64,000 nucleotides of DNA. Origin: a virus. Position 1 is the first letter of the stretch. Every line of letters starts with the position of its first letter. The stretch is taken from positions 45,586 through 109,585 of the IMG/VR virus record IMGVR_UViG_3300031952_000004. The stretch is one strand, 5' to 3'. Under the pieces are notes generated by a model. That model did no database searches, was not told the DNA's origin, and was given only the letters and a program-made list of their open reading frames with translations. Below are positions 1 to 64,000 of this stretch, piece by piece. Position numbers and translations under genes: made by a program.

Positions 1-104
1 ATCTCACTTCTTTAGTGTTAATAAGTCCTTATGGTTCTTATATAGGTATAGGTACATATATAATTTTAGAAAAATTAGTTTTATCATAAAAAGGAGAAAT
101 AAAA
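1..104 (+). promoter_or_regulatory. Leader upstream of the first virion gene
   Basis: No gene is visible here. A Shine-Dalgarno AAGGAG lies at 91-96, eight bases before the ATG at 105. A TATAAT sits at 59-64, but the best -35 candidate about 17 bases upstream (TTCTTA, 35-40) is poor, so a promoter here is only possible. The SD-to-ATG context (aggagaaataaaaATG) recurs at the capsid gene (4947) and at 21093. Confidence 0.3.
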
Positions 105-404
105 ATGAGTATTAGATTAAATAATTGCAATTGCAATTGCATGTTTGAAGAAATTAAAAATAATGTTGAAGATTCTACTGCTAAAGGTTATGTTTTAGTT
201 TCTGAATGTAACGATTGTAAAACTAAAAGAGAAACAAATGCAATCGAATCTGCTAAACAAAATCGTAAACAAGAAATTATAAATGAACTTAATGAATTAG
301 ATAAGAAAGTAATTCGACCTCTTTTAGATGGCGAAATAATAAGAGTTAACGAAATAAAAGCACAAAAAGTAGTATTAAGAGAAGAATTAAATCTCTTAGG
401 ATAG
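105..404 (+). CDS. Small cysteine-rich protein, unknown function
   Basis: Not recognised (99 aa). The N-terminus has an alternating Asn-Cys pattern (CNCNC at residues 8-12) and a CxxC (CNDC) near residue 35, so metal binding is possible; the second half is a charged helical segment. The start has an ideal SD (AAGGAG, spacing 8). It lies 15 bases upstream of the portal gene and is probably cotranscribed with the head genes. It could be a small packaging or virion accessory protein, but nothing in the sequence shows that. Confidence 0.7.
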   Translation: MSIRLNNCNCNCMFEEIKNNVEDSTAKGYVLVSECNDCKTKRETNAIESAKQNRKQEIINELNELDKKVIRPLLDGEIIRVNEIKAQKVVLREELNLLG

Positions 405-419
405 AAAGGAGTAAATATA

Positions 420-2378
420 ATGGCTAATTCGGGATTAGGAGACGGACTTTTTTCAGCTTTTATTAATTGGCTTTACACAACTGGTGATATTTCAGTTCCA
501 CCTGATTTTCATAGTCGCTGCGAAAAAATTAAAGGAATGATAGATAACGATATTTCGGGGGTTATAAATACAGTTTTAGATTATTCTATTTCTTCTGCTT
601 CTAATGCACAATATAAAATAGAATGTAGCGATAATAATTTACAAAAATTATTAAATACTTGGTTACAAAAAATTAATTTAGAACTAAAGGGAGTCCCCAC
701 AGGATTACAAGAACTCTCAAAAGAATATTTTAAAGAAAGATGGCAGGGTTCTTCTTTATGTTTATTAAGAATAAAAGGTTGGGAAACTTTAACTATAGAT
801 AAAAATACAATAGAAGTACCTACTATTATGTGGTATGTTAATGGTTCTTCAGTATATGTAAAAAGAGATGCCGACAGTAATTATAAATTAGGTTCAGATA
901 TTTATTATTTAGATAAAGAACATAAAGTAAAAGTTCCAGAAGGAAATAAAGAAGAGATAATAATGCAAAAACCATTTGATAGGTGGTTTGACCAATATGC
1001 TACTCCTTATTTAATTCGTAAAGGAGTATATAAAAATTGGTTAACAATGAAAGTTTTACAAGAAAAATCTGACGAAGTTATTTCTAAAATTTTACCTTAC
1101 TTATTTATAATTAAAAAAGGAACAGAAAGATTATTTATAGAAGGCGATATTAGTTACGATGACCCAGATTTAAAAAAAGTAGTAGATGGATTAAAAGAAC
1201 AATTAGAATCTTATAAAAATCAAAAAAGTAAAACTCCTACAAATGCTACTACATTTGATACTGAATATGACCATTTAATTCCCGATTTAAGAAAAATTTT
1301 GACAGAAGACCTTTATAAACAGGGTTTTCGTTTAATTTTATCAGGATTGGGATTTGTTGACATGTTAGAAATTGCTTCTTCAAGACAGGAAAGTAGAATA
1401 AATCCTAAACCATTTGTAGCAGAAATAAATAATGGTGTAGAAGGTTTTAAGTCTATGTTACTAGATATAGTTTATAAAATTATAGAACGAAATAAAGAAA
1501 AACATCCTAAATTATTTAGTAACAATAATAAATTATTAATAGTAAATTCTCCTCTAAAAATAAATGTAGAACAAATTTTAGACCAATTAAGAAGCGGTTA
1601 TATTTATGGAGCAAGTTCTATTACTACTTACCAAGAAGTATTAGGATTAGACCCCGAAACAGAAAAAGAAAGACGACAAAAAGAATTAGATGAAGGATTA
1701 GAAGATTTATTTTATCCACATTTAATTCAGAATAGAGAAGATATACCTGATAGAATAATTCCTTCTAAGCCTAAGACAACTAAAAAAGAAACAGAAAAAC
1801 AAAAAGAAAAAGAAACACTTCCAGAACATATGCAAGAAGCAGTTACTCAAGAAGATTTAATGTATCCCCATATAATTAATAATCAAGAAGAAAAAGGAAA
1901 AGATACATTTTCTCCAGCTAAACCTAAAAAAGAAAAAGAAGAAAATGAAGACCAAAATAAAAAGAAAAATACACCAGAAACAAAAACAAAAACTGCTGAA
2001 TTAGAAGAGAAGCAAATAGCAAAATGTAAAAAATGTGGATACGAATTCGATTATCTTTCTGTTCCAGAAGCAGGAATGGGATATATAAAATGTCCTAAAT
2101 GCGAAGAAGTAGTTACACAAGAAGATTTAATTGATTCTTCTTTAATTGAAGATTTAGAGACCGCTCCTTATAAAAATTTAAATGAATTACCTAAATATAT
2201 AAAAAAAATGACAATTGGATGTCAAGAAGTTTTTATGGCAACATTTAATTCTGTTTATGAAGATACTGGAGACGAAGGCAAAAGTTTTGCCATAGCCAAT
2301 TCTGCTGCTCGTAGATGTATGAAGAAGCAAGGTTATAATTATGATAAAGAAACTAAAACTTGGAAAAAGAAAGAATAA
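420..2378 (+). CDS. Portal protein with C-terminal zinc ribbon and ChaB-like domain
   Basis: Putative portal (652 aa), the dodecameric ring at the capsid vertex through which DNA is packaged. Assignment rests on size, position directly before protease/scaffold and capsid genes, and the portal-like first ~440 residues. The C-terminal third is unusual: a Lys/Glu-rich linker (about 450-530), a four-cysteine zinc ribbon (C536, C539, C558, C561), then a ~55-residue segment from about 588 (LPKYIKK ... EVFMATFNSVYE ... FAIANSAARRCMKK) that matches the ChaB pattern. The motif EDL(F/M)YPH(L/I)I occurs twice in the linker, and EDLIDSSLI once after the ribbon, like a short repeated binding peptide. SD AAAGGAG precedes the ATG. 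The portal role is well supported; the tail domains are read by eye. Confidence 0.75.
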   Translation: MANSGLGDGLFSAFINWLYTTGDISVPPDFHSRCEKIKGMIDNDISGVINTVLDYSISSASNAQYKIECSDNNLQKLLNTWLQKINLELKGVPTGLQELSKEYFKERWQGSSLCLLRIKGWETLTIDKNTIEVPTIMWYVNGSSVYVKRDADSNYKLGSDIYYLDKEHKVKVPEGNKEEIIMQKPFDRWFDQYATPYLIRKGVYKNWLTMKVLQEKSDEVISKILPYLFIIKKGTERLFIEGDISYDDPDLKKVVDGLKEQLESYKNQKSKTPTNATTFDTEYDHLIPDLRKILTEDLYKQGFRLILSGLGFVDMLEIASSRQESRINPKPFVAEINNGVEGFKSMLLDIVYKIIERNKEKHPKLFSNNNKLLIVNSPLKINVEQILDQLRSGYIYGASSITTYQEVLGLDPETEKERRQKELDEGLEDLFYPHLIQNREDIPDRIIPSKPKTTKKETEKQKEKETLPEHMQEAVTQEDLMYPHIINNQEEKGKDTFSPAKPKKEKEENEDQNKKKNTPETKTKTAELEEKQIAKCKKCGYEFDYLSVPEAGMGYIKCPKCEEVVTQEDLIDSSLIEDLETAPYKNLNELPKYIKKMTIGCQEVFMATFNSVYEDTGDEGKSFAIANSAARRCMKKQGYNYDKETKTWKKKE

Positions 2379-3013
2379 TGAAACATAACAAATGTATAGA
2401 TTGTAACAAAAATTTGCATCCACTATCAAAATATCAAGGTTCTATACGATGCAAGTCTTGTGCAAGAAAATATCAATATGCTACAAGACCAGAAACAAAT
2501 CCATTGTTTGATAAAAAAGGCAAAAATCATTATCAATGGAAGGGTGGCAAAGATTCGAGAAAATGTTATTGTATAGATTGTAATAAAGAATTAAACGAAA
2601 GTGCACATTATAGAAAAGATAAAAGATGCAAATCTTGTTATTATAAAACATTAAAAGGTGAAGGCAATCCGATGTTTGGAATTCATCGATTTGGAGAAAA
2701 AGCTCCTACATGGATAGATGGTCGTTCTTTTGAACCTTATACAGAAGAATTTAATTCCGAACTTAAAGAATTAATTCGTGATAGAGACAATCATGAGTGC
2801 CAGAATTGTAGTATGACCGAAGAAGAGCATTTGATAGTTAGAGGCAGAGTTTTAGATATTCATCATATCGATTACGATAAAAAGAATTGTTCAAAAGAAA
2901 ATTTGATTACTTTATGTAATTTTTGTAATATACGAGCCAATTTTAATAGAGATTATTGGCAAGAACTATTTATGAATAAAATGGAGGAATTATGCAAAAC
3001 GATAAAAAATTAA
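2378..3013 (+). CDS. HNH homing endonuclease with zinc knuckles
   Basis: Free-standing HNH nuclease, 211 aa from the ATG at 2378, which shares one base with the portal stop (TAATG); a TTG start 18 bases upstream is less likely. Two CxDC...RCKSC zinc knuckles (CIDCNKNL, CIDCNKEL) with short KG-rich spacers precede the nuclease core: CQNC, then DIHHIDYDKK, then LCNFCN, ending in NFNRDYWQELF. The HH-N-H residues are present, so it may be active. Its last codons contain GGAGG, which serves as the SD of the protease gene starting inside it at 2992. Its position between portal and protease fits a mobile gene dropped into a gene junction. Confidence 0.88.
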   Translation: MKHNKCIDCNKNLHPLSKYQGSIRCKSCARKYQYATRPETNPLFDKKGKNHYQWKGGKDSRKCYCIDCNKELNESAHYRKDKRCKSCYYKTLKGEGNPMFGIHRFGEKAPTWIDGRSFEPYTEEFNSELKELIRDRDNHECQNCSMTEEEHLIVRGRVLDIHHIDYDKKNCSKENLITLCNFCNIRANFNRDYWQELFMNKMEELCKTIKN

Positions 3014-4866
3014 TCGCAGAAGCCCTTTTAGAAATTGCCAAAAAATCTACGACTGAATTTATAGAAGATTCTAAAATTGATAAAGAAATTAAAGATGCTG
3101 CAAAGAAAATTGGGATTGAATTACCATCTCCAGATATTAGTATTTTTAAGACAGTATATGCAGAAATTGATAAAGTTAATTTGAATGGTGTAATCCTTCC
3201 TCGTAAAGCAGTTGAAGATGGATTAAAAACATTAATTTCTAAACAAGTAAATTTTGAACATGAAGGAGCAGGTCGTGTATGTGGATATACAATAGATGCA
3301 AAAATTAATGAAGATAAAATAGAAACAATCAATGTTTTTTTTAAATCTCTATTTTTTGACCAATTTGATGAATTAAAAGAAAAAGTAAAATCTGGAGAAG
3401 CTGCGGTATCATTTGAGATTTGGAATAAAGACCCAGAAACAGGAGAGTCGGTAGTTAAAGAATTAAAAAATGGTTTTAAAGAAATCTCACCAATTATTTT
3501 TCATGGTACGGGATTACTATTAATTAATTCACCTGCTTGCCCAAAGGCAAAGGTATTTCATCTTGTTGCGAATAAGGAAATTCAAGAAGCAGAAAAAATT
3601 GTTAATAAAATATTTGATGAGAATTTAATTTATGCTTCTTTTGCTATAACAGATTCAAAATGTAAAAACTGTGGTATTTGTATATGCGGAAAAGAAGTAA
3701 AAGTAATAATAAAACAGATAGAATCTAAAGAATGGATTTGCCCTTATTGTGAAAAAGAAATAGGGGAAAAAGAATTATTTTTGGATGAAAAAACCAATAA
3801 ATGGTATCATCGACCTTGTCAAGAAAAGGGAGAAATAATTCTACCAAAAGAAACTGCAAAAGAAAAGGAGGAACAAAAAGTGGAATTAGAAAAATTATAT
3901 GCTAACGTTACAAAAGAAGAAGATATTACTTTCGAAATTGCTATGACATTTTATTATTCTACAGAGGAAGAGCAAAAAACATTGACAGAAGATGCTGCAA
4001 AATGGACTCGTAAGTTCATTAATAGCTTACCTGATTCAGCATTTGCTGCAATTGAACCTGCTTATCCTGAAAAATTAGAAGATAAAAATTGTAGACATCT
4101 TCCTCATCATAATGGCGAAGGTGATTTAGGGAAAGACAAATCAAATGCGAATTTAGATTTGCCCCATTATAAAAATGCTTTAGCAAGAGTAAGTCAAATT
4201 AAACCAGTTAGTGATTCTATTTCTGCCGAAGATTTAATAAATAAAGCAAGTTCTCATTTAGAAAGGCATAAGGATGTTTTAGAAAAATCTTCCGAAGAAC
4301 CTAAGACTGAAGTTAAACCAGACGAAACCAAGCCAGTAGATGCTGGTGCTGAAACGAAACCTGTGGAAACTGAAGTCAAAAAAGAAATAGCACAACCTTT
4401 AGAAGTTATTGAACCAAAAATAGTAGTTAAAGTTACTCGTAGTTATACTGATGTTTCTGTAGACACTTATGTCGATGGAACTCCATCTGGAACTTCTCAA
4501 GGAAAAACTACTTCAAAAATTATAACAGAGTATAAAGATGGAACTCAAGATGTGGTTGAATCAGAATCAGAATATAAAAGAAAATATGACCTTGCTGAGC
4601 TAGAAGAAGCAGTAAATTCTGCCAAAGCCGAAAAGGATACAGAAATTGCTACTTTGAAAGCTGAACAAGATAAAGTTTTACAAGAAAAAGATAAAGAAAT
4701 TAATACTATCAAAACAGAACTTGAGCAGAAGTCTCAAGAGATTGAAAAGGCAAAAGTCGAAGACAAAAAGACGGATGACCTTACTGTAGGTACTGTTGAA
4801 GTAAAAGATAATTATCAAATCAAAAGAGAAGGTATAGATAATAGAGCTTTTGGAAAAAAGAAATAA
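2992..4866 (+). CDS. Prohead protease fused to scaffold domain
   Basis: Putative capsid maturation protease with scaffold (624 aa), between portal and capsid genes. Residues about 45-190 look like a Ser/His prohead protease: H90 (NFEHEG) and S140 (AAVSFEIW) in the expected order and roughly 50 residues apart. Zinc-type cysteine clusters follow (CKNCGICIC near 222; CPYC...WYHRPC near 250-280). Residues about 330-435 (FINSLPDSAFA, CRHLPHHN, HYKNALARV) resemble a domain often seen beside phage proteases (DUF6582-like). The end is acidic and coiled-coil, as in scaffolds. The start overlaps the HNH gene by 22 bases and uses GGAGG inside it. An in-frame GTG with a perfect SD at 3880 may give a separate 328-aa scaffold. 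The catalytic third residue was not identified. Confidence 0.65.
   Translation: MQNDKKLIAEALLEIAKKSTTEFIEDSKIDKEIKDAAKKIGIELPSPDISIFKTVYAEIDKVNLNGVILPRKAVEDGLKTLISKQVNFEHEGAGRVCGYTIDAKINEDKIETINVFFKSLFFDQFDELKEKVKSGEAAVSFEIWNKDPETGESVVKELKNGFKEISPIIFHGTGLLLINSPACPKAKVFHLVANKEIQEAEKIVNKIFDENLIYASFAITDSKCKNCGICICGKEVKVIIKQIESKEWICPYCEKEIGEKELFLDEKTNKWYHRPCQEKGEIILPKETAKEKEEQKVELEKLYANVTKEEDITFEIAMTFYYSTEEEQKTLTEDAAKWTRKFINSLPDSAFAAIEPAYPEKLEDKNCRHLPHHNGEGDLGKDKSNANLDLPHYKNALARVSQIKPVSDSISAEDLINKASSHLERHKDVLEKSSEEPKTEVKPDETKPVDAGAETKPVETEVKKEIAQPLEVIEPKIVVKVTRSYTDVSVDTYVDGTPSGTSQGKTTSKIITEYKDGTQDVVESESEYKRKYDLAELEEAVNSAKAEKDTEIATLKAEQDKVLQEKDKEINTIKTELEQKSQEIEKAKVEDKKTDDLTVGTVEVKDNYQIKREGIDNRAFGKKK
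3865..3882 (+). promoter_or_regulatory. Possible internal translation start (scaffold)
   Basis: AAGGAGG at 3865-3871 lies 8 bases before GTG at 3880-3882, in frame with the protease gene (codon 297). A start here would make a 328-aa product with the DUF6582-like and coiled-coil parts only, like lambda C/Nu3. The same bases encode Lys-Glu-Glu-Gln in a Lys/Glu-rich stretch, so chance is a real alternative. Confidence 0.4.
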
Positions 4867-4946
4867 AAAAAGCAAAAGACATAAGTCTAGCTTAAAAGAT
4901 AGTAACAAAAAACGAAACAATCGATAAAAAAATAGGAGAAATAAAA

Positions 4947-5855
4947 ATGAGTGATAAAAGAGTGGATTTAGAAATAGCAAGATTAATCGGGCAACCTATT
5001 AATCCAAATCTGCCTTCGCCATTGGCGTTGACAGAGGCTTGTAACGTCGAAGCAGCAGCTCCTGGAGAAGAAATTAAAGCATTTACAGGTGATACTAGTG
5101 ATATAGATGACATTTATACTGCAGACGCAGATGGTAAATTAACGATTCATAAATGTACTCCAGTTACACCCGCTGCAGTTACTTGGGTTGGTTTACAGTC
5201 ATTGTTAGAGTATGTATTAATTAATGATGTACTTCCTAGCGAAGACCAGGGTGCATTAGCAAGAAAGAAAGCTGGAATTACTAGAGCTATGGATAAACAA
5301 GAAGTAAAATTAGTTTGTGATGCCGCATTAGGAGTAGTTTCTCAGAGAGTAACAGCAGAAGCTGGTAAAGATGTTCTTCATCGTATTATACAATTAAAGC
5401 AAAAAGTTGGAGTTTATGGTGATAATTTTGTACTTTTAGTTGGCACAGACATTGCAGATGCAATCGATACTTATGACATTGATTATGTTACTACACATGA
5501 ATATAAAATAGGTATTAAAGATGTATTAGCTAATTTGGGAATTACAGTTATAAAAATAGTTGGCGAAGTTAATGGTGCAGTAATTTTAGGTGCTAAGAAA
5601 GGTATTTTAGTAGCTAGAAATTCTATGTTAGCTGAAGGTAGACCTATTTATTTTCTTAGACGTTCAATTAGTCCTGAAATTGCAGCTCAGATGGGAATCG
5701 AAAGTGGCGTGAGATTAATTTCCGTTGCTCAAGTTCCTACAATTATAGATACTAAGAATACATTAGGTTATGGATGTTTTGGTTATGAAAGTTTTATGTT
5801 AGTTATAACAAACTATAGAGCAATTGCTACTATGGTAGACTTATTAGCTGCATAA
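4947..5855 (+). CDS. Major capsid protein
   Basis: Probable major capsid protein (302 aa), building the icosahedral shell. Evidence is position right after protease/scaffold and a composition unlike its neighbours: fewer Lys/Asn, more Ala/Val/Gly, with C-terminal segments typical of HK97-fold capsids (VILGAKKGILVARNSML, then GRPIYFLRR, then GYGCFGYESFMLVI near the end). It has its own 80-base leader, a strong SD (AGGAG) and a stable 3' hairpin at 5871-5900, in line with high expression. No obvious N-terminal delta domain is present in this ORF; the separate scaffold segment upstream may do that job. Not proven without structure prediction. Confidence 0.75.
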   Translation: MSDKRVDLEIARLIGQPINPNLPSPLALTEACNVEAAAPGEEIKAFTGDTSDIDDIYTADADGKLTIHKCTPVTPAAVTWVGLQSLLEYVLINDVLPSEDQGALARKKAGITRAMDKQEVKLVCDAALGVVSQRVTAEAGKDVLHRIIQLKQKVGVYGDNFVLLVGTDIADAIDTYDIDYVTTHEYKIGIKDVLANLGITVIKIVGEVNGAVILGAKKGILVARNSMLAEGRPIYFLRRSISPEIAAQMGIESGVRLISVAQVPTIIDTKNTLGYGCFGYESFMLVITNYRAIATMVDLLAA

Positions 5856-5870
5856 TCTTTAGATAAAAAA

Positions 5871-5900
5871 GAGGGGGATAGGTAAAACCTTCTCCCTCCC
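5871..5900 (+). terminator. 3' hairpin after capsid gene
   Basis: GAGGGGGA-TAGG, loop TAAAA, CCT-TC-TCCCTCCC: a G/C-rich imperfect stem in otherwise AT-rich DNA, 16 bases after the capsid stop. There is no T-tract, so it may stabilise the mRNA or attenuate transcription rather than terminate fully. A very similar hairpin follows the tail-tube gene. Confidence 0.55.
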
Positions 5901-5921
5901 ATAAAATTACTAAAGAAAAAA

Positions 5922-6413
5922 ATGATTAAGAAATTAAATAAAACTAATATACAAGATATTTATGAATTTGTTTCTAAAGTTAAAGATAAAGAAGAAGATT
6001 TTTATATTACAGAAAATAAACAAAGAAAATTTCTAAAAGAAAATTTTAAGTTAATAGAAAAAATTTTAAAGTATCAAGAAGTATATGGTAAAATAGAAAA
6101 AGATAATATAAAAGCAATTTTTATTATATATAAAGAAAAAGGATTTAGACCTTATTTAAAAATTTTAGGCGAAACTACGGAAGATAGTTTAGATTTAATT
6201 AAATTTATAAAATGGAATTTTTCAGAATTGGAAGTATATTGTAAATTAAAAAAATATAATCCATTAACACAAAAATTACAAAGAGAAGGATTTTTTCCTA
6301 TCGGAAGCAGAGGAAAAGAAATATTATTAATTAAAAAAAGTTATAAGACTAATAAAATAGTAGCAAAGGATAAAGGAGAAGAAGATGGATACCATAATAG
6401 AAAAGATTCGTAA
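5922..6413 (+). CDS. Unknown protein, weakly acetyltransferase-like
   Basis: 163 aa, very Lys-rich. The order of segments (DNIKAIFIIYKEKGF, then FIKWNFSELEVYCKL, then REGFFPIGSRGKEILLIKK) recalls the core strands of GNAT-type acetyltransferases, including a Gly-rich turn near the end, but no acetyl-CoA motif is clear. The ATG at 5922 has only a weak upstream purine stretch. The gene lies between capsid and connector genes and overlaps the next ORF by 29 bases, whose SD (AAAGGAGAAG) lies within it. It could instead be a head-decoration or connector accessory protein. Confidence 0.65.
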   Translation: MIKKLNKTNIQDIYEFVSKVKDKEEDFYITENKQRKFLKENFKLIEKILKYQEVYGKIEKDNIKAIFIIYKEKGFRPYLKILGETTEDSLDLIKFIKWNFSELEVYCKLKKYNPLTQKLQREGFFPIGSRGKEILLIKKSYKTNKIVAKDKGEEDGYHNRKDS

Positions 6414-6990
6414 TCTCATTGAAGATATATTAATAACTACTGGAAGAGATGTGTTTCAATACGAATCTATAACTTCATCAAAGATTTTTACATTAACAGA
6501 AAGTAATATCTCTGTTTCTACAATAATAGTTTATAAAAATGGAATAGTTTGGGCAGGAACTAATTATTCTTATTCAACCACTACAGGAAAATTAACAGTA
6601 ACGGGTACTTTAGTGGTAGGAGATTCATTAGAGATTATTTACTCATATTATGCTAAATATTCGGATAACGAATTAAGAGGATGGATTAGAGCAACATTAT
6701 CTTATATTTCTGTAGAAAAATATAGAACATTTGTAGCAAAAAGTGATAATATAATTTTTCCTACTCCATCTGAACCTGAATCTAATTTAATAGCAGTTAT
6801 TGCTGCAATTTTAATAAAAGGAGATATAAGACAATATCGTACACCTGAAATAACTATTAATTTTGAACCTTCGGAATCTAAAGAAAAAAAGATTAGAAGA
6901 GCAGTTAGACAATTTAAAACTAGTTATGGAATTTTAGATTATGTTCAAATGGATAAAAAAATAGTAGAAGTAGTTGACCAAGATATTTAA
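6385..6990 (+). CDS. Head-tail connector (adaptor) protein, putative
   Basis: 201 aa. First gene after the capsid region in the usual connector order. The N-terminal helix and a beta-rich segment (residues about 25-90, SVSTIIVYKNGIVW ... YSTTTGKLTVTG) are followed by an alpha-helical adaptor-like region. This would be the ring docking under the portal. The start at 6385 has SD AAAGGAG within the previous gene. The assignment is from order and size; no signature motif was seen. Confidence 0.5.
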   Translation: MDTIIEKIRNLIEDILITTGRDVFQYESITSSKIFTLTESNISVSTIIVYKNGIVWAGTNYSYSTTTGKLTVTGTLVVGDSLEIIYSYYAKYSDNELRGWIRATLSYISVEKYRTFVAKSDNIIFPTPSEPESNLIAVIAAILIKGDIRQYRTPEITINFEPSESKEKKIRRAVRQFKTSYGILDYVQMDKKIVEVVDQDI

Positions 6991-7005
6991 TTAAGAAGGA
7001 TTGCA

Positions 7006-7383
7006 ATGAATAAAAGAATAAATTTATTTGGTATTTTAAAAAATGAAAACAAACTCTCTACTTTACTAGTCTATTCTGCTCAGGAAGTAACATTAGACCC
7101 GTACGAACGAAACACAGAAAAGAAATTTAACAATCCTTTACCAATTAAAGCATTGGTAAGGCAAATTTCTCAAGAATCTTTACGTTGGAAGTATTATGGT
7201 ATGATTCCTTCAAAATCGATTGAGGTCATAGCAGAATTAAAATATGAAACTTTATTTAAAACAGCAGATAAAATTAAATATAATGAAGAATATTATAAAT
7301 GTTGGAAAGATGATAGTCAAAATTTTATGATAACTAAAAGAAACGATTACATTTTAGTTATATTAGGAATAAAAAATGATTAG
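7006..7383 (+). CDS. Head closure (stopper) protein, putative
   Basis: 125 aa, beta-rich, at the position normally held by the head-closure protein between connector and neck gene. SPP1 gp16-like stoppers are about this size. Sequence alone shows a charged middle (ALVRQISQESLRWKYYG) and a hydrophobic final strand (NDYILVILGI). It overlaps the next gene by 8 bases, so the two are probably made together. Confidence 0.45.
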   Translation: MNKRINLFGILKNENKLSTLLVYSAQEVTLDPYERNTEKKFNNPLPIKALVRQISQESLRWKYYGMIPSKSIEVIAELKYETLFKTADKIKYNEEYYKCWKDDSQNFMITKRNDYILVILGIKND

Positions 7384-7933
7384 AATAAGTATAGATTGGA
7401 AAGATGGTAAAAAATTCGATAACTTAATTCGTTATATCGAGAATAATTTTCTTTATGCTCAAGCACAAGAAGGAATTAGAGTTTTAGGTCATCATACTGC
7501 AGATAAAATGAGACAAGTTATCGATTCTGAAAGAAAAAGACCAGATAAAGGAACTCATAAATTAGAAAATTCAATCACCGCAGAAACTTTAACTACTACA
7601 GGTGGAGTAGAAATAGGAATAGGTAGAATTTCTAAAATGACTGAAGAAGCACCTTATTGGGAAGTTTTAGATAGGGGCGGATATGTTCCAAATTATGGTA
7701 ATTTAGTTCCTTTAGGAGCTTTTATTCCTGGAGAACCCATACCCAATCCAAAAAATTTTAGACAAGGAAATTGGGAAGTAGGAGAAGGAAAATATACTTT
7801 TAGAGCAACCAGACCAATCGAAGGAATTGATTATGTAGGAAAATCGATTCGCCATTTAGATTCTGAACTAAAAGAAATGATGTCTAAATTGGGTGCTAAG
7901 TTTATTGGTGATATGGAGAAATCTTCAAAATGA
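7376..7933 (+). CDS. Neck/tail-joining protein, HK97 gp10-like
   Basis: 185 aa. The pattern ADKMRQVI..., KLENSITAET, VEIGIG, and APYWEVLDRGG is typical of HK97 gp10-like proteins, in which a helical N-terminus precedes a beta sandwich with an acidic-aromatic YW..LD.GG loop. Such proteins sit at the head-tail interface. It follows the stopper gene and its stop overlaps the start of the inserted endonuclease gene as ATGA. Confidence 0.65.
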   Translation: MIRISIDWKDGKKFDNLIRYIENNFLYAQAQEGIRVLGHHTADKMRQVIDSERKRPDKGTHKLENSITAETLTTTGGVEIGIGRISKMTEEAPYWEVLDRGGYVPNYGNLVPLGAFIPGEPIPNPKNFRQGNWEVGEGKYTFRATRPIEGIDYVGKSIRHLDSELKEMMSKLGAKFIGDMEKSSK

Positions 7934-8598
7934 AAACTTGTATAGATTGTGGAAAACAAATTTATCAATATAAAAATACTGAGAGATGTCGGTCTTGTTC
8001 TAAAAAAGGCAAAAGAAATATAAATTATATACATGGTAAAAGTTCAGAAAAGAATTATTGTATAGATTGTAATATTGAGATAAATTGGAAAAGTAAAAGA
8101 TGTGCTTCTTGTGCACAAAAAGGAGTATTACATTCTCATTATATAGATGGTAGATGTTCTAAAAAATATTATTGTAAAAATTGTAACTCATTAATAAATT
8201 ATAAAACATTTAAATATGGTAAGCAAATGTGTTTATCTTGTGCAATTAAAGAAAGATTCAAGAATCCAAGAAATAATCCTAGATTTGGTAAACCAATTGC
8301 TAATGGAAAGAGAATTTATTATAAAAATATTTGTTTCCGTTCTTCATGGGAAGTTGTTTATGCTAAGTATTTAGATAAACAAGGTATTAAATGGCAATAC
8401 GAACCAAAAGCATTTGATTTAGGAAATTGTACATACAGACCAGATTTTTATTTATCAGAAACTGATACTTATATAGAAATAAAAGGTTTTTGGAGAAAAG
8501 ATGCTTTAAAGAAATTTAGATTATTTCAAAAACTATGCTCTAACATTAAAATAAAAGTATTAATGCAAAAAGATTTAATACGATTAGGAGTATTATAA
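7930..8598 (+). CDS. PD-(D/E)XK homing-type endonuclease with zinc knuckles
   Basis: 222 aa. The N-terminal half has several CxxC knuckles (CIDCGKQ, CRSC, CIDCNIE, CASC, CKNCNS, CLSC), the same recognition modules as the HNH genes here. The C-terminal half has no HNH; instead it shows FRSSWEVVYAKYL, WQYEP, YRPDFYL and YIEIKGF, the Vsr/PD-(D/E)XK core with PD (at RPDF) and ExK (EIK) active-site residues. So the same knuckle array has been joined to a different nuclease. It sits between neck and tail-terminator genes, starts in an ATGA overlap, and its last codons carry AGGAG, the SD of the next gene. Confidence 0.8.
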   Translation: MKTCIDCGKQIYQYKNTERCRSCSKKGKRNINYIHGKSSEKNYCIDCNIEINWKSKRCASCAQKGVLHSHYIDGRCSKKYYCKNCNSLINYKTFKYGKQMCLSCAIKERFKNPRNNPRFGKPIANGKRIYYKNICFRSSWEVVYAKYLDKQGIKWQYEPKAFDLGNCTYRPDFYLSETDTYIEIKGFWRKDALKKFRLFQKLCSNIKIKVLMQKDLIRLGVL

Positions 8599-9065
8599 TG
8601 AGTTATCGTATAAGTCGTAATCTTGAAGCCAGCTTAATTGATTGGCTCACAGAAGAACTTGAAGATGCTGGCTGGACGGGCATCCGTATAGAGAAGGCTT
8701 TTGCAGAAATTTATCGTGGTACTTTACCAGCTATCTGTATTAATGTAATAGATATTTCTCCTGAAAAATTAGAAATAGGAAGTAAAACTAATCTTAAATA
8801 TTTTACAGTAAATATTAGAATTTTCGCTTTGAATGATGGACAAAGACTTGACCTTTCCGATTGGTTACTTGATTTATTAGAGGATGATATAAATTATTAT
8901 TCTTATGTTATTACCAATGGTCAAGTTGCTTCTAAAGATTTAACAGGAAAAATAGTTATAAGAACAATTACAAGAATGGAAAAAGAATTAACCAATACTG
9001 AAGGATTAGCTAAAGAAGATAAATATAGACATCTTATTGAATTTATTTGTTTTGTAGCTAAATAG
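8598..9065 (+). CDS. Tail terminator/completion protein, putative
   Basis: 155 aa. Position (after the gp10-like gene, before the tail tube), length and architecture (N-terminal helix LIDWLTEELEDAG, central strands PAICINVI and FTVNIRIF, then helical LSDWLLDLL) fit the ring that caps the tail tube. Codons in the first 100 bases are richer in G/C than neighbours. Its SD is inside the end of the preceding endonuclease gene. Confidence 0.6.
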   Translation: MSYRISRNLEASLIDWLTEELEDAGWTGIRIEKAFAEIYRGTLPAICINVIDISPEKLEIGSKTNLKYFTVNIRIFALNDGQRLDLSDWLLDLLEDDINYYSYVITNGQVASKDLTGKIVIRTITRMEKELTNTEGLAKEDKYRHLIEFICFVAK

Positions 9066-9074
9066 GAGAATAAT

Positions 9075-9278
9075 ATGAATTGGTTAGCTAATTTAGGAAT
9101 AGGATTTTCTATTATTACAGCTATTATTAACGTTTCAGTTTTAATAGCAATGAAATTTAACGACTTACATCACGTTCAAAAAGATTTAGATGAAATAAAA
9201 GAAGATTTAAAATGTTTTAGAGATAAATTTATAAAATTAGATGAAAGAGTTGCTCATATTGAAGGAAAATTAGAATAA
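9075..9278 (+). CDS. Small single-pass membrane protein with coiled coil
   Basis: 67 aa. Residues about 3-26 form a hydrophobic segment (LGIGFSIITAIINVSVLIAM) and the rest is a heptad-like charged helix (IKEDLKCFRDKFIKLDERVAHIEGKLE). The layout is shared by haemolysin XhlA-like phage proteins and some holins or spanins, so a lysis role is possible, but its place between tail terminator and tail tube genes would be unusual for that. SD AGGAG, spacing 7. Confidence 0.7.
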   Translation: MNWLANLGIGFSIITAIINVSVLIAMKFNDLHHVQKDLDEIKEDLKCFRDKFIKLDERVAHIEGKLE

Positions 9279-9336
9279 ATTAAAATAAAAAGATAAGTTT
9301 TTGTGAGGAAAATAGTAATAGTAAGTTGAGTAACAA

Positions 9337-9357
9337 ATTCTGTAAAGAAGACAGAAT
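9337..9357 (+). promoter_or_regulatory. Inverted repeat in tail-tube leader
   Basis: ATTCTGT-aaagaag-ACAGAAT: a perfect 7-bp stem with 7-base loop in the 118-base untranslated stretch between 9278 and the tail-tube start. The gene has a very strong SD (AAAGGAGG, from about 9380). The stem could stabilise or process the message. No promoter was recognised in this stretch. Confidence 0.4.
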
Positions 9358-9396
9358 GAAACCAAATCATTAACAAATCAAAGGAGGATTTAAAAG

Positions 9397-10617
9397 ATGA
9401 TACCCAGTAAATTTTGTAAACCTAGAATATTCCCTGCAAATTCGGCAAGAGTGCCAGAACAGGTGGATAGGCTCCAGGACATCGGAATGGATTTAACGCT
9501 TAATAGAGAAAAACAGCATGAAATCGGTAGAGTTGGTATTTTAGCTTATAAGGAAGGAACTCCAGCATTAGCTTATTCGATGAGGCAATTTGAATTTGGC
9601 GATATGGCTCTTTGGTATGCTATGGCTAATAAAGCAGGAACTCCTAATTATGTTAGTTTAGATGATTTTAAAACCAATACTTTTGACATTGCTGCATTTT
9701 TAACAGATGATAACGATACATTTAGAGGAACAATAGTTCTTCCTAAATTAAGAGTTAATGGATTTTCTATTAATATCGGAGACCCAGATGCTATAGTTGA
9801 AAGAAATTTTGATTTAGTTGGCGAAGATAAAAAATTATTAGACGAAAAATATTATGCTTATGATTCGTTAGCAGTAATAGATGCAGACCCAATACAAACA
9901 TTAACATTAGACCCAGTAGCTGTGGAATATGCAACTGGAAAATTTGTTTCTAAAGTTTTAAGAGTAAGAGCAGGAGCAGTTAGTGAATTGGAAGAAGATG
10001 CTACTTCTACCTATGATGCAAATACTTGGAGATACTCTGCAGGTGCTGTAATTGTTCAAACATGTGAAAATAGTGATTTAATAAAAGTTTATTATGTTTC
10101 TTCAACTGCTTATGATACACTTTGGACAGACCATAATGAACCAAGTTATTCTAACTTTTTATTGGCAGATTCTTGTACAATTCTTATGAAAGTAGGTGTT
10201 GGAGATGCTGCAAAAATTTACCGTTTACAATCTGTAGGAACGGATATTGCTTTTGAAAGAGCTGATTATAAAGAAATAGGTAATAGTGAAATAGTTCTTC
10301 GTGGTTCTAAAACAGAAACTGTAATAATCGCATTAAATAAATTTGCTGAAGATTTAACTCTTGAAAGAATCTTAGCAGGCGGTGGTACAGATGTTTTAAT
10401 CGACCCTAGAGATTTTGTTGACACTATTCAACTTAGAATAGAAGTTTATGAAGATAAAACAAAAGAAACATTTAAAATTGGTTATTTAATGACAGGACTT
10501 ACCCCCACTACATTAGGTACAACTCAGGCGGTAGAAGATTATCAAGTAAGAACAACTAATTTGGAAGGGGCTAACTGTAAAATATCTCATTTAATAGCTC
10601 AATTAGCCTGGTTATAA
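9397..10617 (+). CDS. Major tail tube protein
   Basis: Probable tail tube subunit (406 aa), polymerising into the DNA conduit. Evidence: position after the tail terminator, own leader with a consensus SD AAAGGAGG, own 3' hairpins and terminator, and beta-rich sequence with few lysines, as expected for a highly expressed structural protein. The first 60 residues contain VDRLQDIGMDL and QHEIGRVGI, like siphophage tube proteins; the end (CKISHLIAQLAWL) is hydrophobic. At 406 aa it is longer than simple tube proteins, so residues about 165-300 may be an extra surface domain. No contractile sheath gene was seen nearby. Confidence 0.65.
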   Translation: MIPSKFCKPRIFPANSARVPEQVDRLQDIGMDLTLNREKQHEIGRVGILAYKEGTPALAYSMRQFEFGDMALWYAMANKAGTPNYVSLDDFKTNTFDIAAFLTDDNDTFRGTIVLPKLRVNGFSINIGDPDAIVERNFDLVGEDKKLLDEKYYAYDSLAVIDADPIQTLTLDPVAVEYATGKFVSKVLRVRAGAVSELEEDATSTYDANTWRYSAGAVIVQTCENSDLIKVYYVSSTAYDTLWTDHNEPSYSNFLLADSCTILMKVGVGDAAKIYRLQSVGTDIAFERADYKEIGNSEIVLRGSKTETVIIALNKFAEDLTLERILAGGGTDVLIDPRDFVDTIQLRIEVYEDKTKETFKIGYLMTGLTPTTLGTTQAVEDYQVRTTNLEGANCKISHLIAQLAWL

Positions 10618-10627
10618 AATAAATAAA

Positions 10628-10658
10628 GAAGGGAGGAGTCAATTTGCCTTCTCCCTTC
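10628..10658 (+). terminator. 3' hairpin after tail-tube gene
   Basis: GAAGGGAG (10628-10635) pairs perfectly with CTCCCTTC (10651-10658), and three more pairs (one G-T) extend it inward. There is no T-run after it. It closely resembles the hairpin after the capsid gene (both share CTTCTCCCT). Confidence 0.6.
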
Positions 10659-10697
10659 CCAAAATACTTATCAAAGGTAGGTATTCTACAAAGGCTT

Positions 10698-10728
10698 TTC
10701 TCATTGAGCCAATATTAATCAATGAGAA
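10698..10728 (+). promoter_or_regulatory. Perfect 10-bp inverted repeat
   Basis: TTCTCATTGA (10698-10707) and TCAATGAGAA (10719-10728) are exact reverse complements around an 11-base AT-rich loop. No T-tract follows. It is one of three stem-loops in the 235 bases between tail-tube gene and the next endonuclease gene; it could be an RNA-processing or protein-binding site. Confidence 0.5.
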
Positions 10729-10787
10729 TGTAAGGTAAGAGATAATGGATATAAAAGTAAGTAAAAAATTAATTATAATACACGCAG

Positions 10788-10837
10788 AGAGGAAACTAAC
10801 GCCTATCGTATATGAAAGGTCTGTTTCCTCTTTTTTG
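10788..10837 (+). terminator. Rho-independent terminator
   Basis: AGAGGAAAC (10788-10796) pairs with GTTTCCTCT (10823-10831) over 9 bp, and a run of six T (10831-10836) follows directly. This is the clearest intrinsic terminator in the window and would cut off much of the high-level tail-tube transcription from downstream tail genes. A 35-codon ORF (10745-10852) runs through it but is probably not translated. Confidence 0.8.
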
Positions 10838-10852
10838 CTTTATGGAGAATAG

Positions 10853-11581
10853 ATGCAATTTAAATTTTGCTCAGAATGTAAAACGAGAAAATCTATAAAT
10901 CAATTTCATAAATGTATTAGAGATGGAATATCTAGTTGGTGTAAAGAATGTTATAAAGAATATTATATATTGCATAAAGAAGAAATAAAGAAATATAAAG
11001 TGAAACATTATCAAATTCATAAAGAAGAAATTAGAGAAAAACACAAAGAATATCAAAGGATTCATATAAAAGAAATTAAACAAAAGCACCACGACTATTG
11101 GTTAATAAACAAAAAACAATTAAGACAAAAACAAATAAATTACAACATAACTAATCGAGATAAAATTAAGCAGTATCAACATAATTGGTATATAAAACAT
11201 AAAGAAAAAATAATAAAACGACAAATCGATAATGAGAAAAGCAAATATAAAACAGATATTTGCTTTAGAATTTTAAAAAATTTAAGAGTCCGAATAAGAT
11301 TGGCATTAAAAGGCAATCTCAAATCCGAAATTACTATGAAGTTATTGGGTTGTAGTATTAAATTTTTTAGAAATTATTATGAATCTAAATTTACCAAAGG
11401 TATGTCTTGGACAAAAGTAATGAATGGAGAAATCCACTGCGACCATATCAAACCCTGTGCTTCGTTTGATTTATCTAAACCAAGCGAGCAAAAGAAATGT
11501 TTTAATTACACTAATCTTCAACCTCTATGGGCAATTGATAATTTAAGAAAAAATAAGAAGGAATTTATATGCAGCCAATAA
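10853..11581 (+). CDS. HNH homing endonuclease with basic helical linker
   Basis: 242 aa. An N-terminal zinc knuckle pair (CSECKTRK ... WCKECYKEYY) is followed by a long Lys/Glu/His-rich helical repeat (residues about 45-125, with repeated IHKEEI/INKKQL units) and an HNH core at the end (HCDHIKPCASFDL, CFNYTNLQPLW, IDNLRKNKKE). It belongs to the same subfamily as the gene at 47535-48080, with which it shares the HIKPCASFDL and YTNLQPLWA segments. It lies just after the tail-tube terminator. Its final codons (AAGAAGGAATTT) provide the SD for the next gene, which starts inside it at 11569. Confidence 0.87.
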   Translation: MQFKFCSECKTRKSINQFHKCIRDGISSWCKECYKEYYILHKEEIKKYKVKHYQIHKEEIREKHKEYQRIHIKEIKQKHHDYWLINKKQLRQKQINYNITNRDKIKQYQHNWYIKHKEKIIKRQIDNEKSKYKTDICFRILKNLRVRIRLALKGNLKSEITMKLLGCSIKFFRNYYESKFTKGMSWTKVMNGEIHCDHIKPCASFDLSKPSEQKKCFNYTNLQPLWAIDNLRKNKKEFICSQ

Positions 11582-11802
11582 GTTTATTAACGAAGGGTTT
11601 AATTTCTCAAAAAGGAGAAATAATAAATAATTATTTCTTCCCATTTCAAATTTCTATAGATTATGGTGAAAAAATAATTAATGTGGAAGTCGAAGATAAC
11701 GAATTATTTGTATTAATAGAACAACCAGTATTAACAGTTCAGGCAGGACAAGAAAATATAGAAGTAACTTTAGACCAACCAGATATAACAGTAAAAGATT
11801 AA
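11569..11802 (+). CDS. Small beta-rich tail protein, unknown
   Basis: 77 aa. The C-terminal half is a series of short acidic strands (VEVEDNELFVLIEQPVLTV, then ENIEVTLDQPDITV), suggesting a small beta fold. It starts within the end of the HNH gene. The position between tail-tube gene and receptor-binding block suggests a virion accessory role; no family was recognised. Confidence 0.6.
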   Translation: MQPISLLTKGLISQKGEIINNYFFPFQISIDYGEKIINVEVEDNELFVLIEQPVLTVQAGQENIEVTLDQPDITVKD

Positions 11803-11813
11803 GGAGAAAAATA

Positions 11814-12143
11814 ATGAGAAATGATATTACTTTAAAGACAAAAGAGCAGAAGGTTCTGAGCTTCACTTACAAAGATAGTTCGGGAACAATTATTCCACTT
11901 ACGGGATGCACATTTTCATTAGTAGTTGAGGATGCTGATGGAGTTGAAAAAATCACAAAAACTGATGCTTCATTTGATAAATCTCAAGTTGGAGTGGGTA
12001 TTGTAAAGGTAACATTTACTGTTACAGATTTAACTTTACCAGCAGGAGTATATACCTTAGAAATCAAAACTACGTTTACTACAGGGGAAATCGATAAATC
12101 GGTTTCCTTCGCAATGAATTTGGTGCAAGCATTAACCGAATAA
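11814..12143 (+). CDS. Ig-like/BppU-N-type baseplate domain protein
   Basis: 109 aa. The pattern KVLSFTYKDSSGTIIPLTGC, FSLVVEDADG, and LPAGVYTLEIKTTF...IDKSVSF matches the single beta-sandwich domain used at the N-terminus of lactococcal-type BppU and related phage fibre proteins, which often anchor receptor-binding subunits. Here it is a stand-alone gene upstream of the large receptor-binding candidate. SD AAGGAG, spacing 8. Confidence 0.55.
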   Translation: MRNDITLKTKEQKVLSFTYKDSSGTIIPLTGCTFSLVVEDADGVEKITKTDASFDKSQVGVGIVKVTFTVTDLTLPAGVYTLEIKTTFTTGEIDKSVSFAMNLVQALTE

Positions 12144-12155
12144 AGAGGAGCAATC

Positions 12156-14468
12156 GTGATTCTTAAAAAAATACCTATAATTCTTGAGATTCCAGAGAAT
12201 ACTTGTCAAGTTAGTCCTAATTATACCGACAATATTCTTACTAAACAATTTTCAACTATTCAGGCTGCTATAGATTATGCAGTTAGCCAAAATCCATCTG
12301 AAAACGATGAGTGGACAGTTTTAGTTGAAAATGGGATTTATAATGAACAAGTTATTATGGCAGAATATGTTGCTCTTAAAGGAAGAAATAAAGAAACATG
12401 TATAGTAGAAAGGGGTACTTTACCTCTTGTTTATAATGTAGATAATACAGTTATTAATACTATAACTTTTAGAGTTACAGATACAGATGGTAAATTTGCT
12501 TCTATAGATGGCGGTGGGTCTCAAATAGAAATACAAATCTATGATTGCTTTTTACAAGGTACAGGCGATGATAGGAATGTTTTAGAATTAGCAAATAATG
12601 TTAAGGCTTATTTATATGAAACAGAAGGAGATAATTGTGGTAGCGGTGATATAGGAAAAAAGATTATAACTTCTTTAGCAAGTGGTTCAAATATAGAACT
12701 TTATTTAGAAGCAGCATACATCTGCGGTGGAATAACATGGGGTGGTGGAAATCTAATTATTTTTAACATAGAACTTTTAGACGATGCAACTCTGGACATT
12801 AATGGTGGCGATGTTAGATTAGATTATTTATGGATAGAAAATACAAGTACTTATGCTATAAAATTTAATACAACTGGAGAAGTGATATGTAAAAATCTTA
12901 TTTTAGAAAGTGGTGGAGCCGAAAATACAATTCAATTTACTGCAGTTCCAAGTTATACTGAATTTACTTCTTGTTCAATTCAAAGTTCAGGACTTTATTC
13001 TATTTATGCTTTTACTCTTATTTCTGAAGTAGTATTAGAGGCTTCATATTTAGAAAAACCAACTTATAATATTCAAACTCGAAATGTCTTTTTATATAGT
13101 CTAACCAAATTAGAAGCAGGAGATAGTGAAACTTTTACACATTCATCAGATAGTAAATATGCAAGATTAGTTCAGATTAGTAGAATTGGTTCTGCAAATT
13201 ATACAGACATAGATTTTGATGAAGCAGATGAATCTTTATTTATTCAAGAAGATGCTACTAAAACTAATTTTATTGGTGGACAAGTACAATTAGCAGGAGA
13301 TGCTACTTTTGTTTTGGATTCATCTGGTAATGGAAGAAATGGAGTTACTGTAAATAATCCATTATGGGTTGTAGGAAAATTAAATAATTGTTTACAATTT
13401 AATGGAACCAATCAACAGGTAAATTGCGGAGATATAGCAAATTTTGAAAGAACACAACCATGTTCTTATGAATTTTGGTTTAATACTACTTCAGTAGATA
13501 CAAGACTATTTCTTTCAAATATGGAAATGCCTACTCCTAAAGGTATGAGAATAGCTATGATGTCTGGAAATATTGACATTGGATTCTATAATTCTGGTAG
13601 TAATATTCTTAAAGTTCATACAAATTTAACCTTTAATAATGGTATATTTCATCATTGTATTATAACTTATAATGGTTCTTCTCTTGCTTCTGGTATAAAA
13701 ATTTATGTGGATAATGTTTTACAATCTATAATAATCGATAATAACAATTTAACTGCTACAATTTTGAATACTGCAACTTTTCGTATTGCAGGTAGAAGTG
13801 ATTTGATTTATTTCTTTAATGGTAAAATAGACGAAGTAATAATTTATGATAGAGAATTAGATTCAGTCGAAGTTGCTAATAGATATAATGGTGGAACAGG
13901 AACAGAAACTTTATTTGGAACTGCTTATGCTCAGTATCATTTAAATGGTTCGGGTTACGATACTACTAAAGGTTGGTATGTAAGAACAAATATAAATCAA
14001 ATAGATACATCTACTTGGTATACTATAGGACATATTAATATAACAGCAACAGTACCCACAAATACAAATATAAAATATTTAATTAGTGTAGACAATAAAG
14101 TAACATGGAAAAAATGGACTGGAACAAATTGGGTTACAGTTTCTTTGGTAAATATAGATACACAAGGAAATACAGAAGCAGAAATAGAAGTATTAACAGA
14201 TAGTGAATATGGATTATTATTTGTTGCTGGAACTTTAGACATTGTAGCAAGTTTAAAAACAACAGATGCAACAGCAACTCCATCATTAAGTCAAATAGAT
14301 GTTAATTATTTAGTAGGAAGTAGACATTTATGTTTTGATAATGATTTAATAATTGAATTTTTAGATGCTACCCATACAAAAATAACGAATACAATCAATC
14401 CCCCCGAAACTCTCTTTGGATTAAAAGTAAATATCTTCTTATGGGGGGGGGGCTATAGCGTAATATGA
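12156..14468 (+). CDS. Receptor-binding tail protein: beta-helix plus LamG-like domain
   Basis: 770 aa, GTG start with SD GAGGAG. Residues about 28-130 resemble a pectin-lyase/pectinesterase right-handed beta-helix (FSTIQAAIDYAV, WTVLVENGIYNEQV, VALKGRNKETCIVERG); strands continue to about 300. Residues about 382-585 are a LamG-like jelly roll (LDSSGNGRNG, LQFNGTNQQVNCG, YEFWFNTTSV, IYVDNVLQS, FNGKIDEVIIYDREL). These folds bind or cut surface glycans, so this is a candidate adhesin or depolymerase. No catalytic residues were identified. The gene ends at a run of ten G (14443-14452) just before its stop, a possible slippage site. Confidence 0.7.
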   Translation: MILKKIPIILEIPENTCQVSPNYTDNILTKQFSTIQAAIDYAVSQNPSENDEWTVLVENGIYNEQVIMAEYVALKGRNKETCIVERGTLPLVYNVDNTVINTITFRVTDTDGKFASIDGGGSQIEIQIYDCFLQGTGDDRNVLELANNVKAYLYETEGDNCGSGDIGKKIITSLASGSNIELYLEAAYICGGITWGGGNLIIFNIELLDDATLDINGGDVRLDYLWIENTSTYAIKFNTTGEVICKNLILESGGAENTIQFTAVPSYTEFTSCSIQSSGLYSIYAFTLISEVVLEASYLEKPTYNIQTRNVFLYSLTKLEAGDSETFTHSSDSKYARLVQISRIGSANYTDIDFDEADESLFIQEDATKTNFIGGQVQLAGDATFVLDSSGNGRNGVTVNNPLWVVGKLNNCLQFNGTNQQVNCGDIANFERTQPCSYEFWFNTTSVDTRLFLSNMEMPTPKGMRIAMMSGNIDIGFYNSGSNILKVHTNLTFNNGIFHHCIITYNGSSLASGIKIYVDNVLQSIIIDNNNLTATILNTATFRIAGRSDLIYFFNGKIDEVIIYDRELDSVEVANRYNGGTGTETLFGTAYAQYHLNGSGYDTTKGWYVRTNINQIDTSTWYTIGHINITATVPTNTNIKYLISVDNKVTWKKWTGTNWVTVSLVNIDTQGNTEAEIEVLTDSEYGLLFVAGTLDIVASLKTTDATATPSLSQIDVNYLVGSRHLCFDNDLIIEFLDATHTKITNTINPPETLFGLKVNIFLWGGGYSVI
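14443..14452 (+). repeat. Poly-G tract (G10) at gene end
   Basis: Ten consecutive G in strongly AT-rich DNA, 14 bases before the stop of the receptor-binding gene. A run of six C (14400-14405) lies 37 bases upstream and can pair with it. A length change would replace only the last few residues (all three frames stop within 16 bases) and would disrupt the ATGA coupling to the next gene. Confidence 0.8.
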
Positions 14469-14941
14469 AAATACTTGTAAATAAAATAACTAATAAAATT
14501 ATTGATTATGGAAATGATGTTAGTCCATCTTCTGATAATGAATACGTTACAAATATTGCGTCCGACCTTTCAATATGGCAGGGTAGTAAAATTTTTTATA
14601 ATTCTGTAAGAAGAACTTTTGAAAAAGGAGATGGATTTCAAAGTTGGAATAATACTACTAGAATAGAACATCCAGTTGAAGATTTAATTGGTTACAATAC
14701 AGAAAAAAATAGAATAGAATTTTATATAAAAGAATTAGATAAATGGCTTTATTTATGGAGTGAATTTATTGCAATAACAGAAATACCTACTATACCTTAT
14801 TTCTTAGAAGATTTTGAAACAGGATGGTTAGTAGAAGGTACATTTAATAATATATTTGATGAATTATTCGAAACAGAATGGTTTATAGATAATTTTTTTA
14901 CAGGATTATTTGCTGAAAATTTTCAGGGAATAGATTGGTAA
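14465..14941 (+). CDS. Tail protein with acidic-aromatic C-terminal repeats
   Basis: 158 aa. The start overlaps the previous stop (ATGA). The N-terminal part looks like a small tail-fibre head (MKILVNKITNKIIDYG). Residues about 125-158 contain three imperfect repeats around FEDFETGWLV / FDELFETEWFID / FAENFQGIDW. Short N-terminal modules of this type often precede variable tip domains; here the protein ends early and the next gene begins with a domain-like fold in mid-sequence, so the pair could once have been one protein. Confidence 0.55.
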   Translation: MKILVNKITNKIIDYGNDVSPSSDNEYVTNIASDLSIWQGSKIFYNSVRRTFEKGDGFQSWNNTTRIEHPVEDLIGYNTEKNRIEFYIKELDKWLYLWSEFIAITEIPTIPYFLEDFETGWLVEGTFNNIFDELFETEWFIDNFFTGLFAENFQGIDW

Positions 14942-14961
14942 ATTAAAAAAGGAGATTAAAA

Positions 14962-15483
14962 ATGAAATCAGATTGGACTATTACAGGAACAGGTGGTCAA
15001 GCAGTAATTGATGAAGGTGGTTCTAAAAGATGTCAATTGACTGCACAAAAAACGATGTTATGGAATGGTAGAAATAATTTACTTAATGCAGAAATAATTG
15101 GGCAAATTAAAGTTGGTAGTAATGCTAATTATGCTGGGGGTTTTCTTTTAAGATGTGATAGTTCATGCAATAATGCTTATAATTTAAGAGTTTCTGCAAA
15201 TGGTTCGGTAAAAATTTATTATATATATCGAATATTAAATGGAGTATGGACATCCTTAGCAATTTCAAATTCGTCTGAACAATATGGAGTATATACCAAA
15301 GTAAGATTTAGAGTAGATGGAAATCAAATTTCAGTAGAAGAATGGATTACTGGAGTATGGAATTTAATACAGTTAGTTACAGATAATTATGTAACCGTTG
15401 CTGGATATGCAGGATTAAGAGGAGATAGTTCAGCAGGTTATAGTGTACAATTTGATAATATTGAGGTTAATGAGAAGGCATAA
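14962..15483 (+). CDS. Concanavalin/LamG-like carbohydrate-binding protein
   Basis: 173 aa, all-beta. Segments NAEIIGQIKVGSNANYAGGF, LRCDSSCNNAYNLRVSANG, and VRFRVDGNQISVEEW...YAGLRGDSSAGYSVQFDNIEV are typical of concanavalin-like sandwich domains (the 3-keto-disaccharide hydrolase/LamG superfamily), in which a final (F/W)DNIEV strand is characteristic. It probably binds a host surface sugar as part of the tail tip. SD AAAGGAG, spacing 8. Catalysis is not indicated. Confidence 0.6.
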   Translation: MKSDWTITGTGGQAVIDEGGSKRCQLTAQKTMLWNGRNNLLNAEIIGQIKVGSNANYAGGFLLRCDSSCNNAYNLRVSANGSVKIYYIYRILNGVWTSLAISNSSEQYGVYTKVRFRVDGNQISVEEWITGVWNLIQLVTDNYVTVAGYAGLRGDSSAGYSVQFDNIEVNEKA

Positions 15484-15484
15484 A

Positions 15485-15679
15485 ATGGAAAAAATATATT
15501 GTTCGATACATAATCTTAATATTAATATTTATTCAAAAGAAGAAGAGGATTTATTTGTAGATGATAATGAACAGGAATCAGTTATTTTTGATAATGGAAT
15601 TAATAAATATTTAAAAAGATTTACCATAAATCTTTGTGATGAAAATTGTTTAACCATAAGACAGATTTTAGAAGAATAA
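15485..15679 (+). CDS. Small acidic protein, unknown
   Basis: 64 aa from the ATG at 15485, one base after the previous stop (TAAaATG); a longer reading from 15443 overlaps the upstream gene and is unlikely. It has an acidic middle (EEEDLFVDDNEQESVIF) and two late cysteines (LCDENC). No family was recognised. It is coupled to the fibre gene starting at 15681. Confidence 0.6.
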   Translation: MEKIYCSIHNLNINIYSKEEEDLFVDDNEQESVIFDNGINKYLKRFTINLCDENCLTIRQILEE

Positions 15680-15680
15680 A

Positions 15681-16634
15681 ATGATAACTCTATATAAAAA
15701 TATAGCATATAAACTTGAATTAGTGGTGCTAGATAACGATGGTAAATTTACTCCTGGACTTACTGTAACATATGAGATTAGAAAATGTTCAGATGATTCT
15801 TTATTTGCTTCAGGAACAATGTCTGAGACATCTTCAGTTTATTATGTAGATGTTACTTTTACAGTAAATGCAGAATATAAAGTTAAATATGTTACTCCTG
15901 TTGGTTATGAAAATGGATTTGAGGAAATTTTAGTAGAAAATAATTTAGCCAATCAAGTTTGGGATGCATTAACCGCAGAACATACTTTATCTAATACTTT
16001 TGGGTACATGTTCATTCACATAAATTCTACAGTTGCAGCAATAAATAGTTTATTAGAAAGTGTTTCTAGTACATTAAATACTGTAGAATATTATTGTGAA
16101 AATATGGCAGACATTATTTGGAGTAATTCAACAAGAACATTAACTTCATTTGGAACATTAGTTGCAAGTATTTGGTCATATGGAACTCGTACTTTGACAT
16201 CTTATGGAACTTTAGTTAGCGACATTTCTACAGCAGTTTGGGGAGCAACAACAAGAACACTTACATCTTTTGGTACGTTAATTGCAGACATTTGGAATTA
16301 TGTTACTCGTACAATAACTTCTGGAGGAATAACTGCTGCGGAAGTTTGGACATATATTACTAGAACTTTAACCGCAGGAACCAAAGATTCAGAAATAGAT
16401 GCAATAAAAACTCAAACTGATAAAATTCCTAGAATTTTAGGATTATCTATGGAGAATCACAGAATTTTTTCTCCAGTTTATGATAGTAATAATTGTTTAA
16501 CTTCTGCGACAATAAAAATTTATCCTACTAAGGCAGATGTTTTAGCTGACACAAATTCAATAGCAATCTATGCGATGGTAGCAACGTTTGACGTAGATGG
16601 AAAATGTTTAACCTACAGAATGACGAAGGAATAA
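15681..16634 (+). CDS. Baseplate/fibre protein with W-x(3)-TRTLTS repeats
   Basis: 317 aa. The N-terminal ~85 residues form a BppU-N/Ig-like sandwich (YKLELVVLDNDGKFTPGLTV ... VDVTFTVNAEYKVKYV). Residues about 150-235 contain five repeats of the type (I/V)W(S/G/N/T)xxTRT(L/I)TS(F/Y/G)G, a shaft repeat common in phage fibres and probably trimeric. The C-terminal ~70 residues are a second small beta domain (RIFSPVYDSNNCLTSATIKI). It may be a peripheral tail fibre. SD is weak and overlaps the previous stop. Confidence 0.6.
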   Translation: MITLYKNIAYKLELVVLDNDGKFTPGLTVTYEIRKCSDDSLFASGTMSETSSVYYVDVTFTVNAEYKVKYVTPVGYENGFEEILVENNLANQVWDALTAEHTLSNTFGYMFIHINSTVAAINSLLESVSSTLNTVEYYCENMADIIWSNSTRTLTSFGTLVASIWSYGTRTLTSYGTLVSDISTAVWGATTRTLTSFGTLIADIWNYVTRTITSGGITAAEVWTYITRTLTAGTKDSEIDAIKTQTDKIPRILGLSMENHRIFSPVYDSNNCLTSATIKIYPTKADVLADTNSIAIYAMVATFDVDGKCLTYRMTKE

Positions 16635-16637
16635 AAA

Positions 16638-16913
16638 ATGGATGAATTTAAATCGATTATAGATTATATTGTTCAACAAGAATCAAGAAAAACAGTTGGC
16701 ATCCTCTTAAAAAGAATAGAATTATCAGTAGAATTAGCTAAAAAAGAAAATAGAGATTATCTAACTTTTCAAGAAGTTGAAGGATTAAAATCTCAAATAA
16801 AAGAGGCGACCTATGAGGCATATAGGAATATAAGAGATTTTTTAAATACTGGTAAAATTATACTTGTAAATGCAAATGAACAAAAACGTAAGGAAAACCT
16901 AAAAAAGGAGTAA
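16638..16913 (+). CDS. Helical protein, unknown
   Basis: 91 aa, nearly all helix (VGILLKRIELSVELAKKEN ... QIKEATYEAYRNIRDFL). It lies upstream of the tail-assembly genes with 3-base spacing. No family was recognised; a small tail-assembly factor is possible. Confidence 0.6.
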   Translation: MDEFKSIIDYIVQQESRKTVGILLKRIELSVELAKKENRDYLTFQEVEGLKSQIKEATYEAYRNIRDFLNTGKIILVNANEQKRKENLKKE

Positions 16914-16916
16914 GGA

Positions 16917-17549
16917 ATGGAAGATAATCATATGGAAGAAGCAAAAAAAATAGTCGAAGAAATGGATAAAGATATAAATTTAAAAAGAGCAGAAGAACTT
17001 ATTAGAGATAATAAGATTCAATTTGAATATAAAGATAAACAATATAGAGTTCGTATGCTTAATTTAAAAGAAAAGGAAGAATTAGATATGCTTCGTAGAA
17101 AAAAATTTGGACAACTTATTCAGGATAAAGATATTCTTCTCGAAAAAGACCTTATTAAAGTACTTAAAACAAGAGATATAGATGTAGATAAAATTAATGA
17201 CGATATAAAAAAATTAGAAGTTGGAGAATTAGATTTACAAATAAAATTAGGAGAAGCTATTTCTAAAAACGAAAATGAAACTATTTTAAAAAGATATAAA
17301 GAGCAAATCGAAGAAATAAGATTAAAAATAGCAATATTAAATACTCAAAAAACTTTAATATTAGAATTTAGTTTAGAAAATCAACTTTTAAATTATATTT
17401 CGCAAATAATTACTTATTTGAGTGCAGATATTTTAGAAGATGGAATTTGGAGAAGGATGTTTAATTCTTTGGTAGAATTTCAAAGTTATTCAGACGAATC
17501 TTTAATTAATAGAGCAGGGCAAATGAGTATGATTTTGCAGTATATTTAA
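16917..17549 (+). CDS. Tail assembly chaperone-like protein, putative
   Basis: 210 aa, strongly helical, Lys/Glu-rich. It occupies the place of the first tail-assembly chaperone (lambda gpG equivalent) between the tail-tube block and tape measure. The N-terminal part YKDKQYRVRMLNLKEKEELD resembles the beginning of many gpG-like proteins. The following gene begins only 4 bases after its stop, in another frame. No canonical -1 slippery heptamer is visible at the junction. Assignment rests on order. Confidence 0.45.
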   Translation: MEDNHMEEAKKIVEEMDKDINLKRAEELIRDNKIQFEYKDKQYRVRMLNLKEKEELDMLRRKKFGQLIQDKDILLEKDLIKVLKTRDIDVDKINDDIKKLEVGELDLQIKLGEAISKNENETILKRYKEQIEEIRLKIAILNTQKTLILEFSLENQLLNYISQIITYLSADILEDGIWRRMFNSLVEFQSYSDESLINRAGQMSMILQYI

Positions 17550-17553
17550 AAAT

Positions 17554-17892
17554 ATGAATATATGGTATAATATCAGGTTATTAGCTAAGAGTATAAAGGC
17601 TCAAAATTTATTTGCAGCAGCAAAAGAAATTTCAAGTATTAAATTATTTAAAAATAATTTTAATTTTTCTAAAATACAAGAATTATATCTTAACTATTTA
17701 TATATGTACGATGCTATTTTAAAAGATATAATTACCGAAAATATTAGTAAACATGTAATAGACAATGAAATTTATGAAGATGCTTATATGTTATGGCGAA
17801 AAGAAAATAGATACAAAAAACAAAAATCACAAGATAAAAATAAAGGCATTCATTTGGTTGCTGGAAACAAAATAAAATTTAAAGAGGGATAA
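17554..17892 (+). CDS. Second tail-assembly protein, putative
   Basis: 112 aa, helical, immediately before the tape measure gene, the normal site of the lambda gpT equivalent. Ends with a basic segment (RKENRYKKQKSQDKNKG). The upstream gene is in a different frame; a +1 shift at its ATT-TAA end could fuse the two, since this frame is open back to 17533, but separate initiation at 17554 is the simpler reading. Confidence 0.45.
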   Translation: MNIWYNIRLLAKSIKAQNLFAAAKEISSIKLFKNNFNFSKIQELYLNYLYMYDAILKDIITENISKHVIDNEIYEDAYMLWRKENRYKKQKSQDKNKGIHLVAGNKIKFKEG

Positions 17893-17896
17893 TACT

Positions 17897-20662
17897 ATGC
17901 CAAGTGGAGATTTTCTCGCACGTATAAAATTAGCATTGGAAGGAAAAGAAAAAGTCGTAAGTGGGTTATCAGAAACACAACGTGCTGCTCAACAACTTGC
18001 CAAGACTAAAGTAACTACTACCTTCGATAAAGAAGGTCTAGCTACAGGTAAACAAATAGAAGAAACTTTTAAAAATATAACTCCAGCAGCATCGAAAGCC
18101 TCTGGTATGATGAACGATTTTACCAAAGCATTATCTAGAGTTATAATAGTAGCTCCTATTTGGATGGCTTTTAGAGCTGTTATACAGAGTACGTTTGCTT
18201 TACTTAGTGAAGGATTTAAAACATGGGAGGATTTTGATAGACAATTAATAAAATCTAAAGCTGTTATTCACGATTATTCTGGAACTACTGACCAAGCTAT
18301 GGTTGTCTTAGAAGATAGAATTAGAACTTTTTCTAAAGAATCAGGAATAGCTTTAGACCAACTAACTTCTTCTTTTTATAGATTCGGAACTGTAGGAATA
18401 GCTTTCGAAGATGCTTTATCAGGAGCAATTGCTTCGGCAAAATTAGCCAAAGCAACTTTAGGAGACGTAGATACAATTTCTCGTTCTTTAGCTATGACTT
18501 ATAGATTGTTAGGAGATACAATAGATAGTAGTCTATCTCCCATGCAAAAACAAGAAAGTTTAGCAGGTAAAATTTTTCATTTATGGAAATCTAACGCTTT
18601 CGAAGCAAACGAATTTGCTGCTTCTTTAAATAATTTTATTTCTACAGCTAACATCGCAAATTTTACAGCAGACCAAACAGTTGCAACTTTAGCTGCGTTA
18701 GGTACAGCAGGTGTTCAGAATTCGAGAGGTGGTGCTTTATTAAAAACATCTATATTTAAATTAATAGAAAATATGGATAAATTAGCAGGAAGTTTAGGAT
18801 TAGCAGTCAATCCTGAATTAGAAACAACATTTGGTCTTTTTACGAGAGTATTAGATAAAATAAATTTATTAAGTCAAACTAAAGGAATTCCTGCAGAAGC
18901 AATGAAAGATATACAAGAAATATTTGGTGGGGTAAGAGGAGCACAAGCAATTTCTGCTTTAAATGCTTTACTCCCTGAATTAAAACAAAATTTAATAGAT
19001 TTAGGAAAAGACCCTCAACAATTTATAGCAGGATTAAACGAAAGATTTGAAGAAGTAAAAAGTACAGTTAGTGGACAATTAGATATTTTTAGAAATTTAA
19101 GAACTCAAATCGGCGAATCGTTTGTCAAGGCTTTATTAGGAGCAGATGATTTTAAAATAGCTTTAGAAGGTATTAATTACGATATGGAAAAAATGATGGA
19201 AACGGCAAAAAATATAGGAGAAGTACTTTATTTTTTCCATAATCCAGTAAAAGTAGCCGAACAAGATTTTATAAATATAACAAAAGAAGAAGCAAAATTT
19301 AATAAATATATATCCGATGGAATTAAAGGTGCATTATCTTTAGCAGATACTATAAAATTAATGTCTTTAATTGAAGTTACTGAAGAAACAGAAAAATTAG
19401 TGAATAAACTTAGAAAAGTAGCTGTAGAAATGGTAAAAGATTCGAATACAGCTATAGAACTTGAAAAAGAATTACAAAGAGTTGCAGATATATATAATAA
19501 AACATATAAATTAAGAGACGAATCAGCAGATAGAAAACTATCTCCCGAAGCACAACGTAAAGTAGAATTAGTTAAAACGGAATATGAAATACTAAAAAAA
19601 CAGAAAGCAGGAGTAGAGGATACAGTTATAGCTTATGAAAAAATGAATAATTTTATTAATATTTTAGTAGACGAATATAATAAATTAGAATCAGCAAATG
19701 GAAAAACAGTAGAACAAATTAATAAACAATCAATAAAAACTGCACTTTTAAAAGGAGATTTCGAAAAAATTAATGATATATTTAAAGAAAGAAAATTATC
19801 AGAAGAAGAATTAAATTCTTTAATAAAAATTTATTCGGATATAAATAAAAGTACTTTATCCGACGTGGAAAAAAGATTAGGAATAAATTCTTCTTTATTA
19901 AGAATAGCAAACGAAGAAGAATCAGCTATTATCAGACAAGAAATGGCATTAAAATCTATGATGTATGGTGAAGATTATATAAAAAATAGTATGGATGATA
20001 GACTTAAATTAGCTCAGGCATTAACTAAAGAAGCAGATGAACAAGAAAAAAAATCTAGTAGAATGGTAGAATTATTTAAAATAGTTCAAAAATATGGTGC
20101 AGGAACTGCTCAAGAAGTTTCAAAATATCTAGCTGGAGTTTTAGAATTTAGTCAATTAAGTGCAAGAGCTGTACAAGCATTAAAAAAAATACTCCCTGGA
20201 GAATTTGAACAAGGAACAGCAGAAACGTATTTTAAAGGAACTACTTTTGAATTTCCAGAAGATTTAGAAATAAAAAGAAAAGCTGAAAGAAATAGAAAAA
20301 TAATAGAAGATGTTTTTAGTATGCCTATCCCCACAAATATAGATGTAGAAACAACTGATTTTGCAGAATTAATAGATTTAACACCTAAATTAAGAGTATT
20401 AAAAGAAGTGTTTGCTCAGGCTTTTTCTGAAGGAATAAACCAAGCCCAATTAAAAATAGGATATATGGCAGACATTCTTAAACCCAGAGAAAATATTATA
20501 ACACAAATGAATATGTCAATTAATATAGAACCTATGAGAATGAATGTAGATTTAGATTCTGAACAAGTTATAGAAAAAGTGAAACAAAAAGTTAATGAAG
20601 AATTAGATAATAAAAAATCTGAAACGTATAAGAAAATACAAAATCAAATAGAAAATTTTTAG
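17897..20662 (+). CDS. Tape measure protein
   Basis: 921 aa, the longest helical tail protein; it sets tail length and occupies the tube lumen. Residues about 80-300 match the TP901-type tape measure core (VIIVAPIWMAFRAVIQSTF hydrophobic segment; IALDQLTSSFYRFGTVGIAF; TVATLAALGTAGVQNSRGG ALLKTS). The rest is charged coiled coil, as expected. From 921 aa a tail of the order of 140 nm would follow at ~1.5 A per residue. No lysozyme or peptidase motif was seen. SD AGAGGG, spacing 8. Confidence 0.88.
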   Translation: MPSGDFLARIKLALEGKEKVVSGLSETQRAAQQLAKTKVTTTFDKEGLATGKQIEETFKNITPAASKASGMMNDFTKALSRVIIVAPIWMAFRAVIQSTFALLSEGFKTWEDFDRQLIKSKAVIHDYSGTTDQAMVVLEDRIRTFSKESGIALDQLTSSFYRFGTVGIAFEDALSGAIASAKLAKATLGDVDTISRSLAMTYRLLGDTIDSSLSPMQKQESLAGKIFHLWKSNAFEANEFAASLNNFISTANIANFTADQTVATLAALGTAGVQNSRGGALLKTSIFKLIENMDKLAGSLGLAVNPELETTFGLFTRVLDKINLLSQTKGIPAEAMKDIQEIFGGVRGAQAISALNALLPELKQNLIDLGKDPQQFIAGLNERFEEVKSTVSGQLDIFRNLRTQIGESFVKALLGADDFKIALEGINYDMEKMMETAKNIGEVLYFFHNPVKVAEQDFINITKEEAKFNKYISDGIKGALSLADTIKLMSLIEVTEETEKLVNKLRKVAVEMVKDSNTAIELEKELQRVADIYNKTYKLRDESADRKLSPEAQRKVELVKTEYEILKKQKAGVEDTVIAYEKMNNFINILVDEYNKLESANGKTVEQINKQSIKTALLKGDFEKINDIFKERKLSEEELNSLIKIYSDINKSTLSDVEKRLGINSSLLRIANEEESAIIRQEMALKSMMYGEDYIKNSMDDRLKLAQALTKEADEQEKKSSRMVELFKIVQKYGAGTAQEVSKYLAGVLEFSQLSARAVQALKKILPGEFEQGTAETYFKGTTFEFPEDLEIKRKAERNRKIIEDVFSMPIPTNIDVETTDFAELIDLTPKLRVLKEVFAQAFSEGINQAQLKIGYMADILKPRENIITQMNMSINIEPMRMNVDLDSEQVIEKVKQKVNEELDNKKSETYKKIQNQIENF

Positions 20663-20674
20663 AGGAGATAAAAT

Positions 20675-21073
20675 ATGTCTGTGAATTTTAAACTTTATGC
20701 AAGTAACGGTTCAACTTTAATTCATACTTTTTCTACAGTTTTTCAAGCTAATTATCCTCATACAGAAAAAAAATTAATTGAACATGAGAATGTAAGAGGA
20801 AAAGGAAGTATAATAGTAGATGGTGGTGATTCTTCATGGACTTTAACGCTAAGAGGAGTATTATTTGCTAACGATTATGATGCTTTAATGGCATTAGTAG
20901 ATACTATGGAATCTAGTATAGTTTTAAATACTCCTTATGTTTTAAAAATTTTAAGTGGAGTAACTACTCATAGTTATAATTGTAAAAGAATAGTACCGAT
21001 AATATACCAGGAAGATTCGCTTAGAACTAATTTTATAGAATATACATGCGAACTAAGATGTTTATCATGGTAA
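20675..21073 (+). CDS. Distal tail-like protein
   Basis: 132 aa, beta-rich; first gene after the tape measure, the standard place of the distal tail (Dit) or its short equivalents. GRGSIIVDGG-like strands (RGKGSIIVDGGDSSWTLTL) followed by LMALVDTMESSI and CKRIVPII fit the small Dit/tube-like fold. At 132 aa it lacks the galectin domain of larger Dit proteins. SD GAGGAG, spacing 7. Confidence 0.5.
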   Translation: MSVNFKLYASNGSTLIHTFSTVFQANYPHTEKKLIEHENVRGKGSIIVDGGDSSWTLTLRGVLFANDYDALMALVDTMESSIVLNTPYVLKILSGVTTHSYNCKRIVPIIYQEDSLRTNFIEYTCELRCLSW

Positions 21074-21092
21074 AAGATAAGGAGAAATAAAA

Positions 21093-21719
21093 ATGGCACT
21101 AACAATTTATGTAAACAAAAGTACAAATGATTTAAGTAGAGCAGCAAGTCCAACTGACTTTATATTAATGAACCTTACTAACGATTCTTTAATTTTTTCA
21201 GCAGGTTCTGATACTGTTAAAGATGGAGAACCTATACCTACACCTACGCAACTTAATTCAGCAGCAATTTTAATAACAGTAACAGATGTAGAAGTTCCTC
21301 ATTTCTTTTTAGCAGATGCTTCGGACGACGAATTAAAAGAAATACATAACGCTGGTAATCAAAATAAGCAATATGTATTTTGTGCAGCTTTTGGCGGAGC
21401 AACTGCCTCCGAACCTATATTAGAACTTTGGGACGACGAAGATTTAGATTCTATAAATAGTTATTGTTTAGGAGCAGGAGTAGCTAATAATAGTTTTTTT
21501 AGAGGAATTCAAACCACATCAGGACTTCCAGGAGACGGATGGACAGGAAGTAGATTAGCAGGAAGTTCAGATAATCATTTTCTATGGCTAAATGACGAAG
21601 ACGGAGCATTATCTGGAGCTTCAGATTTATATTGGACTTTAAGAATAACAGTACCAGCAGATTATGCAAATGCTGCTTCGGAATCACCAACTATGGTTAT
21701 AAAGTGGACAGAAAATTAA
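21093..21719 (+). CDS. Virion protein, unknown
   Basis: 208 aa, low in lysine and rich in Ala, Ser, Asp, with a beta-sandwich-like pattern and an Asp-rich surface (SDDELKEIHNAGN, ELWDDEDLDSIN). No family was recognised. Position between Dit-like and hub genes and the capsid-like SD context (aggagaaataaaaATG) suggest a structural tail-tip component made in quantity. Confidence 0.6.
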   Translation: MALTIYVNKSTNDLSRAASPTDFILMNLTNDSLIFSAGSDTVKDGEPIPTPTQLNSAAILITVTDVEVPHFFLADASDDELKEIHNAGNQNKQYVFCAAFGGATASEPILELWDDEDLDSINSYCLGAGVANNSFFRGIQTTSGLPGDGWTGSRLAGSSDNHFLWLNDEDGALSGASDLYWTLRITVPADYANAASESPTMVIKWTEN

Positions 21720-21720
21720 T

Positions 21721-22293
21721 ATGAAAGAAAAATATACTTTCGTAGGAGAACAAAAAGTAACTGCGTCTTTTGTGAGTGGAAACTACATATGGATAGCTTT
21801 TTATGGAATATCTAATAAATGTAGTTTATATAAATCTTCTATTTTTAATCCTAATCTAATTTACTGGGATATAGAAATTACAGGTAATGAAATCAATTAT
21901 ATGATAGAAGATACTACTTATCTTTATTTGGCTTTAGATGATTCTACTTATATAGGAGCTAAAGTAGAAAAAAATAATCCTTCTACTATTACTTATTTTA
22001 CGAAAGATGTAGGTATAACAGAAAAAGCAATAGATTTAACTAGAGATACTACTTATATTTATTTTTTAATTCCAGGAATAGCTTTTGGAACCAATACAAA
22101 AATAGTAAAATATAATGCTAGTACAAGAGCATATGTAGAAACGATAGACTTAGCAACAGTAAGTAATGCAAAAAAGATAGATACAGATGTCAACGGAAAT
22201 TTATGGTTAGTTTCTGATTTAGATTTGACTCCTACCATTACAAAAGTCTGGTACGACGGTTCTTGGCAATTTTTAAGTTATTTATTATCATAG
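21721..22293 (+). CDS. Beta-propeller-like tail protein
   Basis: 190 aa. Repeating four-strand units around IWIAFYG, TTYLYLALDD, TTYIYFLIPG, and NGNLWLVSDLD suggest three or four blades of a propeller-like fold, similar to residues about 303-420 of the 955-aa hub protein. One base separates it from the upstream stop. It may contribute to receptor binding; the exact role is unknown. Confidence 0.5.
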   Translation: MKEKYTFVGEQKVTASFVSGNYIWIAFYGISNKCSLYKSSIFNPNLIYWDIEITGNEINYMIEDTTYLYLALDDSTYIGAKVEKNNPSTITYFTKDVGITEKAIDLTRDTTYIYFLIPGIAFGTNTKIVKYNASTRAYVETIDLATVSNAKKIDTDVNGNLWLVSDLDLTPTITKVWYDGSWQFLSYLLS

Positions 22294-22302
22294 GAGCAAA
22301 AA

Positions 22303-22437
22303 ATGATTAAACGAAATGATTTTGTAGAAAGGTCTATTTATTTATTAAGAGAAAAATTAGAAGAAAATTTACCACTAGAAGCAACTTTGGATGAGATGGT
22401 AGAAATAGCAAGAGAATTAATTAAAGAAATTTTTTAA
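22303..22437 (+). CDS. Small helical protein (44 aa)
   Basis: ATG at 22303 preceded by TAGGAGCAAAAA, so the SD overlaps the upstream stop. The product is one long amphipathic helix (YLLREKLEENLPLEAT then MVEIARELIKEIF). It fills the gap between two virion genes exactly, and the next gene has its own SD after it (AAAGGAGG), which supports it being real. Confidence 0.6.
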   Translation: MIKRNDFVERSIYLLREKLEENLPLEATLDEMVEIARELIKEIF

Positions 22438-22452
22438 AAAGGAGGTAATTCA

Positions 22453-22926
22453 ATGTCCGCCACATTAAATTGGAAAGAAAGTAATTTAGTAGGAGAAGTA
22501 GAAACAGCAATTACAAATATTAATTTTGGTAATGTTGACGAACCAAATATTGTTCCAGCAGATGACCCTGTAATAATCGGTCAGAATTCTTTTTCAAAAT
22601 ATATTAGAGTTCTTTTTACAGGAACTTGGACAGAAATTTCTAATATGAAATTTTGGAAATCAAGTGGAGATTATAAAACAGATGAGATAATAAAAGCAGT
22701 AGCTAATATTGCTTATTCCACACCTTCAAAAGTATCTACAGGAGATTCGAGTATTCCAATTACAGAAGGAACAGCGTTAGTAATTCAAGCAGCAGATGGA
22801 AGTCTTACAATTACGCCACCTGAAGATTATACTAAATATATTAGATTACAAACTCAATCTACAGTTTCTACTCCAGTAGGAGCAGGAAATCAAAAAGAAT
22901 TTACTTTTCAATGGGATGAAACTTAA
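22453..22926 (+). CDS. Minor tail protein, unknown
   Basis: 157 aa, beta-rich with low lysine, strong SD AAAGGAGG. Segments SKYIRVLFTGTWTEISNMKFW and YTKYIRLQTQSTVSTP suggest a repeated strand-turn motif (SKYIR / TKYIR) of a beta-sandwich. Lies just upstream of the hub; probably a tail-tip protein. No family was recognised. Confidence 0.6.
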   Translation: MSATLNWKESNLVGEVETAITNINFGNVDEPNIVPADDPVIIGQNSFSKYIRVLFTGTWTEISNMKFWKSSGDYKTDEIIKAVANIAYSTPSKVSTGDSSIPITEGTALVIQAADGSLTITPPEDYTKYIRLQTQSTVSTPVGAGNQKEFTFQWDET

Positions 22927-22939
22927 TTAGGAGAAAATA

Positions 22940-23395
22940 ATGGATACAACCATTAATACAGATTTAAGAGTAGGTAATAATACAATAGAGCCTTGCTCTT
23001 TCTTTTGGATTTCATTATTTCAGGATAATTCTAAGATAGAACAATTTAATCCAGATGGTAGCGAAAATAGATTCCAATTAGTTAAAGATAAAATGAATGA
23101 ACTTGCTTATTTTAATTTAACAGATAGAAAAGGACACTTTTTTACAATTGATTTAATAAATGGAAGAATTGGTTATAATTATTTGCCATTTCCTTATTTA
23201 GAAAAAACCGATAAACAAAATATAAGACTTATTTTTTTCCGTAGGCACCAAATGAAAATGTCTATGGATGGAAAATTAAAATCACATACAATAATTTATC
23301 ATCTTGGATTTCAATGGCAAGATTTTGAAAAAAGAAATCATAAGATTATTCTAAAAATAGATAACGAAGGCAGTTGGATTTTGGGAGATAATTAA
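22940..23395 (+). CDS. Tail-tip protein, unknown
   Basis: 151 aa. The N-terminus (TTINTDLRVGNNTIEP) shares the INTDLR motif with three repeats in the neighbouring hub protein, suggesting a common origin or contact. It overlaps the hub start by 1 base. SD AGGAG. No enzyme motif. Confidence 0.6.
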   Translation: MDTTINTDLRVGNNTIEPCSFFWISLFQDNSKIEQFNPDGSENRFQLVKDKMNELAYFNLTDRKGHFFTIDLINGRIGYNYLPFPYLEKTDKQNIRLIFFRRHQMKMSMDGKLKSHTIIYHLGFQWQDFEKRNHKIILKIDNEGSWILGDN

Positions 23396-26262
23396 TGTCA
23401 GGATTAGATGGATTTGTAAAATTATTATTACACTGCGATGGAACAGACGGGTCTACTACTTTTATAGATTCTTCATTTAGTCCAAAAACTATAACAGCAG
23501 TCGGAAATGCTCAATTAGATACAGCTCAAAAGAAATTTGGTACAGCTTCAGGTTTATTCGACGGAAACGATTCTTTAACAGCAATAGCAAGTACAGATTG
23601 GAATTTTGGAACAGATAATTTTACTATAGATTTCTGGATAAGATTTAATGCTATAGGAGGTGGAGGAGGAGTTTCTCCTAATAATCAATATTTTATAGAT
23701 ATAGGTTCTAATAAATCTTGTATAAAATGGTATAATGGTAATTGGGAAGTTTATACTGATTTAATAGGTGGACAAAAAGTTTTAACTTGGGCTAATACAC
23801 CTAGTATAAATACATGGTATCATGTAGCAGTAGTAAGAAATGGTAATACTTGGTATTTATTTGTAGATGGAATATCACGTAATTCAAATACTAGTAGTAA
23901 TAGTTTTGGTAGTTCTTCATTAGTTCTTACAATAGGAAATTATGGCGGAGGAGGAAGTTATGGATTAAATGGTTGGTTAGATGAACTTCGTATTTCAAAA
24001 GGCACAGCACGTTGGACTACTACCTTTACTCCACCCACTGAAGAATATAATAATAAAGTTAAACAAACAATTACTTCAGATATAGAATTTTCTCATTTAA
24101 GAGAAAAGATAGAATCTGATATTCATTTTAAAGTAGAAGGACTTCAAGAAATAATAACTTCCGATGTAGAATTCTCTCCTTTAATAGAAAAAATATCATC
24201 CGACGTTCATTTCAAAGCAGAAGGGTTTCAGCAAATAATAGAATCAGATGTAGAATTTTTAAATAGAAAACAAGAAATTATTAATTCAGATATTTATTTT
24301 ATAGAAGAATACGATGGAAAATTTATTCATGATAATCATTTATTTTTAGTTACAGATACCAATCCAACTCAAATTATAAAAATAGATTTAACCAATCCTG
24401 CAAGTTATACTAAATATACTATAACAGGAAAAACTAATGGAAAAGATTTAGTAATTAATCATGATAGAGAGTATTTATACGCTTCTTTATCTGGCGGATA
24501 TATAGTAAAAGCTAGTACAGATGACCCATCTATCCAAACTATTCATGATATAGGAGAAGGAAATCAACTTTATTCTATCACTCATAATCCTAATTATTTA
24601 ACTACATTTATTGCTGATGCGGCAGCAGGAGATAGTTTATTTATTTTAGATGAAGCTACTTACGAAAAAATTAATACAGATTTTAGAACGAAAGCAGAAG
24701 AAGAATCTCAGATAAAAACAAGTTTCGGTACTACATTCGGTTCTAAGATTAATACAGATTTTAGGACAATAGCAACTAATAAATCACAAATAAATACAGA
24801 TTTAAGATTTATTAAAATTAGTTATCCAGAAATTAGTTATACCAATCCATTAGCCAGAACAGATTTTCACGTAAAAATAGACGATGTAGAATTAGGCAAT
24901 GATGATTTAAAATTAGATTCTATAAAAATAAATCATACAGCAGATAACAAAAGTACAGCAGATTTTGTTTTAAATAGAAAACACGACGATTTAAATAATC
25001 CAACTACTATTACTTCTAATAATAATGTAAAAATTTATTTGGGTACTAAATTAGAATTTGAAGGAATAATAATTAAAATTAATTCTAGAAGCGAAGAAGA
25101 ATTAGTTGATATATATTGCGAAACAATAAATGTAAATACAAATTATAATATTGTAACAAAAGATTTACCTCTTACTGTTTTAAACGAAAAATTACATCTA
25201 TATGATATCTTAGTAAACGATATAAGTATAGAAAAACCTTATTTAAGTACATTATTAGTTATTTTAGGAAATAATAATAAATATTGGAACGGAACTATAT
25301 GGGTAAGTAAAATAACAGAAGCATTAACATTCGCTACATTTGCTTTGGCAGAAAGTTATATAACAGCCAATGAAACTAATGATAGTTTTTATTCTAAAGA
25401 ACCTACTGTAAGTAATTATGAAGAAAGTCCTCAATACTACAAGGGAATAAAGGTTAATCTAGGTACAAGAATAGACGAAAGAGATATACAATTTAGTGGA
25501 GAACATGACAATTTTCGTACAGCTCAAGAATTAGAAGAAGGAACATTTAAATTTACTCCAAATTATACTTATTTTTGGACAGTAGATGTTAAATGGTTTA
25601 ATTTAACAGGCAGTCAAAGAACTTCAGGTCAGAGATATATAGGAACTAGTTTAGCTCCCATAAATGAAGACTTATTTGAAATTCGAGAAGCATATTATAA
25701 AAAACAAAGAATTTTGGATGATATAATAACAGAATTGGGATATTATACAATAGGAACAGCTCCTTTTAAAGAAATTTCAGTAAAAAATGGAATAAAAAAG
25801 GCTAGATTTAGATATGAAGATAAGGATGATGGACTTTATCGAACAATAGGAAACATTTATGATTACGAACAATATTGTAAAGATGTTGCTGCTATTGAAT
25901 ACAAAAAAATAAAAAATATAAACGGAGAGGTATTACCTAAGAGTTCAGCTAATTTACAATTAACCATAGATGGATATTTATATTATGATTTAAAATTATT
26001 AACAAGAACAAATATAACTAATACTACAAGTAGTAATATTTATAAAAATAGTAATGGTTTTCCTGTTAGTATAAAACAAATTACAATAGATTCTTCGACT
26101 ATGTCAGTAAATTTAGTTTGTGATAATACTAAATCTAATTATGAATTAGAATTATTAGATGGTCAATATCCTATAGAACCTGCTGAAAAACCAGCATTTT
26201 CTTATAAATTTTATCAAAAATGGGATTTATCAAATTGGGAAAACATAGAGGTATTTAATTAA
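23395..26262 (+). CDS. Baseplate hub protein with N-terminal LamG domain
   Basis: 955 aa mosaic. Residues 1-215: LamG-like jelly roll (LLLHCDGTDGSTTF, FDGNDSL, FTIDFWIRF, WYHVAVVRNGNTWYLFVDG, WLDELRISKGTARW). Residues about 222-302: four repeats of (S/T)D(I/V)xF with glutamate-rich linkers. Residues about 303-420: propeller-like strands. Then three INTD(F/L)R repeats. Residues about 490-955: hub-like region (DFHVKIDDVELGNDDLKLDSIKI, KIYLGTKLEFEGIIIKI, VDIYCETINVN), as in gp27/gp44-type tail hub domains that cap the tube. So a glycan-binding domain is covalently attached to the hub. The last part is probably structural; no lysozyme or peptidase motif is visible. Confidence 0.65.
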   Translation: MSGLDGFVKLLLHCDGTDGSTTFIDSSFSPKTITAVGNAQLDTAQKKFGTASGLFDGNDSLTAIASTDWNFGTDNFTIDFWIRFNAIGGGGGVSPNNQYFIDIGSNKSCIKWYNGNWEVYTDLIGGQKVLTWANTPSINTWYHVAVVRNGNTWYLFVDGISRNSNTSSNSFGSSSLVLTIGNYGGGGSYGLNGWLDELRISKGTARWTTTFTPPTEEYNNKVKQTITSDIEFSHLREKIESDIHFKVEGLQEIITSDVEFSPLIEKISSDVHFKAEGFQQIIESDVEFLNRKQEIINSDIYFIEEYDGKFIHDNHLFLVTDTNPTQIIKIDLTNPASYTKYTITGKTNGKDLVINHDREYLYASLSGGYIVKASTDDPSIQTIHDIGEGNQLYSITHNPNYLTTFIADAAAGDSLFILDEATYEKINTDFRTKAEEESQIKTSFGTTFGSKINTDFRTIATNKSQINTDLRFIKISYPEISYTNPLARTDFHVKIDDVELGNDDLKLDSIKINHTADNKSTADFVLNRKHDDLNNPTTITSNNNVKIYLGTKLEFEGIIIKINSRSEEELVDIYCETINVNTNYNIVTKDLPLTVLNEKLHLYDILVNDISIEKPYLSTLLVILGNNNKYWNGTIWVSKITEALTFATFALAESYITANETNDSFYSKEPTVSNYEESPQYYKGIKVNLGTRIDERDIQFSGEHDNFRTAQELEEGTFKFTPNYTYFWTVDVKWFNLTGSQRTSGQRYIGTSLAPINEDLFEIREAYYKKQRILDDIITELGYYTIGTAPFKEISVKNGIKKARFRYEDKDDGLYRTIGNIYDYEQYCKDVAAIEYKKIKNINGEVLPKSSANLQLTIDGYLYYDLKLLTRTNITNTTSSNIYKNSNGFPVSIKQITIDSSTMSVNLVCDNTKSNYELELLDGQYPIEPAEKPAFSYKFYQKWDLSNWENIEVFN

Positions 26263-26756
26263 TGAATAATTATTACGAAGATAAACATAAAATTAGAACA
26301 ATTTATAATAATTTACAAACTTCGAAACAGCAATATGATAAATTAAAAAAACAACTCATTAATAAAACATCTATAAATTATATAAAAACAAAAAACGAAT
26401 ATATTATAGACGAAATAACTACCACAGATAATTATTACGGTAAATCTTGGTATATCGAATTAAAAAATTTTCCAGAAAATATATTACCATTTATTAAGAT
26501 TATTCCTATTATTTCTACAACAACAGCTTTTGAAGACGAAATAGCTACTTGGTTTCAATTAGGAGATAGGAGTCAATTTGTCTACTTTATTAATAAAAGA
26601 TTAGATATAGAATCGGATAAGGATATATTTTATATTAGCATTTATTATTATCATGGGATTAATTATATAGATGAACTTCCTCCGATAATTTTAAAATTAA
26701 AAATGTATATAGATTTACCTCAAAATTACGATGAATTACGAACAAATAAAACATAA
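26262..26756 (+). CDS. Tail-tip family protein, copy 1
   Basis: 164 aa; a helical N-terminus (HKIRTIYNNLQTSKQQYDKL) then a beta domain with NFPENILPFIKI and PPIILKLKMYIDLPQNY. It is related to the protein at 27849-28346 (NFPGRLIPFIK; ARFIIKLANPQNY) and to the 57-aa ORF at 26731. One base overlap with the hub stop. No function recognised; probably a fibre or upper-baseplate subunit. Confidence 0.65.
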   Translation: MNNYYEDKHKIRTIYNNLQTSKQQYDKLKKQLINKTSINYIKTKNEYIIDEITTTDNYYGKSWYIELKNFPENILPFIKIIPIISTTTAFEDEIATWFQLGDRSQFVYFINKRLDIESDKDIFYISIYYYHGINYIDELPPIILKLKMYIDLPQNYDELRTNKT

Positions 26757-26904
26757 AATTAAAAACTGTTATAACGATTCTAAAAATTTACAACAAAATG
26801 TAGATAAAGTAAATTATATAGGTGAAAATTTAAATAGAGAAAAAATAGTTCAAAAAATTAGTTATTTAGAATCTATTTGGTTAACATTAATAAGAGTAAG
26901 TTAA
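26731..26904 (+). CDS. Truncated copy of the tail-tip family N-terminus
   Basis: 57 aa starting inside the previous gene. MNYEQIKHKIKNCYNDSKNL matches the start of copies 1 and 3 (MNNYYEDKHKIRTIYNN; MNYEQQKNKIHNVFNN), but the beta domain is missing and the frame ends at WLTLIRVS. It looks like an N-terminal fragment left by tandem duplication; whether it is translated is unknown. Confidence 0.5.
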   Translation: MNYEQIKHKIKNCYNDSKNLQQNVDKVNYIGENLNREKIVQKISYLESIWLTLIRVS

Positions 26905-26916
26905 GGAAAAAATATA

Positions 26917-27852
26917 ATGAGTTTTGTTTATCCAGAATATTTACATCCTGGTATAGTAGAAAAATATAAGTGGATAAGTTATAATTATTATTCTTATATC
27001 GATTTAGATATAAAAGAAGAAAATTTAAATTTAGTAGATTATCAAACTTTGATTAATTCAGAGGCAGATTTAGAAGAAAATTTTCAAACTTTATTTAATG
27101 AACCTAGATGGGAAGAATATTGGACTGCTTATGTAGGTTCGACTTTAATAGCTCAAAAATTTCACTTATATGATTCAACTGGCAATTGGTTTTATGCTGT
27201 AGTTCCTTATGGAATAACAGCTTCAGATGTTGCTCTATATTCTAAATACGATAGTGGATTACGTTTAACTGTTATATATTGGGATTCTACTTTAAAATAT
27301 AAGATATACGCAAGAAGATATTGGGTAGGAGATAAATTTGAATATAGAATATATCCCCCTAGCGGAACAGGTACTTGCCCAGAGTTACCCTCTACTTTAA
27401 CTTTAAAATTAAATTATCCAGATGCACAATTTGCTAATTCTGAATATACTTTTTGGGAAAATAGTAGAAAATTTGATATTGCAAGGCAATATAGAGTTTT
27501 TCTTAAAACAAATAGTAATCCTGTAGAAAAATTTAGATTAATAGAAACAGGAAAAATATACGAAGTTGTACCTACAACTCGTGATGATGATATAATATTT
27601 TATAGAACTACCGAAATAGTAACTAAACATCTAATATGGGTACCAACTCCACCACCTGCCCCCGAACCTGGATATTGGACATTTCATTTTGATACTTCGG
27701 GAGTAATTTATGGAGCAACAATTAGAAAAATAACATATGTTCGTGCAGAGGGAGTAATTCCTATTGAAGATTTACCTCAAATAAGAACGAAATTAATAGT
27801 AAGTATAAAACCTAACTTTAATTATAAAGAACGACAACAATACGAAAAATGA
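26917..27852 (+). CDS. Tail-tip family protein, longest member
   Basis: 311 aa, beta-rich with many Tyr/Trp (RWEEYWTAYVGS, NWFYAVVPYG, RRYWVGDKFEYRIYPP) and a proline-rich hinge (VPTPPPAPEPG) near residue 247. The C-terminal segment EDLPQIRTKLIVSIKPNFNY resembles the ends of copies 1 and 3, so it probably shares their final domain with a different front part. Aromatic-rich surfaces of this kind are common in glycan-binding tips, but no fold was recognised. Confidence 0.6.
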   Translation: MSFVYPEYLHPGIVEKYKWISYNYYSYIDLDIKEENLNLVDYQTLINSEADLEENFQTLFNEPRWEEYWTAYVGSTLIAQKFHLYDSTGNWFYAVVPYGITASDVALYSKYDSGLRLTVIYWDSTLKYKIYARRYWVGDKFEYRIYPPSGTGTCPELPSTLTLKLNYPDAQFANSEYTFWENSRKFDIARQYRVFLKTNSNPVEKFRLIETGKIYEVVPTTRDDDIIFYRTTEIVTKHLIWVPTPPPAPEPGYWTFHFDTSGVIYGATIRKITYVRAEGVIPIEDLPQIRTKLIVSIKPNFNYKERQQYEK

Positions 27853-28346
27853 ATTACGAACAACAAAAAAATAAGATACATAATGTTTTTAATAATACAC
27901 AAGAAGTAATTTTTGATATTGATAATTTACAGAAACAAGAAATATTAACAAACGAAAAAATAAATTTTAATGATATTTCTTTTATTAAAAATATAGCTTA
28001 TTTAGATACAGGATGGCAAGATTTTGAAAAAAAATACGATGGGGGAAGATGGGAAAACGACTATTTTTATTATCCCCTTTCTGTTAATATTAATAATTTT
28101 CCAGGAAGATTAATTCCTTTCATTAAATATGCTGATTTTTATTCTGCTTTACAGATTGACGAAGATTATATCGATATTAATTCTTATGGGTGTATATTTA
28201 TAAATCCAGATATGAAGAAAGAAATAAAAGACCAAGAATTCCCTATTACTATTTTTAGATACATGTCTTTATGGTTTCCTTTCAGTTCTGTTAATAATAA
28301 AGCTAGATTTATTATTAAATTAGCCAATCCTCAAAATTATGTTTAG
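27849..28346 (+). CDS. Tail-tip family protein, copy 3
   Basis: 165 aa; related to copy 1 (helical start then FPGRLIPFIKY ... ARFIIKLANPQNYV). It overlaps the previous gene by 4 bases (ATGA). It is the last + strand gene: its stop codon overlaps the stop of the converging gene, and no terminator lies between. Function unknown. Confidence 0.65.
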   Translation: MNYEQQKNKIHNVFNNTQEVIFDIDNLQKQEILTNEKINFNDISFIKNIAYLDTGWQDFEKKYDGGRWENDYFYYPLSVNINNFPGRLIPFIKYADFYSALQIDEDYIDINSYGCIFINPDMKKEIKDQEFPITIFRYMSLWFPFSSVNNKARFIIKLANPQNYV

Positions 28347-28723
28347 ATTACTTTATAGGTAGGGGTAGAATCCTTTATTCCTTCTTTCCATCCAGAAGTT
28401 TTCTTTCCATAATATTCCTGTCCAAATTCATTTATTTCTAATTTAATTTCGTTATCAGATAAATCAAAAATAAAGTTATAAACTCTATTTTCTTTTTTAG
28501 CCATAAGTATTACTCTAGTTATTTTAGTTTTATTGTCATTTAATAATGATTGTACTTTTTCAATAAGATGATTATAAGATTCGTAATTTTCAAGAATAAG
28601 AGTATGTTTAAAAAGAGTATATTCTATTTTTGAAATAGGTTTAATAGGCATCTCATTCCAAAGACTTCTCTCTATACTACCGCCCTGCCATATTTGTCCG
28701 TCCTTATGAGTTATAGTATACAT
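28343..28723 (-). CDS. Unknown protein at the convergent junction
   Basis: 126 aa, mixed alpha/beta, beginning YTITHKDGQIWQGGSIERSLWNEMP. Not recognised. It is the last gene of the long - strand unit and ends 4 bases inside the final + strand gene. SD AGGTG upstream is modest. Confidence 0.65.
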   Translation of the reverse strand: MYTITHKDGQIWQGGSIERSLWNEMPIKPISKIEYTLFKHTLILENYESYNHLIEKVQSLLNDNKTKITRVILMAKKENRVYNFIFDLSDNEIKLEINEFGQEYYGKKTSGWKEGIKDSTPTYKVI

Positions 28724-28746
28724 AATTATTCACCTTTATTGAATGT

Positions 28747-30411
28747 TTATTCACGTTCTAACGATTCTTTGATAAAATTTAATACGAAATAAATGACTTC
28801 TTTAATTTCTCGAAAGTTTGTAGTTGAAGAAAATAATCTAAATTCTATAGTCTGATAATCTTCTTTAGGTAGATGTGAAATATTTAAAGAATAATATTTT
28901 TCGTCAATGTAGCTATAATGTCTAAAATTAGTTCTTAGATTATTTCTAAAATTATGTAATTCTTTTTCTGTAAGTTTATGCAGCTCACTCTTTGGTAATA
29001 GTTTACATGTATTAGCAATGCGTTCTTTAGAAATATTAAACCTTTTAGCAATATATTTTTGTTTATGTATCCATTCTTTTATAATAGTTATAATTTGTTT
29101 ATCTGTTAAATTTTTAATATTACAATTATGAACAATTAAACCATTAGCAATGTAGGTATTTGTCCCAGTTTCAAAATTATATACTCTTACTTTTTTTCCT
29201 TTTTTGTAAGTAATTCTTGATATATCTTTACAACCCCAATACTTTAAAGGTTTATATTTTAGTTTATTGGGATGTGTTTGAGCATAAAAATCTATAGCGG
29301 GCATTATTCTTAGTTCATAGAATTTTCTATTAGATATTTGAGTTTTTCTAATTCTTAATTTAAACGAAATATTTAATTCGTTACAATATTGTTTAATTTT
29401 ATTTATTTTTTTTAAGTTTGTATTGCATAAAATTATTTCATTAGATGTTTGTGTTCCTTCTGCATCAAAAAAACCTGCCAAATATCCGAGTTTATAAAAT
29501 GTGCTATTTCTAAGATGAGAATTTCTTAAAAAATTATATACATCCTTTCCTCCTACACATGAATAAAAATAATTTTTATTATCTTGATGTATTGACATAT
29601 TTCTTTTCAATCCAACTTTGTTAAAACATATATTAATAAAATTCAACAAATTTTTATCTTTACAATGAAAAGTTATTTTTGAATTTTTGTTATGTTTTGC
29701 ATTGATAATATGTCCGTCGCCAGATATATATCCATCTAACCATCCTCGATGCCACGATTTGTCTCTATAATTTTCATCCTGTCTATTGTTATTGAATGTT
29801 ATATATTTTGTTTGTTTTATATGTTCGGCAGGATAGAAATAATTAATTCTTCTATTATTTACAGGCGTTTGAGCTAAATATTTAATAATGGGATGTTCTG
29901 GAGTTACAGATACTAAAAATTTATTATTATAATATAAATCGATTGTATCTGCATTTCGACAATATTTTTTGCTTATTTTAGTAGAAATAAATTCTCCAGA
30001 AATTAAATTCAATCCCAAAATATTGTCCCCTATTTTAATTCGTTCAATAGATTTTGAGGTGTAATCAGGTAACATAATTTTAGTTCCCCATTTAAAGCAA
30101 TGAATATGTAAACCACAAGTAGGTTTTGCTTTTCCTCTATAAACACGTACTAAAGCTAATATTTCTTTTATTTGAAGAAAAGAATCTTCATTATAATATA
30201 GATGATTAGAATTTTCAGGAGAAAGTTCAATTCCATTATTCAAAGACCCATCGTTTTTTATCTCCCAACCCTTTAAGGTTTTACCACGTTCAATAAGTCT
30301 ATCAGATTCTGTTTTAGCTGGTAATTCGAATTCAAATTCAGGAGCAAATCTGATTTTCTTAATATCTATAAGTTTAATTTTGTCTTCTTTTTTATTTATT
30401 GACTTAACCAT
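28747..30411 (-). CDS. Amidoligase interrupted by an intein
   Basis: 554 aa precursor; the extein (residues 1-104 plus 430-554, 229 aa) matches the phage/bacterial putative amidoligase family of ATP-grasp-related (COOH-NH2 ligase) enzymes that join carboxyl and amino groups. Visible motifs are FAPEFEFEL, GWEIKNDGSL, GIELSPEN, CGLHIH and, at the end, TIEFRLFSS. The intein sits between GLHIH and CNI, directly in the conserved histidine motif, so the enzyme is dead until spliced. Splicing restores GLHIH-CNIKNL. Substrate unknown; such enzymes are often linked to peptide or cell-wall modification, which is inference. Its start overlaps a 50-aa membrane ORF (30396-30548). Confidence 0.8.
   Translation of the reverse strand: MVKSINKKEDKIKLIDIKKIRFAPEFEFELPAKTESDRLIERGKTLKGWEIKNDGSLNNGIELSPENSNHLYYNEDSFLQIKEILALVRVYRGKAKPTCGLHIHCFKWGTKIMLPDYTSKSIERIKIGDNILGLNLISGEFISTKISKKYCRNADTIDLYYNNKFLVSVTPEHPIIKYLAQTPVNNRRINYFYPAEHIKQTKYITFNNNRQDENYRDKSWHRGWLDGYISGDGHIINAKHNKNSKITFHCKDKNLLNFINICFNKVGLKRNMSIHQDNKNYFYSCVGGKDVYNFLRNSHLRNSTFYKLGYLAGFFDAEGTQTSNEIILCNTNLKKINKIKQYCNELNISFKLRIRKTQISNRKFYELRIMPAIDFYAQTHPNKLKYKPLKYWGCKDISRITYKKGKKVRVYNFETGTNTYIANGLIVHNCNIKNLTDKQIITIIKEWIHKQKYIAKRFNISKERIANTCKLLPKSELHKLTEKELHNFRNNLRTNFRHYSYIDEKYYSLNISHLPKEDYQTIEFRLFSSTTNFREIKEVIYFVLNFIKESLERE
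29125..30099 (-). mobile_element. LAGLIDADG intein in amidoligase (325 aa)
   Basis: Starts at C105 (CFKWGTKI), block B SVTPEHP, two dodecapeptides WLDGYISGDGH and YLAGFFDAEGT with catalytic Asp/Glu, and ends GLIVHN before an extein Cys. All canonical class 1 splicing residues (N-terminal Cys, TxxH, His-Asn, +1 Cys) are present, and the endonuclease looks intact, so both splicing and homing are plausible. Confidence 0.93.
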
Positions 30412-30548
30412 AATTTATATATTTTTATTATTTCTCTTATATCTAATTTATTACTAAACATTAAATAAATAGAAAAAGGTAAAACTAAAAATACAATAAA
30501 AAGCATACCTAATGTAAATATTATTATTGCTAATGATAAATTAAGCAT
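30396..30548 (-). CDS. Small membrane protein (50 aa)
   Basis: One or two hydrophobic segments in the first 30 residues (LSLAIIIFTLGMLFIVFLVLP) then a short basic helix (IREIIKIYKLW). ATG at 30548 has an AGGAG eight bases upstream. It overlaps the amidoligase start by 16 bases, so the two are probably coupled. Function unknown. Confidence 0.65.
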   Translation of the reverse strand: MLNLSLAIIIFTLGMLFIVFLVLPFSIYLMFSNKLDIREIIKIYKLWLSQ

Positions 30549-30558
30549 TAGTTTCTCC

Positions 30559-31098
30559 TTATTGTTTTTTTAACCAAATACTATACGCTTGATTAATATC
30601 ATTAATATCTATAGGATAATATTTCCATTGTTCAATACTAACATTACAACAATCTGTAAATTGATTATTCTTTTTAATTCTAGAAAATTGCCATTTATTA
30701 TGTACATGTCCTACTATGTTAAATTTATAATTAACGTCTGCAAAATCTGGATTATGAACTAAATTAATTCTTTTTCCTCCATGTTTTATAACTAATCTCT
30801 CTATGGGAGTTTTAAGAGAATTATTCTTATCATGATTACCCTGGATAAAAATAATATTTTTACAATTAAGTTGATTAATGAAGTATTGAGGTTTATCTTT
30901 TTCGCCTTCTCCTCTACCAGAACCTGAACGAAAAATAAAATCTCCTACAAAGAAAACCATATCTTCTTTTTTAACTCTTTTATTAAAATTAGAAATAATG
31001 GTATTATTCATCTCATCCAATGTTTTAAAGGGTCTACCTGTGTATTTAATTATATTGAAGTGATTTAGATGCCAGTCAGAAGTGAAATAAATATTCAT
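30559..31098 (-). CDS. Calcineurin-like metallophosphoesterase
   Basis: 179 aa. Motifs in order: TSDWHLNH (D, H ligands), VGDFIF (D), FIQGNHDK (the N and H of GNHD), LVHNPDFAD and IVGHVHNKW (GHxH). All metal ligands of the two-metal phosphoesterase fold are present, so it is likely an active phosphatase or phosphodiesterase. Such single-domain proteins are frequent in phages, substrate unknown. SD GGAGA, then the protease gene lies 11 bases upstream. It is distinct from the SbcD-like gene at 40897. Confidence 0.85.
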   Translation of the reverse strand: MNIYFTSDWHLNHFNIIKYTGRPFKTLDEMNNTIISNFNKRVKKEDMVFFVGDFIFRSGSGRGEGEKDKPQYFINQLNCKNIIFIQGNHDKNNSLKTPIERLVIKHGGKRINLVHNPDFADVNYKFNIVGHVHNKWQFSRIKKNNQFTDCCNVSIEQWKYYPIDINDINQAYSIWLKKQ

Positions 31099-31109
31099 AA
31101 AATTATCTC

Positions 31110-31718
31110 CTATTTTTTAGGATAAAGTATTTTATCTACTATTCCATACTTTAAAGCATCTTCGGGGAACAACCAAAGTTGTCCATTTTTAATTTGTGTT
31201 AATTGTCTTTGATTTAATTTAGTATGTTTTTTTAACATTTCATTCATTCTTTTTTCTAATCTAAATAAAAAACCAGCTTGGTCTTTAATATTTTGTACAT
31301 TACCTTGTAAAAGGTCAGAAGTACTATGTTGCATCCAAAATCCATTAGGAGTAATAAATCTTTTTTTACATACTATACTTATCATTGCTGCCATTGAGCA
31401 GGCTTCTCCTGAAATGATAGAATAAACAGGAGCATCTATGGCTTGTATTGTATCTATTATAGATAATCCATAAGTTACCCATCCGCCTGGACTGTTTATT
31501 TCCAAATTAATAGGTATAGTTTTATCTAGATAATTCATAGCTCTTATTTTAGAACAAACAATATCTGCACTAATATTATTAATTTCGTCGTAGAGAAGAA
31601 TATATCTATTTTTATTTAAAATTTTATAATAAAATTCTTCAGAGTATTTATCTTTTTTATCAATTTTCAAATCTTCTTTTATTTCTTCGTCGTCGTTATC
31701 CCGATAGATTTTATTCAT
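31110..31718 (-). CDS. ClpP-like serine protease, copy 1
   Basis: 202 aa. NSPGG at about 75 (ClpP NSPGG oxyanion loop), catalytic Ser108 in GEACSMAA and His131 in WMQHSTSD give the Ser-His pair; the third residue is not obvious (NGQLWLFPEDALKYGIVDKI in the place of the usual Asp region). The N-terminal 30 residues are charged and extra. A second copy lies at 33169-33735 and a transporter between them. It could process phage or host proteins or work as part of a hetero-oligomer with copy 2. Overlaps the transporter gene by 8 bases. Confidence 0.85.
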   Translation of the reverse strand: MNKIYRDNDDEEIKEDLKIDKKDKYSEEFYYKILNKNRYILLYDEINNISADIVCSKIRAMNYLDKTIPINLEINSPGGWVTYGLSIIDTIQAIDAPVYSIISGEACSMAAMISIVCKKRFITPNGFWMQHSTSDLLQGNVQNIKDQAGFLFRLEKRMNEMLKKHTKLNQRQLTQIKNGQLWLFPEDALKYGIVDKILYPKK

Positions 31719-32907
31719 TTATTCCTCCTATTTTTAATTTATTAATTAAAGGCAAGCATAAAAAAGATGTAATCGCACTAATACATATTAATATTTTTAA
31801 TCCTACTAAAGGCAGTAATAACGCACCGCTAAAACTAGATGCAGTACCAGCAGAAAGATTATTAATACCACAAAGTAAAGCAAATGTAGTTGCTTCCAAT
31901 CCATCAATTGAAGATTTAGCCATCCAATCCATAACAATAAGAAAAATAAACATACCTATAATACTATAAAAGAAGGTGTAAATTATTGCACTTATCGGTG
32001 TAAAATAAAGATAAGATAAAGTTGTAATTGCACCTAACCAGACAGAAATATGTAACCATTTTTTTATGTTGATTTTTTGACTTAATTTCCAATAAAATAA
32101 TGCTCCTAAAATAGAAACTCCAGAAGCAACTGCTTCTAAAACTCCCATAAATTGAAAAGACCATTTAAATTTATCTCGCATAATGTAGGAAAGAGGAGTT
32201 CCAAACGAAGGAGAATACTTATAAAGAAATAAAAATAAACATCCCCATAAAAAGGATTTATTTTTAAAAATTTGTTTATAAGGTTTAATTGTCTCCATTA
32301 GTGATAATCTTATCACTTTTTGAGATAATCTTTTTTCTTCTTTGTAAAAATATAGAGGAATAAACATAACTAAATAAAAAGGTATAATTAATAAGAATCC
32401 TATCTTATAATTAAAATGTTCGGCTAAATAACCTCCCAATAATCCTGTAACAATCGAAGCAATAGTAATCGCTATCCATTGAAGACTTTGAATTTTACCA
32501 GTAACATTATACTTCTTACCCTCAATACACATTGTACCATCTACAGCTACATCTCGAATAGCCGAATCCGTTGAATTCATAAACATCATTGTAATTAACA
32601 TTATTAAAGGTAAAGACCAAATTCCCAAAAACAATACGGTAATTAAATCTATAATTAAAGAGAGTGTTATCCACATTTTTCTGGACAAAAATTGGTCAAT
32701 AAAAAATCCCCACAAAATTTTAGGAATCCAAGCTAGACCTATAATAGAATTAAGAAGCATTAATTTTTCAGGAGGATACATAAGAACTTCTTTAAAATAT
32801 TTAAAAAGAGAAAGAGACGGCAAGCCTTCAAAGCCTTGACAAAAATATGTCAAAGCAGATAAAGCATATATCCAAAATATTTTTTTAGAATTTAGGTATT
32901 TTATCAT
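31711..32907 (-). CDS. MFS transporter of the BT1 (folate/biopterin) type
   Basis: 398 aa with about 11-12 predicted hydrophobic segments. The signature STDSAIRDVAVDGTM...EGKK and TGKIQSLQW in the third to fifth segment matches the BT1 family (folate-biopterin transporters), with AmpG-type permeases as the closest alternative. Conserved loop ends (GLAWIPKILWGFFID) are also typical. The protein would lie in the host membrane, carrying a small solute in or out. Transporters are rare in phage genomes. It sits between two ClpP-like genes in the same transcript. Substrate is inferred from family only. Confidence 0.7.
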   Translation of the reverse strand: MIKYLNSKKIFWIYALSALTYFCQGFEGLPSLSLFKYFKEVLMYPPEKLMLLNSIIGLAWIPKILWGFFIDQFLSRKMWITLSLIIDLITVLFLGIWSLPLIMLITMMFMNSTDSAIRDVAVDGTMCIEGKKYNVTGKIQSLQWIAITIASIVTGLLGGYLAEHFNYKIGFLLIIPFYLVMFIPLYFYKEEKRLSQKVIRLSLMETIKPYKQIFKNKSFLWGCLFLFLYKYSPSFGTPLSYIMRDKFKWSFQFMGVLEAVASGVSILGALFYWKLSQKINIKKWLHISVWLGAITTLSYLYFTPISAIIYTFFYSIIGMFIFLIVMDWMAKSSIDGLEATTFALLCGINNLSAGTASSFSGALLLPLVGLKILICISAITSFLCLPLINKLKIGGINE

Positions 32908-33169
32908 GGCATTTTTTACAAAGGGTTATTCCCCAATAAATATCCCATAAAAATTTACAATGCAAAGCATCTTTAAATGATTTTATAGTTGAATGTGATT
33001 TTTTAATTTTTAAAATAGTAGACTTAGAATGTTTTTTTCCTATCATCCATTTTCCAAAATTTAATTTTTTAGCTATTTTTTTAAGTTTTTTACTTAATAA
33101 TAATTTAGTTTTTTTACTATGATGCTTTCCTTTAAATCCTAAACTGATATATTTTGATTTTTTATTCAT
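32885..33169 (-). pseudogene. Homing endonuclease remnant (NUMOD3 repeats, HNH lost)
   Basis: 94 aa. Two NUMOD3-like basic repeats (GFKGKHHSKKTK, GKKHSKSTIL) typical of DNA recognition by homing endonucleases are followed abruptly by ITLCKKCHDKIPKF, the last knuckle of an HNH domain. The catalytic HH/N/H core between them is absent, so this is an internal-deletion derivative. It starts in a TAATG overlap with the ClpP-like gene upstream and ends 23 bases inside the transporter start. Confidence 0.7.
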
Positions 33170-33735
33170 TATAATATTTTATCTATTATTCCTTTTACTA
33201 AACATTCTTCTGGAGATAACCACATTTCTCCATTACGTAAGGTTTGTATTTCTGTATCAGTTAATTTAGTATAAGTTTTTAGATGACTTTCAATTCTTTT
33301 CCATAATTTTTTAATAAAATCAGCTCTGTATTCTACTTTACCAGAATAATCTCCAGTAATTCCTCCAGACATATCATGACCCATCCATATAGCATTTTTA
33401 GTAATATAACGTTCTTTTCCTACAATAGAAATTAATCCTGCCATAGAACAGGCTTCTCCAATTATTATAGTGATAATAGGACTCTTAATCAATTTTATAG
33501 AATCTATTAAGGAAAAACCAGCAGCAATGTTGCCTCCTTCACTATTAACATATATTTTTATTGGTTTTTTATTCAAAGCATCTAATAAGAAAATCTCTTT
33601 AATTAATTTTATAGTATTTTCAGATTTTACTTCTCCTATTAAGAATAGAGTACGATGTTTTAATAAAATATCATCTACTTCTAATTTTTTATTTATATCT
33701 AATTTTTGAGGAACTATAGGTTTTTTATTTTTCAT
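33169..33735 (-). CDS. ClpP-like serine protease, copy 2
   Basis: 188 aa, paralogue of copy 1. NSEGG (oxyanion loop variant of NSPGG), Ser98 in GEACSMAG, His120 in WMGHDMSGG, and NGEMWLSPEECLVKGIIDKI at the end. Both copies share the Cys in GEACSMA. SD AGGAG upstream, separated by only 12 bases from a tiny HNH remnant. The divergence between copies suggests separate roles. Confidence 0.85.
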   Translation of the reverse strand: MKNKKPIVPQKLDINKKLEVDDILLKHRTLFLIGEVKSENTIKLIKEIFLLDALNKKPIKIYVNSEGGNIAAGFSLIDSIKLIKSPIITIIIGEACSMAGLISIVGKERYITKNAIWMGHDMSGGITGDYSGKVEYRADFIKKLWKRIESHLKTYTKLTDTEIQTLRNGEMWLSPEECLVKGIIDKIL

Positions 33736-33747
33736 TTTAAAATTCTC

Positions 33748-33828
33748 CTATTTTAATTTTAAATTACATTTTTTACAAGAAGTGATTAAATTGGTTTTTC
33801 TACAATCTATACAGTAATATTTTTTCAT
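33748..33828 (-). pseudogene. Tiny HNH remnant (26 aa)
   Basis: ORF of 26 codons: MKKYYCIDCRK (the first zinc knuckle of the endonuclease family) joined to NLITSCKKCN (the last HNH knuckle). All in between has been lost. It begins in an ATGA overlap with the membrane gene (33825-34352) and ends 12 bases before the ClpP-like gene, whose SD follows. It is the shortest relic of the family here. Confidence 0.75.
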
Positions 33829-34352
33829 ATTTGAATAATTAAGATAGATAGAAGGACAATTAATCCCCAAACTATAGTTTCGACCCAATTTAGTGTTTTA
33901 CCAAATAATTTATAACTTCCAAAATTTCTCCAACTCATTAAAGCATTTATCATACAAATACCTAAACTACATAAGATGTATACTAACCAATTTTTCTTTA
34001 AAATAGGAATTGAAATCAAAGATAGGGCAATTAACACTCCTATCGTTCCTCTCGTAAATACATTAGCTAAACTTTCATTATGATTGAATAAGTTATAAAA
34101 GAAAGCACCCAATTTACTTCCTTTATCATCTTCACAAGGAATTCCATAACCCATAGAAATAGGTATTGACATTAATATTATAGTTATAATTAATAAACTT
34201 TCTGTAGAAGAATAAGCTAAAGAAGTAATTAATCCAGGAATTAATATTCTTCTATATAATTTAGAAGAATTATCGGCTCCTCCCAATGCTCCTAAGAAAC
34301 CACCCAATAAAGGTAAAGCACAAGTTATTATTTTATTTATTATTTTTTTCAT
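33825..34352 (-). CDS. Phage membrane protein, five hydrophobic segments
   Basis: 175 aa with about five hydrophobic stretches and a Gly-rich first one (CALPLLGGFLGALGGAD). The middle has SIPISMGYGIPCEDDKGS. A membrane protein of this kind is often found in phage clusters, function unknown. Overlaps the M50 protease gene by 4 bases (ATGA). Confidence 0.7.
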   Translation of the reverse strand: MKKIINKIITCALPLLGGFLGALGGADNSSKLYRRILIPGLITSLAYSSTESLLIITIILMSIPISMGYGIPCEDDKGSKLGAFFYNLFNHNESLANVFTRGTIGVLIALSLISIPILKKNWLVYILCSLGICMINALMSWRNFGSYKLFGKTLNWVETIVWGLIVLLSILIIQI

Positions 34353-34957
34353 TTAATAGAACTCCAATATAATTGGAATAAATTATTTATCATTGGAATA
34401 CCCTTTATAACAAACCAGGGGAGTATAATAATATTTAAAAAAGTAAATATTCTTATAAATGTAGTAATCAATTTTTTTAATATAATAATACTTTTCTTTT
34501 TTCCTATAAATTTTTCTAGCAAGACTAATATAGGATAACTTCCATCCAATCCAGGAACTGGAATTAAATTACTCATTCCTGCTAACAAATTAAAAAATCC
34601 TATATACCACAAATAATAATTATTTATTTTTAAACTTAATAAACACATTAAAATACCAAAAATAATATTCACAAGGCATCCTGAAATTGCTATTAAAAGT
34701 TTTTTATAATATCTTAAATTCATAAAAGCAGTAGGACTTTTAGAAAAATCTAATTCTCCTTCTAATTCGCAATAACCGCCTAATAAGAAAGGAGTAATTT
34801 TATATATTGTTTTATTTATTTTTATTTCAAATCCAAATTTTCCAAAACCAAGACTATATTTAATAACTTTACATTTACATAATTTAGCAGTTATAAGATG
34901 GGCTGTCTCGTGTATACATATTAAGGCAATCAATGAAATTAGAAATAGTAATATCAT
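34349..34957 (-). CDS. Site-2-protease-type (M50) membrane metalloprotease
   Basis: 202 aa, mostly membrane segments. HETAH (H16, E17, H20) is the zinc motif HExxH in the first transmembrane helix and LIPVPGLDGSYP near residue 133 carries the second Asp motif (NPxPxxDG type, here PVPGLDG). This is the minimal core of the M50 family, which cleaves within membrane proteins. No PDZ domain is present. The SD comes from the end of the HNH fragment upstream (GGAGAACTAG-ATG). Possible targets include host signalling or membrane stress proteins, or phage membrane proteins; not determinable here. Confidence 0.8.
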   Translation of the reverse strand: MILLFLISLIALICIHETAHLITAKLCKCKVIKYSLGFGKFGFEIKINKTIYKITPFLLGGYCELEGELDFSKSPTAFMNLRYYKKLLIAISGCLVNIIFGILMCLLSLKINNYYLWYIGFFNLLAGMSNLIPVPGLDGSYPILVLLEKFIGKKKSIIILKKLITTFIRIFTFLNIIILPWFVIKGIPMINNLFQLYWSSIK

Positions 34958-35119
34958 CTAGTTCTCCATTAAATAAATAAAATAAGCATACCAATAATCA
35001 CGATTTATGTTTACTTTCAAATTGCATCCACGACAACTAGTAATTAAATTATCTTCTTTATTATTTTGTTTATTATAATTAATATGATGTACTGTTTTAT
35101 TTCTTTTAAATTTATTCAT
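34958..35119 (-). pseudogene. C-terminal HNH fragment (53 aa)
   Basis: From the ATG at 35119, one base after the deformylase stop: MNKFKRNKTVHHINYNKQNN, LITSCRGCN, NINRDYWYAYF and MEN end. Compared with intact members, the N-terminal knuckles and the first HNH cysteines are missing, but the HH...N...H core remains. The final ATGGAGAACTAG-ATG supplies the SD for the M50 gene, identical to the end at 41515. It may be non-functional. Confidence 0.75.
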
Positions 35120-35120
35120 T

Positions 35121-35762
35121 TTATTTGCGATAATTAACATCTCTATATCGGCGGTCGAATAAGACGATTCCTGATTGATGGTCGCACTCATGTTGTATTG
35201 CAAGTGCTTCTAAATCTTGTGAACAAGAAGTAAGTTCTTTAAAATTCTCATCTAAATATGTAATAGTAATATAGGTATATCTTTTTGTTGTTACGGAAAT
35301 TCCAGGAAAACTTAGACAACCTTCATTATTAACTCTAATAGGTCTATCGTGTTCAATAATTTTAGCATTAATCAAAATAAATTCATTGTATTGCATCTGT
35401 TTATTTTTGTCAACAAACTTTGGTATCTTAATATAAGAAATTTTCTTATTAATACCTATTTGATTGGCAGAAAGACCGATACCACCCTTATTAACTAAAG
35501 TATCTTTAAGGTCTCGAATAATGTCATCAACATCTTCTCCTTTTTCTACAAGAGCACAAGGCTTTTTTAATTCATTAATGTTTGTTATAATAGGAAAACC
35601 TGCTGGTTTTACTTCTATAAAAGTAGGTTTATAATCTTTTTCTAGCATTTTTTTTAATGCTTCTCTCTCTGATTTAGTTAAATAACCTTTTTCCATTTTG
35701 ACTTTTTGTTCTACTTTATAAATATCAAATTCTAATTGGTCTTTAAAAGTTTGTTTAATCAT
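35121..35762 (-). CDS. def: Peptide deformylase
   Basis: 213 aa; removes the N-formyl group from new proteins. All three motifs are present: GGIGLSANQIG (93-103), EGCLSFPG with metal-binding Cys149, and HECDH (191-195) with the two His ligands. It has an N-terminal extension of about 45 residues compared with typical enzymes. Phage deformylases are known mainly from marine and other large phages, where they may speed maturation of phage proteins. Neighbours are proteases and membrane proteins. It starts in an ATGA overlap with a 40-aa ORF. Confidence 0.9.
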   Translation of the reverse strand: MIKQTFKDQLEFDIYKVEQKVKMEKGYLTKSEREALKKMLEKDYKPTFIEVKPAGFPIITNINELKKPCALVEKGEDVDDIIRDLKDTLVNKGGIGLSANQIGINKKISYIKIPKFVDKNKQMQYNEFILINAKIIEHDRPIRVNNEGCLSFPGISVTTKRYTYITITYLDENFKELTSCSQDLEALAIQHECDHQSGIVLFDRRYRDVNYRK

Positions 35763-35881
35763 TTTTTGCTCCTTGCTCTTTTTAATAATTCTAAAATTAC
35801 ATCAGATTGCGTTATTCTTTTTGTTCTTTCGAGATACATCAATTCATCATAGTTTAATTTACTTAAAATTTTATCAATCAT
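35759..35881 (-). CDS. Small helical protein (40 aa)
   Basis: ATG at 35881 with AGGAGG eight or nine bases upstream (inside the previous gene end). The product is a basic amphipathic helix pair (ILSKLNYDELMYLERTKR, VILELLKRARSKK). ATGA overlap with the deformylase start supports coupled translation. Unknown function. Confidence 0.6.
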   Translation of the reverse strand: MIDKILSKLNYDELMYLERTKRITQSDVILELLKRARSKK

Positions 35882-35882
35882 T

Positions 35883-36317
35883 TTATTTTCCTCCTAAAAT
35901 TAATAAAATTGTTCCTATAATCATACCCCACCAATAGGTATAAGGTAATCCTAAGAACCATCTAAGATGCCATTCGATTTGTTGTTTACGAAATCTTCTC
36001 CAAGTGTAATGAGGATTAAACATGAACCATAAGGCATCTTCTACGACAAAAAACCAAGATACTAATCCTAAAACTTTTAATTCTGTTTTTAGACTACCTA
36101 ATTCGTTAATAAAACCTCCATGAAAAACAGTAATAAATAAAAGTAATAAATATATATGATAACCAGTTAATGGTTTTCCTCCTAATAAAGTTCTAAAGAA
36201 AACATTAATACGAAAAGTAGGAAGTTGTTTAGCCCATCCGTTTCTTCCTTCTACCTGTATTTCCCACAAAGCAGTTATAATAGCTAAGATTAATGTAAAG
36301 ATATAATATTTAATCAT
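35883..36317 (-). CDS. Four-segment membrane protein, unknown
   Basis: 144 aa with about four hydrophobic segments and conserved-looking aromatic motifs (HGGFINELGSL, FVVEDALWFMFNPHYTW, HLRWFLGLPYTYWWG). The clustered His/Trp/Asp near membrane edges suggests an enzyme-like membrane site, but no family was recognised. Overlaps the SprT-like gene by 4 bases. Confidence 0.65.
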   Translation of the reverse strand: MIKYYIFTLILAIITALWEIQVEGRNGWAKQLPTFRINVFFRTLLGGKPLTGYHIYLLLLFITVFHGGFINELGSLKTELKVLGLVSWFFVVEDALWFMFNPHYTWRRFRKQQIEWHLRWFLGLPYTYWWGMIIGTILLILGGK

Positions 36318-36892
36318 TCTTTTTCCTCGAATAGATTATTACAATTTAAACATTTAGCTTCCAAATAAGTAGCACACCTAATTGTAGTACATCCACAAGA
36401 ATATTTTTTCATCTTTGTAGGAGCAATTATTGTAAAATGAGTTTTTCTGTATAGTTTAAACGTAACTTCATTAGGTTTAATTTTTTCTATGATTTTCTTT
36501 AAATTATCAGATAAAGAAGTTAATCCCCATCCATGTCTTCCGTCTTTTTCTACGTTTAAACCGTAAATTTCTGCTCTTTCTTTAAATGCTTTATTGTGAT
36601 ATTGTTGTGAATTACAATCTTCAATCTTATCACAAGTATTAGAATAATGTACCATTTCATGAACTAAAGTTTCGATAGGATTATTATTTAATTCTTCTGC
36701 ACAAATATTAATTTCACTAATAGTTTGTTTACCTCGTTCCCATTTATTTTCCCAATGCCAACCAAGAACTTTTTGTCTACCTTTGGATTGAATGGTAATA
36801 ATAGGTCTAGGATATTTTAATTTAAATTCAATAGCTAGAGCATCATAGATTCTTTCTAATTCTTTAATAACTGGTATAATTGAATTATTCAT
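36314..36892 (-). CDS. SprT-like zinc metalloprotease
   Basis: 192 aa. LVHEMVHYSN (H78, E79, H82) is the SprT HExxH site, followed by a long helix with a third ligand candidate (NKAFKERAEIYGL) and a C-terminal four-cysteine zinc ribbon (YSCGCTTIRC ... KCLNCNN), the classical SprT architecture. Human SPRTN and related proteins cut DNA-protein crosslinks, so a DNA-repair role is possible. Overlaps the next upstream gene by 8 bases. Confidence 0.8.
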   Translation of the reverse strand: MNNSIIPVIKELERIYDALAIEFKLKYPRPIITIQSKGRQKVLGWHWENKWERGKQTISEINICAEELNNNPIETLVHEMVHYSNTCDKIEDCNSQQYHNKAFKERAEIYGLNVEKDGRHGWGLTSLSDNLKKIIEKIKPNEVTFKLYRKTHFTIIAPTKMKKYSCGCTTIRCATYLEAKCLNCNNLFEEKE

Positions 36893-37127
36893 TTTTCTTT
36901 TTATAAGTAGGAAATATACTGGGGAATTTTTTTCGTGCTATTCTCAATGCGATTAATCCCTGACATTTATGAATAGCTTCTGCAAATTCTTCTTTTTCAG
37001 AAGGATGTTGTTCTTCCAATTTAACAAAAGAATTATATGATTTAGTTAAATAATCCAATACTTGTTTTTCTAATTTAGTCAATTTTACTTTCTCCTTTTT
37101 CTCTAATAATATAAGTAAAGTACGCAA
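36885..37127 (-). CDS. Small helical protein, start uncertain
   Basis: 80 aa if started at 37127 inside the HNH gene; a TTG at 37079 with GGAG nine bases upstream would give a 64-residue product and fits the SD-in-endonuclease pattern seen at other junctions. Helical and charged (LEKQVLDYLTKSYNSF, EFAEAIHKCQGLIALRIARKK). The HxxCQxxxALRIARxxxP pattern is known from small phage proteins of unknown function. Confidence 0.6.
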   Translation of the reverse strand: MRTLLILLEKKEKVKLTKLEKQVLDYLTKSYNSFVKLEEQHPSEKEEFAEAIHKCQGLIALRIARKKFPSIFPTYKKKNE

Positions 37128-37764
37128 ACCAATAATCTCTGTTAAAATTTGCTATGGAATTACAGCTCTTACATGTAGTTATTAAATTCTCCTCTGCACA
37201 ATGTTCTTTATTATAATCTATGTGATGTACAGTATTTCCCTTCTTATTACATCTTTGGCAAGTATAATTATCTCTTTTTAGAATTAATGTTTTTAATTCA
37301 TCATCAAATTCAAATGGATAAGGCAAATTACTTATTCCTTCTTGCCAATTGGGATGATTTTTACCTTTAAATAAAATAGGTTGCAAATTAGTCCAATAAC
37401 ATTCTTGACATCTCGTTGATTGCCAACTAATCAATTTTTTACAATCCACGCAGTAGTTAGATTTAGTAGAACGCCCATCAATATAATTATGAACATTTTC
37501 AGGATTTTTAAAAAACTCTTTCATAGATTTACTATTAGCACAACCTCTGCATCTTCCTTGACCGTAATATCCCGATTGATATGTAATTTCTTTTTTACAA
37601 TCTACACAATAGTATTTTTTCATGGTTCTACCATCTATCAATCTACGTTGATTCTTTTGAGTCGCACAAGAACCACATTTGTTTGCATAATCGCAGATTA
37701 ATTTTCCACAATCCATGCAATGGTGATTTTTGATATAATGCTTTTTATATAATTTTACTTTCAT
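37075..37764 (-). CDS. HNH homing endonuclease with zinc knuckles
   Basis: 229 aa. Four knuckles precede the core: CMDCGKLICDYANKCGSC, CVDCKKEITYQ...RCRGC, CVDCKKLISWQ...CQEC, each separated by YIDGR-type spacers. The core has CQRCNKKG, TVHHIDYNKE, LITTCKSCN and NFNRDYWFAYF. All catalytic residues are present. It lies between the SbcC-like gene and the helical gene downstream, overlapping the former by 20 bases. The final codons include AAAGGAGAAAG, serving as SD for the gene after it. Confidence 0.88.
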   Translation of the reverse strand: MKVKLYKKHYIKNHHCMDCGKLICDYANKCGSCATQKNQRRLIDGRTMKKYYCVDCKKEITYQSGYYGQGRCRGCANSKSMKEFFKNPENVHNYIDGRSTKSNYCVDCKKLISWQSTRCQECYWTNLQPILFKGKNHPNWQEGISNLPYPFEFDDELKTLILKRDNYTCQRCNKKGNTVHHIDYNKEHCAEENLITTCKSCNSIANFNRDYWFAYFTYIIREKGESKID

Positions 37765-39211
37765 TATTTTCTCTAATAATATTTATCTGTTTTACATTTT
37801 CTAATTCAGTATTTATATCTTGTTTAACTATGATAAATTGAAATCCTAAAGTTTTTAACATATCTACTAATTGTTTAAAATTTTTATTGTCAATTACGTT
37901 CATTCCATCGTCACAAAGTATGACTCCATTAGTTATATTTTTCTGATAAAGAATTCCCAATTTAAAAATAATATTTAAAAAACAACATTGACCACTACTT
38001 AATTGAGAATATTTTAATAATTGACTATTATCCATAATTAATAAAAAATCTTTATCTGCAACAAATTTAACAGATATGTTAATGGACTGTAATAAATTAT
38101 TAATTATTATTTGTAACGATTCTAACCATGTTTTGATATATACGCCAGCAAATAAATCAAGTATTTTTATTGCTTCATCATAGATAACAATATCTGCTTT
38201 TGTGTATTTATAATCCTTAAACTGAAAAGCTCCTTTTAATCTTATTAATTTTTCTCTTGCTTTACCTTCTTTATTACGAAGAGCTGACAAAGTATCATCA
38301 TAATATTCTATAGATTCTTCTTCAGATTCTAATTGTTTTTTATATTGTTCTATAGTATGGTTTAATTGTTCTATTTCTTGGTACACTCCTGTTTTATCGG
38401 GTTTATTCTTTGGAGTAATCTTCTCGCATTTCGTCTTGAGAACAGGACATATACCTTCATCTACCTTTTTCATTTCTTGCTGTTTGTAATAAATAATTTT
38501 TTCTCTACTTTGTATTTCGCTTCTAAGAGAATTAATAATTCCTTGTTGTATACCTTTTTCTTTTTCTAATTTTAAAAAATCATTTTTCATCTCATTTAAT
38601 GAAGCGATTAACAAGTCTAATCGCTTCACCGAAAGATAGTGTTTATATAATTTCTTATCTATCGAATATCGTTCTCTTTCTACTTTTTTGGCTAATAATT
38701 TAGTTCTTATTTCGGTAAAATAAGATTCGATAAAATTCATTAAAGATTTCCTGAGCGATACAATACCTAAATCTAATGTATTTATTCCATTTTTTAAATC
38801 GCAACATCTATATTGTCTAAAAAAATTAATATCTCCGAAAGTTTCGTTTATTAAATTTTGTTTAATACTTGCTGTGTTTGCTTGAATTTCTTTTTCATTA
38901 AGGAAAATCTGTAATTCAGAAGGTATTTTTCTTATTATTCTGTAATTTTCGTTGTTATTGGTTATTTCTAAAGTAACTGAACTTTCTTTTTCTCCAAATC
39001 TTATAAGGTCAACTAATTTTAATCCTTCCTCTACATATCCGTAGAGGCAGAATAAAATAGCACGCAATACTAATGTAGATTTTCCGCTACCATTTCCTGA
39101 TTCTGAAGGACTGTCCAAATTTTTCCCAGAAATAATATTAATCTTATCAAAATCAACCTGAGCTGATTTGATAAGTTGGAGGTTTTGTATTTTTAAGGAT
39201 TTTATAATCAT
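37745..39211 (-). CDS. SbcC/Rad50-like recombination ATPase (gp46-type)
   Basis: 488 aa, shorter than T4 gp46 or SbcC. Walker A GNGSGKST (39-46), two coiled-coil arms, zinc hook CPVLKTKC near 254-261, ABC signature QLSSGQ near 405, and Walker B VILCDDG near 433 with D-loop INVIDN. With the SbcD-like nuclease at 40897 it would form the end-processing complex used in phage recombination and replication. Two small genes and an HNH gene lie between the two. Codon and base use match neighbours. Confidence 0.87.
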   Translation of the reverse strand: MIIKSLKIQNLQLIKSAQVDFDKINIISGKNLDSPSESGNGSGKSTLVLRAILFCLYGYVEEGLKLVDLIRFGEKESSVTLEITNNNENYRIIRKIPSELQIFLNEKEIQANTASIKQNLINETFGDINFFRQYRCCDLKNGINTLDLGIVSLRKSLMNFIESYFTEIRTKLLAKKVERERYSIDKKLYKHYLSVKRLDLLIASLNEMKNDFLKLEKEKGIQQGIINSLRSEIQSREKIIYYKQQEMKKVDEGICPVLKTKCEKITPKNKPDKTGVYQEIEQLNHTIEQYKKQLESEEESIEYYDDTLSALRNKEGKAREKLIRLKGAFQFKDYKYTKADIVIYDEAIKILDLFAGVYIKTWLESLQIIINNLLQSINISVKFVADKDFLLIMDNSQLLKYSQLSSGQCCFLNIIFKLGILYQKNITNGVILCDDGMNVIDNKNFKQLVDMLKTLGFQFIIVKQDINTELENVKQINIIRENNESKII

Positions 39212-39212
39212 C

Positions 39213-39488
39213 TTATCTAAAATAATATTCGGTTAAAAATTTAAATTCTTTTTTCTTATTTTTGTATCGTTTATCTATTAAAGCACAAATAATGTCATAG
39301 GTATAATCATAATTTCTTCCTAATTTAAATTTACAAATAAAGTAATGACCTAATTCATGTACAATTGTTTCTATTTTATCTTTTAAAGATAATTTCTTTT
39401 GAATTCTAATAGTATTATTTAAATAGTCATAAACCCCTATAAATTTATTCCCCTGCCAAACATCTTTTACGAACTTTATTTTAAACAT
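39213..39488 (-). CDS. Small HExxH zincin-like protein
   Basis: 91 aa with TIVHELGHYF (H44, E45, H48), the zinc-peptidase site of ImmA/IrrE-like or archaeal-type minimal peptidases. A third ligand may be a Tyr/Asp in the following helix. Adjacent to SbcC-like gene with 1 base spacing. Could be a phage anti-regulator protease, but the family cannot be fixed from this short sequence. Confidence 0.65.
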   Translation of the reverse strand: MFKIKFVKDVWQGNKFIGVYDYLNNTIRIQKKLSLKDKIETIVHELGHYFICKFKLGRNYDYTYDIICALIDKRYKNKKKEFKFLTEYYFR

Positions 39489-40020
39489 TTTCTATTTTTT
39501 CTATAAAATAATATCCATCTCTTATTAAAGTTACATAAGATAATTTACAAACTTCTCTTGCGTCAAAAGGAGCAGTAATTATATGAATTCCATTCTTTGA
39601 TAAATGAGATTCTTTGATAATACCATTGAAGTTTCCAATTATAGTATGAACTTCCTCAATTTCAGTTCTAGTATTTGCGTCTACATCAAACATAAAATTA
39701 TTTTCTGCTTTACATTCGGGTTGTAATAATGCTGTTTTCCAAAGAGAATCAATACAGCCATCAAATTGCGAGGTTTCTATAAGTTTATGTAACATCCAGA
39801 TTCTTGCTTTTTTAGTATCTCTTGCATTAACTGTATGATGAATTGTCCAAATTCCACCTAATTTTTTACATTTTTCTCTTAATAAAAATAAATCTAAATT
39901 ATAATCATTAATAATTACTCTAATACATTCGTTAGTTAAATTGGGATTATTTTTTCTTCTTCTAAAAGCTAATAATAAATGTACCATATTTCTTATAGGT
40001 CTATCTTCATGATTTGCCAT
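39481..40020 (-). CDS. Conserved phage protein, possible polymerase/primase-like fold
   Basis: 179 aa. WTIHHTVNARDTKKARIWM, WKTALLQPECKAENNFMFDVD and SKNGIHIITAPFD are patterns shared by a conserved phage family. The FDVD followed by a GIHIIT strand recalls archaeo-eukaryotic primase folds (DxD then sxH), which is only a hint. Overlaps the zincin gene by 8 bases. Role unknown, in a replication/repair neighbourhood. Confidence 0.6.
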   Translation of the reverse strand: MANHEDRPIRNMVHLLLAFRRRKNNPNLTNECIRVIINDYNLDLFLLREKCKKLGGIWTIHHTVNARDTKKARIWMLHKLIETSQFDGCIDSLWKTALLQPECKAENNFMFDVDANTRTEIEEVHTIIGNFNGIIKESHLSKNGIHIITAPFDAREVCKLSYVTLIRDGYYFIEKIENV

Positions 40021-40416
40021 TTATTCGACCTCTTTTTGTAAAATTTCCGTAATTTTAGGGTCTATTTTTTGATTATTTAAATAATTCTTAAAACTTTCCT
40101 TAAAAGAAGTCATTTCGGTACGTATACTTTTTTCGGTACTATCCGAAATAACTTCAAACGATGTTTCATACTTAAATGTCGCAAATTTTGTATCATAATT
40201 ACGACATAAAGGAAGAAATTCTCTATAACTTTCAAAATCAAGGATTTTGACTTTAACTTTGGTATTTGGTGGTAATTTATCTAAATAAGTTTGACATTGA
40301 GCTAAATTTAAGGCATTTTTGCCCTGTTTTAGCCCCGTAGAGCTACTTTTTTTAGTTAAAGCATCATTCTTACTACCTTCAATTTGATTGTTTTTATCTA
40401 AGTCGTTGTCTGACAT
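40021..40416 (-). CDS. Unknown acidic protein
   Basis: 131 aa from the ATG at 40416; the alternative start at 40434 lies deeper in the HNH gene and has no SD. The chosen start has GGGAG eleven bases upstream, contained in the HNH gene. A disordered Asn/Lys/Ser-rich N-terminus (to about residue 35) precedes a mixed domain with KVKVKILDFESYREFLPLC. Unknown. Confidence 0.6.
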   Translation of the reverse strand: MSDNDLDKNNQIEGSKNDALTKKSSSTGLKQGKNALNLAQCQTYLDKLPPNTKVKVKILDFESYREFLPLCRNYDTKFATFKYETSFEVISDSTEKSIRTEMTSFKESFKNYLNNQKIDPKITEILQKEVE

Positions 40417-40895
40417 ATAGTTAAGTTCTCCCATTTGGGTTTTATATATTTCAAACCTATTTCTATCATTTCCTCATATGTTAAAATATTACTTTTCATC
40501 GTATTACAAATTCTGCAAGCCCATACAATATTATCAATAGTATATCCTAATTTTGGATTTTTCTTATCAACTTGAAGACTATATTTTCCTTTTATTTCTT
40601 TAAATATTTTTTCAGAAATTCCACAATATGTACATTTATGGGGTTCATTCCAAAATTTTCTAAATTCTTTTAAAGTACAATATTTTTTGTTTAATTTTTC
40701 TGACCTTAATCTTAATGCACCCCATCTCAGTTTAGCATAATCTGGAATTGTTTTTGTTCTTCGTATTAAATTTAATTTCCTATAAATAATTCTATGACAA
40801 TCATTAGAACAATATATTTTTTTAGATATACTTGTTAAAAATTCTTTTTTACAAATTGGACAAATTTTGGATTGCAATTCTTTTTTAATATACAT
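40398..40895 (-). CDS. HNH endonuclease with C2H2-like and Cx2C knuckles
   Basis: 165 aa from the ATG at 40895, next to the SbcD-like stop; an upstream start would overlap that gene by 62 bases. ICPICKKEF ... YCSNDCHRI forms the first knuckle, then HKCTYCG, LQVDKKNPKLGYTIDNIVWACRICN and SNILTYEEM form the HNH core. Unlike other members here it has Asp in the VDKKNPKLGYT motif, the typical variant of many phage HNH proteins. Sits between SbcD-like and a 131-aa gene and carries GGGAGAAC, the SD of the next gene. Confidence 0.83.
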   Translation of the reverse strand: MYIKKELQSKICPICKKEFLTSISKKIYCSNDCHRIIYRKLNLIRRTKTIPDYAKLRWGALRLRSEKLNKKYCTLKEFRKFWNEPHKCTYCGISEKIFKEIKGKYSLQVDKKNPKLGYTIDNIVWACRICNTMKSNILTYEEMIEIGLKYIKPKWENLTICQTTT

Positions 40896-40896
40896 A

Positions 40897-41514
40897 TTAT
40901 TCCTTACTAAGTTCAATCTGTACCATAGGGATAGGAGTTTTAAGAGGTATGAAATCAACCTTTTCTTGAGAAGTATTATAATTAGTAATCAAAGCCACTA
41001 ATTTATATTTATCTTTGGCTTCATCAAAATTAACAAAACGACAACTTCCTAAATGTATTATATTAGGGTCAAAAGAATGTAAATGTCCCAAAAAAATAAG
41101 CAAATAATAATTTTTTAAATCTTTTATAGATATTTTAGCACCATAATTTTTAGAAGATTCTTTTACAGAAAAATGTCCACAATAAAGATGATTTTCATCT
41201 CTAATTTCTTTTACTATAGTAACGTTAGGAGAAAGTATTCCATAAATATCTACAGAAGATAACTCTAATGTTTCACTTTCATGACTTTGTGCAGCCAGCA
41301 AAATAATTTTTCTATTTCCTAATTTCCGAATAAACCTCCCTAAACAATTAAGTTCGGAAGCAGTTGGTTTATTGTTATCAAAATTATCGCCTAAACTAAT
41401 TATATGAGTAACAGAATATTTATTACATAATTCTACAATTTCTTGTAAAATTATTTCACATTCTTTTAAATTATTTTGGTTTATGTGTAAATCCCCAAAA
41501 ATTAAATAAGTCAT
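40897..41514 (-). CDS. SbcD-like nuclease (gp47-type), diverged
   Basis: 205 aa. FGDLHIN (D, H), SLGDNFDNNKP (D), and FLGHLH (GHxH) match metallophosphoesterase motifs. The third motif, normally GNHD, is AAQSHES here, so the Asn is replaced, and activity may be altered or the fold diverged. It probably pairs with the SbcC-like ATPase; the truncated size lacks the C-terminal capping domain of SbcD. Its SD is provided by the end of the upstream HNH gene (GGAGAACTAG-ATG). Confidence 0.75.
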   Translation of the reverse strand: MTYLIFGDLHINQNNLKECEIILQEIVELCNKYSVTHIISLGDNFDNNKPTASELNCLGRFIRKLGNRKIILLAAQSHESETLELSSVDIYGILSPNVTIVKEIRDENHLYCGHFSVKESSKNYGAKISIKDLKNYYLLIFLGHLHSFDPNIIHLGSCRFVNFDEAKDKYKLVALITNYNTSQEKVDFIPLKTPIPMVQIELSKE

Positions 41515-42243
41515 CTAGTTCTCCATAATATAAGTAAAATAAACATACCAATAGTCTCTGCCAGTATTGGTTTTATTATGACATTTATGACATAAGGTAA
41601 TTAAATTATCTTCCTTACAATTTTTTTTATTATAATCAATATGATGAATTGAAAGTTTTTTCTTTAAATCTTTTAATTCTTGTGTTTGCGTTTTGTTACA
41701 TAACTGACATTTGTGGCTGTCTCTTTTAAGAATCTTAGTTTTTAATTTTTCATTCCATTGTTGATTATATGGTTCTTTGCCATTTCCATCAATATACATT
41801 GGATTTTTCTTTCCTAATTTATGGAAGCGTTCATTACAAGACTTACAACGTTTAACTTTGTAGGATTTGGCTCTATTTCCACAATCAATACAGATAGATT
41901 TACCGCCAGTCCATGTAGGCGAATTAATCCCCATTAATAATTTTAATATTGGAGAATCATTATAACATTGTTTATTACAATAATTATGTTGATTATGTTT
42001 TAATTGATATGGATAAATTAATATAGATTTTTTACAAGTAAAACATTTAACTCTTATCAATCCTTTATAACTCGGATTTGATTTCCCACTTAATGTTTTT
42101 ACATAACACTTTTGACATCTTTTTGATTTATAAATAGATTTTGCATTTCCGCATTTGCAGAAATATTTTTTCATTGTTCTACCATCTTTATAAGATGGAT
42201 TATTTTTCCCTACATTAATATGATAACCCTTACGAGTATTCAT
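41515..42243 (-). CDS. HNH homing endonuclease with zinc knuckles
   Basis: 242 aa. Knuckles: KCGNAKSIYKSKRCQKC, CFTCKKSI, CIDCGNRAKSYKVKRCKSC, each after NPSYKG / MYIDGNG-like spacers; core: CQLCNKTQ, SIHHIDYNKKN, LITLCHKCHN, NTGRDYWYVYF, ending IMEN. Catalytic residues are present. It follows a tag-ATG junction at 42243/42244 and its last codons ATGGAGAACTAG-ATG are identical to those at 34958 and provide the SD of the SbcD-like gene. Confidence 0.88.
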   Translation of the reverse strand: MNTRKGYHINVGKNNPSYKDGRTMKKYFCKCGNAKSIYKSKRCQKCYVKTLSGKSNPSYKGLIRVKCFTCKKSILIYPYQLKHNQHNYCNKQCYNDSPILKLLMGINSPTWTGGKSICIDCGNRAKSYKVKRCKSCNERFHKLGKKNPMYIDGNGKEPYNQQWNEKLKTKILKRDSHKCQLCNKTQTQELKDLKKKLSIHHIDYNKKNCKEDNLITLCHKCHNKTNTGRDYWYVYFTYIMEN

Positions 42244-42513
42244 CTAAGCGTTTCCTATTTGTTCTACTTCTTTATTAATAATTTTATTTTTTATTTTTTC
42301 ACGTTTATCTTTTTGAATTTGCGTCTTAGGATTTCTGTTCCAAATTTTTCTTGAATTTGAATAAATATCACATGCTTGATTACATTTAGTACAAATATAA
42401 TAACAAGTACCTATTATCATATTCTTAGGATTATCTCCAAAAAAATCGGGAGACATACTAATTTTTACTTTAGCATTACAACATAAAGATTTTAAATTAT
42501 TTTTCTTTTTCAT
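42244..42513 (-). CDS. Zinc-binding small protein, unknown
   Basis: 89 aa from the ATG at 42513, which has GGAGG upstream (ttggaggattcgata-ATG) inside a small ORF; a longer reading from 42585 lacks SD. LCCNAKVKISM and YICTKCNQACDIYS form a CCNA...CxxC zinc site like that of many phage proteins. Lys-rich tail. Overlaps the 52-aa ORF by 17 bases. Confidence 0.7.
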   Translation of the reverse strand: MKKKNNLKSLCCNAKVKISMSPDFFGDNPKNMIIGTCYYICTKCNQACDIYSNSRKIWNRNPKTQIQKDKREKIKNKIINKEVEQIGNA

Positions 42514-42655
42514 TATCGAATCCTCCAAATATGTCTTTAAAAAAATCAGGAATATTCTTATCTTGACATTTAGCACATAATCCATTTTTAAGTGCGGTAA
42601 AATTATTACATTTTTTACAACAATCTAGATAAAAGACATCTTCGTTATAAGGCAT
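42497..42655 (-). CDS. Small zinc-binding protein (52 aa)
   Basis: ORF of 52 codons with CCKKCNNFTALKNGLCAKC, a complete four-cysteine knuckle, then PDFFKDIFGGF. It begins 11 bases inside the RNA ligase gene and ends inside the next gene start. Short but with a clear metal site, so it is probably real. Confidence 0.6.
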   Translation of the reverse strand: MPYNEDVFYLDCCKKCNNFTALKNGLCAKCQDKNIPDFFKDIFGGFDNEKEK

Positions 42656-43220
42656 CTTTTCCTTTTTCGTCGTTTTCTATAGTTTTTTTGAAATAAACAT
42701 TAGCAGATTTATGATAAATAATAATTCCTTCGGGATTCGCAAATCTAGTTGAAGATGAAGCATAACTTCCTGTATTTTTTAAATTAGTCAAAACGTTTTC
42801 TATTTGAAAAGTATCAAATATTCCTTCATAAAGAATAGGTACGACATAACAACATTCAGGACAGTATTCTTGTTTATCTTTTAGAGGAATATCTTTATCT
42901 TTTATCCACCTACTAACATTAAATAAAGAAAATCTTTTTTCTTGTAAATTATACCCTCTTTGTATTTCCTTGCCCCAAAACTCTCCATAATGATAACCTT
43001 TACCTAATTTTAATAATTCTTCTTTATTATCCATTACCCAATGCCAAAATCCATGATTATCGTTATGGTCGTCTAACCATTTATTTTTACTTCCTGCATA
43101 AATATTATTATTTTCATCAATAAAGATAAGTCCGCATGTGCCATCAATTTTTTCTGTAATAATAATATCTCTACTTAATCTTGGTATTTTAGGGAATCCT
43201 CTAAATTCTGGTAATATCAT
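42645..43220 (-). CDS. RNA ligase family protein
   Basis: 191 aa. Nucleotidyltransferase motif I is TEKIDGTCG with the lysine K24 that takes the AMP; motif IIIa-like GEFWGK, motif IV PEGIIIY and motif V VYFKKT follow in order. So it is a covalent nucleotidyltransferase of the RNA ligase type, likely able to seal RNA breaks, for example tRNA cut by host defence. Residues NECPECC-like CxxC (EYCPECC) add a metal site. The C-terminal OB-type extension of longer ligases is missing. Confidence 0.8.
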   Translation of the reverse strand: MILPEFRGFPKIPRLSRDIIITEKIDGTCGLIFIDENNNIYAGSKNKWLDDHNDNHGFWHWVMDNKEELLKLGKGYHYGEFWGKEIQRGYNLQEKRFSLFNVSRWIKDKDIPLKDKQEYCPECCYVVPILYEGIFDTFQIENVLTNLKNTGSYASSSTRFANPEGIIIYHKSANVYFKKTIENDEKGKDAL

Positions 43221-43519
43221 TTGATTTCCTTTTTTCTAGGAGAAGAATTATAAATATTCATAATTTCTTCAGTAACTTTATTTAAATTTTGTAATCTTAA
43301 TTCAAATATTTTATCCATAATCATTTTACATGTAGGGCAAATTTGTTTTATTTCTTTCTCTACATACTTTATATAACATTCGTAAGCACTATAATAATCA
43401 TTTATATTTTCATATTTCTTAGGGTCTGGAGAAGGATTTTCTGGAGAAGAACTATATAATGTATGAAAATTATTTTCTTTTAGGGGTTGCGAACACAAAT
43501 CGCAATAATTTACAAGCAT
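43217..43519 (-). CDS. Small zinc-binding protein, unknown
   Basis: 100 aa with YCDLCSQPL at the N-terminus and ICPTCKMIMDK near residue 60, forming a split four-cysteine site, and a helical C-terminus. It overlaps the RNA ligase start by 4 bases. Not recognised. Confidence 0.65.
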   Translation of the reverse strand: MLVNYCDLCSQPLKENNFHTLYSSSPENPSPDPKKYENINDYYSAYECYIKYVEKEIKQICPTCKMIMDKIFELRLQNLNKVTEEIMNIYNSSPRKKEIK

Positions 43520-43529
43520 CGTTTCTCCT

Positions 43530-43901
43530 TTATAATCTACGTCTAATACTGTTTGGTAAAATAGAATTGATTGTGTATAATATTATATTAGGTTTTTTAA
43601 AATGAGATAATCCTCTACATCTATAGGGATAATATTTATAAATTTGCCACCATAAATCTATCATACAAATTAATGCTAAAATACTAGAAATCATAATAAA
43701 GAAATCTTTAATAATAAATCCATATCCTAATTTCACAAAATCATTTATTAAAGCAAAATTAATGAAACGCCTCGACATAGATTTAGCGGATTTTACTTTT
43801 TGAATTTTACGTGCTTGAATAGAATATTTTAAAGCATCGAATATGCTAGTAATTACTAATAATCCACCTAAAATATCTTTTAAAGTTATATAATTAAACA
43901 T
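43530..43901 (-). CDS. PQ-loop/SemiSWEET-like membrane protein
   Basis: 123 aa with three hydrophobic segments. YSIQARKIQKVKSAKSMSRRF matches the PQ-loop junction followed by KSA-S (as in SemiSWEET half-transporters), then LGYGFIIKDFFIMISSILALICMIDLWW fits the third helix. SemiSWEETs move sugars as dimers. The Pro-Gln itself is replaced by Ile-Gln, so function may differ. With the BT1-type gene this would be a second transporter-type protein in the window. Confidence 0.45.
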   Translation of the reverse strand: MFNYITLKDILGGLLVITSIFDALKYSIQARKIQKVKSAKSMSRRFINFALINDFVKLGYGFIIKDFFIMISSILALICMIDLWWQIYKYYPYRCRGLSHFKKPNIILYTINSILPNSIRRRL

Positions 43902-44067
43902 TCCATTCCCTGCCTTTTTTTAATCCTGGTTTAAAATTATTAAAAATACATTTCATTTTTTCTTTCCCTGATTTAAGAATAACTTTTTTCCAAAAAATAC
44001 AAGCTGGGCACATAACTTCGGAGGTTTCTTCTATTTCTATTTTCCATCTGGGACAATATTTTAACAT
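43894..44067 (-). CDS. Small cysteine-containing protein (57 aa)
   Basis: ORF of 57 codons ending 8 bases inside the PQ-loop-like gene. MLKYCPRWKI, then VMCPACIFWKK and EKMKCIFNNF, so four cysteines with one CPAC pair. SD is weak. It fits the tight packing of this strand and is probably expressed, but no family was recognised. Confidence 0.5.
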   Translation of the reverse strand: MLKYCPRWKIEIEETSEVMCPACIFWKKVILKSGKEKMKCIFNNFKPGLKKGREWNV

Positions 44068-44083
44068 TTTTTATCACTTTTGG

Positions 44084-44108
44084 GAGAGTGCGGTTTCCCA
44101 ACACTCTC
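44084..44108 (-). terminator. Stem-loop after small Lys-rich gene
   Basis: GAGAGTG and CACTCTC form a perfect 7-bp stem around CGGTTTCCCAA. On the + strand it is followed by ATTTTTATT; on the - strand (the transcribed one) no strong T-tract follows. It may be an RNA-processing or partial termination site in the long - strand transcript. Confidence 0.45.
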
Positions 44109-44115
44109 ATTTTTA

Positions 44116-44289
44116 TTACTTTTTGGGAGGTTGTTGTTCTTCTTTTCTAACGCCACCCATTTGATTTGTTCTAATCGAAACCAATAACTTTAAAATTATT
44201 CTCATAACCTTTACTAATTTAGCTATATCACTAATTTCTTCTTTACAAATAGCTTCGTAATCGTCGAATGCACCTTTAGCTGTAATCAC
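44116..44289 (-). CDS. Small helical protein (57 aa, GTG start)
   Basis: GTG at 44289 has a perfect AAGGAGG with 8-base spacing. Product: VITAKGAFDDYEAICKEE, then a hydrophobic-basic helix (LVKVMRIILKLLVSIR) and a Lys/Gln/Pro tail. The same frame is open upstream to an ATG at 44472 (118 aa), but that start has no SD and its middle overlaps a likely membrane gene, so the GTG start is preferred. Confidence 0.55.
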   Translation of the reverse strand: MITAKGAFDDYEAICKEEISDIAKLVKVMRIILKLLVSIRTNQMGGVRKEEQQPPKK

Positions 44290-44315
44290 TTTATTTTCCT
44301 CCTTTTTTATATTTA

Positions 44316-44408
44316 TTATTTCTTTGTTACATTCAGATAGACGTATGCTGCCATTCCTCCTATTACTATTCCTAATATTAAACCTAATATCAGACCTAAT
44401 ATGAACAT
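44316..44408 (-). CDS. Tiny glycine-zipper membrane protein (30 aa)
   Basis: ATG at 44408 with AGGAGG nine bases upstream. Residues 2-25 are one hydrophobic helix with Gly at regular spacing (ILGLILGLILGIVIGGMAAY) and a Lys-Lys end. Small membrane proteins of this kind with GxxxG packing are typical of phage membrane peptides. It lies between the resolvase and the GTG gene in its own frame. Confidence 0.6.
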   Translation of the reverse strand: MFILGLILGLILGIVIGGMAAYVYLNVTKK

Positions 44409-44464
44409 TATTTTCATCCTCCTTTTTAATTTGATTAAATTTATCTTGTAATTTTTCTTGCCAA

Positions 44465-45031
44465 TTATTCATCTTTTAATCCGTATAATGATAACAATAA
44501 AGAATCTGTAATGTTATCGTCTGTTTCTTTCGTATTGAATATATTATTTATCCAATCTATAATTTCTTTTTTCTTTTCAACTTTTTTAGTATCTCTTTTT
44601 AATTGAGATTTAAATCCTACTTCCTTTCTAGCAGTTATTGCGAATACTATTTTTATAGTTTCGAACGAATCATATAATTCAGAAAAACAGATTCCGCACA
44701 TAGCCTTTAATTGACCGAAAGAATAACTATTAAATCCCAAATAAGAATTTTCTAATACTAATATAGAATTCTTCTTAGGTTTTATTTTTAATTTAAATTC
44801 TCTTATAAATTTTAGCATAAATTCTAATTTTTCAATATATTTTTCTGATTTTTCGTCGTCTTTATTTAAAATAGGTATTCTAAAAATAAAAGTACTAATA
44901 CTTAAAGTTTTATTATTGGTTTCTAAAATAGATAAACCTGTTGTACTAGCAATATCTACCCCCAAAACGTATGAATTTCTTTTAATTTTAAATCCTAATT
45001 TTTTTTCAATGTCTTTAATTTTAAAGTTCAT
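44465..45031 (-). CDS. RuvC-like Holliday junction resolvase
   Basis: 188 aa. RNase H-fold acidic residues are visible: D26 in LGVDIAS, E94 in LVLENSYLGF and the late DDNITDSLLLSLYG (the Asp pair of RuvC-type resolvases). Such phage enzymes cut four-way junctions before packaging. The first ~20 residues are an extra basic helix. It overlaps the small gene upstream by 11 bases. Confidence 0.8.
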   Translation of the reverse strand: MNFKIKDIEKKLGFKIKRNSYVLGVDIASTTGLSILETNNKTLSISTFIFRIPILNKDDEKSEKYIEKLEFMLKFIREFKLKIKPKKNSILVLENSYLGFNSYSFGQLKAMCGICFSELYDSFETIKIVFAITARKEVGFKSQLKRDTKKVEKKKEIIDWINNIFNTKETDDNITDSLLLSLYGLKDE

Positions 45032-45167
45032 TTAAATATCTCTCCATAAAATATAGTTTATTTCCTATTTCTATTATAGAATAAAATCTATAACCATTCA
45101 TTGTATAAGTATCTATTTCCCATTCATCCCAGATTTTTATTTCTATTGTAAAATTATTTTGTGCCAT
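45021..45167 (-). CDS. Small protein (48 aa), unknown
   Basis: ATG at 45167 directly follows the upstream stop (TAA-ATG). Product is Trp/Tyr-rich and beta-like (FTIEIKIWDEWEIDTYTMNGYRFY... in short pieces), ending MERYLNEL where GGAGAG forms the SD of the RuvC-like gene. Probably real because it fills the gap exactly. Confidence 0.55.
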   Translation of the reverse strand: MAQNNFTIEIKIWDEWEIDTYTMNGYRFYSIIEIGNKLYFMERYLNEL

Positions 45168-45356
45168 TTATTCTTGTAAAAAAGTAATTATGGAATTATG
45201 ATGTAATCCATATTTATCTAATAATTGCATGAAAGAATCTTTAACATAAGCTGGAGAGTTTCCCATTATTTTTCTTTGTTCATTTTCTGCTTGCATACCC
45301 ATTGCTTCTATTATCGCACACGCTATTTGAGAATTTAAATAGGCTACTTTATCCAT
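45168..45356 (-). CDS. Small helical protein downstream of PP-loop genes
   Basis: 62 aa from the ATG at 45356, with AAGGAGG upstream in the last codons of the PAPS-reductase-like gene; the longer reading from 45380 overlaps that gene. Helical with NSQIACAIIEAMGMQAEN. Probably coupled to the PP-loop enzymes. Function unknown. Confidence 0.65.
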   Translation of the reverse strand: MDKVAYLNSQIACAIIEAMGMQAENEQRKIMGNSPAYVKDSFMQLLDKYGLHHNSIITFLQE

Positions 45357-45357
45357 T

Positions 45358-46269
45358 TTAAACCTCCTTATAAGGCACATGAATATAATCTAATATCTTA
45401 CCTACTCCTAATTCATTAATACAATAATTATAAAGTTGAGGATGAGTTTTAGCCATGCATTGAAATTTATTAGGTTCCTTTTCTAAATGAGTTCCAAACA
45501 TACAAAACATACATCCAGTTCTTAATTGTCCTTTATCATAAATAGTTGCATATTTTAGATTGTTCTTTTTAATATATGCCCAAACATCTTCTTCTAACCA
45601 AACTGATAAAGGTCTTGATTGAATCTTACCTTCAAAAGAATTACATCCATATTGTAAATAAGTAATTTCTCTCAATCTACTTTCATTTGCCATTGTACCG
45701 ACATAGGGATGCAATCCTGTTTTCTTAGTATAATTTTTGAATGGAAGTTTTTTCATTACATCACAGCATTGGTCGGAAATTTTAAAAGGAGCCTTAATTA
45801 AAAATCTCCATTTTTCTGGTACTTTCCAACTTCCAGATGCTTTTTTTCCATCTCCTCTTATACCTGTTAAATAGAGGTTCCTTATTATTTTATTTCCTTT
45901 TGTAGGATTCTGTAAAGTTGAAATCATTGAAGCAATTTTTTTACTAGTAACTGGATAACCATAGGTATCTAAAACTTGTTTAAAAGTCATTTCGGGTCTA
46001 ATAATTTCTACATTTTCAGTTTCTCGGACAAATTGTATCACTTCCGGCCATTCTAGACCTGTATTTACGAAGACTGCTTTGACATGAGGATATATTGACC
46101 TTACTAAATGTAAAAGAACTGTACTGTCTTTTCCTCCAGAAAAAGAGATACATACATCTCCTTCTAATTTTTCATAAAATTCTCTTATTCTTTTATTAGT
46201 AAACTTAATTTTTGCCTCTAAAGGTAATGATTGTCTTTGTTTAAGTTCCCAAATCTTTACTTTAGGCAT
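45358..46269 (-). CDS. PAPS-reductase/PP-loop ATP pyrophosphatase-type enzyme, copy 1
   Basis: 303 aa. P-loop SFSGGKDST (44-50) binds the pyrophosphate of ATP or PAPS. VNTGLEWPEV and SDQCCDVMKK follow the family; late RTGCMFCMFG has two cysteines of a possible metal site, and GTMANESRLRE also fits. It may act on sulfur or on nucleic acid (as in DndC/PAPS-reductase phage genes). It overlaps the start of copy 2 by 1 base. Confidence 0.82.
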   Translation of the reverse strand: MPKVKIWELKQRQSLPLEAKIKFTNKRIREFYEKLEGDVCISFSGGKDSTVLLHLVRSIYPHVKAVFVNTGLEWPEVIQFVRETENVEIIRPEMTFKQVLDTYGYPVTSKKIASMISTLQNPTKGNKIIRNLYLTGIRGDGKKASGSWKVPEKWRFLIKAPFKISDQCCDVMKKLPFKNYTKKTGLHPYVGTMANESRLREITYLQYGCNSFEGKIQSRPLSVWLEEDVWAYIKKNNLKYATIYDKGQLRTGCMFCMFGTHLEKEPNKFQCMAKTHPQLYNYCINELGVGKILDYIHVPYKEV

Positions 46270-47012
46270 TAATATCCTCCTAATTTTTTATCAAAAATAC
46301 CTTCTTCTATTTCTTTCTTAAAACGAACATCCAAATCGGTAACATAAATTGGAGGAAATCTATCTTTTCCTTTTTTATTATTAATATGCCCCACTTTAAA
46401 TGGACTTTTGGTTTTAGATTGCATTTTTAATAATTCTTTCCATAAATCGGGAAAATTCTTATACAAACCTCTTAATGATGTCATTGGTTGTAAAGGACAG
46501 CACCAGCACGATGCACTACTCATACACTTATAAAGATTCTCAAAATTGAATCCTTTATCTTTACAATAATCTAAACAATCCTGTTCAGTCATTCTCCATT
46601 CTATTAAAGGAAGTATTACTGTTTTATCATCTGCATATCTTTTTGCTCTATATTCTTCACCTTTTGTAAGTCCAAGATAATTAACAAAAGGTTTTTTGTC
46701 TTTTAAATATTTGTGAATTGCAGTTTTTTTCAATCCTGTACACCAACGAATATTGAAACGAGGAAATCCCAATCCAATTCCCCTTTTATTTGGTTTTTCA
46801 TACATATACCATTCAAATGATTTTTCTGGTTTAAGCCAAACAATAGGTCTTTTAATATATTCTTCAACTTTTTTAACAGTAGTATAAATAGCAGGGAATT
46901 CCCATCCTGTATCAAAGAACAAAATTTCATCTATTTGCTTTTTTTCTTCAAGTAATCTTATAAGCATAGCAGTAGAATCTTTCCCACCTGAATAACTAAC
47001 TATATAGTGCAT
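46269..47012 (-). CDS. PAPS-reductase/PP-loop enzyme, copy 2
   Basis: 247 aa. VSYSGGKDSTAML (8-14) is the PP-loop. FFDTGWEFP, RFNIRWCTGLKK and LGLTKGEEYRAKRY follow, with Cys-rich SASCWCCPLQPM near residue 168 as a probable iron-sulfur or zinc site. It is clearly related but not redundant to copy 1: Cys positions and length differ. The pair may form one complex for base, tRNA or DNA sulfur modification; unproven. SD AAAAGGAAAAA is weak. Confidence 0.82.
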   Translation of the reverse strand: MHYIVSYSGGKDSTAMLIRLLEEKKQIDEILFFDTGWEFPAIYTTVKKVEEYIKRPIVWLKPEKSFEWYMYEKPNKRGIGLGFPRFNIRWCTGLKKTAIHKYLKDKKPFVNYLGLTKGEEYRAKRYADDKTVILPLIEWRMTEQDCLDYCKDKGFNFENLYKCMSSASCWCCPLQPMTSLRGLYKNFPDLWKELLKMQSKTKSPFKVGHINNKKGKDRFPPIYVTDLDVRFKKEIEEGIFDKKLGGY

Positions 47013-47036
47013 TTCTTTTTCCTTTTTAAGAGAGAG

Positions 47037-47056
47037 AAGGAAGTTAAAACTTCCTT
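47037..47056 (-). terminator. Perfect 9-bp stem before PP-loop genes
   Basis: AAGGAAGTT and AACTTCCTT form a perfect stem with a 2-base loop, right after the stop of the 89-aa gene. On the - strand CTCTCTCTTAAAAAGG follows, so T-run is poor. Possible attenuator between 47057 and the PP-loop pair. Confidence 0.45.
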
Positions 47057-47326
47057 TTAGTTAATTCGTTCTATTGTTTTACCATTATCATTAAGAAGAT
47101 AAACATTATTGACATCAACTACAATAACTTGAGCCAAAATTTGTTCAGCTTTAAACATATAAATCTTCTTAACTGAATCATTATCAATAATTATACTTCT
47201 CATTAACATAAATTGTTTATTCAAATCAGCATCTTGTGCATTTTTTACAGTAGTTTCGATAACCTCTACTGTCTCAATTTTATCAAAAAACTTCCACCCA
47301 CAATTCATTTGAACTTTCATTATCAT
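47057..47326 (-). CDS. Unknown protein (89 aa)
   Basis: Mixed alpha/beta with hydrophobic strands (QILAQVIVVDVNNVYLL). Overlaps the upstream ORF stop by ATGA. Not recognised. It ends at a strong stem-loop. Confidence 0.6.
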   Translation of the reverse strand: MIMKVQMNCGWKFFDKIETVEVIETTVKNAQDADLNKQFMLMRSIIIDNDSVKKIYMFKAEQILAQVIVVDVNNVYLLNDNGKTIERIN

Positions 47327-47535
47327 TTTTCTTCCTCCTTTTTATCTGCCTTTCTATCTATCTTCCTTCTCTCTTTTTTAGGTTTAATTTCTTTTATTAA
47401 TGATAAATCCCATTTTAATGCTTCAAAAATATGTTCAACCTTTGAAATTATACTTCTTTCTATCATTTTAGACCACGCAATCTTGGATTTATCTAATAAA
47501 TCTACAGTATTTTCATCAAAAGCAATTGGAATCAT
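47323..47535 (-). CDS. Small helical Lys-rich protein, unknown
   Basis: 70 aa; begins MIPIAFDENTVDLLDKSK and ends in a basic tail KKERRKIDRKADKKEEEK. The ATG at 47535 is one base into the HNH stop region (TAATG) and its SD (AAAGGAG) is inside the HNH gene. Not recognised. Confidence 0.6.
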   Translation of the reverse strand: MIPIAFDENTVDLLDKSKIAWSKMIERSIISKVEHIFEALKWDLSLIKEIKPKKERRKIDRKADKKEEEK

Positions 47536-48080
47536 TATTTTGCTCCTTTTTTTAAATTATCAACTGCCCACAGAGGTTGTAAGTTAGTATAATGAAAACA
47601 TTTGCGTTGTTCTGACTTTTTTCGCAAATCAAATGAAGCACAGGGTTTAATATGGTCTATGTGCCACAATCCATAGTTAGACCACGACATATTTTTTAAA
47701 AACTGTGATTCTAAATGTTGTTTTAATTCTTTTAAAGAACAACCAATTAATTTCAATATGGAAGTAGATTTATGAATTTTTTTTAATACTTTTCGCAATC
47801 TTTGTCTAAGACAAATTCGTATTCTAAAATTAATATCTCTATGGTACCTATTATATTTGTAAACATTATCTTGTTCGATGGTTTCTTTTTTATGGTCTTG
47901 ATAATACTTTTTTCTTTGTAAACTTATTTTTTCTTTATTTAGTCGGTCATACTCTTTTTTATATAAAGCAATTTCTTTTTTATGAATTTTATTATAAATT
48001 TTTCGAATTAAAAGAATTTTTTTCTTATGTAATTGATAATATTCTTTTGCGTATTGTTTCCAATCTTCTTTAGTCCACAT
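47535..48080 (-). CDS. HNH homing endonuclease with basic helical linker
   Basis: 181 aa from the ATG at 48080; a longer reading from 48200 lies inside the polymerase gene. Begins MWTKEDWKQYAKEYYQ, then a Lys/His/Glu helical region with YNKIHKKEIALYKKEYDRL repeats, and a core WHIDHIKPCASFDLRKK, CFHYTNLQPLWAVDNL. It is the sister of 10853-11581 but lacks its N-terminal CxxC knuckle. Lies right after the polymerase gene (11-base overlap), and GGAG near its end is the SD of the next gene. Confidence 0.83.
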   Translation of the reverse strand: MWTKEDWKQYAKEYYQLHKKKILLIRKIYNKIHKKEIALYKKEYDRLNKEKISLQRKKYYQDHKKETIEQDNVYKYNRYHRDINFRIRICLRQRLRKVLKKIHKSTSILKLIGCSLKELKQHLESQFLKNMSWSNYGLWHIDHIKPCASFDLRKKSEQRKCFHYTNLQPLWAVDNLKKGAK

Positions 48081-51000
48081 AATAAATCCACCAATAATTA
48101 TCACCCAATTGCTTATCAAATTTTCCAAATATTTTTTTGCTATTATTTTTTGCTTGAATATGAATTGGTAATTTTCTAATAAAAGTTGTTCCTTTAGCAT
48201 TTGTTACTATAGTTTTGTACTCTCCATCTTGTTTTGTTAATCTTGCAGGAAATCCAATATCTTGCAGGGGTAATGTTTTAATCTTTTCTTTTTCAGAATT
48301 AATCCATTTTACTATTTCTTCTTGTGGTTCTTCATTCATAATCTTTTCAATTAAAATCGTTTGAAATTCTTTAATGAATTTTGAACTATCTTTTCTTTTG
48401 GCTTCTATACCTTTGATTTCTTCTTTTAATTTTCCATTTAATTTTCTTAAATATCCTTTATAATGGCACATAGCTACGATTAAAATTTTTTCAAATCTAC
48501 CTTCACATTCAAATTTAATATCAATTCTTTCTCTATTATATCTTTCTTTAGCCCATTGTTGTATTAATTGATTAAACAATTCTGTAGGATTTTCTTTTGA
48601 TTCTATCATAATACCATCAGTATCCAAATAAATAACATTGATTCCTTTTTCTTTTATTTTATCTTCTGTATAATGAAGTAAATCTCTTGCAATTGAAGTA
48701 ATTGCTGAAGCAATATGAACATTATAAAGTCTAAAAATCTTTAATCCACATACTCCAAAAAGAGAATTAACAACCGCTTTGATTGCATCATATTTTATTT
48801 GTAAATCTTTACCTTCTTCAGATTCTGGATTTGCTTGTTCTAATTCTTTTTTAATAGTATCTTTTTTATTTAATAATTTTCTTGCAATAATTGGTAATAA
48901 AGTATTTTGATTTTGTGTCATGTAAATAGAATATTTAAAAGTATTTGTTTCTCTATCAGTAATATCTATTTTCTGACTATGTTTATCTTCTGTTAAATTT
49001 GAAACATCTAAACATAAATTATTAATAATAGATGGATAAGTTCCCGAAATATCCATTTTCCAAATATTATTTTTAAAAAAACCTAAATCTGCTCTACGAT
49101 AAGCTCCTTCAAATTCAATTTCATCAGAAATTTCTTGTCCATAATGTTTAGAGGGTAAAATGATTCCTTTTTGTTTAGCTTCTCGAAGTAGAATCATATC
49201 TATCATTTTAGAATTCCAACAAACATCCGACCACTCGCACATACTCATTCTTCTAAGTTCATCGTAATATTCTACAATTTCTAATTTCTTATCTAAATCT
49301 ATCATCCTTCTTACATCGTTTATATTTTTTTCTTTAATTTCATCAGCCAATCTACTAAAATCTACCTTTTTATAAGACTGTTCTTTTAATTCTTTTTGAC
49401 AAACTGCATCTAAAGCATAAGAAGATTCTGTACGGTAAATTTTCTTATACATTTCTAAATAATCCATAACACTTATACCAGCAGGAATAAGATTTGGTTC
49501 TACTTCTTGTTTACCCCCCAAATATCTTGCTTGAGCAATTGGACTTAACATTTCTGCCAATTCACATCCAAATAATTTTTTATATCGGGCACAAAGATAA
49601 CGCCAATCGAATTCAATAAAATTCCAACCGCAATTATGTGTAAGCAAATTATTTGCTATAAATAAATGATGTTTGTCCAGAGTAATATCTATTAACTTTA
49701 AATTTTTTATATTTTTAATTTGTTTTATTGAATTAAAAAAATATGTGTTTATATATTTATTCAATTCATCTAATTTTGTTATTTGATACTTGGATAGTTT
49801 GTTAGTTTTTATTATATCGATAATATAATGCACAAATTCTCTTGTAATTGTTTGATTTGAACAAAAAAGTTTCATTTTATCTTTATAGGAAAGTTTAACA
49901 TTCCATTCTTCGATAAGTTTTAATAATAAATTTTTAATGGGAATGGTATCTATATGATTAACTGTATGTTTTAAAAATAACTTCTTTTTTGGATGTTTTA
50001 AAAATAAACGATAATTCTTAGAAGAACTATAAATTCTTAAAGTATAACATTTTTGTTTTGATTTTTTACCCGAATATCCATTATCTTTTTTATTCGGGAT
50101 TCCGATTCCCCACAAAACCCAAGACATCCAATCAATCAAAACTTCATTAGTATTGCTAAATGATAAACTATTTCCTGTATAAGTGCCATCTGCATCTATC
50201 AACCCACTAATAATATTAGTTTGTTGATTTGTATTTAATCCATAAAGATAAATACTTAAATTTTTATACAATATATCTATACTTTTTTTCCAATCATTAG
50301 CTTTTAAAGAATTTTTGCTATATAGATGATAACAATTATTATACTTATGAAGATACATGGCTATTCCATTTCTATTGAGTATTTTTTTAACTATACCCAT
50401 CATTTCTTCATTGTCATCTCTTACTTCCAATCGATTCTGTTTACCTTTTGTACCATCTCCCAAATAATACCCCACAAACCAAAAATATTCATCTTCTTGT
50501 CCATAATAGGGTAAATAATTTATTGGGGTTAAAATAAAATCCTTTTTTGTTAATTCTTTTGCTTGTTTTATTGTTTTAAAATTATCATGTTTATAAACTA
50601 AATTATTAAGATTAGTAATTAAAAATGGATGATTTTTTGAAGATTTGATTGTATTTGTTCTTGTTTGTATTTCTAATCCTTCTTCTTGTTTCTTTGATAT
50701 TCTGATAATTTTTGCTTTTGTAAAATCATTATGGCGATTAATTGATAACACTTCCTCTTCTAATTCTATATCTTTTAAAATTTTAAAACCTTTATGGGTT
50801 TTAATTTTTGTATTTTCATCTAAACACAATAAATCAAATTGTTGCTCTTTTATCCATTTAACGAAGGCATCCAATAATTTTTTTTCTAATTCACTCCAAT
50901 CTTTAACAGCAATTCTAGGGTCTAAATAATCTTTTAAATAAAATGTTTTAATCTCTTCTGTATAAGAATTAGAACATGAAATACATGAAATCGGCTGTTC

Positions 51001-51354
51001 TGGATAAAGATAATTGGGTAATTCTTTAGTAAGAACTTCGATGTCTATGAAAGAATACTTTAAATCTGATTTACCAAAACTGACGATTTTATCTATAATA
51101 TATCGCTTTGTGAAAAGTATATCGGCTTCATAACTTCCTTCATCTCTACGATTCTTTACATCAGAAGGACGAGAACAAAGGACTTTATTAACTTTTTTAT
51201 TGTCTATTGTTTTAAAAATTCCAGTAGGCGAGACTTGATAGAAATAAGGAAAGAAAGTTTTATCCTTAAACAAAGAAAGAGTTTTTCCGATTCTATGCCA
51301 CACATAAATTTCTCTCCCCACATTAGCAATATTACAAACGTTAAAGTTTAACAT
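48070..51354 (-). CDS. Family B DNA polymerase with intein in the exonuclease domain
   Basis: 1094 aa precursor, 696 aa without the intein. Exonuclease motif I is FIDIEVL (103-109), motif II NFIEFD (578-583) and motif III EYYDELRR (near 698). Polymerase motifs: A WKMDISGTYPS (D767), B KAVVNSLFG (N863), C YLDTDG (909-914). So both 3'-5' proofreading and polymerisation residues are present; it is the phage replicase. The intein (177-574) interrupts just before GWNFIEFD, so it disables proofreading domain folding until excised. It overlaps the HNH gene by 11 bases. Confidence 0.9.
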   Translation of the reverse strand: MLNFNVCNIANVGREIYVWHRIGKTLSLFKDKTFFPYFYQVSPTGIFKTIDNKKVNKVLCSRPSDVKNRRDEGSYEADILFTKRYIIDKIVSFGKSDLKYSFIDIEVLTKELPNYLYPEQPISCISCSNSYTEEIKTFYLKDYLDPRIAVKDWSELEKKLLDAFVKWIKEQQFDLLCLDENTKIKTHKGFKILKDIELEEEVLSINRHNDFTKAKIIRISKKQEEGLEIQTRTNTIKSSKNHPFLITNLNNLVYKHDNFKTIKQAKELTKKDFILTPINYLPYYGQEDEYFWFVGYYLGDGTKGKQNRLEVRDDNEEMMGIVKKILNRNGIAMYLHKYNNCYHLYSKNSLKANDWKKSIDILYKNLSIYLYGLNTNQQTNIISGLIDADGTYTGNSLSFSNTNEVLIDWMSWVLWGIGIPNKKDNGYSGKKSKQKCYTLRIYSSSKNYRLFLKHPKKKLFLKHTVNHIDTIPIKNLLLKLIEEWNVKLSYKDKMKLFCSNQTITREFVHYIIDIIKTNKLSKYQITKLDELNKYINTYFFNSIKQIKNIKNLKLIDITLDKHHLFIANNLLTHNCGWNFIEFDWRYLCARYKKLFGCELAEMLSPIAQARYLGGKQEVEPNLIPAGISVMDYLEMYKKIYRTESSYALDAVCQKELKEQSYKKVDFSRLADEIKEKNINDVRRMIDLDKKLEIVEYYDELRRMSMCEWSDVCWNSKMIDMILLREAKQKGIILPSKHYGQEISDEIEFEGAYRRADLGFFKNNIWKMDISGTYPSIINNLCLDVSNLTEDKHSQKIDITDRETNTFKYSIYMTQNQNTLLPIIARKLLNKKDTIKKELEQANPESEEGKDLQIKYDAIKAVVNSLFGVCGLKIFRLYNVHIASAITSIARDLLHYTEDKIKEKGINVIYLDTDGIMIESKENPTELFNQLIQQWAKERYNRERIDIKFECEGRFEKILIVAMCHYKGYLRKLNGKLKEEIKGIEAKRKDSSKFIKEFQTILIEKIMNEEPQEEIVKWINSEKEKIKTLPLQDIGFPARLTKQDGEYKTIVTNAKGTTFIRKLPIHIQAKNNSKKIFGKFDKQLGDNYWWIYYVD
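49633..50826 (-). mobile_element. LAGLIDADG intein in DNA polymerase (398 aa)
   Basis: N-terminal CLDENTKI (C177), block B SSKNHPFL (His but Ser in place of Thr), dodecapeptides FVGYYLGDGTK and ISGLIDADGTY, and end LLTHN before Cys of the extein. Insertion lies just before the exonuclease II motif GWNFxEFD, an uncommon polB site compared with motifs A-C. All splice residues are present. Confidence 0.92.
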
Positions 51355-51479
51355 AATATTTTTTTTAAATTAAATAAAATTAAACAAAATTTATCAAACC
51401 AATTCATTTCTATCTCTATCCATAGTTTATTATCTTTAATATAACTTTTTGATTTTCTCAAATAAAAAGGTAATTTCAT
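51348..51479 (-). CDS. Small basic protein (43 aa)
   Basis: ATG at 51479 overlaps the HD-gene stop (ATGA); GGAGATAAA supplies an SD. A basic N-terminus (PFYLRKSKSYIK), then a hydrophobic end (FCLILFNLKKI) in which the last codons overlap the polymerase start by 7 bases. Possibly a membrane-anchored peptide or an uncoupled leader. Unknown. Confidence 0.5.
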   Translation of the reverse strand: MKLPFYLRKSKSYIKDNKLWIEIEMNWFDKFCLILFNLKKILC

Positions 51480-52099
51480 TTTATCTCCAATCCACAATTA
51501 CCACAATTATTCGATAATTCATTTTTTAAAGGTATTTCACATTGACAAGGAATTCCATTTGTATTATCTACTGGAGTAATCAAATCTTTTGTTGCTGCTA
51601 TATAATCTGCGGTATAAACTACTAACTCTAATAAAGTATAATCTTTTATTTCTTTTTTAATACTTGCTGGAGTCCATCGACCCATATGATAACGAATACA
51701 ATTATCAATTTTTTGAATTAATTCTATAGATAAAATTTCTTTTGCATAACATAAACAAGCATTAATCGGATGATTTTCAAAATCTGCATAAGTATATTTT
51801 GGGTCATTGGATGGAGTTTTCGCAATATCATGTAAAATAGTAGCAGCCAAAACTATATCTCGGTCAAGATTAAAAATCCCCCATCCTTCACATAATCTAT
51901 TGACTATATATACTACTCTTTTAACATGAATAATTAATCCACCTTTTTTACAAGTACATTGTGGATGATATTTACCTGTTGAAGATGCCATAGCGATAAA
52001 AAAATAATCAGAAGCATTTTGCAAAGTTTTTTTAGTAAAGTCTTTAATTTCTTTATTTTGAATTAAATTAATTTCTTTTTCCAATACATTTTTATTCAT
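51476..52099 (-). CDS. HD-domain phosphohydrolase
   Basis: 207 aa from the ATG at 52099; an alternative TTG at 52114 is less likely. HD motifs in order: LIIHVKRVVY (H), TILHDIAKTP (HD), NHPINACLC, YHMGRW (H) and YTADYIAATKD (D). So the metal-dependent phosphohydrolase fold is complete. The end has CQC and CGNCG (zinc-type). Such enzymes act on dNTPs, nucleotides or signalling nucleotides; a dNTP-pool or anti-signalling role is plausible. It sits next to the replication polymerase. Confidence 0.75.
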   Translation of the reverse strand: MNKNVLEKEINLIQNKEIKDFTKKTLQNASDYFFIAMASSTGKYHPQCTCKKGGLIIHVKRVVYIVNRLCEGWGIFNLDRDIVLAATILHDIAKTPSNDPKYTYADFENHPINACLCYAKEILSIELIQKIDNCIRYHMGRWTPASIKKEIKDYTLLELVVYTADYIAATKDLITPVDNTNGIPCQCEIPLKNELSNNCGNCGLEIK

Positions 52100-52100
52100 T

Positions 52101-52154
52101 TTATGCACCCCCAAAACATCCTATTCCTGGTTTTCGTTTATAAATGGGTTTTAG
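52101..52154 (-). repeat. Diverged duplicate of the terminase C-terminal tail
   Basis: Read on the - strand without a start codon, this stretch encodes LKPIYKRKPGIGCFGGA then stop. The last residues of the large terminase are IKPITRKKPGLGYFGEI then stop. The order and spacing match, at about half identity, so this is a relic of the terminase 3' end, separated from the real one by the membrane gene 52159-52401. It lies directly before the HD gene. Confidence 0.65.
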
Positions 52155-52158
52155 GTTT

Positions 52159-52401
52159 TTAAATTAAAGCTATAATTATTAATATCCTTAAAAATGTAAT
52201 AATAATTAAACCTATTCCTATACCTATAATATTAGCTAACATATCTAACCAATCAAAACCTGTTCCATAAAAACGGTCATATATTTCTTTAAAAAATCCT
52301 AATAATAACGTTAATAATACTCCTAATGTTATACCTAAAAATAATCCTAATAAAATCATTAATGTTAAAGATACATAAAAATGCAATAATTTATCTTCCA
52401 T
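52159..52401 (-). CDS. YfiM/VanZ-like small membrane protein
   Basis: 80 aa, two or three hydrophobic segments. The N-terminus DKLLHFYVSLTLM and the middle FFKEIYDRFYGTGFDWLDMLANIIGIGIG match the pattern KExxD...GTGFSWxDLxA of YfiM (DUF2279)-like membrane proteins. ATG at 52401 shares one base with the terminase stop (TAATG). Role in phage unknown. Because of the duplicated terminase tail after it, the gene may have entered by recombination. Confidence 0.65.
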   Translation of the reverse strand: MEDKLLHFYVSLTLMILLGLFLGITLGVLLTLLLGFFKEIYDRFYGTGFDWLDMLANIIGIGIGLIIITFLRILIIIALI

Positions 52402-54995
52402 TAAATTTCTCCAAAATAACCCAAACCTGGTTTTTTTCTTGTTATAGGTTTAATTTCTTCCATTTCTTTTAAAAAATGAGTAATAGCAAATACTTGAAAT
52501 GCTTGAAATAAATGATTTGCTCCTTTACAACTATATAATATTTTTCCTTGTTTACTTCTTACTACTATAATATTATTTATTTGAGTATCTAATTTAATAT
52601 CTTCATAACATTGTATTTTCTTATTATAAAAAATATCCTTTAAACATTGAATAGACCAATCTACAACGTTTGCTTTTTTCATAACAGGATGTCCTTCTTT
52701 ATCTCTTATTTCTTTACCTTTATCATCTCTTTCAAAATCTATTTCTATATTAGAATTAAAATCTATAGGGATGATATTTTCTGGGTATTTTTTAATTAAA
52801 TGACTATATAAAGATTTCCCTACACCACTAGAATGGTCTAATCCTACAATATTAGGTTGTAAAATTTCTATTAAATATTCTATAAAATCCTTTTCTTCAT
52901 CTGGAGATAATTGAAAAGTAGTAATTCTATAAATATATTTATAAATTTTATTTGTTTTAGAAACGATAATATATTCCGAAGGTGCTCCGCCTTCTCCTAC
53001 GTCGAAATAAATTCCTAAACTTTCTGCATTATTTGGTTTTTCTATAATAATAATTTCTTTATATCTAAAATAACTATCTTTATTTACTTCGAATGATTTT
53101 ATAGGAATACCCATACCCTGCTTATCTAAAATATAAGTTTGTCTAATTCGTTGAATATCAAATACACTTTCTGCTCCTTCGATGACTTTTCCATCTATTT
53201 GAACTTGATATCCGATAGAATCCTTTCCTCCGAATTCCTTTATAGCGTCTGCTTCTTTTTTATCGTTCCAAGTCGGATTCACGTAAGAAGGAAGATTAAC
53301 AATTTTCTTTTTATTTTCTAAATTAAAAAATATTTCTCCCATTGGAGATGTTTTTGTAAAAGTTGTCATACCGCTATTATGAACAATAAATCCATTAGCT
53401 ATAAATGAATGACATTTAGTTTCTATATCATATACTTGTTGATTTTCTAAATATCCTTTACATTTTATCTGTTCTTTATTAAATATTGGTCTACGAATAT
53501 TAAGAATAGTTTTCCTATATCTTAATCCTTTTTTACAAGGCATTTCGTAAAAAGGTAACTCATATTTGTTAATCGAAAACTGCACAGATTTATTAGATTC
53601 TCTATAATTTTTACAATATTTTAGTTTTAATATATTTAAAATAGATTCTATTTTTTCAACTTTATTCCTATTAGTTTTATTTGATTGGGTAATCATCATG
53701 GAACCATCATTTCCCAAATATCCATCTCCAATAATAAATCCAATTAAAAAACCATACATACTATCTTTCAATATTTCTAATTCTTTATATGCTTGTAACA
53801 TTATATAATTGCTATTTCTATTAATATTAAATCTATATGGAGTTTTTTTGTTCCAACCATGTTTTTTTTGTTCTATTTTAGTATACATTATATTCAATTT
53901 TTGTAATAACCATTCAATAAAATCAACTTCATCTGATTGATGTATTATAAATTGATGTAAGATTTCTTCTTTTCCTTTTAATATATAATGAGAACCATCA
54001 CTTTCTATTAAACCTATTAATACCCCTCTTAAATAATAATCTATATTATGCAGATAATTAATACTTTTCATAAAATATTTATATCTCATACATCCATAGG
54101 CTTCTCGCCATTTATAAACTTTATCTCCTTCACTCAAACACCGAATTTTATGTTCGGGAGTTAACCACAGTTCATTTCGACTATCATCTATTTTAATAAC
54201 ATCTCGTATTCCAGAATCAAATAAATTTAGTACTTCAGTTTCTATTAGAGAATTTTGTTTTTCATCCCAAGCAATAATTAAATCGTTTTGTTGTATATCT
54301 TCTATATTTTTGGTAGAAAAATCAAACATTAATATTTTAGTTCCTTCTCTAATACAAAAACGATTTATACATCCTTTTTCAGATTGAGCCATTAACATTT
54401 TTCCAGAAACATCTTTAGTAAGATAACTAGATTCTTCCATATATTGTCTATCATAATGTTTACCGAAATATTGTCCACCTGGATTTTTACCTGTAATATT
54501 TTGATTAACACTTTCTAATAAAAGTCCACTATCAAAATTTAATTTATAGGTGGGACTCCGTAAGGGATGACAATTTAAAAATTTCATTATTTTATGATTC
54601 TCAAAACAATTAATTAATTTTTCAAAGATTTCTAATAAATGTAGTTTATCATAAGAAGAAATAACAGCCCATTTATAAACTTGATTAAAAGTACAAACTA
54701 AAACATCTATTGTAATAGCAATAATAGATTTGCCTGTAAGACGACCTCCTAATGCATAACTTTCTGCTAGATTATTTTTTACTTCCCAATTCTTTTCTTT
54801 AGATAATTTTTTATCTTCTAAAAATAAAGAATCATAACTCAACATAGGATATTGATATAATCTTATAAACCCAAATTTATTCTTATCAAAAACTCCTAGA
54901 GAATCAAAATCGTGAAATAAAATCTGAGATGCACTTATTGGATGAGTCATTACTTCAAAAAATATTAAATCTTCTTGTTTAATTTTTAGTATCAT
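52401..54995 (-). CDS. Large terminase subunit with intein
   Basis: 864 aa precursor from the ATG at 54995 (a longer reading from 55031 overlaps an HNH fragment, which ends at 55000 and carries the GGAG SD); about 537 aa after splicing. Walker A GGRLTGKS (83-90), Walker B YMEESS (E187/E188), and the coupling motif RF-SGMTTFTKTSP interrupted by the intein. The nuclease domain has GIYFDVGEGG, IVGLDHSSG and VVDWS as acidic site candidates. It pumps DNA into the prohead and cuts it. The small subunit was not clearly identified. Confidence 0.9.
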   Translation of the reverse strand: MILKIKQEDLIFFEVMTHPISASQILFHDFDSLGVFDKNKFGFIRLYQYPMLSYDSLFLEDKKLSKEKNWEVKNNLAESYALGGRLTGKSIIAITIDVLVCTFNQVYKWAVISSYDKLHLLEIFEKLINCFENHKIMKFLNCHPLRSPTYKLNFDSGLLLESVNQNITGKNPGGQYFGKHYDRQYMEESSYLTKDVSGKMLMAQSEKGCINRFCIREGTKILMFDFSTKNIEDIQQNDLIIAWDEKQNSLIETEVLNLFDSGIRDVIKIDDSRNELWLTPEHKIRCLSEGDKVYKWREAYGCMRYKYFMKSINYLHNIDYYLRGVLIGLIESDGSHYILKGKEEILHQFIIHQSDEVDFIEWLLQKLNIMYTKIEQKKHGWNKKTPYRFNINRNSNYIMLQAYKELEILKDSMYGFLIGFIIGDGYLGNDGSMMITQSNKTNRNKVEKIESILNILKLKYCKNYRESNKSVQFSINKYELPFYEMPCKKGLRYRKTILNIRRPIFNKEQIKCKGYLENQQVYDIETKCHSFIANGFIVHNSGMTTFTKTSPMGEIFFNLENKKKIVNLPSYVNPTWNDKKEADAIKEFGGKDSIGYQVQIDGKVIEGAESVFDIQRIRQTYILDKQGMGIPIKSFEVNKDSYFRYKEIIIIEKPNNAESLGIYFDVGEGGAPSEYIIVSKTNKIYKYIYRITTFQLSPDEEKDFIEYLIEILQPNIVGLDHSSGVGKSLYSHLIKKYPENIIPIDFNSNIEIDFERDDKGKEIRDKEGHPVMKKANVVDWSIQCLKDIFYNKKIQCYEDIKLDTQINNIIVVRSKQGKILYSCKGANHLFQAFQVFAITHFLKEMEEIKPITRKKPGLGYFGEI
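53376..54356 (-). mobile_element. LAGLIDADG intein in terminase (327 aa)
   Basis: Begins C214 (CIREGTKI), block B WLTPEHKIR, dodecapeptides VLIGLIESDGS and FLIGFIIGDGY, and ends GFIVHN. The +1 residue is Ser (SGMTT), so it uses a Ser nucleophile. Splicing regenerates RF-SGMTT, the ATPase coupling motif region. The site is in the ATPase domain. All key residues present. Confidence 0.93.
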
Positions 54996-54999
54996 AAAT

Positions 55000-55179
55000 C
55001 TAATTCTCCAAAAAATATTTAAAATACACAAACCAATAATCTCTATTATAATTAACTTTTGAATTACAACTATTACAAACTGTAATTAAATTATTTTCGT
55101 TACAATTTTGTTTATCATAATCGATGTGATGAATTAATATTCTTTTTTCTTGTTTAGTTAGATTTTTATTGGTAATCAT
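55000..55179 (-). pseudogene. C-terminal HNH fragment (59 aa)
   Basis: ATG at 55179 in an ATGA overlap with the upstream gene. MITNKNLTKQEKRILIHHID, then CNENNLITVCNSCN, NYNRDYWFVYF and LEN end. The zinc-knuckle half is missing and the first Cys pair of HNH is absent, so it is probably a remnant. The final GGAGAATTAG supplies the SD of the terminase gene. Confidence 0.7.
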
Positions 55180-55439
55180 CTTATTTCTTGATAATATTTT
55201 TTTAAATTTTCAATAGTAGCAGGAATTATGGTTTGCGTAAGATTATTACATTTTTTACATAATTTTTCAAAACATAAATCAATTCTGCATTTGGGATATT
55301 TATTTTTTATTATTTTTAAATTATTAATTAGTTGTTTTAAATTTTTAGCTTCTGGTAAAGATATTTTGTTAGGAAATTCAACACAATCACAAGGTACTAC
55401 TACTTCAAAAGTAAGATGTTCATCACGAATAGTTTTCAT
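55176..55439 (-). CDS. Small zinc-binding protein, unknown
   Basis: 87 aa with VVPCDCVEFPN, RIDLCFEKLCKKCNN: two cysteine pairs, suggesting one metal site. Not recognised. ATGA overlap with both neighbours, so it is embedded in the transcript. Confidence 0.65.
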   Translation of the reverse strand: MKTIRDEHLTFEVVVPCDCVEFPNKISLPEAKNLKQLINNLKIIKNKYPKCRIDLCFEKLCKKCNNLTQTIIPATIENLKKYYQEIR

Positions 55440-55522
55440 TCTATTCTCCTTTTTTTAAATGCTATCAAAAAACAAATAATTAAACTTGCTATAATAATTA
55501 AAATTCTTTGTAATATAATCAT
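55436..55522 (-). CDS. Tiny membrane protein (28 aa)
   Basis: One hydrophobic helix (ILQRILIIIASLIICFLIAF) and a basic end KKRRIE, whose codons contain AAAGGAG, the SD of the next gene. It starts in an ATGA overlap with the 61-aa gene upstream. Small but well embedded, so likely expressed; unknown function. Confidence 0.5.
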   Translation of the reverse strand: MIILQRILIIIASLIICFLIAFKKRRIE

Positions 55523-55704
55523 CTTTGTTTTATTTCTCCATTGTAAAGATGTTCAATACAAAAAGAATTTCCCATTCTACATCTAATTATCCCTAACAAT
55601 TCAGAAACTTTCATATTTTCATGTAAAACATAATTTTTGTATTCTTCATTTATAATTCTATGTAAATCAGATTCTAATTCGTGTAATTTTTCTAAATAAG
55701 TCAT
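55519..55704 (-). CDS. Small helical protein (61 aa)
   Basis: YLEKLHELESDLHRIINEEYK then MKVSELLGIIRCRMGNSFC. Predicted helices; the C-terminus could be an HTH-like turn but this is weak. SD GGGAG upstream, inside the gap of 15 bases. Unknown. Confidence 0.6.
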   Translation of the reverse strand: MTYLEKLHELESDLHRIINEEYKNYVLHENMKVSELLGIIRCRMGNSFCIEHLYNGEIKQR

Positions 55705-55719
55705 CTTATTCTCCCTTTT

Positions 55720-55923
55720 TTAAATATAAATTTTCGTAGAGATATGTAATTTAATTGTATTAATTTTTTTAATTATTTCAATTTGTTCGTCTGTAATATA
55801 ACCTTCATAATCAGAATAACCTTTAGCATTTCCTCCTGAATTTTCTAAGCCAAAAGATTCTAATAAATTTCTATTTATTCTATTATCTTCTGGTTGTATT
55901 TGTAACCAAACGAAAGTTTTCAT
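55720..55923 (-). CDS. Small protein (67 aa), unknown
   Basis: Mixed fold beginning MKTFVWLQIQPEDNRINRNLL and with NSGGNAKGYSDYEGYITDEQ; ends in hydrophobic strand. The GGNAK-YxxY region is Gly/Tyr-rich. Not recognised. SD AGGCAG is modest. Confidence 0.6.
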   Translation of the reverse strand: MKTFVWLQIQPEDNRINRNLLESFGLENSGGNAKGYSDYEGYITDEQIEIIKKINTIKLHISTKIYI

Positions 55924-55924
55924 T

Positions 55925-56629
55925 TTATTCTGCCTTTTTTAAATAAATATTTTCATAAATAAAAGTAATATACTTGCTATTAACTCCCATTATTTCTGCA
56001 CAATCTTCTAATGTTACTTTTTTATAATGATACAGTTCCATTAACTTTACATTGTAAAGGGTTGTACCTCTAAACATACTAGCTTTTTCTATATCATAAC
56101 CTTCTAATTTCATAATCTGTCTACTTAATGCTTGACAATATGGGCATTTATAATAAATTTCTCCGCCATGTTCGTTATAATAATTTAATGCTTTTTCTTT
56201 TAATTCGTTCCAAGTATTTATAAAAGAATCGTTTCCTTTATCTTTAAGCATACCTAATTTTTCTTTTAATTGTAAAATTTGGGTATCTAAGTCTAATATT
56301 TTTTCTGTCATTTGAAGAGGAATAGCACCTTGTTTTTCGTCTCCTTCTTTTTTAATAAATGTTTGAATTCTTTCTTTTAAAAGTTCTAAATAAACTAAAT
56401 TAATTAGAGTACTTTTTTCTGCAAGACTTTCAAAAGAATTTTCTTCTACATATTTATAATAAAGAGAAATGGCTCTATCTATCTCTTCATCTTTAAATCC
56501 TATAAAAGAAGTAGTTAATTCTTTTTCTTCTAATTTTCTTTGTGCTAATTTATCTATTTCTTCTTCAGAAAAATCTTTATACTGCTTCAAACCTTTTAAT
56601 CTTTTTATTAATTTATCTTTATCTATCAT
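55925..56629 (-). CDS. Protein with zinc pair and HTH-like end; small terminase candidate
   Basis: 234 aa from the ATG at 56629, with GGAG eight bases upstream; a longer reading from 56647 is less likely. Mostly helical, with YYKCPYCQALSRQ (one CxxC) near residue 165 and an HTH-like segment TLEDCAEIMGVNSKYITFIYENI at the C-terminus. Small terminases are helical DNA-binding proteins near the large subunit; here it lies about 1.6 kb upstream of it. The assignment is only a possibility since the HTH is C-terminal, not N-terminal. Confidence 0.35.
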   Translation of the reverse strand: MIDKDKLIKRLKGLKQYKDFSEEEIDKLAQRKLEEKELTTSFIGFKDEEIDRAISLYYKYVEENSFESLAEKSTLINLVYLELLKERIQTFIKKEGDEKQGAIPLQMTEKILDLDTQILQLKEKLGMLKDKGNDSFINTWNELKEKALNYYNEHGGEIYYKCPYCQALSRQIMKLEGYDIEKASMFRGTTLYNVKLMELYHYKKVTLEDCAEIMGVNSKYITFIYENIYLKKAE

Positions 56630-56879
56630 TGTCTTTTCTCCAATCATTTAAATTTTCATTCCAACGTAATTTATATTGGGTATCCATCCAGAATAATAAC
56701 CAAAGAATTCTAATACTCAATCCTCCTAAATTTAATGATAAAATATTATTACTCCAATAATAATAATTTTCTTCGCACCAATTGTGAAAATCATTTAAAG
56801 TTTGTAATCCTAAATATCTAAAATCTGGTAATTTCTTAGAAGATTTTTTTCTCATTAAAGCATAATAATTTTCGTACAT
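56619..56879 (-). CDS. Trp/Tyr-rich protein (86 aa)
   Basis: Contains NWCEENYYYWSNNIL and a hydrophobic piece ILWLLFWMDTQYKLRWNENL. Eight Trp in 86 residues is unusual. It overlaps the next gene by 11 bases. Not recognised; could be a small DNA-mimic or membrane-associated protein. Confidence 0.6.
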   Translation of the reverse strand: MYENYYALMRKKSSKKLPDFRYLGLQTLNDFHNWCEENYYYWSNNILSLNLGGLSIRILWLLFWMDTQYKLRWNENLNDWRKDNDR

Positions 56880-56885
56880 TATTTT

Positions 56886-57122
56886 TTACTCCAGTTCTTC
56901 CCAATGGATTAGTTCCATAGTTCTTTCTACATTTCCTATTCCTACACATTCATTATCACAAAAGAAAAATTCTATTTCAGGAATTCCTGTTAATTCTTCT
57001 ATTGCCTTTTCTAATTTATAAATTTCTTTAGAATAATTGTCTTGAATTAATTTATAAGTTTTTAAAAAAGGTTTTAATCTTTTTATTGATTCTTTAGTTT
57101 TTGGATATTTATATTTTTTCAT
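56886..57122 (-). CDS. Small helical protein with acidic end (78 aa)
   Basis: Basic N-terminus (KKYKYPKTKESIKRLKPFLK), helix, then EFFFCDNECVGIGNVERTM and WEELE. Overlaps the RecA-like stop by 4 bases. Not recognised; located just after the recombinase, so could be a partner. Confidence 0.6.
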   Translation of the reverse strand: MKKYKYPKTKESIKRLKPFLKTYKLIQDNYSKEIYKLEKAIEELTGIPEIEFFFCDNECVGIGNVERTMELIHWEELE

Positions 57123-58318
57123 TCTTTTATTCCTGTTTTATAATTAAAAATAGTAGCTATTTCGTTTCCTTCTACACAATTCGATATTTGAGATTTTTCT
57201 ACATGAACAACTAAAGAAAATCCTGTTTGTACTTTTTCTACTACTTCCTTACCTTTTTCGTCTATCTCACCTGTCTTTACTTTTTCAAACTCTCCATCTG
57301 CTTTTTGACCTCTACGTAATCTTAATATTAATCTACTATTATGAGCAAGAGCATGTCCGCCACTTAAAACTTCGCACTTAATAAACGAACCCAAATCTAA
57401 TCTACTTTGACCTATTAGAAAAATTGCACATTTAGCGTCAGCAACAAAAGGAGTAGCCATTCTAAAAAATTGAGAAAGTTTTCTAGCTAGAAGTGCCATC
57501 GAATCGTCTGCTACTGAACGTTCTTTATCTGCTTTACCTTCGTATTGTTCTCCGTGAGGAGACATTCCATGTAAAGAATCTAATACTATTAGGTCTGTTA
57601 CTTTTTCTTTACATAATTTAATTACTACATCTAACGTTTCCTCAGCTTCTTTTGTAGCAATATAAACTAAATTTTCAGTATCTACTCCAAAAGATTTTGC
57701 CCATTCCGCATTATAAGACCTTTCCATATCTATATAGGCAACTATTTTTCCTTGTTTTTGAGTAGTAGCAATTAGTTTATAAGCTATTGTAGATTTACCT
57801 ACACCTTTACTACCCCAAACTGTAGTATATGTTCCTGTAGGAATTCCTCCATTTGTTAATTTATCTAAACATTTATATCCGAAAGATAATCTTTCTCTTG
57901 CTTCTATTTTATTAGCGTAATCTATAGAAATATTTTTATTTCCTTTATTTATATCTCTTAATACTGTATTAAGTTTATCTTTTCTTTCTTGAGAAATTTG
58001 TTTATTATTTTCTTCTATTAAAGGATTAGATACTATCTTTCCTTCTTTGGCATCTTGTAATCCTTTTTTTATTAATGCTTCAGTTTTACTGGATAAATTT
58101 TTAGGTAAATCTATAAAATCTCCTGTACCATTAAATTCTATCGAATTATTTTCTAATTTATTATCTTGTTTTCTATCTTTTAATAATTTTTTAGATAAAT
58201 TTTTATTTGCTTCTTTTAAAAGTTCATCAGAATTTTTACAATCTATATCTTTAAAAATATTATTACCCCCTCTAGAAATTTTATTTTTACTACCTTTGGG
58301 TCTTCCACGTTTAGACAT
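57119..58318 (-). CDS. RecA-like recombinase with N-terminal AT-hook
   Basis: 399 aa. Residues 4-13 are RGRPKGSKNK, an AT-hook. A ~130-residue charged extension follows. The RecA core starts near 140 (ARERLSFGYKCLD): Walker A GSKGVGKST (169-177), acidic DMERSYNAEW (ATP-binding region), Walker B DLIVLDSLHG (D246), loop SVADDSMALLARKLS and Q of LIGQSR (near 297). This places it among RecA/UvsX-like strand-exchange proteins. An AT-hook on a phage recombinase would favour AT-rich DNA. It overlaps the next gene by 4 bases. Confidence 0.85.
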   Translation of the reverse strand: MSKRGRPKGSKNKISRGGNNIFKDIDCKNSDELLKEANKNLSKKLLKDRKQDNKLENNSIEFNGTGDFIDLPKNLSSKTEALIKKGLQDAKEGKIVSNPLIEENNKQISQERKDKLNTVLRDINKGNKNISIDYANKIEARERLSFGYKCLDKLTNGGIPTGTYTTVWGSKGVGKSTIAYKLIATTQKQGKIVAYIDMERSYNAEWAKSFGVDTENLVYIATKEAEETLDVVIKLCKEKVTDLIVLDSLHGMSPHGEQYEGKADKERSVADDSMALLARKLSQFFRMATPFVADAKCAIFLIGQSRLDLGSFIKCEVLSGGHALAHNSRLILRLRRGQKADGEFEKVKTGEIDEKGKEVVEKVQTGFSLVVHVEKSQISNCVEGNEIATIFNYKTGIKE

Positions 58319-58526
58319 TCAATCCTCCCATTATTCTATTACAAAAAGGACATTTATATTCAAAAACACTTTGTCTAATTATTATAAATGCTGGATAATT
58401 AAATTTTCCATGACAATCAGGACATTCATAATTAAATTCTTGAATAGGAACTTTAGAGGGAAAACGATAACAGCAACCATTACAAGTTCCTCCGTAACAT
58501 TCTCCTTGTAAATAATTACAATACAT
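58311..58526 (-). CDS. Two-zinc-ribbon small protein
   Basis: 71 aa with CNYLQGECYGGTCNGC and YECPDCHGKFN ... YKCPFCNRIM: three CxxC pairs plus extra Cys, so one or two zinc ribbons. Overlaps the RecA-like gene by 8 bases. Not recognised; resembles small DNA- or RNA-binding accessory proteins. Confidence 0.65.
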   Translation of the reverse strand: MYCNYLQGECYGGTCNGCCYRFPSKVPIQEFNYECPDCHGKFNYPAFIIIRQSVFEYKCPFCNRIMGGLNV

Positions 58527-58536
58527 TTTATTCTCC

Positions 58537-58656
58537 TTATTCTAAATTATTTAATCTTTCTATTTCTTTTTTTAGTTCTTCTATTTCTTTTAATGCTTCA
58601 CAAAGAGGACAATCTCTTCCCTCATAAGCAATATCACAACCATTACAATAATTCAT
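58537..58656 (-). CDS. Small zinc-knuckle coiled-coil protein (39 aa)
   Basis: NYCNGCDIAYEGRDCPLCEAL is a complete four-cysteine knuckle, followed by a 20-residue coiled coil (EIEELKKEIERLNNLE). ATG at 58656 in a TAATG overlap with the upstream gene. Clear metal motif; probably real. A purine-rich AAGGAG near the stop is the SD of the next gene. Confidence 0.65.
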   Translation of the reverse strand: MNYCNGCDIAYEGRDCPLCEALKEIEELKKEIERLNNLE

Positions 58657-58988
58657 TATAGTTCTCCTTTTTCTATAAAATCTCTTTCAGTAAATGTTGG
58701 ATAGGATTTAATTTCGTCAATTTCTTTCTCCCATTTTTTCCAATTCTCTTTTGATTTTTCTGTTTCGTGAGGAATTCTAATTCTAAAACCGCAACACATT
58801 AAAACAAAAGTAAATTCATAAGCACCACACATTATATCATTTTCAAATTCTATGTTAATAAATTGCCAAGTATTCCAATTATAGGTTTTCCATAAAAAAA
58901 TCTCGGTTAAACATTGCCAAAAAGAAATCATTAAACCATTATTAAATTCAAAATTGATACAATCAATAAATCTTCTTTCTATTTTCAT
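58656..58988 (-). CDS. Unknown protein (110 aa)
   Basis: Aromatic and Cys-rich (MISFWQCLTEIFLWKTYNW, TFVLMCCGFRIRIPHE) with a charged helical end (KSKENWKKWEKEIDEIKSYP). Not recognised. SD AAAGGAG. Confidence 0.6.
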   Translation of the reverse strand: MKIERRFIDCINFEFNNGLMISFWQCLTEIFLWKTYNWNTWQFINIEFENDIMCGAYEFTFVLMCCGFRIRIPHETEKSKENWKKWEKEIDEIKSYPTFTERDFIEKGEL

Positions 58989-58998
58989 GTTTTCTCCT

Positions 58999-59244
58999 TT
59001 ATAATCCTGTTTGTAATCTTTTTATTGTTTCTATTTCTTCTTCATGTTCGGATAAAATTCTGTTATATTCGTCTAATACTTTTAGTCCTTTATCTACATA
59101 ATCATTTAACCATCCAGATGCTCCAGGAATAACTCTCCTAACATATTCCCATAAATAATTGTGTAATTCTCTAATATAATCAAAAATCTCACTATCTTGG
59201 TCTATTTTATCTTGTGCTAAAAATCCATCGGGTCTGGGTTTCAT
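58999..59244 (-). CDS. Unknown helical protein (81 aa)
   Basis: IFDYIRELHNYLWEYVRRVI, then GASGWLNDYVDKGLKVLDEYNRILSEHEEEIETIKRL. The conserved-looking GASG(W) and HNYLWxxVR segments resemble small phage proteins of unknown function. Overlaps the nuclease gene by 4 bases. Confidence 0.6.
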   Translation of the reverse strand: MKPRPDGFLAQDKIDQDSEIFDYIRELHNYLWEYVRRVIPGASGWLNDYVDKGLKVLDEYNRILSEHEEEIETIKRLQTGL

Positions 59245-59567
59245 GTTTGCTCCTTTAAAATTTTAAAAAAATCCTCACAATCAATTACTATCCATCTTTT
59301 ACCGTCATGATTTTCTAATGCTAACAAAGGTATTTTTTGTGTATTAATTGGTAGTTGTGCCAAAAGATGATTCCATACATTATTATTTACTTGAACAGAT
59401 TTTGTATTTCTTTTTTTACATTCTACAAAAAATTTATAACTGACTATATCTCCTATATCATTTCCACAACCAGACCCCCTACTCAATCTTGCCTGTGGGT
59501 CTATTTCTTTTACTTTAGAAAGAATATACTCTTCTAATTTTTTACCTATTTCTCTTTTAGTTTTCAT
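59241..59567 (-). CDS. PD-(D/E)XK nuclease (Holliday resolvase-like)
   Basis: 108 aa. EEYILSK (E12), ARLSRGSGCGNDIGDIV with the catalytic Asp (GDI), and FFVECKKR (ExK) are the nuclease motifs in order of Hjc/RecU-like and VRR-type enzymes; QVNNNVWNHL follows. Compact size suggests a dimeric DNA nuclease, candidate second resolvase besides the RuvC-like gene or a recombination nuclease. Overlaps neighbours by 4 and 11 bases. Confidence 0.65.
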   Translation of the reverse strand: MKTKREIGKKLEEYILSKVKEIDPQARLSRGSGCGNDIGDIVSYKFFVECKKRNTKSVQVNNNVWNHLLAQLPINTQKIPLLALENHDGKRWIVIDCEDFFKILKEQT

Positions 59568-59772
59568 TTTCTATTTGTAATCGTAATTTAAGATAATTAG
59601 AAAGTTCTTTTACAAGATAAGGATGAAAATTTTCTATTATATAAAAATGTCTAATTAATTTTTCTAAATTTTTTATATTATTTTTTATTACTTCTAATTC
59701 AATAATATCATCACGAATACAATCACATAGATGATTTAATCTTAATCCTTTTAAACAATTTTTATGAGCCAT
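59557..59772 (-). CDS. Small helical protein (71 aa)
   Basis: Contains HLCDCIRDDIIELEVIKNNI and a helical end. No family was recognised. Overlaps the nuclease gene by 11 bases; 36 bases upstream are empty. Confidence 0.55.
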   Translation of the reverse strand: MAHKNCLKGLRLNHLCDCIRDDIIELEVIKNNIKNLEKLIRHFYIIENFHPYLVKELSNYLKLRLQIENEN

Positions 59773-59808
59773 TTTTATTCCTTTATTTATAAATTAAAAC
59801 AAAATGTT

Positions 59809-60006
59809 TTATTTCGTCTTTTGTCCATTTTTTTGAATAAATTTATATAACTTTTTTGGATTTATATCTTCCAGAATACAATGAGATTTTTTATAATATT
59901 CTTTACAGGGAAATTCACTTAACCAAAAGGTAATTAAACATAATTGCTTATCTCTATGGTTCTTAAATTTAGATATTATTTCTTTTTCTTTTTTATTTAG
60001 GTTCAT
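59809..60006 (-). CDS. Small basic protein (65 aa)
   Basis: Lys-rich helices (LNKKEKEIISKFKNHRDK ... KKLYKFIQKNGQ) with two Cys. Overlaps its upstream neighbour by 14 bases; no SD visible because of the overlap. Not recognised. Confidence 0.5.
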   Translation of the reverse strand: MNLNKKEKEIISKFKNHRDKQLCLITFWLSEFPCKEYYKKSHCILEDINPKKLYKFIQKNGQKTK

Positions 60007-60199
60007 TTTTTAATCTAATAAATAATCCATCTCGTTTGAATTCAGAAATATGAGCAAGATAAATATCATTGCCTTTGTAATAAAGAATAAATTCTGTTTC
60101 ATCATCAGTAAAAGCTCCGAATCCTTCAAAAAAAGAACCTATTTGATTAATATCCAATTCTCTTACTTTTTTTTCTAAATCTTCATTTATTTTTATCAT
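59993..60199 (-). CDS. Small acidic beta protein (68 aa)
   Basis: IGSFFEGFGAFTDDETEFILYYKGNDIYL and FKRDGLFIRLK suggest a small beta barrel. Not recognised. SD AAAGGAAA is moderate. The 66 bases upstream (60200-60265) show nothing beyond a 13-codon ORF. Confidence 0.55.
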   Translation of the reverse strand: MIKINEDLEKKVRELDINQIGSFFEGFGAFTDDETEFILYYKGNDIYLAHISEFKRDGLFIRLKNEPK

Positions 60200-60265
60200 T
60201 TTTTATTTCCTTTACAATGCGATTGAATAATTTCTTCCAGTAATTTCTATCATGATTTACCAATA

Positions 60266-60499
60266 TTATTTTTTTTCATCTTCTTTTATATTTTTAATTA
60301 TTTTATTGAATTCTCTGCGTTGCTCTACGATTTCGAGTTCTTCTTTTATCATTATAAAACTCTGCATAAGAATTTGTTCGCTCAAGATTATTTTTTGTTT
60401 TATTCCAGAATGATTTTTAAACATTTTTTTTAATAAAGAATATTGTCGATTCATTATGTGATACACTTCATTTAATTTTTTAATTTGTTTAATTATCAT
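60266..60499 (-). CDS. Small helical protein (77 aa)
   Basis: All helix (IKKLNEVYHIMNRQYSLLKK, IKEELEIVEQRREFNKIIKNIK). It overlaps the primase-helicase stop by 4 bases (ATGA), so it is probably coupled and may be an accessory. Not recognised. Confidence 0.6.
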   Translation of the reverse strand: MIIKQIKKLNEVYHIMNRQYSLLKKMFKNHSGIKQKIILSEQILMQSFIMIKEELEIVEQRREFNKIIKNIKEDEKK

Positions 60500-63400
60500 A
60501 TTAAATCTTTTATTTTAAAAATTCTAGTTTGATGGTCATACATGCAAGGAAGTATATAAGTACAAAAATTTCCTCTAGGTTCTTTTATTTTACTAATATC
60601 CCAATGACCTTCTGTATGATTTTCGTTATCTTGGATATAACGTGCTGCAAAAGTAGGAAAATGGTCTATTAAATTTGGAGCAAACCATTCATAGTTTTGT
60701 TTTAATTGTGTAAATATAATTAATATACCTCTTTTTCTTTGTAATTCATCATTCAAATGTTTTAAAGTTGTATCGGTTTCTGCTTTATTTTCCAAACATA
60801 ACCAATCTATTATTGTAAAAGAATTTGGTTCTAGTTCTACAGCTAAAGGATTAGCATGTTGACAATGAAAGAATTTACCTTCTATTTCTAATAATTTAGC
60901 TATCTTTTGGAAACGAGACCCTGCTTCGTTATAAACATAATAGGGTTTAATGTCTTGTTCTATCATTTCTTTTAAAATATTAAGTGCTATTGTAGTATTG
61001 TGATTAACAAATCCATTACACCAAAATTGATTATTTGTACTATATTTTTTATTTTCTATATTAAAGTCATAAACATATTTTTCTTCATTTAAATAAATTT
61101 TAGAAATTATTTTATCTATAAAATATGCATCTTTATAAAATTGATTATTTCCAAAAGTTTTTATTTTTGATTTTCTTTTTATATTCTTTAGCAATTTAAT
61201 ATGTTCATATTTAATCGGATTGAAAATATTTAAAAATTTTAATCCAAATTCAGATGTTATAAAAATTTTATAATATTTATTATTTTTATATTTTTTAATT
61301 ATTTTTTCTTCTTTTTTACAAAAAATACCAAAATTTAATAACATTATATGTAATACATCTATTATTTTTTTACTTGCCATTGTTAATTCCAAAGAAGTTC
61401 CATGACCTAAACTACTCTCGCAACTAAACAATGCTCCTATAAAATTTCTTTGAATTTCTTCATTTCCTTGTAAAATACATTTAGGAACATATCTATCAGG
61501 AGATTTTATATTTTTAATATGAGTTGATTGTTTCAATACTCTTTGTTTAAACCATTTTAATAAAATAGACGAATTTATAGAAATTTTTAAGCAATTATTT
61601 TCTATAGTATAATTTGGTTTTAAACCATAAATATTTACAATTAATTTTATATCTTTTGCTATTGTATTTTTTTCTGTTTTGCTATTAGTATATATATGTA
61701 TAGAATTTTTATCTAAACTTCCGTCTCCTATAATATATCCTATTAATCTTGCTAATTCTGGAGTTATTTCTTTTATAGATTTGACTAATTTTTTTGGATT
61801 TGATGTTAACGATTTTTTATACCAATAATCTTTTTTAAATTGTTTTATATTTCCTGCAAAATGTTTTGGAGATACAATTAAAATTTCTTCATTTTTTTGA
61901 ATATCTTTTAATGCTTTAAACTCTGTTTTATATTGTCCATTATTAAAGTTTTTTACAATTGTCATAATTTTATGATTTGGAGTAGCTTCCAATTCGTATC
62001 CATATTCTGTTGATATTTTTATAGTTTCTTTTACTTTTTCTTTCCAAAAATAATTTGGAGACCTATAAGATTTATCTTGTAATTTTCCTGTAAACAATTT
62101 AATATGTTTTCCTTTATCAATTGAAATTCCATCATGTTTTTTATTGCCAAAATCTGCAATATCTATTAGTCCATAATTTGTTGTTAAATATCCATTTGTT
62201 AAACATTTTCCTTCGTTAGTTTTTCCACCTAAAATTAAACAATCTGCATCTTGAAATAAAGCTATATTATTAAATAAAGGCATTTTATATTGATATTCTT
62301 CTATAACTTCGGGAGTAGCATCCGTCCAATCAATTTTTTCTTTATATTGATAGCGACCTCTACCTAAACGAATAGCTTTACCTTCTTTTACAAATTTAGA
62401 AAGATATTTATCTATGATAGCTCTAGATAATTTTAAACTTTCCATTATATCTTTGGCTGATACGTCATTTTGAATTAATTTCAAATATTCGTAAATCGCT
62501 TTTTCGTGGCTTTCGGATTCTGAGACCTTATAAGTTGAAAGACTACCTAACATTCCTTTTATTTCATGATAAGGTAATGGAGGTTTAAAAAAATTATTTG
62601 AAATTAATGATAAAATATAAGTAGTATCTTCTATACTAAATTTATTTATTAATGCTCCACCCATACTTGTAAGAGTATTATTTCTTCCTTCTCCTTCTTT
62701 TATTTTTTCTACTTCTGGAATAATTATTTCTGAAGAAGATTTTTTTTCATTTCCTATTTGTTTAAAAGACAATAACATAGTTTTTATGTCTTCTGGTATT
62801 TGTTTTATTTCTATGCCCAAATTAACCCATTTATATTCAAGATTATCTATTTTAGAAGGAGCTATAACTATCTGACCGCCTGTATTTCTAATATCTATAT
62901 GTAATCCTCCTAAATTAGTACATTGTTGTAAATCTTTGTCAAATTGAAATACAAAATGTTTACCATGAGGAGTATTAGCTGTTAAGGTTTTACATTCATT
63001 TATTTTTTTATAAATTTGTTCTAATTCTTGAGCAGGAGCTACTTTTAAATCAATATCAATAACAGTTACATTACTTTTTGAACAATTTAAACCTATATTG
63101 AGTCCATTATTTAACCACTTAATCCACGTTGTTTTTTCTCTATGTTCAGTATTTACCCAATCTTTTTCAAAAGGAATTTTAGAGTTATTTAATAAAGGGA
63201 TTAAAGACCAACCATAATTCTGATATGTAGTTAATTCTATATACATATCTAATTTTAATTCTTCTATGAGATAACTAATAATCTCGGCATCTGATTTATC
63301 TTTTTTATCAGGTTCTATTAAACGAACTGCATCAAACATATTTCCCTTCCATCCACAAATTAGACAATTTATTTTATCTGAACTAGGGATAAAAGTAGCT

Positions 63401-63534
63401 GTAGGATTATTTGTTGAAAATTTATGTTCGTTTATACGTGGACAAGTAAATAAAAATTGTCCTTTCTTTGTTATTTTTTGAAATCCTTTTATTTTTTTAG
63501 AAAGATAATCGAATAATTTATCTTGTAAATTCAT
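60496..63534 (-). CDS. Primase-polymerase-helicase with intein in the P-loop
   Basis: 1012 aa precursor, 609 aa spliced. Residues 31-60 form a zinc finger (C31, H37, C57, C60) like DnaG. Residues about 100-260 match a bifunctional primase-polymerase (AEP) domain: NYGWSLIPLLNNSKIP, VTVIDIDLK (DxD), HGKHFVFQFD and GGQIVIAPS. A winged-helix-like segment lies near 345-390. The helicase part has P-loop GGKTNEGK (436-443), split by the intein from TTIALNI, and Walker B FTIIDWLCL (D910) and later RKRGILIIFTQ. So zinc-primase, AEP and RecA-type helicase sit in one protein, without a separate DnaB. Coupled to the next gene by ATGA. Confidence 0.85.
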   Translation of the reverse strand: MNLQDKLFDYLSKKIKGFQKITKKGQFLFTCPRINEHKFSTNNPTATFIPSSDKINCLICGWKGNMFDAVRLIEPDKKDKSDAEIISYLIEELKLDMYIELTTYQNYGWSLIPLLNNSKIPFEKDWVNTEHREKTTWIKWLNNGLNIGLNCSKSNVTVIDIDLKVAPAQELEQIYKKINECKTLTANTPHGKHFVFQFDKDLQQCTNLGGLHIDIRNTGGQIVIAPSKIDNLEYKWVNLGIEIKQIPEDIKTMLLSFKQIGNEKKSSSEIIIPEVEKIKEGEGRNNTLTSMGGALINKFSIEDTTYILSLISNNFFKPPLPYHEIKGMLGSLSTYKVSESESHEKAIYEYLKLIQNDVSAKDIMESLKLSRAIIDKYLSKFVKEGKAIRLGRGRYQYKEKIDWTDATPEVIEEYQYKMPLFNNIALFQDADCLILGGKTNEGKCLTNGYLTTNYGLIDIADFGNKKHDGISIDKGKHIKLFTGKLQDKSYRSPNYFWKEKVKETIKISTEYGYELEATPNHKIMTIVKNFNNGQYKTEFKALKDIQKNEEILIVSPKHFAGNIKQFKKDYWYKKSLTSNPKKLVKSIKEITPELARLIGYIIGDGSLDKNSIHIYTNSKTEKNTIAKDIKLIVNIYGLKPNYTIENNCLKISINSSILLKWFKQRVLKQSTHIKNIKSPDRYVPKCILQGNEEIQRNFIGALFSCESSLGHGTSLELTMASKKIIDVLHIMLLNFGIFCKKEEKIIKKYKNNKYYKIFITSEFGLKFLNIFNPIKYEHIKLLKNIKRKSKIKTFGNNQFYKDAYFIDKIISKIYLNEEKYVYDFNIENKKYSTNNQFWCNGFVNHNTTIALNILKEMIEQDIKPYYVYNEAGSRFQKIAKLLEIEGKFFHCQHANPLAVELEPNSFTIIDWLCLENKAETDTTLKHLNDELQRKRGILIIFTQLKQNYEWFAPNLIDHFPTFAARYIQDNENHTEGHWDISKIKEPRGNFCTYILPCMYDHQTRIFKIKDLI
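60997..62205 (-). mobile_element. LAGLIDADG intein in primase-helicase (403 aa)
   Basis: Starts at C444 (CLTNGYLTT) right after the P-loop GK; block B EATPNHKIM; dodecapeptides RLIGYIIGDGS and a degenerate second NFIGALFSCESS (Asp-Ala-Asp-Gly replaced by Ser-Cys-Glu-Ser); ends GFVNHN before Thr (+1). The Thr nucleophile restores GK-TT. The weak second motif raises the chance that homing is lost while splicing is kept. Confidence 0.9.
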
Positions 63535-63688
63535 TCTTTATTCCTTTTTCGTATTCTTCTTTTGTGATTTCTTTTCCATTAATATAATAAATTATTGCTA
63601 ACTCAAGTTCTAATCTGCATAAACTACAGATTTTAATTTTAGGATTTAAATCTTTTACTTCTCTTTTTTTACATAACAAACAAATCAT
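63518..63688 (-). CDS. Small zinc-binding protein (56 aa)
   Basis: MICLLCKKREVKDLNPK then ICSLCRLELELAII, a complete four-cysteine site, then a helical tail (NGKEITKEEYEKGI). Its ATG directly follows the upstream stop (TAA-ATG) and its end overlaps the primase start by 17 bases, so it is probably real. Similar to other small zinc proteins on this strand. Confidence 0.65.
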   Translation of the reverse strand: MICLLCKKREVKDLNPKIKICSLCRLELELAIIYYINGKEITKEEYEKGIKNEFTR

Positions 63689-64000
63689 TTATTCTGCTCT
63701 CAACCATTCCAACAATTCGTCTGCTAACATTTTAGTGAATTGAGATGCTGTTTCAGGGTCTGCAAACTGTTGAGAACTCGCTACTGCTGCAGCAGCATTT
63801 AAAGCGTTTCCTCGTTGAATCTGAGCTGTTTTTTCTGGATTATCATAAGATGTTTTAGTATAAGTTTTAGTTTCTTTATCTGTAGCAATAGATTTTGTTG
63901 CTCCTTTTTTATTACAAGTGTAACAAGTTTTATATTTATTATCTTTTAATTCTTTTCCGCAAGCTTCACAAGCAAATCCTGTAGATGTTGTTTCTTTTTT
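63689..64000 (-). CDS. Zinc-ribbon protein, 5' end outside the window
   Basis: Partial: 103 codons and the stop are visible. It has CEACGKEL and CYTCNKK (four-cysteine ribbon), then a linker, then IQRGNALNAAAAVASSQ and a helical end (KMLADELLEWLRAE). The IQRxxALxAAxxxx motif after a zinc ribbon recalls the C-terminus of phage ssDNA-binding or annealing-type proteins, which would fit before the primase-helicase, but this is a weak hint. The start lies beyond position 64000. Confidence 0.6.
   Translation of the reverse strand, partial: KKETTSTGFACEACGKELKDNKYKTCYTCNKKGATKSIATDKETKTYTKTSYDNPEKTAQIQRGNALNAAAAVASSQQFADPETASQFTKMLADELLEWLRAE

Follow-up and report, generated by a model that had tools for sequence, protein, structure and literature searches.

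Enzymes resembling PAPS reductase are found in several described systems, among them SspD of SspABCD DNA phosphorothioation, DndC, and BrxP of type 4 BREX, all three of which are described in passages of PMC12839542 and PMC10853773. According to a passage in PMC12193691, three cysteines (Cys) common to DndC and APS reductase serve as cluster ligands and DndC adds a fourth, C273. For TtcA, part of PMC5372739 reports a three-cysteine cluster that is proposed to leave one iron open for sulfur. In phages, genes of this kind usually carry an assimilation label, as in a passage of PMC6145125. Text in PMC11437467 considers that the functions of phage PAPS-reductase homologues may extend past sulfur metabolism and brings up phosphorothioation, and a section of PMC10945359 cites an anti-Dnd role for phage PAPS-reductase genes. 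The same section describes vibriophages that carry a PAPS-reductase gene and grow on both Dnd+ and Dnd- strains, and concludes that the gene gives no Dnd protection there.

The two genes analysed here, A and B, belong to this known, widespread and functionally unproven phage family. Many phage "PAPS reductase" genes are counted as sulfur-assimilation genes, and the IMG/VR collection yielded 171 confirmed stretches of the A type and 461 of the B type. Our analysis adds a link of B to methyltransferases and a kinship of B with SspD, which together offer a testable angle. We found no account in the literature of partner-less SspD-like phage genes beside methyltransferases, and such work may still exist.

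The gene pair and its surroundings

The window, which is the whole 64,000-nucleotide stretch of DNA that was analysed, covers bases 45586-109585 of a 109,585-base tailed-phage contig whose genes encode a B-family DNA polymerase with an intein, RecA-like and SMC-like proteins, and a terminase (the terminase recognised by eye). Genes A and B both have intact reading frames on the minus strand, to which all of their features given below belong, and B comes first. Gene B (46269..47012) encodes a putative stand-alone SspD-like PP-loop protein of 247 amino acids, and gene A (45358..46269) an APS-reductase-like PP-loop protein of 303 amino acids with four putative [4Fe-4S] ligands. Base 46269 is common to the stop codon of B and the start codon of A (a TAATG overlap), and a Shine-Dalgarno-like AGGAGG site for A lies inside the end of B (46276..46281). 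The same TAATG overlap was observed in four related loci (L005-L008), and an 8-base overlap in another (L004).

Both proteins match Pfam PAPS_reduct above the cut-off (3.8e-26 for A and 1.5e-12 for B) and, over most of their length, the PHROG 424 profile (5.2e-54 and 8.6e-47, respectively). The original prediction of two adjacent PAPS-reductase-type genes overlapping by one base is thus borne out by the two intact frames, the two domain matches and the common base. Chance is no serious alternative for the domain identity of the pair, its overlap or the Cys patterns described below.

Two small genes of 89 and 70 amino acids and an endonuclease VII-like gene lie upstream of the pair. On the downstream side there are a gene of 70 amino acids, a weak match to a Holliday-junction resolvase and, at a distance of about 2 kb, an RNA_ligase gene (42645-43220) on the same strand as A and B. 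A cysteine desulfurase was not found in the contig, nor was a DNA methyltransferase when three Pfam families were searched.

Cysteine patterns, folds and relatives

The PP-loop motif SGGKDST is intact in both proteins: it lies within the conserved SFSGGKDST of A (residues 42-50; 46120..46146) and within SYSGGKDST of B (residues 6-14; 46971..46997). Key residues of both proteins are invariant in their relatives. Six Cys residues of A (C168, C169, C209, C253, C256 and C283) do not vary across all 59 non-redundant viral sequences compared, the window's included; C283 is also kept in 22 of 23 GenBank phage sequences and is replaced by Val in one. Protein B has four invariant Cys residues (C91, C150, C169 and C172; 36 of 36 sequences), of which C150 is missing in some distant relatives. 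The predicted difference between the two Cys patterns, six residues against four at different places, was therefore confirmed, and alignments suggest that this difference is meaningful. The C168-C169 pair of A (45763..45768) and its CMFC motif with C253 and C256 (45502..45513) align with the CC and CxxC motifs of APS reductase 2goy. In B, C91 (46740..46742), which lies within RWCT, is common to SspD and DndC, and the CWCC motif with C169 and C172 (46497..46508) aligns with the CxxC of these two proteins. A joint alignment placed C168, C253 and C256 of A in the columns of C91, C169 and C172 of B, which are the three cysteines common to SspD and DndC; the column of A's fourth cysteine is occupied by Thr in B, SspD and DndC.

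Confident structural models were predicted for both proteins (pLDDT 95.2 for A and 91.4 for B). The nearest solved folds are APS/PAPS reductases in both cases (for A, VIA-align Z 18.9 over 188 residues with rmsd 3.8, plus ties; for B, Z 12.8 over 159 residues with rmsd 3.4), and the sulfurtransferases LarE, NcsA and TtuA appeared as lower matches. No solved SspD or DndC structure was present among the matches in sequence and fold searches with A and B. The fold by itself leaves the chemistry undecided.

Phylogenetic analysis (FastTree, 34 sequences, 228 columns) placed B as a sister of SspD proteins from four Ssp operons with a support of 0.94, and B, SspD and DndC together with a support of 0.93. 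Protein A stands apart from these and groups with an archaeal virus protein (0.96), with CysH nearby at only 0.67. The similarity between A and B is remote (32% identity over 63 residues). Because of this remote similarity and the different branches, a recent duplication as the origin of the pair was rejected.

The resemblance of B to SspD includes the PP-loop SGGKDS, RWCT...LK and CxxC at matching columns, i.e., the three-cysteine RWCT...CxxC pattern which is also found in DndC. SspD was the top PADLOC match for B (1.4e-23) and for all three other phage B proteins that were tried. However, the PADLOC SspD score of B is 82 bits versus 442 and 368 for two true SspD proteins, its identity to four aligned SspD sequences is 21-27%, and the C-terminal CxxCH motif of these four is absent from B in the alignment. 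By score, B appears not to be SspD proper.

Genomic context was examined in plasmids as well. A search with B matched 65 plasmid records, of which six were examined. Four of these matches directly follow genes for DUF4007 (SspB) and a large ATPase (SspC), and one of the four operons also contains a cysteine desulfurase. The fifth (L181) resembles a prophage gene and has a cytosine methyltransferase nearby, and the sixth (L183), which is the closest to B, has a phage-like context. In viral records, SspB (DUF4007) was found in none of 47 (27 A-bearing and 22 B-bearing, 2 of them bearing both), and all three Ssp plasmid controls were positive. An additional search of the window's contig did not find DUF4007 either, and this particular search matched in no control genome. 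Neither SspB nor SspC was present in the fetched A or B loci, so that the DNA-binding and ATPase partners known from phosphorothioation are missing. Considering the SspD/DndC Cys pattern and the sister position to true SspD, B is probably a stand-alone SspD-like protein without SspB and SspC. The plasmid gene in L181 (5929-6903, an Acinetobacter record) represents a third phage-type PAPS_reduct lineage and lies one gene from the cytosine methyltransferase.

Among the other known families, DndC aligns with A and B in the PP-loop and the three cluster cysteines. On the other hand, the scores for TIGR03183 are far below its cut-off of 290.4 (14.7 bits for B and 17.1 for A), and neither protein has a counterpart to the extra cysteine pair 245/256, located before CxxC, of DndC L279. 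The spacing of this pair equals that of C262/C273 of E. coli B7A DndC in a passage of PMC12193691. The DndC-like features that had been suggested as a check are present in B as a DndC/SspD-type relationship, but B scores below the cut-off of the DndC family model and lacks the extra cysteine pair. The best PADLOC match of A was BrxP (6.3e-21), but the BrxP model covers 779 residues and A matches two partial stretches of it with its 303 residues. PHROG 424, a phage "phosphoadenosine phosphosulfate reductase" with widespread phage relatives, is matched by both proteins, and its label lumps at least two separate lineages, A and B.

Occurrence and genomic neighbours

The distribution of A and B was analysed in IMG/VR using the best 80 of 171 confirmed A stretches and the best 80 of 461 B stretches. 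B adjoins A in five loci (L004-L008) among the best 80 of 171 A loci. When 50 of the 80 A records were searched over their whole length, a true B was detected in three (E below 1e-98); the other 47 gave only a weak match to the B query, which was taken as the A gene itself. Conversely, 50 B-bearing records (48 outside the window's clade plus L004 and L005) contained a true A in two, L004 and L005. Records with both genes always belonged to the window's own clade. In the sister contig L009, A shares about 84% identity with the A of the window, and B is absent; a DruA-like gene (PF14236, 2.2e-11; L009:5324-5998) occupies B's slot between the 89-aa gene and A. These occurrences do not support the earlier suggestion that A and B may act jointly. 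A joint A and B system as a general rule was rejected because the pair was found only in the window's clade, and this restricted pairing, together with the DruA-like gene in the B slot, indicates that B is an exchangeable neighbour rather than an obligate partner. A and B are translationally linked here, but they are not an obligate pair.

A second DruA-like gene is located about 3 kb from A in L082, the sole other A locus matched, and the DruA-like query gave no match in GenBank phages; a passage of PMC12774648 notes DruA-like proteins in phages. The A gene of L009 has an in-frame TAG at codon 7 (L009:6001-6030), so this copy may be broken, differently started or misassembled.

To characterise the genes next to B, we used 142 B loci outside the window's clade, comprising 73 from IMG/VR and those 69 of 80 bacterial-genome loci that have a B frame above 100 bits. 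These loci were chosen by similarity to B and not at random, each scan contributing its best 80. B proteins were clustered at 70% into 54 groups with one locus each, and adjacent genes of 100-1500 amino acids were considered. Pfam analysis of the 76 genes adjacent to B revealed N6_N4_Mtase (11), C5 DNA_methylase (5), Dam (1) and ParB_N (9). Among 134 genes located 4-5 places from B, three C5 methylases were present among the families listed, and N6_N4_Mtase was not among the families with at least two members. The proportion of methyltransferases is therefore 17/76 next to B, counted as family matches so that one protein matching two families would lower the 17, versus at least 3/134 at distance 4-5 (P-value = 3.6e-6, Fisher's test). 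Since the control value covers the families listed, several single methyltransferases could be uncounted; with five more assumed, which raises the control count from 3 to 8, a P-value of 6e-4 results.

These Pfam scans superseded our first enrichment test, which was based on a loose methyltransferase motif. By this motif, 35 of 188 B-adjacent genes of at least 150 amino acids were methyltransferase-like, 34 of the 35 being co-directional with B and 34 of the 35 overlapping it or separated by a gap of at most 20 bases. The 35 form 10 clusters at 40% identity, and 20 of them fall into one cluster. With one locus per 60% cluster the B signal vanishes (1/10 versus 7/88, P-value = 0.59), implying that the number of independent events is limited. 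The association of B with methyltransferases fits an anti-restriction role.

For A, methyltransferases were not enriched among adjacent genes (4/66 by motif), and Pfam analysis of 89 A neighbours identified three N6_N4 members and one D12. A methyltransferase link of A was rejected, as the next-door enrichment was not significant. In one phage group (L045, L046 and L064), A has an SPPY-type methyltransferase on one side and, on the other, a DPPY-type one at a distance of two genes, as judged by motif. In a group of gut phages, B is located between the terminase and portal genes and A between the portal and head protease genes. The position of B in these phages indicates that a neighbour need not be a partner. 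Gut phages with this arrangement (L089, L090 and L098) are classed as Ca. Heliusvirales.

Candidate chemistry and targets

We see roughly an even chance that A and B are separately acquired phage PP-loop Fe-S sulfur-transfer enzymes, neither of which is an assimilatory sulfonucleotide reductase, and that B acts on DNA in an anti-restriction role. Both proteins would belong to the ATP pyrophosphatase (PP-loop) superfamily, bind an Fe-S cluster and move sulfur. In B, the PP-loop may use ATP for target activation, and C91, C169 and C172 might hold a cluster with one iron free to carry sulfur, which could be supplied by a host cysteine desulfurase. The most likely target of B would be DNA, where the sulfur might serve as an anti-restriction mark. 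In A, the same ATP fold is predicted, the cluster would be bound by four cysteines (C168, C169, C253 and C256), and C209 and C283 could carry a persulfide; its target may be either phage DNA or an RNA. Of the original prediction, the PAPS-reductase-type fold and a putative ATP (adenylate) and sulfur chemistry are supported. The anti-restriction role it proposed gains support for B from the DndC/SspD-type relationship and the methyltransferase link.

A more specific version, which we consider unlikely in its entirety, is that B is a widespread minimal SspD-like phage enzyme which functions without SspB and SspC, is aimed at DNA by ParB-type/C5 methyltransferase partners and installs a sulfur anti-restriction mark, while A would add a second sulfur chemistry in the same operon in the window's clade. 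The missing partners, the loss of the signal at 60% clustering and the window phage itself, which lacks a methyltransferase of the three Pfam families, are evidence against the sulfur-transfer reading. Should B be a stand-alone SspD-like enzyme that modifies DNA, many PAPS reductase labels would be incorrect, and phages would possess a way around restriction that is based on sulfur.

Several other roles were considered. The GenBank labels imply auxiliary sulfate assimilation, in which A, or both proteins, would reduce APS/PAPS and boost the cysteine supply during infection. APS/PAPS reductases are indeed the best structural matches, and A has all four cysteines of the CC...CxxC cluster motif of APS reductase. 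In addition, C283 of A, 27 residues past C256, is presumably about where the catalytic tail cysteine of APS reductase sits. However, E. coli CysH, used as a control, has a degenerate loop (SSFGIQAAV), an ECGLH tail and zero cluster cysteines, whereas the PP-loops of A and B are intact and the ECGLH tail is absent from both. The same divide, between CysH and the SGGxDS ATP pyrophosphatases, is drawn in a passage of PMC8175902. Moreover, the NCBIfam cysH scores of A (53.8) and B (22.5) are far below the cut-off of 165.1. Assimilation-type chemistry for both proteins, which was the outcome that would have contradicted the original prediction, is made less likely by the intact PP-loops and the lack of the tails; assimilation by A or by both seems very unlikely to us, and the "PAPS reductase" label appears to be misleading for A and B.

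It is also conceivable, but in our estimation improbable, that the substrate is host tRNA, thiolated by A, by B or by both, for instance as a protection against anticodon nucleases and in concert with the downstream RNA ligase. The tRNA thiolases NcsA and TtuA are structural neighbours of both proteins, enzymes of this family use a PP-loop and three cysteines (according to part of PMC5372739), and the RNA ligase gene lies on the same strand. By sequence, however, B is nearest to SspD and not to TtuA or NcsA, and its neighbourhood signal consists of DNA methyltransferases. No tRNA genes were found in the window or the whole contig, and RNA ligase was absent among the families listed for 89 A-locus and 83 B-locus neighbours. 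Another role, in which we place very little belief, is interference with host phosphorothioation defence by inactive or dominant-negative decoys that bind SspC/SspB, DndDE or IscS. The resemblance of B to only the SspD core, with CxxCH missing, and the absence of SspB and SspC are what a partner-less competitor might display; yet B keeps the PP-loop and the three cluster cysteines, which suggests catalysis, and the methyltransferase link points to modification.

Other features of the window were also noticed. Homing-endonuclease/HNH-like frames were recognised by eye at 2360-3013, 7930-8598, 10853-11581, 37075-37764, 41515-42243 and 47535-48200, the last of which matches PHROG endonuclease VII in a profile search. 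Pfam identified the intein in the DNA polymerase B gene, and inspection by eye suggests inteins in the terminase, primase/helicase and 28747-30411 frames as well; the window frames listed for inteins are 48070-51354, 52401-55031, 60496-63534 and 28747-30411. Finally, a run of host-like genes (31110-36892) contains two ClpP-like frames (by eye), an MFS/BT1 transporter, an M50 protease, a peptide deformylase and a weak SprT match.
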